A stretch of DNA of 64,000 nucleotides from Owenia fusiformis (taxonomy: Eukaryota > Annelida > Polychaeta > Sabellida > Oweniidae). Numbering within the stretch: position 1 is the stretch's first letter; every line of letters starts with the position of its first letter. The DNA is taken from positions 3,803,096 to 3,867,095 of the forward strand of contig CAIIXF020000006.1 of NCBI GenBank assembly GCA_903813345.2, in the 5' to 3' direction. The notes beneath the pieces were generated by a model. That model had not been told where the DNA came from, made no database searches, and saw only the letters and a program-made list of their open reading frames with translations. Of the stretch, positions 1 through 64,000 are shown one piece after another. The translations under genes were made by a program, and so were the position numbers.

Positions 1-452
1 CTTGGTCCCGCTCTATGACAAACTTGTAACTTGGTCACCCTCTCTGAGAAACTTGTAACTTGGTCATCATCCATGACAAACTTGAAACTTGGTCAACATC
101 CATGACAAAAACTTGAAACTTGGTCAACATCCATGACAAACTTGAAATTTGGTCATCATTGATGATAAATTTGTAACTTGGTCAACATCCATGACAAAAA
201 ATTGAAACTTGGTCAACATCCATGACAAAAACTTGAAACTTGGTCATCATCTATGACAAACCTGAAACTTGGTCAACATCCATCACAAATTTGTAACTTG
301 GTCACCCTCTCTGACAAACTTGTGACTTAGTTAACATCCATGACAATCTTGTAACTCGGTCATCATCCCCAGGCACCATTCATGACAAACTTGTAACTTG
401 GTCCCGCTCTCTGACAAACTTGTAACTTGGTCACCATCAATGACAAACTTGT
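1..452. repeat. Satellite, ~29-30 bp unit
   Basis: About 15 head-to-tail copies of a unit reading roughly CTTGGTCAACATCCATGACA followed by AACTTGAAA. The variable part is the middle (ACATCC, ATCATC, ACCCTC or CCGCTC), while CTTGGTC and ATGACAAACTTG are well kept. The array runs off the left edge of the window, so its full size is unknown. No coding frame persists through it. Confidence 0.9.
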
Positions 453-454
453 AG

Positions 455-1030
455 CTTGTATGGCACAAGCACTTATTAGTTTTTGAGTCAATGCAACTAA
501 ATAATGCAAATTATTCACTCAGTGCATCAGTCTTTACATTAATATTGTGTGGCACAAGCACTTATTAACTTTTGAGTAAATGCAACTAAATAATGCAAAT
601 TATTCACTCAGTGCATCAGTATTTACATTAATTTTGTATGGCACAAGCACTTATTAGCTTAAGATTTAATGCAACTAAATAATGCAAATTATTCACTCAG
701 TGCATCAGTTTTTACATTAATTTTGCATGGCACAAGCACTTATTAGCTTTAGAGTAAATGCAACTAAATAATGCAAATTATTCACTCAGTGCATCAGTTT
801 TTACATTAATTTTGTATGGCACAAGCACTTATTAGTTTTTGAGTAAATGCAACTAAATAGTGCAAATTATGCACATCAGTGCATCAGTTTTTACATTAAT
901 TTTGTTATTTGTATGGCACAAGCACTTATTAGTTTTTGAGTAAATGCAACTGAATAATGCAAATTATTCACTCAGTGCATCAGTATTTTATTTAAATTAA
1001 TTTTGCATGGCACAAGCACTTATTTGTTTT
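455..1030. repeat. Satellite, ~89 bp unit, seven copies
   Basis: Copies begin with GGCACAAGCACTTATT at about 462, 551, 640, 729, 818, 916 and 1008; the last is partial. Each full copy then reads TTTTGAGTAAATGCAACTAA, an ATGCAAAT octamer, and TTCACTCAGTGCATCAG. The array directly abuts the 30-bp satellite and is unrelated to it in sequence. Copies 5 and 6 carry small indels, and copy 5 has lost the octamer. Confidence 0.9.
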
Positions 1031-1429
1031 TCCATTCATACTTTACTTTGTGACTATTACATGTATTACACACCCGTGGGGTGTTCAGGTCACATATTAT
1101 GCTATATAAAAGTTTGAATGATTTTTTCATTAAAAGAGATGAGACATGACTAAGGATAAAGCCCCTTCACCACTCAAAGATAGTCATCCTCCACCCTCCA
1201 AAATCATAAACTATCACTACCAATCAGAATACTCTGTATATAAACTAGAAGTCATCTGTGTCCTAAAAACACAAGATGCATTTAGTCATATCAAATTCAG
1301 TCGTAAAGTATTAATGTTATTTTTTTCATCAATATCTTTCAATATTTGAAGATATATGTTCAATACAGCTCTCTACATGATGTTCTTCTTTTACTAAAAT
1401 GGCATCAAGTTCAGGAAAAAGATCTGAAA
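1031..1429. other. Intergenic, no feature seen
   Basis: AT-rich spacer between the 89-bp satellite and the end of the isochorismatase-family gene. Short open frames are present but show no composition or motif suggesting coding. It should contain the 3' UTR of the minus-strand gene. Confidence 0.5.
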
Positions 1430-2299
1430 TTACTGCCACTTTGTTAATTCTTCCATAATGGTTTTGTAGCTGACAATCCTGCCAAAACCTTTCATGTTCT
1501 TAAGAGCTGCATCATGAGCTGGCTGGTCGTGAGTGGCGATACAATCCTCCAATACTGATATCAAGAATCCTTTATCCGCGCCATCGCGTACAGCACTCTC
1601 TACACATTGGTTTGTAACAAGTCCACATACGGCCAATTGTGTAACACCTAAGTTTCGCAAAACATACTCAATATTGGTTGAATTGAAAACGCTGCATGCA
1701 GTTTTTGGAATCATGATAGTGTCTTCAGGACGAATTGGTTTTATTTCATCGAGAAGTTCAGCATCTTCGGATCCTTTAGGAAAACTGAATCCAGTAATCT
1801 TATAGTCCAGGCTACGGTCTCTTCCATCTTGTGTTAGGTTCTCAACATATGTGTATATCACTTCACATTTGTTTTGTTCGCAGTGACGAATTAATTCAGC
1901 AACATTTGGAACAACGAGTTGTGATATTCTGTTGAAAAGATACTGGTCCTTTTCTGGGATGTTTTCTGGATCTATGTCACTACAGATACCTTTACCTGGA
2001 ACTAAATAATTAATGGGAAGTTGAGATGAAAGTCATACAATAGAAAATACTATTTTAGAAAAGAAAACATCTGTTCACATTTTATTATAGAAGGCATGAA
2101 TACAGTCTTGTTGGAATCTTGATTATACACTTTTGGTATTTGATAAGTTTGATAATTGATATGGTTCTGTGAAACAAAAATGTACCTTTAACTTCACTTA
2201 ATAATATCATTTCGTACCTGCAAATCCCTTCTGCATGTCAATCACCAGTAATGCAGATTCACCTTTCTTAAGAGGAATTTCTCTCCCAGCTGCTGCCAT
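1430..2299 (-). CDS. Isochorismatase-family cysteine hydrolase, two exons, complete
   Basis: Exon 1 is 2299-2218 and exon 2 is 2001-1430 (an in-frame alternative acceptor at 1995 would drop two residues). Joined they give 217 aa, the normal size for single-domain isochorismatase-like hydrolases. The catalytic triad of the family is visible: Asp21 in LLVIDMQKGF, Lys127 in MIPKTACSVF, and nucleophile Cys160 in CGLVTNQCVESAVRDGAD. The cis-peptide region before the Cys (AVCGLVT) is also typical. Family members cleave isochorismate, N-carbamoyl groups, nicotinamide or ureidoacrylate; the exact substrate cannot be read here. There is no signal peptide, so a cytosolic enzyme is likely. The start is chosen because the MAAAGRE segment precedes the conserved beta-strand and the upstream sequence has no better start. 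Intron donor GTACGAA and acceptor TTAG are standard. Nothing suggests inactivation. Confidence 0.88.
2002..2217 (-). other. Intron of the isochorismatase-family gene
   Basis: A 216-base intron, phase 1, with donor GTACGAA and acceptor TTTAG. No repeat or nested gene is seen in it. Confidence 0.8.
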
Positions 2300-2459
2300 A
2301 GTTGTGAATGTATGAATGAAGTATACTAAGTCTGGACCCTATCACTTGATTCGCTGATTTAAGCGGGTATCTGAAATTTTAATTTGAAACATTCAGTGAA
2401 ATGCCATAACCTGTTGATAGTTTCTAAGGACATATGTTTCATGAATGGACCAATGACAC

Positions 2460-2712
2460 CAAATACTAGTTAATGAAAACACAGAACGAAATCCTGTGTT
2501 AATGAAAACACACAACGAAATCCTGTGCTAATGAAAACACACAACGAAATCCTGTGTTAATGAAAGCACAGAACGAAATACTGTGTTAATGAAAACACAG
2601 AATGAAATCCTGTGCTAAGGGCTGAAGTGAAAATGTCAGTCCACCCAAATGGAGATCGAACCCACGACCCCTCGTTTACAAGGCGATTGCTCTACAACTG
2701 AGCTATAGGACC
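2460..2712 (-). mobile_element. SINE-like element: tRNA-Thr(UGU)-derived head with tandem tail
   Basis: Read on the minus strand, 2712-2638 begins GGTCCTATAGCTCAGTTGTA and contains a D-arm (GCTC/GAGC), an anticodon loop CTTGTAA, and a B box GTGGGTTCGATCTCC. It most resembles tRNA-Thr(UGU). The acceptor stem pairs for only five base pairs, the anticodon stem has mismatches, and extra bases lie before the 3' acceptor strand, so a working tRNA is unlikely. It continues into a unique stretch (2637-2621) and then five copies of a 30-36 bp unit around ACAGGATTTCGTTGTGTG (2620-2469). Head, short body and repeated tail fit a tRNA-derived SINE. A simple tRNA pseudogene beside a minisatellite is the alternative. 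Confidence 0.6.
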
Positions 2713-2744
2713 GACTGGCTTTTCCACAATACTATACTTAATAC

Positions 2745-3040
2745 TGTACTTCTATTTAATTTGGCGGATCTGCCAAATAGTTAAAGTTCGCAAAATTAAG
2801 TAGCCGCCAAATTCCCCGGTAATTTTAATACCATGTAAATTAGTACCCTTAGTGCATCATAATATTGCAAGTCTGAAAAATCCAGTAGCCACCAAACTCC
2901 CCTGTAACTTTAGTACCATGTAAATTAGTACCCTTAGTCAGCAGTCAGTGCATTGTAATATTGCAAGTCCGCCAAATTAAATAGCCTCCTCAAAATGTTC
3001 AAAACAGCAAATCTGCCAAAATAAGTAGCACAAAATTAAG
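2745..3040. repeat. Duplicated spacer of ~115 bp
   Basis: A segment containing TAGTACCATGTAAATTAGTA and CCCTTAGT...GCATAATATTGCAAGT-like text occurs at about 2800-2870 and again at 2880-2970, each preceded by AGTAGCC(G/A)CCAAA. The region is rich in CGCCAAATT-like motifs in both directions. No coding potential. Confidence 0.6.
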
Positions 3041-3337
3041 TAGTAGCAGAGTTGATAGTTTGTCTCAGCTGACTGACCTGCATGTACAGGGTGATCAATA
3101 AACAAGGTAAAAGTATCTGGTATTTTGTAAATATTGGTCCAAACATCCTGAAATTTGTAACCCTTAAGAGTACAAATGGGATTAAGAAAAGAACATATGG
3201 TGTCACAATGATCACTATCACCCATTAATCTGGAAAGAAATGTTTAATAATAGCTTTTGTTCTCTGTGTATCATCTAAACCTAAGTGATGCTGAATTCGT
3301 ATTGGTTATGATTAGATTTGAGATTTTCAATTTTAAA

Positions 3338-3553
3338 ATGTCACCACCTGCCATTTGTTTTGAGAAACAAGACCATCTCTTCATTCTAAGACGTAGTGAT
3401 AAATATAGGTTGTAGGTTTGGAACTAGGTAACCATTTTTCACCAATACCAAACACTAACCACCACGAACATCAACTGTCGAACACCAATCACCACCATAC
3501 AAAAAAAAGTTGGAGATTTCTAGTATTAGGTTATCACTTCTAATGGTGATAAC
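3338..3553 (+). mobile_element. Short non-autonomous element with terminal hairpin (array-less form)
   Basis: Starts with ATGTCACCACC at 3338 and ends in a hairpin at 3530-3553 whose arms are GTTATCAC and GTGATAAC. Just before the hairpin lies a CCAACC/CACCACC-rich tract (3445-3500) followed by an A-run. This is the same order of parts as the elements at 32347-33754 and 30921-31046, but without a minisatellite between the ends. The left end and the hairpin arm agree only partly, so the copy is old or the boundaries are approximate. Confidence 0.5.
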
Positions 3554-4980
3554 TGAACACAGCCTGTCTAAACTAGCCCATCAGCTCGATAGAGGGTGAA
3601 ATAAAAAGTCCAATAAGATTGCAATGCAAAAATGTAGGTCCAGGGAGGGGGAGGAGTACTATACTAGGGGTACATTGTAAGCAGTATAGAAAGACACAAC
3701 TTTAAGTTCTACTTTTCACCGGGCATACATGTATGAGCGCAGTACATATGCATAGAAGAAAGTGGGCGTTTCACAATAATCATTAACCTTTGGATTTGAC
3801 ATGAGTGTTTTTTGAGTGATGATAAATAGCTGACAGAAGTAGAACAAATGATCTTGGGCAATATTCTACGACATGATACATATTTTGTGAAAAGCATGAG
3901 ATCAGATCTCATGACAAAGCGGAATAACCATGTTAACAGGAAAAATAAGAGACATGCTTTCTTACCACTTATTTGTTTTTTTTAATTTTCCGCTGTCTGC
4001 AAAACCAGTATTGAAACGAAACTAATACTTTTAAAATTAAATGGTCAAAATAACTAGCCATATAATTTGATATCATAATATAATTCGTATTAAGTGTATT
4101 TTCATATAAAAGTTTAAATATAATTCTCACCGATTCTCACCGATTCTCACCGATTCTCACTTTTCATTTTATTTTCGTATCTAAAAATTGCTAGAGAGTG
4201 GGCATTTTGACAAATTCAAAGTGTGCGCGCGCAGCTCACCATGGAAATGTCAACAAGATGAACCAGAAAATGATTGGAAACCTGGGGTATTATAACATCA
4301 AGAATAGGTATTTCCTTGAACTATATATTCCAGAGTTCTTTTGAAACACTACAGGAATATATGATCAATGTTTTGCCATGTTATTTTCAGATATTTCTAT
4401 CGTTCATTTTATTTATTTGGCATTCAAAGGTCTGAGATTTTTACGAATGATTTTTCTGAAAATAATAAAATTAAAAACTCTCCCACATGCTTGTCAAGGG
4501 GAGGGAATCCACTATTCTGCCATCAACTAAATACTTTCCAGAAAATACTGAAGTTTCCCATCAGTATCTGTGCGTGTCACCCGTGACGCCATTTCGTTTC
4601 AACTTACGCTTACTTTGACATATAACTTTTAACACCTTGTTGTTTATTTGCTCTTGTTTCCGATCTAGGACGACGTGTGTGTATTTAAGGTAAGAGACAT
4701 AATTTTTCTGCCATGTTTGATTTCTGGAGACACAGATATTGGCCAGATCGTTTTGTAGTAGGATCTCATAGGCTCAAAGAATAATACAGAAGATGCGTCA
4801 CTAAATTGGAAAATTTCAAAAAAAGTGACCACCTTTCAAAACGTTCCTTATACAAAATGTTACCTGCTTCCCCGTGACAGATTTTGCACTTATTTTATAG
4901 CTGAGATCTTCATCTTTCTATTTCTACTTGTTTGGTTCGAGTAAATAACCTTTTAATACGGCGAATATTTTTCAAGAAAT
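3554..4980. other. Intergenic; one short tandem repeat
   Basis: No gene recognised. At 4127-4163 an 11-bp unit ATTCTCACCG is repeated about four times. The rest is AT-rich with scattered short open frames that lack motifs. Confidence 0.5.
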
Positions 4981-5073
4981 CCGGACTCTTGTGTGTCCAA
5001 ATATCATTGTACTGATGACGTCACATTTCTGGAACCACGGGAGCACCATTCAGATTTGGACAGACAAGAGTCC
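4981..5073. mobile_element. Small inverted-repeat element (MITE-like)
   Basis: CCGGACTCTTGTGTGTCCAA near 4981 is mirrored by TTGGACAGACAAGAGTCCGG ending near 5073. Arms of about 22 bases enclose a 50-base loop containing TGATGACGTCA. A short foldback element is the simplest reading. Confidence 0.55.
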
Positions 5074-5652
5074 GGCGATAAAATATCACTGTTTTGGCCT
5101 CTTATCAACACAGTATTGCTTGAATAACGGTCATTGGTGATAAAAAAGGTAAAGAATAACAAGACCCTTCGAATGAGGTATGATTTGTCTCATATTTTTC
5201 AGAAATGGCTCCAGAATCGTCATTTTAAAATTTGAAATTTTCTGAGGTGTCTCATCTTGAGGAATATTTATTGAGCTACTGATCCTACCTCAAAATAATC
5301 TGGCCGGGATCTATGTCTGGAGAGATTAAAATCTCGCAAGATCTCTATCCATGCGAGAAAAAAGCATGGCTTCCCCCTAGATCAGAAGTTGGAGCAAATA
5401 AACAACAAGGTGTCAAAGTTACTCTCAAGAATTTTATTATTTTCGAAAATCAAACACAGTGGAAAGCGGAAATTCTAATTTCTGCAGAAGTAAATGTCGA
5501 AGTTACCCCATTTCTCATGTTAACGTAGTTTAACAAGTTAAACCCAATACCACGACTTTCATTTATAATCTGAATGTTCTTGTTGCCATGATTGGGTTTC
5601 ACTTCCATGCTATGCTTTCATTGGTTGCAAATTCTCACTATCAGTTATTATT

Positions 5653-5662
5653 AAAACGTGCA
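5653..5662. repeat. Left target-site duplication of the LINE
   Basis: AAAACGTGCA here equals 9240-9249 right after the A-rich tail of the LINE. The preceding bases make TT/AAAA, the preferred nick site of L1-type endonucleases. The A's could partly belong to the tail, but ACGTGCA cannot. Confidence 0.8.
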
Positions 5663-8600
5663 CACAGCAGAGGTGTTCCTACATTGATACATAAACGATT
5701 TTCTATTGATATTTTAGACTGCTTTAAAAGTGCTGATGCACGGTCGTTACTTATCAATGTGAAAATTAATGATAATTTATTTACATTTGTTAATATGTAT
5801 GCACCAAATTCAAATACTGGTAGGGCAGAATTTTTTACACAAATGTCTAAAAAGATCATACAATTTGCTACATTTAACAACAACATTATAGTAGCAGGTG
5901 ATTTAAATTGTTATCTTACCAAAGATGACAAATTTCCAAAGACAATAGAAACTGACAATAGCAGATTAAAATTAGAAAACCTGATAAGATATCTGAATGT
6001 CAATGATGAATTTAAGCATTTTGGCTATACATGTATATCAAAAGGAAAAAATGCTAAATCAAGAATTGATTACATATTATATAATAAAGATGCTCAATTC
6101 AAAGTTATATCAAGAACTAAGCATCACTATCCAATGTCAGATCATAAATGTCTCATGATGAAGTTAGATACAAGTAAAAATATGCGAGGTCCTGGTTATT
6201 GGAAATTCAATAATTCTCTTTTACTTGATAGCACTTTTGTATACGAAGTAAAAGGGTTGATTAGAAATATAAATGAACATGAACTAAACCAGATTAACTC
6301 AAAACAATTAAAATGGGAATTTTTGAAAGTCAAAATTAAAGAATTTGCAATTCAATTCTCAATCAAAAAATGTTCAATTTCAAAGAAAAAATTACATGTT
6401 CTAAATAAAGAGCTTGATTTAATACAGAGTAGTGATCATACTTCTGACACTACAAAAGCTAGAGAGCTTGAAGTTTTATCTATTTTTGAAAAAGACCTTG
6501 AAAACAAAACAAAGGGTGCCATCTTAAGGTCAAAAGAGCAAGAAATAGAATTTGGAGATAAAAACTCAAAATACTTTCTGAATTTAGAAAAAGCACGTCA
6601 GGCAAATAATACAATTACATCATTGAAATCAGAAAATGGTATACTTAGATTAGATGAGGATATTTTGAAAGAAGAAATTAAATTCTATAGCGAATTATAT
6701 AGATCAAAATCCCAACCAACCAATAAAGTAAAAAATTATTTGAATTCTATTAACTTTCCTAATACATTAGATAAACAAGATAATGACATCCTTGAAGGTG
6801 TTATCAATAATAGTGAGTGTTTACCTGTTATTTCCAGTATGAAAAAAGATATTTCCCCAGGATCAGATGGTTTAACCACTGACTTCTATAAATGCTTTTG
6901 GAAAGATATACATATTTATGTTATAGAAGCAATTAATGAGTCATATGAAGTTGGAATCTTACCAACATCATTTCGTAAAATTATCATATCTTTGTTATTC
7001 AAAAAAGGAGACCGTGAACTATTAAAAAATTATTGTCCAATATCATTTTCTAATACAGATTATAAGATTTTAGCTTTTATCTTGGCAAAAAGACTTTAAA
7101 AGGTTATAGGTAAATTAATTGGTATGCAACAAACGGCTTATATTAATGGTCGTTTTATAGGAAATAGTAGCCGACTGGTATTAGATGTATTTGAATATTT
7201 TGAAAATCAAAATCAGATAGGTGGCGCTATAATCTTTCTTGACTTCCAAAAAGCGTTTGATAGTATAGAGTGGAATTTTATGTATGAAACGTTGAAAAAA
7301 TTTAAATTCAGTGATAAGATTATCAAATGGCTCAAACTTTTATACGAAAAACCTTTCTTAAACATTAAGCAAAATGGATGGTTATCAAAAAATATTGATG
7401 TTGAACGCTCATGTCGGCAGGGCTGCCCCGTTTCCGCAATGGCATTTATTTTATGTTGCGAAGTTATGAACTTAGCAATTCAGCAAAATAATGATATATC
7501 AGGTATAACTGTTGATGGTAAAGAATATAAGATGTCCCAATATGCGGACGATACTTCACTTTTCATTAAAGATAAAGAGTCATTGAAAAATGCTCTTAAT
7601 ACTATTTCCAATTTCTCAAAATTTTCTGGTCTGAAGTTAAACATAGAAAAAACTGAAGGCATTTGGCTTGGGAAAAATAAGGACTTTGAAAAGAAATGTG
7701 AAAATATAACTTTTACTGATGAACCAATCAAATATTTAGGAATCTTTTTAGGACAGAACAAACAAAGATGTTATGAATTAAACTGGGAAGATAGAGTAAA
7801 AAAAGTAGAAAAAATATTAGATAGCTGGAAGAACCGATACTTAACACTTTTTGGCAAAGTTACAGTGATTAAATCACTGGCAATTCCAAAATTAATTTAT
7901 GCAGCATCAGTATTATCTGTGCCACATGAGATTATAAAAAATCTTGTATTTAAATTTCTATGGGATGGAAAAAAGGACAAAATAAGAAGATCTATAATCA
8001 TAAATAATATTAATAAGGGTGGAATAAATATGATTGACTTAGAGTCTCAAATACATGCACTTAAAGCAGCATGGATCCCCCGTTTGCATAATCAAAACAT
8101 GTACAATAAAATCCCTTACTTCTATTTCAATAAATTTCTTCCAAATATAGATGTATTATTCAAGATAAATGATACTAGATTCAAAGAATTTGAAAATGTT
8201 CCACTTTTTTATCAACAAGTGCTGGAAGCACATTGTTTATGTAAATGCATCAAAAATATAAGAGTTATGAAGCAACATGAACTCTTGCAAGAGGTTATAT
8301 GGGGAAACAAATTATTCACCGTCAAAAATAAACCAATTTTCTTTGAATCATGGATCAAAAGTGGAATTATATACATAAAAGACTTGATAATTCAGCACAG
8401 GTTCCTTGATGTTATATGTTATATCAAAAACTTGTAAATAAACAAAATTGGATATCTGAATATTACAGAGTTTTATCAGCCACGGGCACACTGAAAGAAA
8501 GATTCAATTTAGAATCTGTAAAGTATACAAATATTCATAAAACTTTTAAATTTAATATAAATAATGTGATTATCACTGTGAATAATCAGAAATCCAAATT

Positions 8601-9168
8601 CTTTTATGAAATATTAAAAAACAAACGATCGGAAAAATGGTTTATGAAAAGGAAATGGGAACAAGAGTTTTGCTATGAAGCCAATGATGAAATAAATTGG
8701 CAAAACTTTTTCTCTACAAAAATAAGTTGTAAAGAAAAGAAAATAGGTAATTTCAACTTTAAAATAATCAACAATATTCTTCCTAGCCTTAGTGATTTAT
8801 ATATATTTGGTAAAAGTGAAACCTACAAATGTAGTTTATGTAATGAATTATGTACCTTGAAACATTTGTTATTTTCATGCTCATATTCTCAAAACATTTG
8901 GAAACATATTTATAATATCTCAGGGTTAAGAGTAACTTACAGAAAATTGATAATTGGTTATGATGGAAATGACAATCATACTGAATTTTTAAACTATTTA
9001 ATAAGTATTGTGTCATTTGTTATATATAAAACATATATTCAAGAACTGAATAATGGTATTAAGCGTAATTTTGAAGGCACTATTAAAACTTTAAATTTTG
9101 AAATCTGTACTCGTAAAAATGTATTTTTTAAAAACAAATGGAAACTCATTATACATTATTGTAATTAA
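5663..9168 (+). pseudogene. LINE ORF2 remnant: endonuclease, reverse transcriptase, Cys/His knuckle
   Basis: The endonuclease part shows NMYAPNS, AGDLNC (catalytic Asp/Asn), SRIDYIL and SDHKCLM. The reverse transcriptase shows IIFLDFQKAFDSIEW (first catalytic Asp), RQGCPVSAMAFIL and the YADDTSLF box. Near the end YKCSLCNELCTLKHLLFSC gives a C-x2-C...H...C knuckle. Two lesions are visible: a TAA at 7097-7099, after which the same frame resumes, and a frameshift near 8405-8437, after which the frame starting around 8416 runs to 9168. The first ~25 codons of the open frame beginning at 5588 are flanking DNA rather than LINE. The N-terminal endonuclease motifs are missing. The copy cannot make full-length ORF2 and no ORF1 is present. 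Confidence 0.9.
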
Positions 9169-9239
9169 TTGTATCATTGTATTTCTGTATCGTAAAAACC
9201 TAAATTGGAATAAACTATATTTGAAAAAGAAAAAAAAAA
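5663..9239 (+). mobile_element. 5'-truncated LINE (L1/Tx1-like non-LTR retrotransposon)
   Basis: About 3.6 kb lying between two copies of AAAACGTGCA (5653-5662, 9240-9249) and ending in an A-rich tail (9223-9239). The insertion starts inside the endonuclease domain, as expected for incomplete reverse transcription. It encodes the rest of the endonuclease, the reverse transcriptase and a C-terminal Cys/His knuckle. Clade assignment rests on the GPGYWKFNNSLL, GDKNSKYF and KKGDRELLKNYCPIS-type blocks, which are usual for L1/Tx1-like ORF2 proteins. Confidence 0.9.
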
Positions 9240-9249
9240 AAAACGTGCA

Positions 9250-9948
9250 TGGAATTTCATGCGCTGCCATAGGCCACCATTGAATTTTTTGCATCAAGGG
9301 CCGAATAGGCACAAAGGTTAAACCTAGGGTGGGCCACAAGATATGCCAGATAAGAAATAAGGCCCAGACTAGGTTTAACTTGTTGAACTAATGTCAACGT
9401 TACCCCACACATCAACGTTACACCCCTTTGCCTTAGAATAATTTAAGGTGAATGATAGTCCAAGACCTTAAAACTGGCGCCCATACCGGCAAACGTTTAA
9501 AAATAGTGTCGTCATCTTAGTATTTAGTCCCCATCATCTCATTCTCTGGTACCCGTAAGGCGTCATCGAGTGACATCATTTTATTTTTGTTACCGGTCAA
9601 TTTGGTTCCCATCAACTCAATTTTTCTTACCCATCATCTCATATATCCAATCAAACACCAAGGCCATCAGTTCATTTGCCAATCAGATCATAACAGTTTT
9701 ACATTGACCAATCTATTGGAATTTAGTTAAGTGCCCATGATTGGTAGCTGGGATGAAAGGATAAAAGCCTATATAGAACTTTCCCCTGTATAAGGGGTTT
9801 TATCACAAGAAAATCCTGTATGTATAGCATTGCATTACTGTATATTACAACTTGCCAAGATTTTGGAGTATTTGTGTCATGCAATTTCAAAGTCTTTGCT
9901 CAGAGATTTACTGTTAAATCTTAAAATAATTTATACATTATTTTCCAG
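9250..9948. promoter_or_regulatory. Upstream region of TTC16; TATA-like box
   Basis: No coding exon is seen. CCTATATAGAACTTTCCCC at about 9769 is a TATA-like motif roughly 230 bases before the start codon. A good acceptor (TTATTTTCCAG, ending 9948) lies just upstream of the first coding exon, so a non-coding first exon is likely within this stretch. The precise transcription start cannot be read. Confidence 0.35.
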
Positions 9949-9996
9949 TTTAAAGTTTAATGCTGTCATGTAGACCTGATTTCCCAAAGCAGCACC

Positions 9997-12900
9997 ATGA
10001 TGGCAAACTCTTTGAAGGATATGGATGGGTTACCCAGTAGACTAGAGAACCTGGGAATACAAGACGGTCAACCCACATTAGAGTCACAAGACAATGGAGT
10101 AAACAGACCACCCACCCCCGAATCACCTGGTGGTACAGAGTACAATGACTTTCGACGCAAGTCTCAAATTGATTTAGAAAATATACCAGATGTACATCAG
10201 TTTTATCCTGAAATAAAAGGAACTTATGGCAAAATGGCAGTGCAATCTCCAATCGATGAAGATAGACCTGAATCAGCATTTACAGACATCACAGTTGACA
10301 TTCATGATGATGACAATGAGTATTTGGAGAAGGTATCTGAGGTTGATGAAGACAGAGCAATGAGTGGCAGTATTGATCCAAAGGCAGCTCAACAAAAGTT
10401 CAGCGACCATCAGATTGTTGAGTACAGAGAAGCTGATGGTGCAACTGGTGGGGAAGGTGAACCAAGACAGTCTTTAGATGAAAAGGTTGGTAATATTTTA
10501 TTGGCACAACGCTATTAAGTTAAAGAATGGCGTAAACCATCGCCATAATGTTCAAAGCTGGGCCTTTTACCTAATCAATTTAATTAAGTCCTATGAATAA
10601 TTTACCATCTCGCAATTTTTTGAATGAAGAACTGGTTGAGAAATAATACTAATTTGTCATATTTAAGACTTCATATGTTACAGATTCAATTTTTTTTTCA
10701 GATTTAAAAGCTTTAATGTATGATTTTTCCATATAAGTGTAAATGATAAATATTTGTGTTACGTGTACATTTGCATCTTGTTTTGACAGGGAAATGAAGA
10801 AGGTGTATTTTCTACTGCTGTTGATGAAGATATGATACGTTTGGCTAAAGAAAGGATGAAAGAGCGAACTGATGGTTCAGTGTTTGCCACAGAAAGTTGG
10901 ACTGAAACTGCAAAGGAGGGCATTACTTTGCAGAAAATTGTGGATGCTAGAAGACAAGAACAGTAGGTTTCATTCAATTCATAATTGCTATCAGATATGG
11001 TTCCCCTTATGCTTTTCACAGTGTACTTAAATTGTTAACAAGATATATGATTGAGTATTTATAGTTTTATGCCATCAAGTTCTTTCCTAATTTCTTCTTG
11101 TATTTAATATGTGGAATGTAAAAGGGCTGGTCTGAAAATTATTGGAGAAAGTTATGGACCTCCTAACATAAATATATTGTGTCTATACAAAGTTCAATTG
11201 ATTTACTTTCAGTTATGAGAAGGCTCTAAAACTGATGAACGACAAAGAATATGTGCGGGCAATTCGAACATTAAACAAAGCAATCAGCCTAAACCACGGC
11301 CATGTAGACTACTACATTCAACGAGCGGAATGTTTCATCCAGCTTTGCGATTTCCAGTCAGCCATCTTGAACTACAAACACGCTTGTGTCCTTGAGCCTG
11401 AGAATATGGATTATTATTCAAGACTTTCTTTTATATATTATTTCCAAGGACAGTGTTTGTTTGATCAGAAGATGTATTCTGAAGCCTTGGAGGCATTCTC
11501 CCGGGCAGCTGAGATGAGCCCCGAGGTGTCTGGTTACCATACTAGAAGGTAAGATAAGTTGGATAACTAGCAACTCTTATTGAATGGAGCTGCACTTTAG
11601 TTTGCCTAAAAAGGTAGATAACAAACCATTGATCAGTTAAGAATTAACTTCTAAGACGCATGGACTTGTATGATAATATGTGCTTATTTGTACACTGAAA
11701 GAATAGAGGTTTCAATGTCACCCGTGTAGGTTATTTACCACGGGATGGGATCATAATGTCTCCCTGTGCTCTTACTAGTGTTGCTTTCATGTTTATATCA
11801 TTATCATGTGTTGGATTTCAGCATTGCTTGCCTGGCTGCTCTAGAGAGACATGGAGAGTGCCTGGCATTGGTCAACAAAAGATTAGAGGCTGAGCAGGAC
11901 AATCCTGACTTGTTTATTATGAGAGCAAGATTGCATGAGCTGTTCAGAAATGTAAGTATTGTCATCAGGGTCATTGGTGACTTGAATAGCAATACATGTA
12001 ATTAATGTGCATTATCATCCACAACTTTAGGGCAAAAATGTAAACATTTATGATATAGAAATATTGTTTATTCGAAAAAAGACAAAAATCAAAGGATTCT
12101 TAAATTAAGACATTAACAATGTGCTATGATAATGTTTAAACATGAATTGTAAAACCTGAGGAACACCCCTGTCAGTGGAACATGACCATTTGACCTCATT
12201 TTAAATGAACAATTGTAAGTGCAACACCTCCAAAGTGGAAGACTTTTTAAGGTTCTAAAGGTGTTCCACTTACACAGGTTCTCCTGTTATCTAAATGTAA
12301 AATGAACCTCCCTAAGTGGAACACTACTTACACTAGTTTAACTGTATATGTCAAGTTCTCATACTTAAACTGTATAATTATCTTGCAGAGAACATTGTGC
12401 TACTATGATGTGAAAGATGCCCTAGCTCTAAACCCTCAACATCCTGAGGCAATCAATTTAATGAAAATGCTCGATGAACGGGCCAAAGATCACCGTCAAC
12501 AAGCTTTGCAACTTAGCCTTCTGGGAAAACCAAGGGAAGCTTTACAGAAAATCTCAGTTGCCATAGAAACAAACCCTAGTATTGCTGGGCTGCATGTCTT
12601 AAGGTAAGTGCCGACTATTACTAGCTTAGATTAGCTGACTATTTTTTTTATTTTACTAGGGTAGGTCAAAGCTATTGGATTGGATTTAGGTCCTTCTAGA
12701 TATGTTCTTTTCTGTCAACCAACAACATGCAGTTGAAAGTTTCTCATGCCTCTAGGATAGTAGGTTTACATAAAAATAATCTTCATGCTATTTGCCCATA
12801 GACTGCAGCCAGAAATTAACACTTTGAAACCTGTAGTTTTACATGTAAGATCTTTACATTTCGTTTTGATACTTCAAGCTCTACAGTATCATCAACTGTT

Positions 12901-15900
12901 ATACAATTGTCCTGTTACTTTTTCTAGAGGATCTCTACATAGAAAACTGCAGGACTACAATGCAGCTATTGATGATTACCTCCTTGCATTGGACAAGACA
13001 GACCATGATGAGGAGTCGTCAACCTATCAGGAATCTCAGAGACAGTTACTCCTCACATATAATGACTTTGCTGTTGAGTGCTTCACAAAGGGCTTCTATG
13101 AGGAGGCTATTATATTACTTAACAAGGCTATCAAAGGGGAGAAGAGGGAGAAGGGGCTCTATGTCAACAGGGGAGGTGAGAACTTAATTTAGAGATAAAC
13201 ATGTACAACTTCCTCAAGTTTATGATTTAGCCGTAAGTTCAGGCGTATCATATTCACTGTACACCATTAACCAAATTCACCATAAACTCTGTAATTTGAT
13301 TTGAAGGTATGAATATTAGTGATGCTATTTCTTTGTAGCCAGTAATGATGAGCGCTTTGTGTCTACTTTTTAATCCACCCTAATACTCTGTATTTGTAAT
13401 TTCTCAAAATGAACAATGAAACCCATGTGCATGAAATAATATTCTAATAACCTAATGTGTAATTTTCTATTGCAGATTGTTTCTTTAAACAAGGGGAGCC
13501 CCACTTTTCCCTACAAGACTACCATCAGGCCTTAGAGATGGACCCCTCAGACCAGGGGGTCAGGGCCCGCGTTGCTATTGTACACAATGAATTTGGAATT
13601 ATAGAATATGCAGACAAGAACTATCCGGTATGAATTCTATCAGCTGTGGGGGATAAAAAGAGGAGAGAGTGGGATGATTTTTACACGTGGTTGCAAAATT
13701 AAAAAAAATATAAGATTAGGCTTAAGAAAAATTGAACTACATTCAAGGTCCAAAATCCATATGGACTTTTACATGTGATTGCAAAAATGAAGAAACATGA
13801 GATTAGGGTTAAGTAAAATTGAACTACAGTTTACATTTGAAGGTCTAAAATCCATATGACTTGCCCTGTTATATGACCAGTGACTATTGTAGTGCCAGAT
13901 AAAATAATATTAATATTATACTTTTTCTACTTTCACAATACTATGTTGTTTTATATTTCAGGAAGCTGATTCCAGATTTACACTAGCCATCCAGAATAAT
14001 CCCTCAGTGGGCAGATATTATGTGTCTCGGGCCAGGGCCAGGTATATGATGGAGGTCAGTGCCACCTATACTCACATATTTATTCTTTAGGAATCTTAGA
14101 TTGGATGATATTTTACAGATTTGTTACAGTGATATACATGTACAAACTGAATTGATCATAGATCAATCAAATTCAAATACATGTGATTGAAAAACTCAAT
14201 ATGATAATGTCTGGTTACTTTTGACTGAATGAACATTGCAAATGATCTAAAATCCTTAGCATGGGCATTGCACAGAAGAAATTGATTGCCTGCATAATTT
14301 AGATCAATTGAAATATCTGAGTGTCAAATTGCTATTATACTTATTTATTTTATACATGTGCATTTAACAATTTTACTATTGTATCATTTTCTTCACACAA
14401 TACTCTAAATAAGAAAACCTGAATTTTGAATATGAGCCATTTTATCAGAGATTGACATACAATATTTATTTTTAAAGAAATCCTATAATAAAAAGAACCT
14501 TGCAAGACTAATTATAGTTGTTTTATAATCGATCTACATGTATATTACACAGTCATATTGAAATCAAGAACTTACTTTTGCTATGTTCCTTTCCAGAATG
14601 GCTCAGGTGCAAGGGATGACATCCTCCTTGCTTTACATCTAGACCCCGATAACAAGGAAATATTCGGCATCATGTCACGATTGTACCCTGGTAAGACAAC
14701 TAGTGATGTCATACGTAGCCCAGCTGCTGAGAAGGCTCGTAGACAACTTCAGAACCTCGTCACGACTGCATCACCCGTGAGATTAAAGTCATTGGATTCC
14801 CAGAGTGTTACTTGGAATCAAGAAGCCAGTGTTGCTGATTATAAAGTTTGTTTAAATGAGGAAGAACTGGTGCTAGAATTGGTGAATGAAAAGAGGAAGG
14901 TCAGTATATTATTAATTCCATGCTTCCATTCCATGCCTTTAGTTTATTTTCCTCTATTGGTCTTAGAGCTTTTAACTTTTAGTCTAGCATCAAGTACCTG
15001 TATTTTCCTTTTCCTTTTTTGCATCCATTGTTCTCTAATTATTGGATCAGCAAGCCATAATTGTGTTTTACCCAGAATGCAACATTCTCTGCATACCTCT
15101 TATATAACTAAGGACAACCACATAGATCACCTTTCTCTATTAAGCACATGTTACTTGTGATGTAGATGATGTTATGGGAAGTACATGTATATAGGGCATC
15201 AGAGACTTGATGAAAGACTAGCTTGCTTAAACATTTAATTTAGCTTCAATCAAAACATCACCTATAACACATTCTAATTAGTTTCTTTTTATTTTATCTT
15301 ACTCCATTAATGTTGATGTTGCTGTTATTTCCTCAACAATATATTGAAAACTTTAAAAATCATATGCAAGATCCTAAATTGACTTGTGTATGAATGCTTT
15401 ATGAGCTATAAGTTCAAGTAATATACAAATGTTGTAAAATGAATCTTGCAATATTGAATAATTGCACAAAATATTCTTGGTTTGCAATAATTATGTTTTG
15501 AGGAAGGAACACAAATTAGATTTGGGAAATTATTGCAAAGTAATGAAAAATCAGCATCTTCCTCCGCTCATTATATTTTACCATACAATTTCTGCAGCAT
15601 CAATCACTTCATTCTCTTTAGTTTCTGTGTTTTCACTGTAGATTAAGTGTTGCCCTAGTATAAGCTGTTTTGCACTTAACACCTCTTTCCATTGCTTCTT
15701 AGATTAACAGAAATCTTAGAATTGCCTTTGACAAGAACAGAGATATCTGCAAGGGAATCATCCCTCCTGATTGGGAGTGATGTAGTGTTACTGTTGCTTT
15801 GTTTTGTTTCTGTGAGTGCTTTGTTTTGTGCTTTATTATTTCTTTCTTTTGTTTGTTTTTTTCTATTTGTTTTTCGTATCATTTTTACATTCTACCATAC

Positions 15901-16322
15901 TTCAAATATTGTTCAGTATACAAGCTAATGTACAGTCAAATATTTGTATGTAACAAAATTGTTTTAAAAGAGATCATAATTATTTGTACCCAAGCTTATA
16001 GTACATGAGCCTATTGCTAAAAAATGTGATTCTTTTTTTCTGGTCGAACATTGTTTAAATCAGTGTACAGTTTCAAGTTTTCTTGTGATTTCATATATAC
16101 ATCTACCTTTCCTTCCAGGTCCATAAACAATTAAAAGAAAAATATTTAAATCGTAAAACCCTGAAACACGACGGTGCCAGAGTGACTGCCTTACCACCCG
16201 CACGACCTTATAAGGTGCAAGGAAACCCAGTGACAAAACAGGAAGTTGTAGTTGATGCTCCGAAGGGAGTTGGAAAATCTACCGGATGGAGGACGTTTAG
16301 TCTTGGAATAGGTTTACGGTGA
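9997..16322 (+). CDS. TTC16: Tetratricopeptide repeat protein 16, ten coding exons
   Basis: Exons: 9997-10485, 10790-10962, 11213-11548, 11822-11951, 12389-12603, 12928-13175, 13476-13627, 13962-14054, 14597-14899, 16119-16322. All junctions are GT/AG and keep frame, giving 780 aa. Residues 1-220 are acidic, low in hydrophobics and probably disordered. From about 221 to 660 there are TPR helices, such as YVRAIRTLNKAISLNHGHVD and SALEAFSRAAE-like blocks; the segment LLLTYNDFAVECFTKGFYEE followed by GLYVNRGDCFF matches vertebrate TTC16 closely. The C-terminal ~110 residues are basic and lack repeats. TPRs are protein-binding scaffolds; the cellular role of TTC16 is poorly defined, with testis or ciliary expression reported in mammals. 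The gene converges on ANAPC5. No lesion is seen. Confidence 0.9.
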
Positions 16323-16673
16323 TAAAGTATTAATAATAGGAAAATAGTGTGATAGAGCGGTTGTAATTGTCTTCCAAATACAATCCTGATGTCATTTGTC
16401 GGGTGGATTGTAATGCAAAGTCAAGGAAAGTGCATATTCTGCAACCAAGCAGTTTTAAATTGATTATTTCATTTGCCAACATGAATTACTGCCAAATCCA
16501 TAAATTGCATTTCACAAAAGAATTTCACCGGAGTTTCAAGAAATCTTGTGAACTGAAAATATTAAGGACAATATTTCATTTGTGCTTGCATTGTTCAGAA
16601 TATATGAAATTATTGTGTTGAATCTAGTCTAATATGTATCCATTTAGTTTCATATATTATATAAGATGCTATG

Positions 16674-16679
16674 AATAAA
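16674..16679 (+). terminator. TTC16 polyadenylation signal
   Basis: AATAAA lies about 350 bases after the stop codon in a non-coding AT-rich stretch with no other features. It is the first canonical hexamer downstream of TTC16. Confidence 0.5.
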
Positions 16680-16958
16680 CAATTGAAGAGATATTGAGAA
16701 ATAGAATGTCTATCAAAATAACCCAAGTGCAAATTCAATTCAAACCCCCTGTTAGTACCTTAAGTAATGCCTTCATGAATGTTTTACTTGCAGAAATGCA
16801 AAATGATGTCTTGCAGACAACCAAAAAAGTGTAAAAGATCCCAATAGACCCATTAATTGGTCAATCCTGTATTTCATTTCTGTTTTATGTTTTGAGGAAT
16901 CAGATTTGTATTTGCACATTCCTCCATCAATGTTATGCTGAGTGTTTAATAGTGTATA

Positions 16959-17168
16959 GTATATACCAGTGACCTCCCCAGCATTAAAGCAAGTGGGCGC
17001 AACACCAACCTGAGATTTTGATAATAGGCCTGCACCCACCTGAGAAACCATTTGCACCCACTTGAAAATGAGAAAAATAGTCAAATTTTGACCGATTTTG
17101 GTCTGAATAGGGAAAATGAAAAATTTGCACCCACTTGAGAAAATATCCTGTGGAGATCATTGTATACA
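16959..17168. mobile_element. ~210-bp MITE-like repeat
   Basis: Left end TATACCAGTGACCTCCCC and right end GTGGAGATCATTGTATAC are imperfect inverted repeats. Inside, GCACCCACCTGAGAAA or GCACCCACTTGA is repeated three times. It lies between TTC16 and the larger TIR/minisatellite element. Confidence 0.5.
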
Positions 17169-17243
17169 ATGCCTAGTAATGACTAAAGCTAGAGTAGTTA
17201 CAACAAATAAAATACATTTAATTTTATAAAAAGATCTTTTATT

Positions 17244-18875
17244 ATGTCCCCACCACATAGTGTGGGGCCATATTGTCGGCCTAGGCGCGTCTGTCTGTCC
17301 GTATGTCCGTCTGTCCGTATGTCCGTCTGTCCGTCCGTCCGTCCGGCAGTTTTCTCCAAAACCGCTACAGATATCACCTTCAAATTTTCAGGGATAACTT
17401 ATGAGTGCATACAGATGTGGACGAAAAAAAATTAACTCGATACCTACTTCCTGTCGGCCATTTTGAAGTCAAATGCTAAAATCCTTGTCTGCAAACTTTA
17501 AGAAAAACGGCTTCACAGTTGCTTTTAAAACTTTAAGATCTTGTTCAGCTCACTTCATTCTAGATCTGATTAGGTTTTGGACCTGTTTGCTCAGTCATGT
17601 CAGCCATTTTGAATGTTTTAAGGAAAGTTAGCGCACGATAATACTTTGTATCATATTGAATGGTGTTTTTCAGTTTTCATACTTTAACTATTTAGTAGCC
17701 TTATAAATAATTTCAGGTGTACTTTGTTGTAAAAGCCTATATTATTGTTAACAGTAGTTATATGTGATAATTTTGTAAAAAGAAATCAGCAAAAACTCAT
17801 AATCACTTTTTTATTGTCGGCCATTTTGGATTTTTCCGTCCTAAAATCTTGTCTGTAAAGTCTTCACGTTTTCAGGTGAACCGTTTGATAGATCAATTTC
17901 AAATTTTCGGGGATGATTCTTAGTATGAAAATCTAGATCTGATTAGTTTTTGGGCATTCTGAGTAAATGTCAAGGCAGCCATTTTGGATTTTCCGTCCTA
18001 AAATCTTGTCTGTAAAGTCTTGTCTACGCATTTCCAGGTGAACCGTTTGGTTGATCAATTTCAAATTTTCAGGGATGATTCTTAGTATGAAAATCGTGAT
18101 CTGATTAGTTGTTGGGCATTATGGGTAAATGTCAAGGCAGCCATTTTGGATTTTCCGTCCTAAAATCTTGTCTGTAAAGTCTTGTCCACGCATTTCCAGG
18201 TAAACCGTTTGGTAGATCAATTTGAAATTTTCAGGGATGATTCTTAGTATGAAAATCTAGATCTGATTAGTTTTTTGGCATTCTAGATAAATGTCAAGGC
18301 AGCCATTTTGGATTTTTCGTCTTAAAATCTTGCCTGTAAAGTCTTGTCTATACGTTTTAGGTGAACTGTTTGGAAGATCAATTTCAAATTTTCAGGGATG
18401 ATTCTTAGTATGAAAATCTAGATCTGATTAGTGTTTTGGCATTTTGGGTAAATATCAAGGCAGCCATTTTGGATTTTCTGTTCTAAAATCTTGTCTGTAA
18501 AGTCTTGTCTACGCATTTCCAGGTTAACTGTTTGGTAGATCAATTTCAAATTTTCAGGGATTATCAATATCTAGATCTGATTAGTTTTTTGGCATTCTGG
18601 ATAAATGTCAAAGCAGCCATTTTGGATTTTCCGTCTTAAAATCTTGCCTGTAAAGTCTTGTTTACATGTTTTCTGGTTAATTGTGTGATGGATCAATTTC
18701 AAATTTTTAGGGGTGGTTCTTAGTATGAAAATCTAGAACTGACTAATTTTTTGGCATTCTGGGTAAATTTTAAGGTGGCCATTTTGGATTTTCTGTCCTC
18801 AAATTGTGTTGGTAAAGTCTTGTCTACTCATTTTTAGGATAACCATTTGACGGGATCACCCATAGGTGGGGACAT
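17244..18875 (+). mobile_element. TIR element with hairpin end, GC-rich tract and 160-bp minisatellite (element A)
   Basis: The left end is a hairpin (17244-17271): ATGTCCCCACC, loop ACATAGT, GTGGGGCCAT. It is followed by a CTGTCCGT-type simple tract (17290-17345). From about 17380 a degenerate array runs to 18850; its clear units carry AAAATCTTGTCTGTAAAGTC, AATTTTCAGGGATGATTC and GCAGCCATTTTGGATTTT with a period near 160 bp (starts near 17830, 17990, 18153, 18310, 18475, 18630, 18795). The right end is GGTGGGGACAT (18865-18875), the inverse of the left terminus. No open frame encodes a transposase, so it is non-autonomous. It sits between the convergent 3' ends of TTC16 and ANAPC5. Confidence 0.75.
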
Positions 18876-19472
18876 TTTGTACACATTTGTGTTCTTGTTT
18901 GACAATTATAGGGAAACACAATTGGCCAATTTGACTTACTGTTTATAGGATACAACAGCAAGGGTGTAACCATGATAGGCGATTTAAAGATAAATTGATT
19001 CTAAATGCAGTTTCAAGTCAGACTTTTAATTCAGATTTTATTATTAAACATTTCATACCCATATGGGTGAAGCTGAAGCATGATACCATTGTACAGCATT
19101 TCCAGAAACAAATTTGCCACATTATATTATTTATATTCAAGTGGATTTAACATGCACAAAACAAAATATGTATGAACATTAATGAGAAATAAAAATTGTT
19201 TTAATAAACTTGAGGCTACAATTAAACTGTGGTGAAAATGACTGATAAAAATCCATGTACTCAACAGATCAGATTCCTTATTGCAGTTCATTCTTGCTCA
19301 ATAATGCACAGTCCATGACCCATAACTGAAAAGGCCATACAATGTATTTAACCATTTCTTATTCCATGATAATGTCAAGTTAGCATTCACTGCACAGCCA
19401 GCTGACAGGTTTCACACTACTTGATTTGATCAGTCTTAATGCCTCGACATTGTAGTGTAGTGTAATTTAGTG
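18876..19472 (-). other. 3' UTR region of ANAPC5 with polyadenylation signal
   Basis: No coding sequence. On the minus strand AATAAA occurs at 19042-19037, about 430 bases past the ANAPC5 stop, and is a fair candidate for its cleavage signal. Confidence 0.45.
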
Positions 19473-22400
19473 TCACACAACTGACAGGTCCAGACTAGAT
19501 ACTGTTGGGCATTGCTGGTCAAGTTTCTTAAACTTTAAGGCACACTGATTCCTCTCTGTAAAGTACCCTAATTCATTGTAGAGGCATGCCTGAAATATTA
19601 AGAAAATAGTGCAACAATCTGGGTGCTGTACTTGTGTTTCTACTGTCTAGATTTTGGAGTACAATATAGATTCTGAAATAATACAATACATAACAGAATT
19701 GCCAGAAAACGAAGGGGATCATCAGAATCTTTGAAAGTCATTTGCACATCATGCAACAAAAAAATCTTGAAGTAAGACTGACAAAACACATTGGCTAGAA
19801 ATCTGAAGGTAGAATTGGCTACCATATTGAAAGAACATTTTTTCATAGACTGCAAGATATAGAGGTTCTTATATGAGTACCTGTGCAAGATCGTCCATTC
19901 ATGATGAGCTTTAATAATTCTTCTTTATCGAGTTGAAGACGAGATAAAGAAACATTATCAAAGCGAGTCAAGAATGGATGATATTGCACAGGTATGAGTG
20001 CAAGAAAGTTATTCTCATATGATTCTGTATTATGCCATATTTTCACCATTCTATCATAAAACTGAGTGAAAAAAAGCTTCAAATCTTTCAATTGTTATGA
20101 CGTCATAACAATATTGAAGAAAATACATGGATACACATGGCAACAAAGCTCCATTGTTATGACGTCACAGCTTAGTTTTGTAGAATTAGCATGAATACTC
20201 ATAGCAACGGATATGTGTGTTGTTGATGTTTATAGACCACATGTCACAAGTAAATCTCATCTTGCATGTGTGACCTTTTAGGATGAAAAATGGCAATATC
20301 TTGCATGGGGTAAAGATGGATGTATCTTTATTAGTCATATGAGAAATCCTACTTCTTAATGTAATGCTTCAGACTAAAACTTATGTGTAAATGCAATGTT
20401 TCAAGCAAGAACATGAAAATGTAATTTTTCAGGCAAAACTTACTTGTAAATGCAATGTTTCTTTAGCCCTGAAGTGAGCTTCTAGAACTTCATATCCACT
20501 GAGCACCCCATTCAACATGTTCACAGCAGTTAGCAGAGCTGAAATAACAATACAAAAGAAGTAGGATGAGCTTGAAGAAATTTTAAAACATTGTAAAATA
20601 TGTTCATCCAAAGAGATCCTATAATAAATATAAAAATAGAAAATAATGGGGTGGATAATCAAAAGAATTCCAAAGTCTGTTGACCTTTTACGAAACATCA
20701 TGATTTCTATGGTCTACATTTATATTTAGGATATCCTGGCAAATACCCCAAAACAGTAAATTTTCATGAGATTACCTGATTTTTTCTTCTCTATGTTCTT
20801 CCCTTCAGCTGCTGCCACAAGACATTTAGCATAGAGTCTGTTAGTTCTAGATCTGTCCAACAGGGAGCCCTGGGCTAGGATGGTGACCATCACACTTTCG
20901 ATTAACTCAACACCATGTTGAGCCATGCCTAGTTGCAACTGGAGATGAGACAAAATGTTGAGATAGCTTGTCATCACAGTGCCATATAAAACCGAAATAT
21001 GTAGTTACTGAACCCAAAATTAGAACATTATGTCCCCTCTAACAGAAGTGGAACAGGAAATATATAGAGGATATCCTATGATTTATGAGTGATATGATTT
21101 TTATCCACGAATGGATATGATATCTGCACGAGCGAGCGTAGCGAGAGAGTGCAGATATTAATATCCATGATGAGTGGATTAAAATCATATCATATTCCAT
21201 AGTTAAAGTCATCATCAGAATCGTCGGAAATTAAGTGATTTAATTTGAATTTTCCAAACGATCCGGTGATGTTGATACTTAGCCTCGTTTTGAGTCTGAA
21301 GTAGCAAAAATCCATAAGCCATTGCATACTGCGCCGTATGTCATGGCTAAAAAACCGTATGCTATGGTTAAGTAAAAATTTGTCAAAAATATCATATTTT
21401 ACCACTGATTACAAAAATACTGTTTTTATTTTCACATGTTATCCTATGAATATCATGCTAACTATGGAATAAAAATGGTTTTCTTCTGTAAGTGCAATAC
21501 AATGTAGCTTTTAAGCACTTTCACTGTCATAAATATTGTCTTGCATTTTGCTGACCAATTTGAATAAGGACAACAAGACATAATAATAAATGATGCACTT
21601 GAAGAAGAAATGGTCGTCTTATAAATTACACAGCATGCATAACACCTCATCAGACCTTGGAACTATTTATTAGGCATTAGTTTGAGGCAATATCACCTTA
21701 AAACACCTCAACATGAACCTCACTTACAGAAATCTACTACCGATATATAGTTTTAAGTTTCCTGATTGTGCCAACGTCCCTTCTATATTCAATACTAAAT
21801 GTGGGTTTACAATGCAATACCTGTACATATGCGATGTATACAGTAACCATAGCAGCTAGGTATGTGAAATAGTGTTCATTGCAGATTGTAAGGGCAGCCA
21901 GGAATGAGTCTAAGGCCAAGCTGGGTTGTTCTGTTTGGCAGTGGAGCTCCCCTATAGCTAACAGCACCCTGGCAATAGAAATACAATATTGTAACTCCTA
22001 GCTTGGGTGTTATCTAATAGCATGTTGAACTATATATTATTTCAATGTATAAGACACTAATACTCAATTATGTAACTGTACATCCATTATAATTTTGAAG
22101 AGATAAAAAAGATCAAATGTATTCAGAATTTGATATTTTGAGCTTTTTTACTCTTTGCTGTACAACACGTCAAAAAATAACACATCTTCACTTGGCTACA
22201 GCTCCCACTGTCACACTCAAAATGGAACCCAAACTCTTCCCCTGAGAATCAGGATATTGATACAGAGTCATATCTCTGATCTCTTCTTATGTACTATTAA
22301 AATATCAGTTTTACCTGACTGTATATTCCGGATGACAGCTCTCTTTTTGAGAATTGCTATTTTCTTTTAAGCTTGTCAGCAAATCAAATGCTTTTGTGGT

Positions 22401-25400
22401 TTCACCATTGGCCTTCATCAGTAAAGCTTTTCTGAAATGGAGAAAGTTTGTATGTTTGCAAATGACAAGTTAAGTTGTTAAATTCTTCAAAGTTTTATGC
22501 AAACAGAAAATGTACCATGGCCATATATGGTAAATTGGCTCAGAAGAGAAAGCGTTTTCAATGAAATGCAGGGATTCTTTTATAAACTCTGTCTGTAAAG
22601 TCTTAAGCATGATGTAAATTGTAATATTTTTGGCGCATGTCAACCCAATTTCTGACCAAAGAACCATATGAAATGATTAACCATAGTTTTTGCACAACTT
22701 CTGCATCATAATTTAATTTTGTCATCTTCATGTCATTCTACAAGGACTGCATATTTCAATACCTATAGCTTGCCTCTTGTTGATTTAGCGCAGTCATAGT
22801 AAGTACAATTTGCTCAGCTTCTTTATACTTCCCATGATGCATTGCTCTGTCAAACAATATCGTCTGCTCACACTCCATCCACACTGATGCATGCTGGGAT
22901 TTTTGTGGGAAACGTTGTTTACAGCATTGTAGAATGTGTTGACTCTCTGTATATTGTCCCTAAACAAAAATAAGAAATCAGTGTCACAGATACGGCAAGA
23001 GCTGAAGAACTTCGGTAAATTGTGACCATATGACATTAAAACAGAATTATAGCCAAAAATGAACAACTCACTTATCAGAGCACCTCTGAATGTGAAATAT
23101 TTTTGTCGCAATTTTGTTATCTCCCTTTGACTAACATTAATAAGAAACCTTGAAATATGAACATCTGTTAATCGAACACTTTTGGCTGTCCCTATAGAGT
23201 TCAGATTAGGCAGGTTTGACTGTTTATGTTTTTGAATAATTACAGTATGCCTATGTATAAATAGATTGAAACTTCTGTCTCACTGAGATACCTGATAACA
23301 AATTGTTCTTAGAATTCATTGAAAAACATAACTAGTACCTGACTTGCAAAGTGTGTTGCTAGGTTACAGAGTACCAGGCATCCAGCTTCTCCATTGTGAT
23401 AAATGCCTGCTTCCATGGTATTGAGATTCAGTAACAATTGACTACATAGTGATGCCATCTCCCTGTTGCCATAGAGATGCCATAAAGCTGTTTTCTGTGC
23501 ATAGCTTATTGCCATCAGGTCTACCTGGGAGTGCTGGCAGTTAAGAATATCACTTTTCATCAGATAGTCGAAAATACTGGAGGATAAATGATAAAAATAT
23601 TCAAGTTAGAGTTTTATGAATCATATTTTTGAATTAAGAAACTGTCATGAAATGAATTTAACCTTTCTGTTATATATTATCAAAAACTAGGCGACCATGA
23701 AGTTAGAGTGACTATTGTACGATTGAATCATAATTTCTGTCAGGGCTCATCTCAAAACTGCACATAATTATTTGCATAATCCTTGTTCTATCTGCTAAAC
23801 AAAATATTCTATCTAGCCTAGTGAGACAAGCCTTTTGGAAGTGTAGATCAGTCCAAAATATATCTTTTCAATTTTTAGTTAACATATAACACACTCTTTT
23901 AATTACATTTGCACTTAAGAAAAACTGATTATGTGTAGAATTTTAACAAAATCATTTGAAGATCCTTACATTTGTCACTCACCTGGATGGTTTAGCTTTA
24001 GATATGGCATTATGTTTGGCAAAGAACTGCACCCCAAGTGACACAAGATAGTGCAAGTTTGTTTCTGAGACACCACGGCTACCAGGCCTCTCTGCGCTGT
24101 TAGTTGTGCCTGGTTCCCCAAGTATATGCAACCAGCCCTGGAAAAATACAGTAAAACATGTGTATGGGAACACCTCTCTTATCTGAGCACTTATCAATGT
24201 GAACACTTTTCTCTGTCCAAATATTGCATTTCCTCAATGAACTTAAATGTTAAGAAACTTGAAATATGAAAACTTGCTTATTAGAATACTTTAGCCTGGT
24301 CCCAGTGGCATTTGGATTCAACAGGTTGCTTGAAACATAAAGGGTATTTCATTTTACTAGTGATAAGAAAGTTCTTCAGACAAATTATGGACGATTCACC
24401 TAAACTATTTAAAAACATGCGAAGTATTTGACAATTCATCTACAAAGTATGGGGTGGGAAGCATTTTATCCATGAACATAATTGATTCATAATCATGTTC
24501 ATTATTTGAAAATATAAAAGGATTGAAACATAGTGAGACTCAAATTACAGGTTGTCCAATACTCAATGTTATGCCTTATACCCTGTTAGACTATATTTCA
24601 ATGTTTAAGTGTTGTCTCAAAGCTATGTATGATTCACTAGTATTTGCATATTAACCTACCATAGCATGCATGAGGCAGATGTTGTCATTGGTCTCCTGGG
24701 CAATTCTGATTGCTTCGTGTAAAGTATTTGTATATTAACCTACCATAGCATGCATGAGGCAGATGTTGTCATTGGTCTCCTGGGCCACTCTGATTGCTTC
24801 GTGTAAAGTATTTGTATATTAACCTACCATAGCATGCATGAGGCAGATGTTGTCATTGGTCTCCTGGGCCATTCTGATAGCTTCATGTAAAGTATTTGCA
24901 TATTAACCTACCATAGCATGCATGAGGCAGATGTTGTCATTGGTCTCCTGGGCCATTCTGATAGCTTCATGTAAAGTATTTGCATATTAACCTACCATAG
25001 CATGCATGAGGCAGATGTTGCCATTGGTCTCCTGGGCCATTCTGATTGCTTCATGTAAAGTATGTGTATATTAACCTACCATAGCATGCATGAGACCGAT
25101 TTTGTCATTGGTCTACTGGGCCATTCTGATAGCTTCATGTAAAGTATTTGCATATTAACCTTCCATAGCATGCATGAGGCAGATGTTGTCATTGGTCTCC
25201 TGGGCCATCCTGATTGCTTCATCTAATGAATTTGTATATTAACCTACCATAGCATGCATGAGGCAGATGTTGTCATTGGTCTCCTGGGCCATTCTGATTG
25301 CTTCATGTAAAGTATTTGCATATTAACCTACCATAGCATGCATGAGGCAGATGTTGTCATTGGTCTCCTGGGCCATTCTGATTGCTTCGTGTTAAGTATT

Positions 25401-28400
25401 TGCATATTAACCTACCATAGCATGCATGAGGCAGATGTTGTCATTGGTCTCCTGGGCCATTCTGATTGCTTCATGTTATGTATTTGTATTCCCTTATAAA
25501 AAAAACAACCATTTTTTCCGAAATTCAATGGTTTCATTGCACATCATGTAACCATCATTTCAACCTTGAAGATCAAAGGAAAAATCATTATATCAACCAT
25601 TCAAAACCATTGTGCAACCATTGAGAAACCATTGCAAAACTATTACAACCATTACCCATTGAAATTAACAGTTACAATTGATTGCAACCATTGATTGGGA
25701 ACTGCAACTATTGCAACCATTAATCCTCAAAATGAATGCTCATGGGCAGACCTGTAGCCAGCTTTTGCACTTTTGACAAATTTACAAGGGGATTCATATT
25801 TTATAACTATGGCCAAAAATTGGCCAAAATCACTTGAAAAGTCCTCAATATGGTGAAAAACTGCATGAATTTGAAATAATGTTGGGCTATGGCTATGTTG
25901 ATATTATTAGTATGTTTTTTTAAGTAAGCATGTCTGTAGTCTGCAGTCTATCACACTCTTCTCTCATTAAAGATTTTTTTTTGGACTTTGTGTGTCTCGG
26001 ATCTTGTTCTCAATGACAAGTCTGACGTCACTTCCAGAACAACAAAAAACATACACTTATTTGTATATATCATTTAATCTAATCCCTAGGATTTTAAACA
26101 CTTATTTCTATGACTATTGCAATCACTTATCAGGTATCGTTTTTAAGGAGAATGAAAAATGCAGAAATCTTGTAAGAAAATAAGGATTATTTTTTGTTTC
26201 AATTCAATATTGTTTAATTTTGCTGGCTTATTTTCATTAAGAAAATTGTAGAAATACAAATTAAGATTTCACATTATTGAATTCAGATAAGGTACAAAGA
26301 CAGAGCAGCAACAGTTGCACAGACAGAGCGGCAATGGTTGAAATGCTAATTATAACCATTGAAAAGCTAATTATAACCATTGAAATGCTAATTATAACCA
26401 TTGAACAGCCAATTAGATAAAGTTATGTTTTGATAGTTTAACAAAATCATTACAAATTAATTCTTTTTCTAAGAATTATTTTTGTCTGAATAATTTATTT
26501 TTGAATTCCCCCTACCATAATAATGACACAATCATAGTAAATTAGATGAGATTCACATTAAGATTTTTGAAGCCAGCTATGGTCTTGATGAATTCTCTTT
26601 TTTCTAGCGATAGTTACTTAAGTTCATAATACAATTTTGAGACATATCCAACTTCAAGTTCATGCTCATAGGCATAAAACCATGTCTAGTAAAAGGAAAT
26701 ATCATCTATTCAAGTGTTTAAGATATTTCCCTTTCAGTCATTATGATTAAAGTTTAATCCAATTAGTAATTAATATTTTTTGATTTGTAAATGATATTGA
26801 AGAAAAGACAATCAATCCGGCTCTCGCCTAATCCAAAGTATAAATACAAGGATGTTGATGTTTCAAAATCATGTTTTGGAAACATTTTCAGTTTAATCTA
26901 CTTAATTGTTGTAATAAGACTTCTTTGATATTGAAGAAGCAGTTATTTTGGCACTAGCTTAATCCAAATCATAAATAAGAGGCAGGAAATACAATCTTTG
27001 ATGTTTCATAATATGTATGTATGTACTTTTAGTCAGAAACATTTTTTTGTTGAGACAGGAGAAAAACAGAAAATTTCCACAGAACGTTTTGTTGTATTGT
27101 TCAGTAAAACTGAATGAATCAAGAAGGAATTTCCAAATAAACTACAAGAATGACCAGGGCCAAAGATGAATACACTTGATTCTCTTCAATAAAATAGAAA
27201 TACTATCTCTATGTACATGAACTTGAAGTAATATTCAGTACCAAAAATGAATAAACCTTATTCTTTATAGAAATAATATGCCTATGAGAATGAACTTGAA
27301 GTCATATTCAGTGCCGAAAATGAATAAACCTTATTCTCTTCAATTAATTAGAAATAATATGCCCATAAACATGAACTACTGTATTTTGAAACATAATAAT
27401 GCATTCAATTTACTTGTATGTTCTTCATGTTTCAAATTGTCTCATTCGTAAACTAAATAATTTCCACAATATGGTTGAAAATAGTTGCAACCATTTGGTA
27501 AAATGCAACTTAAACAATCAATGGTTTGTAATGGTTGCAAATGATTCCATAATTTCAATGATATGCAATCAAAGTTTGCAATGTAATGGTTGGAAACCAT
27601 TTCAATTGGTTGCATTAATGGTTATGCAATGTTTTGTAATGGTTGCACAATGGATTTTAACGGTTGAAATTCGGAAAAAATGGTTGTTTTTTTTCCTAAG
27701 GGATAGCATGCATGAGGCAGATGTTGCCATTGGTCTCCTGGGCCATTTTGATTGCTTCATGTAAAGTATTTGCATATTAACCTACCATAGCATGCATGAG
27801 GCAGATGTTGTAATTGGTCTCCTGGGCCATTTTGATTGCTTCATGTAAAGTATTTGCATATTAACCTACCATAGCATGCATGAGGCAGATGTTGTCATTG
27901 GTCTCCTGGGCCATTTTGATTGCTTCATGTAAAGTATTTGTATATTAACCTACCATAGCATGCATGAGGCAGATGTTGCCATTGGTCTCCTGGGCCATTT
28001 TGATTGCTTCATGTAAAGTATTTGCATATTAACCTACCATAGCATGCATGAGGCATATGTTGTCATTGGTCTCCTGTGCCATTCTGATTGCTTCATGTAA
28101 AGTATGTGTATATTAACCTACCATAGCATGCATGAGGCAGATGTTGTCATTGGTCTCCTGGGCCATTCTGATTGCTTCATGTAAAGTATTTGTATATTAA
28201 CCTACCATAGCATGCATGAGGCAGATGTTGTCATTGGTCTCCTGGGCCATTCTGATTGCTTCGTGTAAAGCTGCCATGGCTTCATTCCTATTAAAATAAT
28301 TTATTTATATGTAAGAAATCTGGTTGGAAGGTCCTGTCAGTTTGGATATACTGTAGTAAAGATCAATAGGATTCTCATAAAGTGAGGATTAGAGAATTAG

Positions 28401-31400
28401 AGGTATTGATAGGAATGCAAATATTTTCATAGCATTTGTAAAGCAAAATCATATCATTTCATAAAACTAGAAAAACAGCAACTCAAAGTATCAGACAAAA
28501 ATGAAAGTTTTTATAAATGAAAGAATACCTGTGACCGAATCTGTAGTGAAGCGCAGCAAGGTTTAATGCAGCATATCTGAATGACCTCCCATAATCCTCC
28601 TCTTTAACCTTTGACCCTGCATTTGGATTGGTCAGTTGATGGCGATCAAAGTAATGGTACAATGAGTTTATAGCGCCACAGTATTCATTAACCCTTAGAT
28701 TGTTCAAATAGCTGAGAAAGTGCTGAAACAATGATAAATATCCATTTTATAAATGATGATATTTAACTAATATATTTAAACTGAATCAATAAAAACAAGT
28801 AAAACAACTGATATATTTGTGTTATTTATTTGAGAGAATTCCTATAAGAGGAATTAGTAAATGATTTTCCTTTGTGTGACCAAAGTGACTATTCAGTTCT
28901 AATAAAAGCAAATAAACTTTAGACAATAATAATTATTTGTCAAACTCACTGCCTCTGTGAGATCTGAGTTTGATTTGAGTAGTTCTCTGATCTTCTGTTG
29001 AAGGTCCCCTGCTGATAAGGCTTCACTTTCATTATGCTGAAGTAGCATTGCCTACAAATATATAGTACACACAAAGTTAGTTATCTAGCTTAGCCTGCAG
29101 TAGAAACAGTATTGTTATATCATAATATAATTGAATTGTGAGAAGGTAACCGACTCATTGAGATAAAGTAACTCAATTATTTGATAATGTAATTGGCAAT
29201 TTGTGATAATGTAACTGAATTGTTGTAATAAAGTAGCTGAATCATTGTATGAAGTAACTGAATTGTTGTGAATTGAATCTGACTGGTTGTGATTAGGTGA
29301 CTGAATTGTTGTGATAAAGTAGCTGAATCATAGTATAAAGTATCTGAATTGTTGTGAATTGAATCTGACTGGTTGTGATTAGGTGACTGAATTGTTGTGA
29401 TAAAGTAATTGGGATGTGATAAAGTAACTTACCTGTTGTGATATGAAATACTCTGCCTGCCTTTGGGAGAATGTTCCATCAGACATCACTCCAGGAGATC
29501 TACAAGAGGTCATCATCAAATCAAATGACTGTATATTATTTGTAAATTGATTTAGTAGGTAACATTAACAAGTGACTAGGTTTGTTTAAGCCTTAAGTCT
29601 CACATCAAATATCACATATATTTTCTAATAACCATCCAACAAATACTTTATCAACCCTGTGAATATTCAGAGTGACGGCTCGATCAGCCACAGTATTTCT
29701 CTCTAAGTCTAAAACTTGGAAGTTGGCTTGAAATCTGTAGACAAGATTTATCAGGACTCCTTGAATACAAAGAGTGACAGATATATTAGTCAAAGAATTT
29801 CACTAAAAATCAGTCTTACTTTTTCCATGGTTAGTAATATTACCATGATAAAACAAGACACAGACGTGAACAATATCGTACCTAAACACAGCATTGTGGT
29901 CTTGTTGACCAAGAAAGCAAGATGGCCGCAGAAAAGTTAATCAGCTCTAGAACTTATCACTGTGTAACATATGTAAAAATTTGAACGGTTTGGCTGGAAA
30001 CCTGTAGACAAGTCTTGAAAGTGAAGATTTTAGGAAGGAAAATCCAAAATGGCCACCTTAAGATTTACCCAGAATGCCCAAAAACTAATCAGTTCTTGAC
30101 GTTGATATGTAGAAACATCCCTGAAAATTTCAGATGAATCCCTCAAATGGTTTGGCTGGAAACCTGTAGACAAGTCTTGAAAGTGAAGATTTTAGGACGG
30201 AAAATCCAAAATGGCCACCTTAAGATTTACCCAGAATGCCCAAAAACTAATCAGTTCTTGACGTTGATATGTAGAAACATCCCTGAAAATTTCAGATGAA
30301 TCCCTTAAATGGTTTGGCTGGAAACCTGTAGACAAGTCTTGAAAGTGAAGATTTTAGGACGGAAAATCCAAAATGGCCACCTTAAGATTTACCCAGAATG
30401 CCCAAAAACTAATCAGTTCTTGACATTGATATGTAGAAACATCCCTGAAAATTTCAGATGAATCCCTCAAATGGTTTGGCTGGAAACCTGTAGACAAGTC
30501 TTGAAAGTGAAGATTTTAGGACGGATAATCCAAAATGGCCACCTTAAGATTTACCCAGAATGCCCAAAAACTAATCAGTTTTTGACGTTGATATGTAGAA
30601 ACATCCCTGAAAATTTCAGATGAATCCCTCAAATGGTTTGGCTGGAAACCTGTAGACAAGTCTTGAAAGTGAAGATTTTAGGACGGAAAAATCCAAAATG
30701 GCCACCTTAAGATTTACCCAGAATGCCCAAAAACTAATCAGTTCTTGACGTTGATATGTAGAAACATCCCTGAAGATTTCAGATGAATCCCTCAAATGGT
30801 TTGGCTGGAAACCTGTTGACAAGCTGAAAAGTGAGACCCCGCCCACCCGCCGCTCGCCCGCCCGCCGCTCGCCCGCCCGTCAAGCTGACTACAATATCGT
30901 ACCTTTTGTTAGGTACGATAAAAAAACAAGGCATTGATTGTGCAAAAATCATCACCATTTGATGCAGACACCAACAGCTGATCACCAACCACCATCACAA
31001 AAAACGTAGACCACAAGAATATGTCACCACTTTTTGGTGGTGACATGAAAATTGAATATTAAATGAGAAATATGGCAAAATAAATGAAAAATGCTCTGGT
31101 ATTCATGAAGTTAATTTATCTACCTGTCAATGTCTTTATCTTCATGTTGACTCTCTTCATCCTCGAGGTCCATCGATATGTCAAGTTCAGTGTCAGCCTC
31201 GTTGAGGGAGATAGACAGCCTGGCCTGGTGGGAATCTGGTCGCCAGCCCTCATAATACCTCAAGTAGGCTTTGTAGAGTGCACCGACTTGGCTGAATGAC
31301 AGTTTGTCAAACATCAGGATCATCCTTCTCAGGAATAGTCCTATAGAAGTGTAAAAGATTGATACAGAGATCACTGACTAAAGTGATGGCCATAATAAAA

Positions 31401-34400
31401 TGGAAACATTCTAAAATAAGCTAACATACAATAGAGTAACTTGTGCAATTAACCAGTACAGAACAGGTAACATCGCTAAAATATATACCTAAAACACTGC
31501 TTTTGTTCACCAGAGGTTCTGACTCTGTAAATAGATTCTCTTGGAGGGTCTGAAAGTAGTCCATTAAAGCACCAATACCTTCTTCCTGGAAATGAATCAA
31601 CCTAAAAACACAAAAATAATCATTAATGTTTGTTTGTTTTTTAGAAAATGTAGTAAATACATGTAGGTGTTGTCCAGGATATGAGAATATGTCCAGGGCA
31701 TAAGTTATCAAGAGGCTGAGTAGTCCAGGGAATGAGTTGTCATGGGAATTAACTATAAAGGAATGAAAAGTCCAGAGAATGAATTGCCCCAGAAATAAGT
31801 TATCAAGTGGACGATTTGTCCAGAAAATGAGTTCTTCAGGCCAGGAATGTGTTGTTCTGGGAAAGAATGAGTTTTTCAAGGGATAAGTTATCAAGGGGAT
31901 TTGGACTAACTAATTGGAACGGAGGACTTAAATGAGGTGTATAGAAATTACATACCTATGAATGAAATATTCCAGCATCTTGGGTTTTGATATCTCCTGT
32001 ACTTTGTTCATCAAGGATTTCAACTCCATATCTGGACACTGGAAATTAAATGAAATGTAACATTTATAGAAATCAAACAAATCTTTCACAATAACATTCT
32101 ACCATATACATGTAATGATAGCTTATAAAATTAACACTGGAAAATATTTTACAGACCCAGTCACTAATTTAGCAAAAAATTCCAAAAGTACCTAAATTAA
32201 TTGAAACTGTGAAACATACACTAGAAAAGGAGAATTAAGTGTTGATGATTACAAACCCATCAAATTTACTAGCAATAGAGGCTAAGTCATACACAGTGAG
32301 AGAAAAGTGTGGTGTGCAATTATTAACAAGGCATTAACATGACAAAATGTCACCACCTACTGTAGTTGCTCACAATATTATGAGTTCAAACTTAAGTCAG
32401 ATTTGAATTTCTGAGAACTTGTAAAGTCAAATTTGAACTTCTGAAAAGATGTAGATGATTTTGAAAAAAAAATTTGAAGCAAGTTGAAAACAGACCTTTT
32501 TGACCTTTTTTGTCCTTGAGAAGGTCATTAAAGGTCAAATGTCAAATCTAAAGTCAGATTTGAATTTCTGAGAACATGTAGATGATTTTGAAAAAAAAAT
32601 TAGTCAATTTGAAGCAAGTTGAAAAAAGACCTTTTTGACCTTTTTTGACCTTGAGAAGGTCATTGAAGGTCAAATGTCAAATCTAAAGTCAAATCTAAAG
32701 TCATATTTGAATTTCTGAGAACACGTAGATGATTTTGAAAAAAAATTTAGTCAATTTGAAGCAAGATGAAAAAATACCTTTTTGACCTTTTTTGACATTG
32801 AGAAGGTCATTGAAGGTCAAATGTCAAATCTAAAGTCAGATTTGAATTTCTGAGAACATGTAGATGATTTTGAAAAAAAAATTTAGTCAATTTGAAGCAA
32901 GTTGAAAAAGACCTTTTTGACCTTTTTTTACTTTGAGAAGGTCATTGAAGGTCAAATGTCAAATCTTAAGTCAAATCTAAAGTCAGATTTGAATTTCTGA
33001 GAACACGTAGATGATTTTGAAAAAAATTTTAGTCAATTTGAAGCAAGTTGAAAACAGACCTTTTTGACCTTTTTTGACCTTGAGAAGGTCATTGAAGGTC
33101 AAATGTCAAATCTAAAGTCAGATTTGAATTTCTGAGAACATGTAGATGATTTTGAAAAAAAAATTTAGTCAATTTGAAGCAAGTCGAAAAAGACCTTTTT
33201 GACCTTTTTTGACTTTGAGAAGGTCATTGAAGGTCAAATGTCAAATCTTAAGTCAAATCTAAAGTCAGATTTGAATTTCTGAGAACACGTAGATGATTTT
33301 GAAAATTTTTTTAGTCAATTTGAAGCAAGTTGAAAACAGACCTTTTTGACCTTTTTTGACCTTGAGAAGGTCATTGAAGGTCAAATGTCAAATCTAAAGT
33401 CAGATTTGAAGGTCAAATGTCAAATCTAAAGTCAGATTTGAATTTCTGAGAACATGTAGATGATTTAAAAAAAAAATTTAGTCAATGTGAAGCAAGTTGA
33501 AAAAAGACCTTTTTGACCTTGAGAGAAGGTCATTGAAGGTCAAATGTCAAATCTAGAGTCAGATTTGAACTTCTGAGAACATGTAGATGATTTAGAAAAA
33601 AATTGAAGTCAGTCTAAACAGTATTTGTTAAGTTATAGGAAGTTGTAAGAAATTGTTACAGACGCCGGACGCCAACCGCCAACCACCAACCGCCGGACGC
33701 CGTCGCAAAAAAACGGAGACCATAACAATATGTCACCACTTTTGGTGGTGACATAATACATATACAGAGTGTAAAGAAAATATGGATGCACATCTACCTG
33801 TAAAAGTTCTAAAGTTGTTATCATAAAATCTCTCTTCTCTTTCTCTGTGTATTCCCACATGTCCATCTCATCTGAAGTCATCACTTGACTCTTCAATTCG
33901 ATCGCTTTTTGCTGCAATTGTATTACATCATGAGCATTCTATTTGATACATGTGTTGCTTTTTGCTGCAATTGTATTACATACAAGTACATGTGCTGCTT
34001 TTTGCTGCAATTGTATTACATACATGTGTTGCTTTGGTATGCAGAAAATGAGAACTAATCTCATAGTTTATGCAACTTACTGAAAACATCTCTGAGATTC
34101 ATAACCACTATAGCCATACTGCCATATACATGTACATTTAATCTTGTAATATTGATTTTAAATTGGAAATACTGCTCAGTCACTAACCTTAACAGCGCAA
34201 TATTCTCGGATCAGTGTGACAAGGGCTATCCTATGAGGAGTCACATGTTCCTTCAAGGCAGGCTTGTCTCTGTAGCCCAATACAAATAGGTTGGTCCTTA
34301 AACAAAAATGCATGCAAAAATGTATGAGTAATATGGCTAGCTTGACCAGTGCTATCCTTTGATGATTCACATTCAGATAATAGCAGTCCACATTGACAGA

Positions 34401-36049
34401 CATGGGGGGAGGGTGTTTTATTTTTAATGATTTAAATATTGAAGTGTATTTTTCTCTAAAATCTTGATGATTCATGCATATGCCAGTATATTAGGACCCA
34501 TAGAGACTCCTAATACAGGGCATGTTTTCAGCAATTGGGGATTTTAAATGTTAAATTTCAAGAAAATATGCCAAATACACAACTTTTCGATTATTTTTTG
34601 TGAAATTGTAGAATCGCTTAAGGTAATATGTACGTGGCTAGCACCATTTTTTTAGGCTTTCGAAACCTTATGTGAGCTTCTATTTGGCACTCCTGTAATA
34701 ACCCTGGATTCAATAGAAAAAGAAAGATATTAATTTATTAGAAAATGGTTTTCAGACATCTGCTGCTGAATACAGAAGAAAATATTCCAAGATAGCAATG
34801 TCCTACTGACTATTTAAAATCAACTTAATTCAAGATATTATGCCGGAAACTTAATGATTTTATGAATCATAAAGACCTGAAACGATGCCTTGAAAGTAAA
34901 TTAAAACTAAGTGGTGAAAAACAACGAACTAAGTTGAAAGATCGCAATGTTCACTACTTTGTTCAATTCCAAAAATCTCCAAGGTGCTACAAATGTGAAA
35001 TTATTTCGATTTATATTCTATAACCTCAGAATACTGCGTGTCGTGTTCAGCTGAGTTTCACAGTGTAACATAGTCCGATAGATGACATAGAACATACTGG
35101 TGGTAAGTAGATAATATTGATATTTATCTGATAAAATATTTGTATTTTCATGATGAATTGAGAAAGATTTGCCTAATGATTTGTTTGTGAAAAGTGTACT
35201 TGTCTTGACAGTGCATAATATTAAATAAGCTAATTCTGCAGGGCTGTCGTTGATTGAATTAAATTAACTGAATTAAGAAATTTTCGTTTTTGATCGAGAG
35301 AGATTCCATCACTTTCCAAGATGGCGGTTGGATTTAAAAGGGGATTCCCCGTTTGACTGGCCCGGAAGTACCAATAAATGGAGGAATTTGACGGTTGATA
35401 TAAGTTAAACATTACATGCAAATATTGCGATCAAAAGCGAAAATTTCTTCGTTCTGCCGATAAACCCAGACAATTTTGGATTCAACTACACGAAAAGAAT
35501 GCTAAAATACCAAGGAATCTATTGAAGTAGGTATCTAAAGTGTAAGGGGCGTAGATAATTCTCCCAAGTTGTAATCGTACAGGCAAAAGCATTGGCTCAT
35601 TCCAGGACTTTAGTCCTGGCACGGGATTCCCGTGCCTTCACGTTTTATCAATTTAATTTCTGGGATTTCTGGTAAGTTTAATTGATTCTTTAGATATTCC
35701 GGTATCCGGTATTGGAATTTCAGTGCCGACATTAGGCCAGAATGCCACCGTAACGGTACACTCCGGCAATACCGCAGATCACTATCGTGCACCCGGGGTC
35801 ACTACAGCTCCAAAGACCAGGACGACACTGGAACTAGATAAAGCTGGAGGCTCAGTCAGTATGAGGCTAGCACAAGGTTGGTCTCTGACTGCTGAGGATG
35901 AACATATGTGAAGGAATTTTTATGTAAAACCTGAAATTGATAATTCAACGCTAAGAGGGCATTCACAGCACCTTTTATATCAAACAAAACGTGTCAAAAC
36001 GATAAATGTATTTAAACATTAATAAAAATTATAATCAGCCAACTTACAT
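19473..36049 (-). CDS. ANAPC5: Anaphase-promoting complex subunit 5, eighteen exons
   Basis: Exons (minus strand): 36049-36048, 34296-34188, 33911-33798, 32038-31956, 31601-31489, 31340-31124, 29499-29433, 29051-28950, 28722-28529, 28287-28206, 24137-23983, 23576-23339, 22959-22763, 22431-22315, 21968-21821, 20938-20776, 20538-20444, 19589-19473. They splice in frame to 770 aa; human APC5 is about 755. Conserved blocks include LFLRRMILMFDKLSFSQV, HFLSYLNNLRV, YGRSFRYAALNLAALHYRFG and SFLAALTICNEHYFTYLAAM. APC5 is a TPR scaffold in the platform of the APC/C ubiquitin ligase, which triggers anaphase and mitotic exit in the nucleus and cytoplasm. The start codon is split AT|G by intron 1, and an in-frame TGA lies upstream. 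Exon 10 has spawned an 84-bp tandem array in the following intron. No lesion is seen in the exons. Confidence 0.93.
20091..20166. promoter_or_regulatory. CRE-like palindromes in an ANAPC5 intron
   Basis: TTGTTATGACGTCATAACAA at 20091-20110 is a perfect 20-base palindrome centred on TGACGTCA, and TTGTTATGACGTCACAG recurs at about 20153. TGACGTCA is the binding site of CREB/ATF factors. The pair may simply be the ends of a small element about 75 bp long. Confidence 0.4.
21067..21470. mobile_element. MITE-like element in ANAPC5 intron
   Basis: ATTCCATAGTTA near 21192 is mirrored by TAACTATGGAAT near 21455, and ATCCTATGA near 21067 is echoed by ATCCTATGA near 21441. An inner stem pairs GGATATGATATCTGCAC with GTGCAGATATTAATATCC (21112-21165). 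Non-coding. Confidence 0.45.
23060..23235. repeat. Dispersed repeat, copy 1
   Basis: The words CTTATCAGAGCACCTCTGAATGTG, AAACCTTGAAATATGAAC and CGAACACTTTTGGCTGTCCC recur in altered form at 24160-24325 and partly at 57985-58055. This marks an interspersed family that cannot be named from sequence alone. Confidence 0.45.
24150..24330. repeat. Dispersed repeat, copy 2
   Basis: Shares TTATC(T/A)GAGCAC, AAGAAACTTGAAATATGAA and a GGTCCCAGTGGCATTTGGAT block with the copies at 23060-23235 and 57985-58055. It lies just upstream of ANAPC5 exon 11 in transcription order. Confidence 0.4.
24640..25490 (-). repeat. Exon-derived 84-bp minisatellite, part 1 (ten copies)
   Basis: On the minus strand each unit contains the 3' part of ANAPC5 exon 10 (coding EAIRMAQETNDNICLMHAM), its donor ATG|GTAGGTTAATA and about 25 bases of intron. 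Copies have their donor near 24656, 24742, 24824, 24910, 24994, 25078, 25162, 25246, 25330 and 25414. Period is 84 bp. None has the real exon's 5' part or a pyrimidine-rich acceptor, and the reading frame stops just after each donor (GTA GGT TAA), so the units are unlikely to be exons. They lie in the intron after the true exon 10. Confidence 0.9.
25491..27702. mobile_element. 2.2-kb TIR element inserted into the exon-derived array
   Basis: The left end begins CCCTTATAAAAAAAACAACC and continues ATTTTTTCCGAAATTCAA; the right end (27660-27702) is the inverse with few changes, giving arms of about 40 bases. Near both ends the word AACCATTG is repeated many times in opposite orientation. No open frame resembles a transposase, so it is non-autonomous. 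It splits the 84-bp array into ten and seven units, which dates it after the array formed. A clear target duplication is not visible because some array bases seem lost. Confidence 0.75.
27703..28287 (-). repeat. Exon-derived 84-bp minisatellite, part 2, ending in the true exon 10
   Basis: Seven units with donors near 27710 (partial), 27784, 27868, 27952, 28036, 28120 and 28206. The last is the genuine exon 10 (28287-28206), recognised because only it has the upstream coding bases for NEAMAAL and an acceptor (TTTTAATAG). The six copies after it are intronic. Copies differ by single bases such as ATTCTG or ATTTTG. Confidence 0.9.
29105..29432. repeat. Minisatellite in ANAPC5 intron 7
   Basis: Imperfect repeats of TAACTGAATTGTTGTGATAA and related words, with a 60-bp higher-order duplication at about 29250-29310 and 29330-29390 containing GAATCTGACTGGTTGTGATT. 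Ends at the donor side of exon 7. Confidence 0.65.
29874..30920 (-). mobile_element. TIR element with hairpin end, GC-rich tract and 162-bp minisatellite (element C)
   Basis: Left end TATCGTACCTAA (29874-29885). Right end is a hairpin at 30895-30920 with arms TATCGTACC and GGTACGATA. Inside the hairpin end lies a CCGCCCGCTCG-type tract (30838-30882). From about 29968 to 30835 there are five-plus units of 162 bp carrying AAATCCAAAATGGCCACCTT, GAATGCCCAAAAACTAATCA and CCCTGAAAATTTCAGATGAA. The units are the reverse complement of the array unit in 17244-18875, although the ends differ. No transposase frame is seen. Confidence 0.75.
30921..31046 (+). mobile_element. Solo right end of the ATGTCACCAC hairpin element
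   Basis: CACCAACC-rich tract, then CACAAAAAACGTAGACC, then a hairpin at 31021-31046 with arms ATGTCACCAC and GTGGTGACAT. Nearly the same order and words close the element at 32347-33754. A matching left end was not found, so element C may have inserted into it or the left part is lost. Confidence 0.6.
31655..31910. repeat. Degenerate minisatellite in ANAPC5 intron 4
   Basis: Repeated words GTCCAG(G/A)(G/A)AATGAG and AAGTTATCAAG(G/T)GG at a spacing of 35-40 bases. Non-coding; the open frame through it reflects the repeat. Confidence 0.5.
32347..33754 (+). mobile_element. TIR element with hairpin end, CCAACC tract and ~145-bp minisatellite (element B)
   Basis: Left end ATGTCACCACC (32347-32357). 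Right end hairpin 33730-33754 with arms ATGTCACCAC and GTGGTGACAT, preceded by a CGCCGGACGCCAACCGCC-type tract (33660-33700) and an A-run. The interior is about nine units, 140-150 bp each, containing CAGATTTGAATTTCTGAGAA, TAGTCAATTTGAAGCAAG and GACCTTTTTGACCTTTTTTG. The array is unrelated to that of elements A and C. It lies in ANAPC5 intron 3 and encodes nothing. Confidence 0.78.
33904..34030 (-). repeat. Triplicated ANAPC5 exon 3 acceptor region
   Basis: GCTTTTTGCTGCAATTGTAT starts at 33904, 33957 and 33997. On the minus strand each copy reads ATACAATTGCAG|CAAAAAGC, which is the acceptor and first codons of ANAPC5 exon 3. Only the copy at 33911 continues into the coding exon. The two upstream copies could act as decoy acceptors. 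Confidence 0.8.
34300..36047 (-). other. ANAPC5 intron 1
   Basis: Separates the AT of the start codon (36049-36048) from its G (34296). Contains AAGATGGCGGTTGG at 35319-35332 on the plus strand (YY1-like) and two abutting perfect palindromes, CCAGGACTTTAGTCCTGG (35606-35623) and GCACGGGATTCCCGTGC (35623-35639). A less AT-rich segment at 35710-35900 has no recognised function. Confidence 0.7.
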
Positions 36050-36334
36050 TTCGAATAGTGTGTGAAAGAAAGGTAACAATGTAGAATATATTCAAAATGT
36101 TGTTTTCAAGGGTGGCGCCATTTTTCTGCTCCTACTGAATCAATATTATTCAACCTAATGGCTCAAAAATACATTTTTCCGAGAGATTATTAATTATATA
36201 TTATAAATTAAATTTACAGAGCTATAATTGTAATTTATAAATGTCGAACTAAAAGATAAATTAGATTTGAAAAGTTAGATTCTTCAGTCCGTACTTAAAC
36301 TTGATTCGTGTCAGATGCGTGCGCAATCTTGAAA
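36050..36334. promoter_or_regulatory. Putative bidirectional ANAPC5/GOLGA2 promoter
   Basis: Only 285 bases separate the divergent start codons. On the minus strand AAAATGGCGCC at about 36125-36115 fits the YY1 motif common at animal housekeeping promoters, and GAAAATGGCAG overlaps the GOLGA2 start. No TATA box is obvious. The ANAPC5 side must include the 5' UTR that precedes the split start codon. Confidence 0.55.
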
Positions 36335-39300
36335 ATGGCAGACAACCGGGCTGAAAAACTTGCTTCGGCTAGAAAGAAGGTTGGTACTTCTATTTATGAC
36401 AATTTATATTTGTTTGGAGCATGTCAAGCCTATCTCAACACATCGATCCTACATAATCAGGAAAGGTTGCATTGGTTTTCGTAACATATCTCTTGAAAAG
36501 TTGAACCAAATGTTATGTTTTGAAAAAAAAATCTCCAAATTTTTTTTGTTGATGTCAAGTTGGACTTCCTGTTGGACCCAGCCCATGTTATACCTGGACG
36601 GGAATCAGTTTAGGAATAAATGATCAACCAATATTTACTCTCCTAAGAGTCCACTTGCAACATCCCTCTCAGAAATTGAAAAATAACTCTCTCAAAGGAA
36701 TTCATTTTTGCAAAGAAAATATTGTCCCCACATGTGAGATAACAACCTCACTGTCTGCCAAATGAGAGGTCGCCAAATGCCATAAATGGAGTGAAATATA
36801 TCAGATATATCTACTTCAACAATTTTGGCGATGGATGTAGTTTAATTTCACAGGTTTTATCTCTGACATTTGCTTGACCTTCTCTCAAAAAATCATCTCA
36901 AAACAATATCTATGGGGTTACTTCGTCATGGAGCTATTTCGACCATGGGGCTATTTCGACATTGGCTTATATTTTCGATTCACAAAGTCTGCCATGTTTG
37001 TTTTGAAATAAATTAAAAATCAATTGAAATCTCCAACAGGTGAGATCTAATCCAAGATGGGTGACCCTGGAAATACGAATTATCGGCAATTGTTAAAATA
37101 ACGACATGGATGAAACCGCCCCATGACGAAGTAGCCCCATAAGGCGAAGTAGGATGCATCTCTCCTTCATCTACCAAAATACATTGGCGAAAGCAAATTC
37201 AAAACTTACTTTTTGCACATGAAACCAAATTCTTATGGAAACCAATGCTATATATCTTCTTGTCCGATCTTTTTGAAATTTGTTATGAAATATTCAAACT
37301 ATACCCCTCCTAAGTTAAATGTTGGTGTCCAAACATATTTGTTTACATGTAAAATGTAATTCAAAAATGGCTGATGTAGTATTATTATATCACTATCTAG
37401 CTAGCGACAGTATGATTGGTCAAAACCGGGTCACATGTCGTGGGATATCTGGTGATATTCAATGGCAATGCTAATCAGATAAGACAACAATGAGATATCT
37501 AGCGATATCCCACGCTCCTGGGAATTTTCAAAGAATTTGTTTTCGTTCAGTGTAAATAATTTAGTTCAGTTTAAGTCAAAATGGCAGACGAACCGAGTAG
37601 ATTCGTAAAAATATCTTAAGACTTAATGACTTAATAATATTAGGGATGTTTAGCTAGACAGTGATATAATAAAACAAATATTTCACTCTATTTTCGGTGA
37701 ATACCTGTAGCACTTTCACAAGGTGATATTCCACTTGCCCTTCGGGCTTCGTGGAATATCACTTGTGAAAGATGTACAGGTATTCACCTCAATAGAGTGA
37801 AATATTTGTTTAATATCATTTGCATATTTGTAAGTTCCAGTTCACTAGCTTTTTCATCTCTACTAGACAATATGCTGTGTTACATTTTATAGCATTTACC
37901 TTATTAGCTGTATTTGGCGCCCATGTCCCTATTAGCACGCCCCCCCCAGACTTTTGGAGGCCTGAAGGTGAGTCCTTAGGTGGAGAATCAACGATCATTA
38001 GGATCAAACGTAAAAAATCCAGTGGGCGATAATAGAGTACTTGATGGTTTTAGTTACTTTTTTTCAGTTTTCAAAAGGTATTTCCGCTTGAATATGTCAC
38101 TCTTTTCACCATAAGTAGATGTATATGTTGGTAATTCAAGTCTATATCCATTATTTTGATGTCTACTGGTGAAATTTTCCTGTAATCTAGCACCTTGTTT
38201 CGGTATGTGCCAACCAGGAAGGTTCCTTACAATTTCAAAATGAGTTGTAAACCATAGATCTATTTTTAAATGTTAAATTATATTCTATTCAAATTCTATC
38301 ACTGTTAAATTATATATCAGCTTTATATGGGCTTATTAGCCTTTTGCAGATTATTGACATAGATATAGACAACTTTCTTTTACTCTTAAGGTTTTTCTAT
38401 TACATGTGTTTTTGCATCATTATTTTATTACCTGTTTGATATCTGAAACGTTCATTTGCTTGGTTATGCTGTGGTCACACTTGCCGTGTAGGCTCACCGT
38501 TCGCCACCGTGTGGCTAATTATGGCAAGACGGTGACGATTCAGCGACGGTCGCATTTCTTTTTGAATTTATGACCGGGTTTATACCGTGCTATACTGGGT
38601 CTGCACCGGCTTTATACCGACCTAGTACCGGGCTAACGTGTTTAAAGAGTAGTGGCTTACCATTGTCACCGTGTTTTCAACGGGTTTATACCTTCCTTTC
38701 ACCGGGTTTTCACCGGTCGGAACGCATTGGTACCGCCAAACCGCATTGAAAATTATGAAACCGCTCTCTATAAATCACTCATCTTTGGGACTAGTCTGTA
38801 TGTGAACATAAGTTTGGACATCTGTCTACTCTTTTCAATTTATTGTGGGTATAACATGGCAAAGTGACAAGGACTAGATAATATATCATGACAAAGTTTC
38901 ATTTGTATTCATATTCAAGATCGTCATGATTAAAACAGCGACCGTTTCGTTTTTTACAATTTAAATTTATTATACTGTAACATATTTCATGGATTTACCC
39001 CTCATTTAAATCATTTTTAAATGACGGTGTCTTTAACTAGGCAGAACTTCTGTTCTTGCACATTTTCATTTAGCAGTGCCCCGGGAGAATAGCAGAACGT
39101 TACAATACATTTCCAAGGACAGGCTGTCCTCGAAACTAAATGGAGGAACTCGTAAAGCCAGTTACGAGAACGGATCCGTTTTCGTAACAAAATGGCGCAA
39201 CCTCGAAGGTACGATCTATCTTTTTTAAGATTTCACGAGTTGTAGGCAAAATCTTCACGACCGTTTTGGTATAAACATGTGTCAGCATCATATGTTTATG

Positions 39301-42300
39301 AAAATCTAATAATTTATGAACGAATAGTTCACGAGGCGCCAACATGATCAAAATTTTTCCTCACTATAATTATGAATACGGAACTTTTAAAAGTGCAGAT
39401 ATTTAACCGTTTTCAACCTTCCGTTTTCATAACTTAAGTGGAGAAGTATATCGATGATTGTGTCGTCTTATGATTATTCGATCGCAAACGTTACGATTTT
39501 CTGAAACATATGTTGCTGCCACACAGTTTTGCCAAAAATGTCGTGGACATTCTACTTACATCTTGAGAATTCATGGAAAAAGTAAAATCGTAGCTGCGAC
39601 ATTTTGTTACGTAAATGGATCCGTTTACGTAACATTTTGAAGAGTTCCTCCACAGTGTATTCATCATAAGTTTAGTTTACCTACTCACCACTCTCTTCAT
39701 AAGTGCAATCGAAACTAAATAAGTATATAATGTCAGGCATAAATCCTCATCATGTGAAAGTCCTTGTTCAAAACACATATCACACAAACTATCATTGCTA
39801 TAAAAATGACTTTTGGTTAACTTGTATTGTCCAATCCAGATCAGATGTAGGTTACCTCGCCTGTATACTCTAGTAATCATAAGTCTCTACTGATATATTT
39901 TCAGTATACATACAAGGATCGATCAAAAAGTTTCTTACCGTTGGCTCTAGGTTTTATAATAAGAGGAGTTGGATGCTAAAACTTTAACAAGAGACAGGGT
40001 AGTTAGTTTGCTTGAAACTCTATGAGTTTCATATAATTATAATTTATATGAAACTCATAGCTGTAGAGTTTCAAGCAAACTAACTACCCTGTCTTGTGTT
40101 AAAGTTTTAGGATCCAACCCCTCTTATTATAAAATCTAGAGCCAACGGTTAGAAATGTTTTCATCTACTCTTGTATAGTAAATAAGAACTAAATAACACA
40201 AATGTCTTTGTAAAACAAATTGCTTGTCACAGAAGACATGTTTAACGTGTAATTATTGATATACAGGGTGATCCAAAAAGGTAACCTCAACAAATCTTTA
40301 TATTTCAGTCATCCAGTATGGGTTTAAGATCGTATTTCGCACAATTAAATCTTATTCAATATAAGTTTCATTGGTCTACTCAAAAACGGTGAACATTTCA
40401 TGGTCATTTTACCAAACATGCCCGAAATGCCGGTCTTGTCTTGAAAGCAAACTTGAACGTATCTGGTGAAGTTTTCTGATAACACACTCACAAATATCTT
40501 GTGTAATTTCTCTCATTTTCCTTCTACTCTATTGTTTTAGTGAAGCCACAAAGGTACAATTTTGGGATCAGATTGTGTTATTTTGGTATGTTTTGGCATT
40601 TGGAGCATGTTTTTTAAAATGACCATTTTGGAGCATGCTTTTTAAAATTACCATTACGAGCTTGATCATTCGAAATAGACCAATGAAAGAACACTGGCCA
40701 AATATGGCTTAAAACCCATATTAGAAGACTGAGTTATTAAAACTTGTTTGGGTTACCTTTTTTGTCTGACCCTGTATAACCTAACAAGTCTCAATTGCTC
40801 TATATCCTCTGAAAATCATGACCTGGAGTGTACGTATTCATATTTTCCTGTCTTGCCATGGTACAGACCCGGCCTCGCAGTTACACCAGTGCCGGAGGAG
40901 ATTGCGTTGTTTCTTGCCTTCCCGGTTGTCACGATTCGGGCCCCCCTGTCTTTGTGTATCTTCAAGATTTCTAGCTCCCCTCCAATGTCCAGCTGGGTGT
41001 GCGTAATCACCATGCTGGTTGATGAGTTGGTTTTGCATTTGGGGATACCTCATGCGCATCAGATTGTGTAGTACCATACAGGTCCGGACAATCAACCGAA
41101 CAGTTGAAGGAGCATGGCCCATTGTCGTCAGTAACACTTGAAAACGGTTCGCCATGATCCCGAAAGCGTTTTCTACACAGCGACGTGCCCTTGACAGACG
41201 GTAGTTGTATATACGCTCTTCCACGTTCCTTCCTTTGCCACCATACGGCTTCATCATGTTTGGTGTGAGGGCGAATGCATCATCTCCTATAAAGAAATAC
41301 GGTACCTCCTGGTTGTCGTTTGGGAGTGGAGAGGGGTCGGGGAGATTTAGGAAACCATCAGCTATGCCCTGCTTGAGCTCTGAGGCATTATAAATTTGAG
41401 CGTCAGACGCTGCCCCCTTCCCTAAAAATACAGAACAGTTGCATTTATGAAATGAACAGCGTTCAGTTTCACCTTATTAAAAACGTGCCATGCGCTCTAT
41501 AGAACATTTTGAAGTATTCTTTCTAACCATGTTTCTAGAAAAATTCAAAAACGTTGTGAGGCTTTAACGTCATACTTTATCTTGACATTTCACAAATTTT
41601 CCAGGGAATGTTGATGCTCGCTCTAGGTTTAATTTGATTCACCGATCGTCTCTCAAAATCCAAAAACATTTACGAAATATTGTCTTCAAGAAATATGTTG
41701 TTTTGTGTAAATTATGTAATGGTCGTCTAAAACAAATAATTTTATTTTTAAACTGACGAACTTGCGATGTGTAACTGAATTTCATTGAATTAAGAGACGT
41801 TGTGTTTATAAATGATCTCTTTTTGTCATGAAACACTTACCACCAAGATCGGCCCAGATAAACTTGTAGTCAGAGTCTACCAACGCCATTAACACAACAG
41901 AGTAGAAACCCTTGTAGTTGTAGTATAGGGAACCCGACTTTGCAGGGCATTTCATTGCGACATGGTTCCCGTCCAGGGCACCTATGGTGTTTGGGAAGTT
42001 CCAGCGAGAACCCGTCAGCTATCGCTTGCCATGCAGCAGGAGTGGTCGGGGGCATCATCACCTCATCCAAGTACTCATCCACTATCGCTTGACACACTTC
42101 TCTGATGATAACGGAGATTGAGTTATGGGGTATCCTCAAGCTGTATTGAAGATCTCTGTACTTCGCACCCGATGCCAGATGACGGAGCGTCACTGATAAC
42201 TTTAGGCCTGATTCGAGAGCCTCTCGTAGCCTGGTATGTTGTTTGGTAAGGCGATGCTCAACTCTGTTCAATATTTCATCAAACATCTCCGGAGGCATCC

Positions 42301-45300
42301 TGAGAAAGTTTTTAAAGGCTTGTGGATCCTCCCTCCTAAGCTCTACCAGTCTACCATCAACTGGTCATACAAGCCAAATTGTCTGCGACGTTTCACCCAT
42401 TCTCTCGACCATACATTTCTACCTTTCCTTGCCCTTTCCTGCTGATGTGGACGAATGTGATTGCAAATTTCTAAGTCAATTTCATCCCGCTCTCTCTGAG
42501 TAATGGCAACCATGTACATTAAACGAACCTTTTCAGGACAATCCATGATGAAGACTGACAGTCTGACACGACCAAAAGTGTCACATGGTCAGGAGTGAAT
42601 AAATCGAAGAGGAAAAAACTGCAAAAAATGCAGAAGACGGTGACAAGCTGCGTCATTAGACGGTATGATTTCGAATTCACGGTAATAGGATGTTAGAAGG
42701 ATGTTATGAAGCCGTTATAAGGCCGTCAACACGTCAATGGACTGTTACCTAGGCGTTAAGTGACTGGTACCGTGAAAATGCTTTTAATGTGACATTTCAA
42801 ACACCCGTTGGGAGCCCGTTTATTGGACGGTACCAAAGCGGTAAACTGTCGTTCGCAACCCGTCGCTGATTGAGTCAACGTCCCCCATCGTCCCATCACC
42901 GCCTTGTGAACGTGTCCTTAACGGCCGCACCGTTCTCATACCATTCCCATACCGCTATCGCCGTTCGCAGCTGAACGTTAGTCAAACGGAAAAAGTTTTG
43001 AGCATGCTCAAAAAATTCGCCGGGTGTGGATGGCCGGCAACGTTCCCTGAACGTTTTCAAAAAGCCGGGAAACGGCCCACCGTGTGACCATGCCGGCCAT
43101 CGCCGTCTGGCCATAATTAGCCACACGGTGGCGTCACGGTGGGCCTACACGGCTAGTGTGACCGCTACTTTAAGTAGAAATGTGAACAATGTGTTGAGTG
43201 ACATCATCTTATGATAAACTGAAACATACATTTATCTAAAGCAGTTAAAACATCACTTGGACTGCATAATGCATAAGACAAATCATCCTAGTTTTTTCAT
43301 TCAAATTTGTATATTTTACTTATTCAGGGTCTGATGCAGTTTTTTGAGATGATATTAATTGTCTCATCCTTGTGTTAAGATTCATGAAAAAATTAATTTT
43401 CCTCTGAAGAATTTATGAAGGAAACCAATCAAGAATTCGACGTGAGGATCATTCTTTCTGTTCCCATTACAGCTGAAGCAGTTCCAATCCAAGGGTCGCA
43501 CTCCCAGCAATTCACCATCAGTGGCAAGTGGCAAGGGCAAGAAAGCAAAATTGAGTGGCGAGAACAGTGCCATATCTTCTCCTAACAAAGATAAGGATCA
43601 GGTAGGATCTATACATAAATTGCATGTGGTCTTTCCCACTTTCCAAACATACAGATTACAAATAATTCAACTCATTTAACGAGGTTTTTTATCGCACCTT
43701 TGGGCGTTATACTGTATAACACAATGTATTCGCGTGCGTGATGAATTTGCGTGAATTTGCGAGGGTATGTATTCGCAAATTCATCGTGTAGCGAAATAAA
43801 TATGTAGGCTACTAAGCCATAAAATGGAAATTGTTAAATGTGATGGCACCATTTCCAAAGTTTACCATAGGGTTATTTTTTTTGTAAACAGTCAACCTTG
43901 AATGTATTGATGTTTACAAACCAGGAAATAAAACAAATATGTTTATAATCATCGTGTTTATTGCTTCATATTGTAAAATAAATCATCATACCATAAAAAA
44001 ACTATTGTTGTTGTTATTGTTGTTTAAAACATGTAAAAACAAGTCAAACGTCCAGATCAAACTTACGATAAATCATCAGTGATTTCCTCCATAGATTTGT
44101 AATTTGATCGGCGTACTATTCTGAAGTCAATTAGAATCCAAGTATCAGTCATGCAGGATTCCCAAGTATCCATGAGAACTAGTGGTGTGCACCCGTGGTA
44201 CATTTCTTAATCGATTATCGAAAAATATTAATTGATCAATTATCGATTAATCGATTCTAACATATTTTTATATAACAAGTCCCGGTTAAGTTTTTTGAGC
44301 AGAAAATTATTGGCGACGTTGTAGCTTTTCCCCTGGAGTCGTCGCCATTTCTTGACCGTTTCTAGACTGAATAAAATTATAACTTTTAAATACACCAACA
44401 TTCACCTTCCATTTGATTGCATACTTGTATTGAAGAAACTTATGGGATATATTGGATCAGTAAAACACAAAAAAACAAAGGTAAGCGTCGGTATTCAGGG
44501 CAGTTAGTTTGTTTGGCAGTTTGAGCTTAGCGTGTCAGGTCTCAAATCAGTCAATGACGTCACGTAAGCTTACTCGCGGCGATTAACCTTATTATAAACA
44601 AAGCGCTATTCATAGAATTAATTCTTTATTGGCCGAGTCAAATATGTGGTCAAACAATCACCGGGGGAATCTCATTTAAATTGATACATGCATAATTCGC
44701 GATGGGCACAAAACGCAAAATTAAAATGACGCAAATTAATGATGTAAATGAAAAACGCAAAAATTTAATGCGCAGATTTAATGTGTTATACAGTATTGTG
44801 ATCAGTCCTTTTATTTACAGATTAACAGACAAGGAGACAAATTGCTCCCATGTTTATGTTTTTTTGTGTGACATGATGTTTATGTTAGATGGTTTTGTGT
44901 CAAGGTCATCCTGCTATTTTGTCCAATTTTGAATATTTTACTTGTTTAATGCAGTCTTGTTGAGATGATGTTATTGTTCAATATTTGATTTATACTTTGG
45001 AAAATATTGATTATTACAATAATCTCACTGTCATGTTTCTCATTCTATGATTGGTTGAACATGCGTCACATGACATGAAATATTCTGTGATGCTTACTGT
45101 TCATTGGAAGATCACTCCCAGACATTTGGAATATTTCTCATGAAAGATGCATAGGGGTGTTCTCCTCAATCTAATGAACTATTTGTATACTGTCCTCTAC
45201 ATGAATGTTGGATTTATGTTTCAGCTACTCAATGATACAGATGTGATACCAACCAAGGACACAGGCAAAAGTCCAGTCAAACATATACCTAATCCTGAAT

Positions 45301-48300
45301 CTAGGTAAGAAAAAATGTTATAGTCAGGCTCTGATCTCTTAACTTCAAATTAAAATGTTATGTTTGAACTCTTGATAACTTATTTGCCAAAGAACCAAGA
45401 TGTAAATTAAGATTTTATGTGTATTGACAATGATGCTAGCTCTGTTGAATAAATTGTCATAATATAGTCTCTTGTTTTTCAGCAAGACTCCTCCTAAAAC
45501 TTCCTCAGATACCAATGGGTCTTCCAACCAATCAATATATAGCACTCCTCAATCAAACACCAGTTTAGGGAGGTAAGGGATTTTTCACTTTTTTGTTTTT
45601 CTCCATGATTAAACCATGAGGTGTCAAGAGAAAAGAAAGTCCACTTTTGACTTTTTAAAGAATGCTGTTCAAATAATGTGTATATAATGCATATATCTAC
45701 TTTTCACTGGCAAACATACTGAGCAGTTGTTAGATGCACCTTTATCTAGAGCACAACAATTTCAACTTCATTGATCAAAATTGTTCAATTCTATGACTTT
45801 AATGGAACTGTAGCAGCTATCAGCTAAACTTAAAATTAATCGACTCTTCAAAAGAAAAATGACTTCATGTAAATTGATTTTTTTTCTTCATCTCAGCTAT
45901 CATAACTGGACAACTGCACATATTCTCCACTCACAAACTCTACTTGTCAACATTAACTTATTTTTTGTTTTAATTTCTAGGCCAACTGGTTCAACTGAGA
46001 GTCTTCAGCAGTTGTCAAGGAAAGTGAACGGACTGCTATCACAGGTAAAATACATGTATTATGCTTTTTATTACCATTGGATCTCTAGTCTACAGGATAA
46101 GTGTCTGTTAAGTTGGATGTGATATTATTTGAAATATGATTACATATTCAGGATTTGTATGTCTTGACCTGCGAGATTTAAGAATGACCAGGCAGAAACC
46201 ACGAAACATACATTCAATTTACAAGGGCCTTAAGAAGGGCCTTATGACTTTTCAGTCATCAGTCATCAAATTTTCATGTCCCTTTCTTCATAGTTAAACA
46301 TTGCATGAAAGATCTCCCTTCTCCAAGTTAATAGATATATTAGGTCTACTATATTATAATAACTTACATATTAAAGGCTGCATTGGATGGTTTCGGCACA
46401 AAATATTGGTGTGTTGGAAATGTGCATGTTTTGAGACCTTAAAATGAATATTTTTGCATGAATTTCTAGGAACCAGAAATTTATCAAAATATTTGATAAA
46501 TGAATAAAGAAATGAAATAATGAGCAACTATTATTAAATATTACTTGAATTCTGTTCAAAATTATCAATTTTTCAATGCAACTTATTATTCAGGGTTCGT
46601 ACACACCTGGAAATGTCAGGGAAATTGATTTATTTTTCCAGGTGCTGGAAATGTCAGGGAATTTTAAAATTGGGTCAAAAAGGGCCAAAAATGTCAGGGA
46701 ATTTTGAAACAGAAGATGTGTCAGGGAAATGTCAGGGAATTTTGTATGATTGTTGAAAAAATAATGTTCCAGCAAAATACATTTTAAGGCTATGACGGGA
46801 TATCAATGAAATCCAAAATCAAATGTTAAGTTGTTTCCACTAATTGTAAATCTTTTCATTAGGGTTGATTGAATGACATTAAATCTGGTTTTGTCTATTT
46901 GTAAGAACAGTGTGAACATTATACTGAAACCGAATAAAGAATATGTATAGATGGTTCAATACAATTATGCTTTTCCATGTAGTAAGTTAGTTTTAGGCCA
47001 TTCAAAGCTAATTACTGGTATATGTTTCATGGTTTGTTGAGGAACTCTTTACAGTTTAAAATTGTATTTACAAGTATATTAAGGAGCTGTATGTTCGACA
47101 GTCCGGTCGTATTCAGTCTATTTATCTATCAGGGTGATAACTCAAATATCAGTTGACAGATTTGGTTAAAATTTTATATACCAATGTTTTTGTTACTGTA
47201 TATAGAGCCTCTGCCCAAGAAGCCACTTGGCATTTTTCATATAATGTTTACAATGATAGTATTCGATAAAATATGTTTCATTAGGTGGGAATTGCCCCTC
47301 AATGTTGTTGCTATTTTTCTTTAGATCAACATTTTGAAGTTTCAGTTTTTATTTGGATTCATTACAAAACATTAACAAATTATAGTTTGAAATGCTTAGA
47401 ATGCACCATATACAATTGTCAATTTTGAAAAATTTCCGGGGGTGAACCCCCGTACCCCCTTTTGGTTTTCCTTCGCTCGCAGTGATGCAAACCCCAAAAG
47501 ATGCACCCCCTTGACACTTGTTGGCTATGCCCCTGTATATGTATGTTTACCTTTGGCCTTACCATGTTGAAATGGACCATGGCCATACCATTGTATACCA
47601 TGGTATGACCATGGTATACCATGGTATATGGCCATGAAATGCAATGAAATACCATGGTAATACCATGGCCGATCATGAACGTTAAATGGCACCATTGCAT
47701 TTCATTGTTAACAGTGCGTTTTTAACATGGAGTTTTCCATTGAAAAAATACTGCCGTTTCGCAGTATTTCATGGTCAGAAACCATCAAATGCAATGATAT
47801 CATGGTCAATTTCTCGGCCATGATATTATTGCATTTGATGGTTTCTTGACCATGATATCATTGCATTTGATGGTTTCTGACCATGAAATACTGTGAAACG
47901 GCAGTATTTTTTCAATGGGAAACTCCATGTTAAAAAAACGCTCCTGACCATGAAATGCAATGGTGCCATTTAACGATCATGATATACCATGGTATACCAT
48001 GGTCAATTAACATGTAATTTTGTATCTAAAAAATACCACCGTTTCACAGTATTTCATGGTCAAATACCATCAAATGCAGTGATATCATGGTCTAGACATT
48101 TAACCATGATATGCAATGGAGCCATTTAATTATCACGACCTGCCATGGTATACTGTGGGAACTATACTTAAAATTTTGCATTTAAAAATACTGCTATTTT
48201 GCAGTATTTCATGGTTTCAAACCATCAAATGCAATGAAGTACAGTCAAGATGTTTAATCGAAGACTGGAGGTTTGACTTACAAAATATTAAGTTGATCTC

Positions 48301-51300
48301 CTATTTAACCGACAACAGTCAAATAAAAGTAAAGCATATTTGTTTAACAAAAAAAAAATTGTTTCTAGGGTTATTAACTTAATTATTCATAATAGAAATT
48401 AATTTATTAAATAAAGGAACAAAAGTATATAAAGTTGTGATTTTGATGAATATCAGAATCACTAATTATAATAATTTGGTTATCTAATCAACATTTATTA
48501 ATAAAGATATTTCATGTAAAAAATACTTTTTGAACATGGCCTTTCATTGTATTTCACTGCATTGCAAGAAAGACCATTGCATTTCATTGCATATCATGAT
48601 CAATCATTGTATTTCATTGCATTTCATGGTTAAACGTGGCATTTCATTGCATTTCATGATCCATTTCAACTCTGACCAATTTTAGACTTGAGACTCTTGT
48701 AGAGTTCTTTTTAGTAATGAAATACCATGATATAACCATGGTATTTGATGGTCAGGTTTGACAATGAAATGCTATGAAATACAATCAACCACGAAATACA
48801 ATGATATGCCATGATAAATGATAGTTATGATTATGGCAATGAAATACCATGGTGTGACCATAGTATCTGATTGTCAGGTTTGACAATAAAATGCCATGAA
48901 ATACCACCAACCATGAAATGCAATGATAAAACCATGATAAATGAGAGTTATGATTTTGGCAATGAAATGACATGGTATGACCATGGTAATTGATTGTCAC
49001 ACGGTACAATGAAATGCCATGAAATGTCATCAACCATGATATACAATGGTAATACCATGGTAAATGATGGTCACGTACATAACAATAAAATATCATGGTA
49101 TGACCATGACATTTGATTGTCAAATTGTACAATGAAATACCATCAACCATGATATACAATGTAAATACCATGGTAGATGATGGTCAGGAACATGGCAATG
49201 AAATACCATGGTATGACCATGGTATTTGATTGTCACATCTTATAATGAAATGCCATCAACCATGATATACCATGGTAAATTATGGTCAGGAACGTGGCAT
49301 TGAAATACCATGGTATTTGATTGTCACATCTTACAATGAAATGTCATGAAATGCAATCAACCATGATATACCATGGTAATACCATGGTAAGTGATGGTCA
49401 GGAACATGGCAATGAAATACCATGGTATTTGATGGCAAACTTTGGACATGAAATACCATGAAACATGGTATAACATGATATACCATGGTATACCATGGTC
49501 AAAAATTGACCAAAAAAACATCATTGCCACCATGGTCAGAGTTGATGGTAATTTCATTGCCGATCATGATAGACCATGGTAAACCATGGTATACCATGGT
49601 ATCATGGTTTACGTTTAAACATGGAATGCAATGTAAATACTGTACATAAAATTAGAATATAATGCAATAAATAATATGATAAATTGGTTAATAAGACGGC
49701 CTGTAGAAGTAAAGTTAAAGAGAGAATCAGATATAGCGAGCAGGCTAAACAAAAAATTCTTTCAATTTTAAAATATTTCAGGCTCATGTCATCCCTTGTC
49801 ATGTCTATTTTCTAAAAAATCTAAAAAGTGCATACTTTATTCAAGGAAAACTTAGGATTTTTAGAACAATATATTATTTTTCTGTAAGAATGGTTACCAT
49901 TCTTATAATTTGGGAGAATTTAAACATTTTTCGCCCATTTTTGCACTTTGAGTCACTGATAACTTCACCAATTTAAAACATATTGTGAATCTTTTGTGAG
50001 ATATTGTATTTGATATTGTAAGGAATAGATTGGTAGGTCAATTATACAAGTTGCTTGTAATTTCGTCACTCCTATAGATCTGATTATGCCTTTAAGTCAT
50101 GAGAAATGGTACAAAAGGATAAACCCAAAATGTTTCATAATAAGTCTTGTCTTTTAAATAATACGGTTGTTAGAGACTTTTTAGAGGCCGTGCAAGGAAA
50201 ACTAGATCTGGAAATTTCCTTTTTTGCCTGGAAATGTCAGGGAAATGTCAGGGAAATTCATTTTGAAAAAGGTGTACGATCCCTGTTATTGTGTACCATG
50301 ATGAAGCTGATATGAACCTATTATATAAAGGCTATTTTAAATTGACAATCTGTCAGTTCTAGGTCACTATAATTTTATGTATCAGATTAAAGCTTATTAA
50401 ATCATAGATTCTTGTTAACAGTTGGTCATTTATTTGTAGTCTACCTCCTACCTGAATGGGGATGAATCCATGGAAAATGGAGGGACTTCAGAACTCGAGG
50501 TAATTGTCAATATGTCACTAATTTCAAAATGAAATGCAGTGCAGTGCAGTTGGAAGGATAAACTAAATACAGAAAAATGTTCTCATGTATGAAATTCAAC
50601 CAATCCTTGTGTTCAGGAGCTCGTTCATGCTGACATTGTGGGATTCAATCAATATGTTACTGTCGTACTTATTTTTATGATTGGGAATTTTGAACTGAAA
50701 ACATTATTTGTAAATTCAACATCAGTCTTCTCTTTTTGATTTCCTATAAATTAGTAGCAAAATTCATGATTGGTACAATTCAGACTATTTTTCACAATTC
50801 TCAAGTTAAATCAAATTTTTAATTTGAGTGCAAGTTGATTTTCAAGTGGGAGGAAAATCATTTTCTTTTAATTCTCAACTTAATAATGAACTCAACTGTT
50901 CAATAAAACTACCTTAACCTTGTTTTATTTCAGGATCGTAATCGTGACCTTGCTGCACTCTTAGAGAAACATAATCAAGCCAATGAACAGCTCACTATAC
51001 ACGTTCATGAACTTGTAAGTATCCAGCTTTTGATAAATGTTTTTTTCAAAAACTTATGGGTAAACTTGTACTTTAAAGGGAAATTGATTTTCATGAATTG
51101 TACCCGATTTACATTTGCTCGCTCCCCAATCCCACTCGTTATGTTAATCAAAATCAAAAGCTAAATATTACCCTGTCCCAGGCTTGAGCAGTATAGTGAG
51201 CAATGATTTCAATCAATTTTTTCACTTGTTTTAATACCCTAACTTTCATCTCCATTCAAAAGAAAATCTGTTTTCCTTTGAGTTGAATAAGGTTTAAACT

Positions 51301-54300
51301 CACATAAACAGTTCAAGCCTGGTAGTCCTGCAAGAACTTCATGTTCATTAGTAGCATTGGATGTTGATTAAAACGTGTTCTGTAGTTTGGAATTTTGTGT
51401 TAATGGAAAAGGATTCATATTGGCGAGGCATCTTTTGGATAATTCACCCACTCAATGTTGTAAACTTTTCGACAGAATGTTTTGTCATCAGGAAGATGAT
51501 TTCAGTAAACTGGAATTTACCATTCTCCCCGATACAGGATTGCACAATATGAAACAATTTTTTTTGCTTTTAAATAATTTTTCCATTGTTTAATATTTGG
51601 AAATTTATTCAGTATACATTGAAATTAAGGATCACAAATGCATTCTGTCCTGTTTTCTTTGAATCCACATGCAGTTTTTGCGGCCTTTGACATAGATCCC
51701 AAAGGCATAACTTCATTTGAGAATGGATCTTCAAAAAACATCCAACAGTGACAGCATAATTCCACAGGTGGGTTGGGGTCCTTAGGATGATAATCACACA
51801 CTGTTTGCCCCACTATAGCAGAAGAAAAAACATGGATGAGTGGCTTTCAATAAAAGTAACGGCCATTTTGAATTTTGCAAAACTTGATAAGATATTTTAG
51901 ATAGCTACCGTATTCTCTGTAATTAGCGCCCAGGGCGTTTAGAAAATTGAAAATACATTATTTAGACCATTCTAATAAGCGACCATGTATGAAAGAAATC
52001 AGAAATCCCGAGGAATTTCATGTATGGCAATTTTTCTTGACAAGAATGCATTTTCTTCAACATATTTTTATAATAATATGACAAGTGCTGTTATTGGAGA
52101 GAATACGGTAAAGATCGCTTAGACAATATTGACAGTGGTTGAAGACCCGTCTATGTCTAATTTATTTCAGGCACGCCCACTTTGTCATTATCGCCGATTA
52201 CCTTCAATATTTCCATTAGAGACTGCTGGATATCGATCTAAAGTTATACATTATTTCTAATTTGATGAGAGATCATCATTATTCGTGCAAAAGTCGTGTA
52301 AAAGTCGAGAAACATTAAAAAGAAACCAGAAAGTTCACGACCTTGACATGCGCAGAACATCTGCGCAGTAGCTTTTGAAATTTCTGAATGCCGATAAAGA
52401 ACAATTCCTTCATTCATTATGGACTATTTGGAGACAATATTAGCATGGTATGGTGTGGGAAGCACCCATCGATAGATATGTATCGAGAGGATGCATAGAA
52501 TTACAAAACGTGTCGTGTTTACAGCAGTTTTAGGGTAAGTACTCTATTATCGCCCGCTCCTGGATTTTGAGAAATATTTTTTTCCTGATATATTCTTCAA
52601 TTCTTGTTGATTCCTCGATGTTTCTTGAACTTTGTGAAGCGGGGTGGGCGCTTATTAGAGAGTGGGCGGTAATTACAGAGAATACGGTAATTACATATTT
52701 ATATACATAAAAAAGATTTAAGCCATAACTTTGAAAGTAAAACATGAAATTCGGTATTATTACTGTTTTGACTGTTGGGATGTGTGCGACAAGGAGAAGA
52801 TCTGTCCACAGCAGCAGAGTTGCTGAAATTACATTTTACGCTTTGATGGTGCACACGTGGTTTATACTTTCCTGCCCATTTATATTCTCTCTTTTTACAA
52901 TCATTTATATGTCTTGCTTTTGGGCTGCATTTCACATTCCATTCCTCATATAAACCTGACGTTGTCACCCACTTGATATATCTCTTTACCCCAATGCTTA
53001 ACGAGAGCTTGTCACATGCAATCTGTCTCGTTACTTCTTCTATTGGGTCACCATGAAGTGTTGTGATTCCCCAAGTATAACCCTTCCTCTCCCATCGCTG
53101 ACCAATCCACTAAAAATGAAAACTGTCTAGTACATTGAGTAGGCTTTTTTAATGTCACTATTTATTTAATTCTCTGGGATCAAGGGGCAGAAATCCCTAA
53201 TATATGATATACATACTCTTTAGTAGCATTTTCTATTTAGGGGATATCTTGGATGATATTTTCATATAACATGATGTGGGCGATAACAGAGTACTAACAC
53301 TAATCTGTGGTAAAGTGACATATTTTGAAAGTCGATCCATCCTCCTGGTGCTTTCCACACCATACTAAACTAATATGACCTCAAAATAATTCAGAATGAA
53401 TGAAGGAAATATTCAAGTTTAAGAATCTTGGAATTTAAAGCCCCTGTGCAGCTTTTCTGCACATATAGAGGTCTTGGACCATCTTGTTTTCTTTTCTTCA
53501 TATTTTCACAACTTAACGCAGCTTTTACATGAAAAAATGATAAAAAAATAAGGTATAGTTTGATTTATCATAAAAAATAAAAATGATTTATCATAAAAAA
53601 TAGGGTATAATTTTAGATCCATATCCAAAAGTCACTAGTGGAAATAATAAATAATTACAGAAACAATTCCTCTTGGGGCTTTTCTGGGAATTTCTTCAAT
53701 ATTGTATTCCTTAGGTTATTGGCAAGGCATTGAATTCTTGGTTTATTTTAGTGATCTATACCATATACTCCCCGATAACAATTCATACCATTATTGTCAA
53801 AATATGCTATAACTTCGTTCTGATGTTGCAAATAAGCCAAAGTTGAAAAGAAAAATTGCAAAATACACAAAATTCCCAGGGATTTGGGACTTTGTTGATA
53901 TATGGGCACTTATTAGAATGGTCTGAAGGGGGTATTTTGAGTTTTCTAGATACCCGGCCGCTGTAATTACAGAGAATACAATAGACAATTGGTTCACAGA
54001 TTGGAACACACTTCTTCTTTGAGGTGTTAGCTGACAGAAATCACCTCTCCCTAAAAGTGATGACTTTGATTCAAGTGCCCTTCTTAATTGAGAACTTCAC
54101 ATTTCACAACTTTCATTGTCTAGTACCAAAATGATAAATTCTAAATAGTAAGAAAATTTGTACCTCTGGGTGCTTACTGTACTTAAGCTTTAAATATTCA
54201 CATTTCTTACAGTTAAGGCTTAACAGCTACAATTGTACAGGAAATGAGGGAAAGGGGTCTGAACTAAGTTTTTAGCACTCTGTGAAGGGCAAATTGTTTG

Positions 54301-57300
54301 TCCAAGTCACCAACCCTATAACTGATAATGCTGCATATTGAGTAAACATTTATTTAGAATTTCCCTCAATTAAATGATTTGAATAAATAATCAGAAAAAT
54401 CTACCTGAAAATATATATGCATTTTACCAACTGATTGAAAGCCATAAAAGTCCACAGTTTGTGTCCACTTTGTACTGGGTAAGGGGACACAGTCATAGGT
54501 GAAGAGGCGTGCTAGCGGCTTAGTTGCATTACATGGTCTGTAATTTACATAGATCCTTGGGACCCAGTGAGCATAATGAATAATTTCACACTTTCTACGT
54601 CTCTCACAAATACTTTTGAGTTTATCTAAAGCATCGGGTACATCATTAAAGCAAAAGTTGTTGTAATTACCAAAGCAAACATGAGGAAATCCAAATATTT
54701 CTTCATCTGTGCCATGTTTTACTGCAATATTTTCTATTTGGTGTTTAACTGGACAGGTAAAGAGCATTTCTAGATTCATTTTGGATTTCAAAGTCGGCTC
54801 GATTTGCTTATTTTTAATCACTGTCATTGTGGAGCATTGTTTGAGCTCTTTATGGATAATTCTTCTTGGAGCTTTTCTTTCACATTCTAATTTCACAGTT
54901 GTTTTATAGTTTGGAAGACTGAAACTCTGCCTCTTTGAAGTACTAATAGAACAGTCTTTATTGTCCACTATTTTGAATTGATCAGAACAAATGTAATCTG
55001 GCCAAGTTTGAGGAAAGTCACTTGGTTCATGTGCTACAGCATATATTTGGTTCTCATTATCCATGCTCCTCGCATCTTCTGTTTCAGGCCAAAATGTCTT
55101 ACATGTTACACGAATGTTTAGGTAATTGCCGAATATTGATTCCAATACATCATCCCTATGCCTTAATTTTTTATTTGGGACACACGTGAAACTAAGATCG
55201 TGACTGTGAGAGCACCCCAAATTGTCTGTTTGGTTACTACATTTTTCCAACCAAAGCTTAAAGTATCCATTTTTCCTGCCATATCCTCTCATGCTATATA
55301 TAGGACCCCTACCAGCACCATGAACATTCATTTGGAGACTTGCATTTGCTGAGGCTGAAAATCCCAACTTCCCACATATGTAATCATTTATCTGTTGATC
55401 AGAAGGCAACAGTGATCCCCTTAAATCGCCCAAATTCACTGAGCCCCAGATGCCACGCACTTCCACTTCTAATCTCGCTCTCTCTCAGAAGCACCACCTA
55501 CCAGTCTCATCTGTCTTGTTGTGAATTTGCTCGCTGCATTCCTCTTGTTCTCAAAACTTTCCCTGGTGATACACAGCAGGATTAATATTAGACTAAGCTT
55601 GAAAATCATGGTTCTTTAGTTGTGTCTTTTACATATGCTCTTTCTCATCTGAAGTGTGTTCAATGTGTGTAAATGTTTTGGTTTGTATTATTTATTCCTG
55701 CTGCCTCACATATTGCATGAATTTAACATTTCGTGAAATCATGATCACACATCATGATTTGACATTTGGATGATTCATGCAATAATCATTCTATCATGTT
55801 TCGGTTTATTTAACCTCTTGAATGCCAGCAGAGTTTTTTTTTTAATTTTTGCTTGCTTTTAAATTTTGTTTGCTAATGCCTTATGGACAAAGAATTCAGC
55901 TCATGCATGAACTTCCAAAATGACTGCTGAAATGGCCATCTTATTTCATCAAAATTAATCACCTCTCTTTTACAGTTTTTAAATGTATTATTAAAAGTTG
56001 ACTTTTATACATTTCAGAAAAATCAAAATGTCAAGCTCCAAACACAGGTTGATAGTGAAAGGGCTGAGTTTGAAGAGAGACTCAAGAAAGAACTTGGTGC
56101 TCTTAAAGAACAATTACAGGTAGGCAGACACATCAAAGGCATTCATTCATTTGAACATCCCTGCTAGTGATGGACCGGGTGACCCTGGGGACAGGCCAGA
56201 TTGGTTCGGGCCATGGGTCAGCCTGGTTTTCTGCATGAAAAAAATCAAAATTCTGCAAAAAATTCTGCAAGAAAAGAAGCAAATTCTGCAAGGAGAAAAT
56301 CAAAATTCTGCACAAATTTTCAAAAAAGTCCAAATTCTGCAATTTTTTTTTCACAAACCAATCCATCGAAAACGGAAATGGAAGTCAGCTACTTTCTAGG
56401 TAAGAACTGCGCGTCATTAGCGAACTCGCTTTAGCGAATTTAAACGTGATAGAATGTTGAATTTCACGGTGAAATCGTACTTGTACTCAATAATGATTGA
56501 TTGTTGGACATAAACACTAAACAGACACTCTTCAAATACCCCGCAAAGGTAGGAGATCATAAAATATGTAATTTCTGGAAATTCTGGTAATTCCGCGGGA
56601 TTTTCATGAAAATCAGGGATTCTGCAAAAAATTGAAGTTTTGTCAAGTTCCGTCCACGCCGCGGAATTACGGAATACTAGTATCTATGAACTATATTGAA
56701 TCAAGAATCTTGTTTAATCCCTGCCATATACAGGGTTGTCCAAAAAAGTGAACCCCTGTAACAGGTAATATTTTCCTTAATAAATGCATGAATTGGCTTA
56801 ATATATTATCACATCTTGTAGAGAAAGGTCTAAAGATTTTGTTGATGCCATAATTTATTCTCAGTCTTGGATTTTGAAGAAAAAACAAGACTTAATTAAA
56901 CATGCCTAACATTAGATACTGTGCACAATTTTACCGATGTGATTCACTGAATTTGTTGAAACACATCGGACGATCTTAAAAAAGCTTCCAGTGAGAGATG
57001 TAAGTTTAAACCATAACATATGACAAATGGGACACTATTTGGGCAGATAACACATTTCAAACGTTCATTGACCATTTTGAAGGAGTTTTAACCATTCAAC
57101 AATTAAGGGGCATGTTACCTACACAAACAGTTGGAGGGGGCAAAGTTACCCCCTGTGACCCAAAATCTGAGAAGCCCTTCATATAGATATCTTACAAAAA
57201 TCAAAAGGAAATGTAATATTCAGTGTTTTGGTCCATATTTCTTTAGAATTGGTCCATGATTAATGAAGAATTGACATTTTAAGACCATATAGGGGTATGT

Positions 57301-59816
57301 TGCGTCAGGATTTTTCAAGATTTTTTCGAAAAATGAATTGTACCAACAAAGACCTTCCTCTATAACATGTGAAAGTATGAAAAGATTCCTGCATGTAATA
57401 AAATAGCCTGTTGTAACAGTTCACTTTTTTGGACCACCCTGTAGATTAATCAATTAGTTGAAAAGGGAGATTACAGTAGAGTACTATACTACAGAAAATG
57501 TTCATAACCTATCCAAGACCAATTATATGATTGTGAATTAGTAGTTTACTACAAATAGCCAAATACATACATGTACAGAACTTCAGTTTATGACTTGGTC
57601 TCAAAAAAATAATTAAAAAAAATCTGACAATTTTCTGAAAAGGCTCGGGTACCACTGGTTGATTATTGATTATTTGAATGCCACCTTACACAGATGGTAA
57701 ATATGACGAATGAATTAATGTTTTTTATAGTTATAAAAACATTTATGAATAGATTCATTTGAATGATAGCCAAAATGAGTTTCATTTTACATGGGCCGAA
57801 TGAAAAATATAATTTCTGAGGATCTAAGTAGCCTGTTTTGGCCATAACGAGAGAATCTTCTGCCATTGTCCTGGCCTGTGATTTCAATGCCCTTATATAC
57901 ACAATATCCACCTCAAAAAATCTCATAAATAATGATAGTGCACAATCCTGAATATCCTGCTACCTCATTTTTTTAATCTGCTAAAAACCTCGTAACATAA
58001 ACACCTACCAATCTGAACACTTTTGAGCATGTCCCAGTGACATTTATATAAACAGGTTTTCCTGTAATTATAAGTATAAAAATATAGTTTGTAAGTTGAG
58101 TTACCATCATTGAATAGATAATATTATAAATATTGTAAATACAAATGCTGTTCATACTGTAGTGTATTGATTCCAAGTCGAGGTGTTGCTTTAAATTTAA
58201 AATAATACATTTTCATTCCACATTCATGCTGGCAGATATTTGAGGTATGATTGCAGTTACTGTATAAATTATGTACTAGGATGGGAAACTTGGCAGGCTT
58301 TGGGGTCTCATTGATTTTGAGCCAAGAAGTTTCAAAACTTGCTCTGTATAGGAGGCATTATATTATGTATGGTGATCTGTCAACTTTTGTACAACTTTCA
58401 TAGCATTTCAACTTTCTTAAAAGGTGTATTTGCAAATTGTGGTTTTGAATATAGGGTAATATTCCCGGGGGTTTCACTCCAATATACCTCTTAATTCCTA
58501 TGTGCCGCGCCAAAGACCCCCTTTTGGGGCATTTCTTTCATGGCAATTTCAACTAAAGATTGAAGGTTTCCATGTTTAATTCCTGTCTGGAGTTTGCTAG
58601 GACTAAATTTCTCGAAATATCATAAAAATTGACTAGAAAATCCACTTCTTTAGTGATTTGTTCAAAGCCTCTGCAACTGAATTTAACCAATTTAATACCA
58701 TTTTTGCAGAAGACATGTTTTTTCATCTCAGATTGGCAAGTTTCCATGCAGATTCATCTACAGGCATTTAAAAATATCAAATATATTGCTATTTCAGTAA
58801 TATGGGGGTCATGACATAAATATAAATATTTGAATTATCCTGTGAGAAACATTGCAGCAGAATGTCCCATATGGGAAATATACTCAAATCTGATTGGTTA
58901 AGAGCTGCATGGTCTATTGCCATACGTGGCAGCAAGATCTTGTTCTATCCGGTATTGAAGCAACAAGATATCCAAGCATCCCATATTTTTAATACCCTAC
59001 CCCCAGGAGTACTTACTGTACACATGGGACTGTACATTTGTACAGGTTCTATAACAGAGACAAACAGACTTTTAAAAACTGTTAAAGAGTTCATATTAGT
59101 ATTACAATTGTTGCATTTTTAGTGTTTTAGTAGACCCATTCTTTAAAATAAAAGTATTTCTTGACAATTTAACACCATCTTTCATTTATCTACAGTAAAT
59201 TAATGGTAGGGATATGATATTTTCCTCGGATAGGTATTCTGGCATATCCACCTCATGGTATCCAGTATTTGTTTAATATTCTTTGTGAAGACATTTTCAA
59301 ATGAATTGGCAGTTAGTAGTAGTGTAGTCCTTATTAGAGGGGGAGGGGTGTTATCTCAAGACCTCTATTACCTTTATTCTGACATTAAAGTTTCAGGCTA
59401 TACTATTATTTCGTCATCTTATCTTACCTAGTTTGACTGGCTATAGAAAACACTATAGGAAAATATCAGAGAATAAATGCTATACATACACAATAAGGCA
59501 CATATACAAAAACTTCATTTGCAACAAATATCTGCCAGGGAGTTGGACAATCAACATAACTATAATTCATGTTCATTCTATTTTCAAAAAATATTTACCC
59601 CAATGATATTTCAAAGCAAGTATGATAAAATAAGTCTGCAATTTTATTTTTTAATGATTCAAAGCTGTCTCAGTCTAAGTATACAAGGGACTAAAATGCT
59701 AATATAACATGGTGTCTTTCAGGTTCATATTCAAACCATAGGAATCCTTGTAGCAGAGAAAACAGAATTACAGTCAGCGTTGAATCAAAGCCAGAAAGCA
59801 GCAGAAAAACGACTGG
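36335..59816 (+). CDS. GOLGA2: GM130 (golgin A2), N-terminal nine exons, runs past the window
   Basis: Exons: 36335-36379, 43473-43601, 45225-45304, 45483-45572, 45981-46044, 50440-50499, 50934-51014, 56018-56119, 59723-59816. All GT/AG, in frame, 248 codons plus one base. The N-terminus [20 protein letters not shown] matches the basic p115 (USO1)-binding start of GM130. A Ser/Thr/Pro-rich linker follows, then [13 protein letters not shown] and the coiled coil with [20 protein letters not shown], a signature block of the family. GM130 tethers COPI vesicles at the cis-Golgi with p115 and GRASP65, and is phosphorylated in mitosis. The C-terminal coiled coils and GRASP-binding tail are not in the window: no acceptor followed by a matching coiled coil is seen from 59817 to 64000. 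Introns are large and transposon-rich, and one holds a gene on the other strand. Confidence 0.92.
36905..37150. repeat. Inverted repeat in GOLGA2 intron 1
   Basis: GGGGTTACTTCGTCATGGAG near 36915 is mirrored by CCCCATGACGAAGTAGCCCC near 37115. The GGGGCTATTTCGAC motif occurs twice on the left. Probably a foldback element of about 240 bp. Confidence 0.5.
37385..37815. mobile_element. Nested palindromes, foldback element
   Basis: AACAAATATTTCACTCTATT (37674) and its inverse AATAGAGTGAAATATTTGTT (37812) bound a hairpin with arms of about 65 bases, including GGTGATATTCCACTTG against CGTGGAATATCACTTG. Further out, TATATCACTATCTAGCTAGC near 37386 resembles the inverse of GCTAGACAGTGATATAATA near 37652. 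No coding content. Confidence 0.55.
39937..40149. mobile_element. Near-perfect 213-bp palindrome (foldback MITE)
   Basis: Arms of about 100 bases run from ACCGTTGGCTCTAG at 39937 to CTAGAGCCAACGGT ending 40149, centred on an AT-rich loop near 40040. Only a few mismatches are seen. It lies inside the Harbinger element. Confidence 0.8.
40264..40774. mobile_element. Tc1/mariner-type MITE, 511 bp
   Basis: Left terminus CAGGGTGATCCAAAAAGGTA and right terminus inverse CAGGGTCAGACAAAAAAGGT, each flanked by TA (40262-40263, 40775-40776). ACAGGGTG..CAAAAAG ends with TA duplications are typical of the IS630/Tc1/mariner group. The interior has a duplicated motif GGAGCATG(T/C)TTTTTAAAAT and no transposase. 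Confidence 0.75.
40838..42546 (-). pseudogene. HARBI1-like DDE transposase with frameshifts
   Basis: Two exons: about 42546-41842 (donor GTAAGTG) and 41421-40838 (acceptor TTTTTAG). The N-terminal part has FGLYDQLM and [20 protein letters not shown]. The three catalytic acidic residues are visible: Asp in GALDGNHV (second frame, near 41970), Asp in [10 protein letters not shown], and Glu in [15 protein letters not shown]. The frame changes near 42300-42350 and again near 42000, so full-length protein cannot be made. The C-terminal tail beyond the catalytic core appears intact to 40838. Confidence 0.85.
43602..45224 (+). other. GOLGA2 intron 2
   Basis: Contains an ATCGATTAATCGATT-rich spot near 44210-44255 and otherwise AT-rich unique DNA. 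No nested gene is recognised. Confidence 0.5.
47530..48240. repeat. Large palindrome built on CCATGG/ATGCAATG motifs
   Basis: Arms of about 150 bases centre near 47830: CGTTAAATGGCACCATTGCA at about 47680 is mirrored at about 47980, and GCGTTTTTAACATGGAG (47716) is mirrored at 47941. Inside are two shorter palindromes around ATGATATCATTGCATTTGAT. Right of it a further half-copy runs to about 48240. Confidence 0.75.
48700..49620. repeat. ~110-bp tandem repeat of CATGGTATACCATGG-type motifs
   Basis: About eight units carrying AATACCATGGTATGACCATGG, TTTGATTGTCA and ATGCCATCAACCATGATATA; spacing is 100-115 bases. The motifs are self-complementary, so each unit can fold. Long open frames here are a by-product of the repeat. 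Confidence 0.75.
51622..51817 (-). CDS. Possible Cys-rich terminal coding exon
   Basis: After a fair acceptor (TTCTTCTGCTATAG) the minus strand stays open for about 62 codons to a TAA, with seven Cys residues including [13 protein letters not shown] and TECICDP. The composition is unlike the AT-rich noise around it. It lies 880 bases past the end of the SRCR/lectin gene on the same strand, so it could be an alternative last exon of that gene or a relic of another. No joining donor in the right phase was identified and the family is not recognised. Confidence 0.3.
51906..52110. mobile_element. MITE, TACCGTATTCTCT ends, copy 1
   Basis: Starts TACCGTATTCTCTGTAATTA and ends GGAGAGAATACGGTA, a 205-bp unit with matching inverted termini. 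Contains AGACCATTCTAATAAGCG, whose inverse is in the copy at 53759-53983. Confidence 0.65.
52540..52689. mobile_element. MITE, TACCGTATTCTCT ends, copy 2
   Basis: Ends in GGGCGGTAATTACAGAGAATACGGTA; the left side TACTCTATTATCGCCCGCTC is a diverged inverse. It overlaps the region just after the SRCR gene's stop codon, so it may supply its 3' UTR. Confidence 0.5.
52699..55609 (-). pseudogene. Secreted SRCR / SUEL-lectin / SRCR protein with a 5' frameshift
   Basis: Exon 1 is 55609-54405 and exon 2 is 53109-52699. The start [15 protein letters not shown] is a clear signal peptide. It leads into [12 protein letters not shown], the usual opening of an SRCR domain, but the frame then breaks in a GAGAGAGAGCGAG run (about 55487-55475); the other frame continues [13 protein letters not shown] and stays open for the rest of exon 1. 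That exon holds one degenerate SRCR-like domain and then a Cys-rich block ending [18 protein letters not shown], which resembles a rhamnose-binding (SUEL) lectin domain. Exon 2 gives another SRCR-like domain from [10 protein letters not shown] to HHQSVKCNF. Such proteins act in the extracellular space, often in immunity. The single lesion may be a real inactivation, a polymorphism or an assembly error. The gene is nested in GOLGA2 intron 7, opposite strand. Confidence 0.65.
53759..53983. mobile_element. MITE, TACCGTATTCTCT ends, copy 3
   Basis: Left TACCATATACTCCCCGATAA and right GCTGTAATTACAGAGAATAC are inverse to each other with changes. It is oriented opposite to copy 1 and lies in the intron of the SRCR/lectin gene. 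Confidence 0.5.
56160..56690. repeat. AAATTCTGCA-rich low-complexity region
   Basis: Between 56230 and 56345 the word AAATTCTGCA or CAAATTCTGCA recurs six or more times, and again near 56610. It begins directly after GOLGA2 exon 8 in a GC-richer stretch. No function is seen. Confidence 0.5.
56731..57441. mobile_element. Tc1/mariner-type MITE, 711 bp
   Basis: Left terminus CAGGGTTGTCCAAAAAAGTG and right terminus inverse CAGGGTGGTCCAAAAAAGTG, each flanked by TA (56729-56730 and 57442-57443). The inverted match continues into AAC.CCTGTTACA. Related to, but not the same as, the element at 40264-40774. No transposase. Confidence 0.8.
57444..59722 (+). other. Rest of GOLGA2 intron 8
   Basis: Contains a diverged copy of the dispersed repeat near 57985-58055. 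No gene or other element is recognised. Confidence 0.45.
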
Positions 59817-60560
59817 GTAAGTCTCAGTTGATATTATAAAATTCTGTAATTTGACATCAATTGTTTCATATTTATCACAAAACAGGCCTTTTAGTGCATA
59901 CAATTGATTGATATCACCATGGAAATGATGCCCTGTGCACTAAATAAATGATAAATGACCTGAGTTGAGACAGAATATTTTATTTATCATTGTGAGGTCA
60001 TTGGACTGTGCAGGGATAGGTCCTTATAGCATGTCTGTATCTGGATGAGACATTGACTTCAGTTTAAAGATGAGCCCTTACTAATACATTTACTATGCTG
60101 TCTGCTTTATATTTGAAATTACTCAAAAATCACCTATTCTCAAGTTAAAACAAAGTCAGTTTATTTATTCATTATTGCAGCACATCAGTCATTTATAAGA
60201 AGTTACATTTTAATTTCCAAATATATCAGTGATATACGGTGTTAAGTTTTAGTATATGATGTTTTTAAATTAAAGGTATACAAATCAACAAATATTACAT
60301 AATTTCAATAATAACTTTTTTACTGGTAATCGAGATTGATCTGTTCATTTGTTTATTTTGTAAAAATTAGTATTATTTCCACTTATATTATGTCTATATT
60401 GCATTGTTCTATTTTAAATAGCTCCAAACATTTTCTCAACTGATTTGTTAGTAGGCGTCAGTTCTGCATTGGTCTATTAATCTTTATATCACAATATTAT
60501 ATTATATTATATCTCAATACATATTTTAATCAGTCAGTATTGTGAGATGACATTCAGCAG
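59817..60560 (+). other. GOLGA2 intron 9, partial; no feature seen
   Basis: Starts with a good donor GTAAGT. AT-rich and non-coding as far as can be read. Confidence 0.5.
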
Positions 60561-60740
60561 AGTCATTTCACATTTTGTAGAGTCATTTCACATTTTGTAG
60601 AGTCATTTCACATTTTGTAGAGTCATTTCACATTTTGCAAAGTAAGATGATGCCCTAGAGAGCCAGTTGACATCAAGCAGAGTCATGACACTGTAGAGTC
60701 GGTTGATATTTTGTAGAGTCAGTTGACATTGCTTGAAATT
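60560..60740. repeat. 20-bp tandem repeat
   Basis: AGAGTCATTTCACATTTTGT occurs four times at 60560-60638, followed by degenerate GTAGAGTC(A/G)GTTGACAT units. It adjoins the longer array derived from the TRIM-NHL gene end. Confidence 0.8.
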
Positions 60741-61105
60741 GGGTCTCATCTTCCATGTAGCTGAGTTGATATATCCACATTGATATTTGTAGAGTCAGTT
60801 GACACTGTAGTCATATATCCACATTGATATTTTGTACAGACAGTTGACACTGAAGTCAGTTGACATTGCTTAACATTGGGTCTCATCTTCCATGTGGCTG
60901 AGTTGATATATCCATATTGATATTTTGTACAGACAGTTGACACTGAAGTCAGTTGACATTGCTTAACATTGGGTCTCATCTTCCATGTAGTTGAGTTGAT
61001 ATATCCATATTGATATTTTGTACAGACAGTTGACACTGAAGTCAGTTGACATTGCTTAACATTGGGTCTCATCTTCCATGTGGCTGAGTTGATATATCCA
61101 CATTG
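60735..61105 (-). repeat. Tandem copies of the TRIM-NHL gene's 3' end
   Basis: GGGTCTCATCTTCCATGT starts at 60741, 60878, 60971 and 61064, so periods are 137, 93 and 93 bases. The copy at 61064 is the real end of the coding sequence (coding YQLSHMEDETQC and stop). The three others repeat about 45 coding bases, the stop codon and 3' UTR. Because 93 is a multiple of three, an unrelated frame of 126 codons stays open across the array; it is not a gene. Confidence 0.85.
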
Positions 61106-63251
61106 TTGGCCAGCAATTGTTCTCACCTATGACAACCAGGCAATTGTCAGGGCTTACCCCCACAGCATAAGGATAGCTAAGTCCATGTTCATACGTCATG
61201 ACATGCTGGATAAACCTACCATAGGGGGAGAACACGCTTATTCTATGGTTGTCACAATCAGCCACGTAGACATTGCTCTTCTTATCTAAGGCTATGGCAT
61301 GTGGACATCTCAGCTGTCCATCCATTTCCCCTTCAGAGGCGATCTGGAACAAGAAATTTCCCTCACGACTGAACACCTTTATGCAGTGGTTATACATATC
61401 ACAAACGAGAATGTGATTGGCTCTATCATCTACTGCAATGTATGCTGGGTAATTGAATTGACCAGGGCCAGAACCTTGGGTCCCAAATTTTTTAATGAGG
61501 TCACCAGTGAGGTTGTGAATGCTGACAAAACATTTTTCAGAGTCACTGCAAATGATACGATCTTTTTCCAGTGAAGCAACTGCGCATGGTGCTTTGAATT
61601 CACCTTTTCCAATCTGACGGATTTTCATACCATTCTTTGTAAACATGTTGATAGTTTCTTTCTTGCCGGTATTTGTAACGAGAATTTGGCCATCCTGGGT
61701 TGTAGCGAGACGCAGTGGTTTTACTTTTTCTTTGGCCAGGTGACCTAAGATGTCTCCCTTATTACCATATACAGTCAGGCCATTATTTTCACTATTAGGA
61801 ATAATAATGCCACCAAGGGAGGTGAATGCAATATCATAAGGCCCATTATTGAGTTTATCTGTGGGTGGCTCCATATCTAAACTTGTGGACAATTCAGGTG
61901 AACGTGGCTTGCATAACAATCTTACAACTGCTATTGGGGAGATGCTTACTTCAGGTGGTGATGATTGGGGAACAATGTGAAATACCATGGGAAGGTTGGC
62001 GATATCTACATCTCCAATGCTAATTTCCTCTGTGTATGGTAGATAAATGGGACCTATTGGCATTTTCTTTGACAGTATTGGGGGTTGCAGCTCTGTGCAT
62101 TTCACTAGCTTGGACGTCAGCACTTTCTGGACGTAAAGCATATCTATTGGGGACCCCTTAAGTACATCGGATGTGAAGTTATACAGTGCTTCCATGTTGG
62201 TTCGATGAATGCCAAGGTTGTCACGCTCAGCCTGGACAACTTGAATCTTGGGCTTGTATTCATTATCTAATTCACCTATAGCGTTTTTTTCTTGTTCTTT
62301 TAGCTTGCGGATCATATCTGCAGTTTTCTGTTTAATAGCAGCCCGTGTGCTTGTATACGAGTAACAGAGATTTGTATGTATGTGCTCTAGCTCAGAGACC
62401 CTATGACCAATTGAAACTAACTTTGAGTTCATCAGTTTTTGAACTGTCTCCAGTTTTGCTCTTTGTGGTTTGAGACCAGTGTCTAGATTCTTGATATTAT
62501 GCTCATCATGGTGTTTCTTACAACAAATAGCACATACAGGTACTATACAATCAGCACAGTAGTGGGTAATGATACCCTTAGGATGTCTCCTACAAAATTC
62601 AACTTTCTTTGCAGTTTTGGATTTAGGTATTTTCAAGGATGGTTTGATGTGTTCATTATTATTGTTTTGAATGTTTTCACTGTTGATGTTTTCTTTGTTC
62701 TTGTTGATTGTCTCAGTTGATTCAGCAGGTGTCAGATTTTTGCTTGTGTCTGCGTCTTCATCATTTGGTTTTGTTGCTTCTGTGAAAAGAGAGCCTGCTA
62801 ATGACTTTCTGGCCATTGAGAATAGTTTGCTATCAAGTGGGTTTGGCAGAACTGAACTTTCACTCTGCGAATTTTTCTCTACTTTCTCTTCCTTTTCCAC
62901 CTTGACTGGAGTAGCAGGCTTTGGATTACGTTTAGCTATCTTTTCACTCAGTTCATCAAAGTTGAAGAAATCAGTGTTAAGAGCTAGGATGCCCTCAGGT
63001 TGAACAACTGTAGGCTCATCGCAGATTGGACACCTCATAGTAAAACATTGGATGCCATTTTGTTGGTAATCGGCAGCATCCAAGTAACCACTAAAACACT
63101 CAACACATATTCCATGAAGGCATCTCAATGTCTTCACATCTGCTGATGGTGTCAAACATTTCAGACATTTCATTTGGAGGTCTTTATAAGCTGGGACTGT
63201 TTTTGAAGCCTGTATGAGGTCAGAGTTACTGAGGTTGACTGATGACGTCAT
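61056..63251 (-). CDS. TRIM-NHL E3 ubiquitin ligase, single coding exon
   Basis: 731 aa, intact. RING finger at residues 29-77 (C29-x2-C32, C44-x-H46-x2-C49-x2-C52, C74-P-I-C77). B-box type 2 at about 219-258 (FCRRHPKG...CADC...CAICCKKHHDEH). A coiled coil spans about 265-360. The C-terminal third holds NHL beta-propeller repeats, such as GQFNYPAYIAVDDRANHILV and LRCPHAIALDKKSNVYVADC. The order RING, B-box, coiled coil, NHL without an obvious filamin domain resembles the TRIM2/3/32-like proteins that are much expanded in lophotrochozoans. Such proteins transfer ubiquitin through the RING and bind RNA or protein through the propeller. The start ATGACGTCA follows an acceptor (TTTTCCAG at about 63279), so a non-coding upstream exon is likely. 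It probably lies within a GOLGA2 intron. Confidence 0.88.
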   Translation of the reverse strand: MTSSVNLSNSDLIQASKTVPAYKDLQMKCLKCLTPSADVKTLRCLHGICVECFSGYLDAADYQQNGIQCFTMRCPICDEPTVVQPEGILALNTDFFNFDELSEKIAKRNPKPATPVKVEKEEKVEKNSQSESSVLPNPLDSKLFSMARKSLAGSLFTEATKPNDEDADTSKNLTPAESTETINKNKENINSENIQNNNNEHIKPSLKIPKSKTAKKVEFCRRHPKGIITHYCADCIVPVCAICCKKHHDEHNIKNLDTGLKPQRAKLETVQKLMNSKLVSIGHRVSELEHIHTNLCYSYTSTRAAIKQKTADMIRKLKEQEKNAIGELDNEYKPKIQVVQAERDNLGIHRTNMEALYNFTSDVLKGSPIDMLYVQKVLTSKLVKCTELQPPILSKKMPIGPIYLPYTEEISIGDVDIANLPMVFHIVPQSSPPEVSISPIAVVRLLCKPRSPELSTSLDMEPPTDKLNNGPYDIAFTSLGGIIIPNSENNGLTVYGNKGDILGHLAKEKVKPLRLATTQDGQILVTNTGKKETINMFTKNGMKIRQIGKGEFKAPCAVASLEKDRIICSDSEKCFVSIHNLTGDLIKKFGTQGSGPGQFNYPAYIAVDDRANHILVCDMYNHCIKVFSREGNFLFQIASEGEMDGQLRCPHAIALDKKSNVYVADCDNHRISVFSPYGRFIQHVMTYEHGLSYPYAVGVSPDNCLVVIGENNCWPTMWIYQLSHMEDETQC

Positions 63252-63642
63252 GATGTGGATTGGTTTATCAGCACCTGGAAAATAATATTTCAAATATGAG
63301 AACATGCAGCAAAATAATAGAAATGTTTATGATGTGTGTAATGATGATGAAGAAGAGTTGTACCCATGTTAGTATGGTTTGACAAGTTTTAATACAAAAC
63401 TCACTGTGTCCTTTAATTTTAATGTACATGTATGCAGTTACACGAGTTTACTGTGAGTTCAAATAATTGAAGCATGAAATAATAAAGTGAATAGATTAGT
63501 GAGTATGTGAGTATGTGCATATCAATGATCAGTGTTTTCTATATATCAGTGTTCTCTGAAGCCTGTAACAAGATGACATGCATTGCATATGCATATGAGT
63601 TAAACATTAGAAAATCAGGAGAAAACAGTGGTGATAGGCATT

Positions 63643-63868
63643 TTCCGATAAATCGTGCCATCATTTGATCCATCAGAGAAACTTCAACATATTGGCTAGA
63701 TTGATGATGTCATTGGTTGTAGGTAGCAATCTGTCCATGCAAAAAATTAGTATTAATTAACTTATTTTGCTAGTTTTGAAGAAGTACAACCAACAGGACA
63801 TCATCAATCTTGCCAATATATTGTAGTTTCTCTGATGGATCAAAAGATGGCACGATTTATCGGAAATC
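63643..63868. mobile_element. Foldback element of ~226 bp
   Basis: TTTCCGATAAATCGTGCCAT at 63643 is mirrored by ATGGCACGATTTATCGGAAA ending at 63868. Arms of about 85 bases include TCCATCAGAGAAACTTCAAC against TAGTTTCTCTGATGGATC and enclose a 50-base loop. A non-autonomous element upstream of the TRIM-NHL gene. Confidence 0.75.
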
Positions 63869-64000
63869 TCTGTTGGACCAGTTTGCAAAAATTTTAAGTC
63901 AGAATCTGTACATTTAAAATTTTGTGTTTTTATTTGGGTTAATAATTTTCAACCTGTACCCTTTTATAGTACAACATGTGTAGGTCACTAAATTTTCTTG

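Follow-up and report, generated by a model that had tools for sequence, protein, structure and literature searches.

How do cells pick the right splice site when the end of an exon, together with its donor, is repeated many times in the intron that follows? The question is raised by an 84-bp minisatellite in the ANAPC5 gene of the annelid Owenia fusiformis, which lies within the window analysed here (the whole stretch of 64,000 nucleotides) and may be useful as a natural test of how this choice is made.

The host gene and the anatomy of the array

The identity of the gene, given as ANAPC5 by the first-pass annotation, has been established by homology. Eleven consecutive exons (31601 to 21821), joined via the first donor at 28205, yield a single open frame, and the resulting model of 543 amino acids matches residues 108-632 of human APC5 (E 5.5e-120) as well as the Pfam ANAPC5 domain. 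The exon from which the array derives (28287-28206), numbered 10 in the first-pass annotation, is the eighth of the gene model, which may be short of 5' exons; together with its two neighbouring exons it matches human APC5 (E 6e-35), and it aligns to the human protein gap-free over both its junctions. In all, 15 donors and 15 acceptors were placed in the gene, one acceptor and the 5' end being unplaced. Because the spliced frame is open and matches both APC5 and the Pfam domain, the gene looks functional and the exon appears not to be degraded.

Two arrays of 84-bp period were detected by TRF, one at 24639-25486 (10.1 copies, 94% match) and the other at 27703-28270 (6.8 copies, 96%). The components of the locus are:

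28206-28287, minus strand: the real ANAPC5 exon, 82 nt, in which NEAMAALHEAIRMAQETNDNICLMHAM is encoded from the second base on; the repeat derives from its final 65 nt
28187-28270, minus strand: the founder unit, 65 nt of exon and 19 nt of intron, with donor ATG/GTAGGT and first intron base 28205
27767-28186, minus strand: five complete extra copies with intact donors, first intron bases 28121, 28037, 27953, 27869 and 27785
27704-27766, minus strand: the sixth extra copy, cut, with 63 nt of the exon part; its donor is gone at the edge of the element
25490-27703, no strand assigned: the inserted element that splits the array, 2214 bp, with terminal inverted repeats of about 40 bp (TCCCTTA..TAAGGGA)
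24641-25480, minus strand: ten further copies, nine of them with intact donors; in the remaining one (junction at 25163) GA replaces GT
24138-28205, minus strand: the array-bearing intron, 4068 nt

The unit, read on the minus strand, is formed by the last 65 nt of the 82-nt exon, the donor and the first 19 nt of the intron, and runs CTTTACAYGAAGC...GCATGCTATG/GTAGGTTAATATRCAAATA, the slash marking the splice junction here and below. Its intron part comes to 21 nt if an ambiguous CT is counted and to 19 nt otherwise. The extra copies number 16 (five complete, one cut and ten more), all in the ANAPC5 intron downstream of the real exon (24641-28186). In 14 of the 16 the donor ATG/GTAGGTTAATA is kept exactly. 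The exceptions are the copy whose junction lies at 25163, with ATG/GAAGG, and the one whose junction lies at 27701, which the inserted element interrupts and whose intron part survives as 9 nt on the far side of that element, at 25481-25489. The acceptor of the real exon, ATAG/GAATG, lies outside the unit and is present in no copy. The units differ by 4.9% on average over 84 nt (n=16, with the founder in and the cut copy out), a likeness that far exceeds any chance similarity.

Most of the anatomy proposed in the first-pass annotation has thus been confirmed: an 84-bp minisatellite, a unit length that is a multiple of three, 16 extra copies downstream of the real exon, and a unit derived from the 3' end of the exon, the donor and the start of the intron, devoid of the real acceptor. 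Three statements had to be changed. The donor, said to be kept by every copy, is kept by all but the two just named; the 25 intron bases attributed to each unit are 19 by measurement (21 with the ambiguous CT); and the exon has not "become" a minisatellite, being intact and in frame. The element that interrupts the array goes unmentioned in that annotation.

Origin, turnover and interruption

The sequences on either side of the array point to the way in which it may have arisen. The intron past the last unit continues as ...CAAATACTAGTGAATC, the exon before the unit reads ...GCAGCTTTACACG, and the units join both as CAAATACTTTACA; at the level of the breakpoints, GCAG[CT]TTACACG in the exon and AATA[CT]AGTGAA in the intron give AATA[CT]TTACA. 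One tandem duplication with a 2-nt CT overlap would explain this unit junction. The two-base overlap is possibly due to chance.

With regard to the later history of the units, column 8 holds C in the real exon, in the far-end units at 24743 and 24659 and in the inner unit at 25331, and T in the others. This pattern is compatible with turnover within the array, although neighbours do not resemble each other significantly more than other units do (P=0.16). Judged by the likeness of its units, the array is probably young.

The element that splits the array has terminal inverted repeats of 40 bp at 92.5% identity by self-BLAST, within which a further inverted pair was found (76 bp, 80%). At its insertion point 12 bp of the 84-bp unit are missing, no target-site duplication was recognised at its flanks, and self-BLAST gave no second copy within the 64-kb window. 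The element looks like a non-autonomous DNA transposon, and the array probably predates its insertion, because units stand on both sides of it.

The course of events may then be outlined as follows. A tandem duplication over the exon/intron boundary of ANAPC5 would have grown to 17 units through the usual turnover of repeats, and a transposon-like insertion would later have split the array. The original exon and its donor would have stayed at the upstream end of the array, so that the mRNA could be produced as before.

Choice of the donor and its consequences

The exon does face matching competing donors, as had been anticipated; the later intact ones number 14, each with 65 nt of near-identical exon context, and local sequence by itself cannot discriminate the true one. 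Splice-site strength has been estimated in two ways. The first donor pairs with the 5' end of U1 at -8.8 kcal/mol, which makes it the third strongest of 15 in the gene; with a position matrix built leave-one-out from the gene's own donors it scores 3.6, the second lowest of the 15, and is surpassed by a shifted GT four bases further on (5.5) and by several unrelated GTs of the intron. The two estimates, duplex and matrix, disagree. Because the matrix score is weak, strength alone cannot explain the choice of the first donor. RNA folding showed no structure that would hide the extra donors (z +1.4), and the exposure of the first donor (0.25) lies within the range of its copies (0.19-0.35).

If splicing took place at one of the 14 intact donors further on, the exon would be extended by a multiple of 84 nt or run through the inserted element, and in each case Val-Gly-stop is appended (a TAA two codons past the exon). 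As all 14 lead to this stop, donor choice alone cannot yield a longer APC5.

Judged from the sequence, the first donor is most likely the one used, since it is this donor that pairs with the real acceptor to define an exon of 82 nt, and since it is the earliest to be transcribed. Those further on would be mostly silent and, if used, the transcripts with Val-Gly-stop would probably be cleared by nonsense-mediated decay. A neutral tandem duplication spanning the boundary, in which the first donor prevails over competitors that match it, is held here with good confidence. When donors are duplicated, the intron-proximal site is often preferred, which would predict misuse of the later donors and counts against the use of the first. 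The exon context 5' of the junction has been copied too, so that nothing local marks the true donor, and this counts against it as well. Should nearly all splicing start from the first donor, the locus would be a natural experiment on how splice sites are chosen, and would show that exon definition or the order of transcription decides.

The variation among the copies gives no clear sign of selection. The 16 extra copies carry 21 variant types, 17 of them in the 65 exon columns (7 silent, 8 missense and 2 stop) and 4 in the 19 intron columns, and coding constraint was not seen in these variant types. The nine donor columns hold a single variant type (P(<=1)=0.28). The 27 columns around the donor (51-77) also hold one variant only, with a scan P of 0.025 for a region picked post hoc; this is a weak hint of constraint, and the sole result that leans towards the donors having mattered.

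The extra donors could alternatively act as a regulated off-switch, by which a fraction of the transcripts gains the stop, is destroyed and in this way tunes the level of APC5. The idea draws, besides the scarcity of variants near the donor (scan P=0.025, post hoc), on the 14 of 16 donors that are intact and pair well with U1, on the in-frame stop found in every extended form, and on the size of the first extended exons (166, 250 and 334 nt), which is not far from that of the gene's own (67-238 nt over 13 exons); a survey of C. elegans, in an excerpt, also associates one family of intronic minisatellites with regions of alternative splicing. Nevertheless, the conservation of the donor is not significant (P=0.28), one copy is without its GT and one is cut, and the off-switch is considered unlikely. 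Slightly less likely still is a wider proposal, namely that duplication across boundaries recurs in this genome, outside cephalochordates, affecting four of 30 junctions of one essential gene at different ages; the array, with its 14 extra matching donors for the cell to ignore, would be the young extreme, retained because it restrains APC5 in proportion to copy number, via the transcripts that end in it. It could also be argued that the array is an artefact of assembly, since repeats are often misassembled and the globin mirage (a repeat of the kind described below) is reported, in an excerpt of PMC3087553, to have been aberrantly assembled in a lancelet draft; but the copies differ (by the 4.9% given above), some variants are private to single copies, a separate element of 2.2 kb divides the array, and three other junctions of ANAPC5 have the same kind of repeat, which together make an artefact highly unlikely. 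The copy number of the array may still be wrong in the assembly.

The remaining explanation depends on acceptors inside the units: array copies spliced as micro-exons would give a longer APC5, for example with 36-nt in-frame inserts ETNDNICLMHAM. The first-pass annotation had pointed out that one 53-base insertion breaks the frame and that three restore it. The arithmetic is correct, and the AG required scores -3.0, just below the lowest real acceptor; the list of options was, moreover, incomplete. The four exonic AGs of the unit give micro-exons of 53, 46, 36 and 33 nt, scoring -3.0, -3.6, -3.7 and -12.9 respectively, and only those of 36 nt (CCCAG/GAG) and 33 nt (GGAG/ACC), which had been missed, are in frame. 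A fifth AG, in the intron part of the unit and 80 nt from the next donor, scores 1.5. In the consensus unit, the 36 nt from CCCAG/GAG to the donor keep the phase and contain no stop codon, and the lancelet PGBD5 annotation has a predicted exon inside such repeats (PMC3902484, in an excerpt); this exon is without EST or mRNA support and was, according to the same excerpt, omitted by its authors. Against these points, all four exonic AGs fall below the 15 real acceptors, whose scores span -2.7 to 13.7, and the fifth falls below 13 of the 15; the real acceptors were scored leave-one-out, and so were if anything handicapped relative to the AGs of the unit, with a matrix that is small. The acceptor of the next exon (24137-23983) is the highest-scoring of the 15. 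The variants of the copies, furthermore, include the two stop and eight missense types. Micro-exons are thus regarded as the least credible of the readings, and barely so at all. As for pyrimidine content, that of the exonic AGs (35-53%) overlaps with that of the weakest real acceptors (range 41-82%). Of the two outcomes offered in the first-pass annotation, an array that is tolerated or one that makes variant APC5, the tolerated array fits better and has a published precedent, and the support for the variant protein is weak.

Boundary repeats in other genomes and at other junctions of ANAPC5

The precedent is provided by amphioxus, in which minisatellite-like tandem duplications of exon/intron boundaries have been described as "mirages" in the globin genes BflGb6 and BflGb9, in Adh3, TnC and PGBD5 (excerpts of PMC3087553 and PMC3902484). 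Those of the globin, Adh and TnC genes are reported in these excerpts not to disturb splicing (PMC3087553, PMC3902484), those of Adh and TnC giving, in that of the second report, no aberrant mRNAs (PMC3902484). As far as the excerpts go, mirages resemble the ANAPC5 array in consisting of tandem copies that run over an exon/intron boundary, many of which, though not every one, carry splice signals, in affecting the donor as well as the acceptor side and several genes or junctions, and in leaving the real exon intact. Differences in length between haplotypes, somatic instability and a homogenisation within the cluster that spares its edges also belong to the description of a mirage. Here, the unit likewise spans a boundary of a gene that looks functional (65 nt of exon and 19 nt of intron, with an open frame homologous to APC5) and the signals are found in 14 of the 16 extra units. 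The differences reside in the gene, in the 84-bp unit, compared with 6 and 3 units of 150-160 bp in the haplotypes of BflGb6 and units of 10-72 bp in Adh3, in the 16 extra copies and in the splitting by an inserted element. By its anatomy, as read here from one genomic sequence, the array is a long mirage in ANAPC5, and it is most likely tolerated repeat DNA of the kind already described in amphioxus.

Two human cases may be compared with it, both known here from excerpts. In IFI6, a minisatellite supplies several donors downstream of the normal one, as in ANAPC5, and two of the downstream repeat units are used as donors, which results in three mRNA species (PMC4526556). In ANAPC5, unlike IFI6, all later intact donors (14/14) lead to the stop two codons past the exon, so that no series of in-frame isoforms would come from donors alone. 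In genes of human segmental duplications, internal tandem repeats lie at exon-intron boundaries and are described as a source of novel introns; they share with the ANAPC5 array the character of variable boundary repeats able to alter gene structure, whereas no new intron is evident in the latter (PMC2812944). Among the matches listed in a literature search, no published ANAPC5 array was found, and the papers listed for oyster and scallop made no mention of a minisatellite. An exact 26-base pattern had 0 matches in viral contigs. The GC content is 34.8%, and amphioxus genomes have a higher one.

The array donor is not alone within the gene. The 30 junctions (15 donors and 15 acceptors) were scanned with 28-mers for gapless, direct copies with no more than 8 mismatches within 3 kb, and four of them (13%) lie in local repeats: the array donor, two further donors and one acceptor. 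The three additional sites are:

29136-29443, minus strand: second boundary array, of degenerate 22-bp units (TRF period 22), with 11 nt of exon and the donor 29432
33898-34035, minus strand: third site, at the acceptor 33911 (TTGCAG/C); it has copies upstream with their junctions at 33964 and 34004, and both keep CAG
20358-20461, minus strand: fourth site, at the donor 20443; its single downstream copy (junction at 20384) has AT in place of GT

Donor 29432 has three copies at no more than 8 mismatches in 28, with 0.06 expected, and these three are without GT in the donor register; at a match of at least 15 in 22 it has nine, compared with a mean of 0.02 in 500 mononucleotide shuffles. A GT stands in the donor register in three of these nine copies, in other contexts, and AG/GTAAG in none. 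Preferential loss of donors in the copies was considered and is not seen, given this persistence of GT in 3/9 copies of the 22-bp array.

Local repeats, counted as gapless direct copies, make up 37% of the intron positions of the gene (the array itself included), 4.6% of exon interiors and 16% of the window; among intron positions that lie 30-130 nt away from a junction the share is 18.8%. A special seeding of arrays at junctions is accordingly not supported, 4 in 30 being about the level given by repeat-rich introns that reach the exon edges. The four ANAPC5 junctions with boundary repeats are apparently at different stages of decay, and as such they bear on the proposal that duplications of this type seed new introns.

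Repeat arrays in and beside ANAPC5

Two 162-bp satellite arrays, related to each other in opposite orientation with a likeness of about 74-79%, are placed one inside an ANAPC5 intron and the other just beyond the 3' end of the gene. A tandem array of a different period occupies another of its introns:

17819-18856, 162-bp satellite array
29984-30834, 162-bp satellite array
32422-33410, tandem array, 147/282-bp period

Local repeats (sequence with nearby direct copies in a gapless scan) make up 32% of the ANAPC5 span, compared with 11% of the remaining window.

A second GT at the repeated donor

A second GT is found 4 nt after the ANAPC5 donor at 28205, as well as in the intact copies (the 14 later repeat units keeping this donor): GTAG|GTTAAT. 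This is a possible tandem donor, the use of which would shift the frame.

Mobile elements and other coding sequences

The remaining features were the following:

5534-9165, plus strand, LINE-like element ORFs, judged by eye
40841-41473, minus strand, DDE_Tnp_4 transposase fragment (Pfam)
9961-15157, plus strand, likely tetratricopeptide-repeat (TPR) gene
1433-2032, minus strand, isochorismatase-domain ORF (Pfam)
61059-63326, minus strand, 756-residue ORF with NHL repeats (Pfam)

Within the LINE-like region, Pfam detected an RVT_1 domain (7100-8434). The transposase fragment is presumably Harbinger-like; the adjoining ORF (41873-42364) had no Pfam match. In the candidate TPR gene, the domain was detected by Pfam in 11202-11549, the remaining exons being called by eye. 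None of the tandem arrays reported by TRF has its start in the 6.4-15.8 kb part of the window. Tandem arrays of 29 and 89 bp (15-1031) lie near the isochorismatase-domain ORF, and the NHL-repeat ORF appears TRIM-like by eye.
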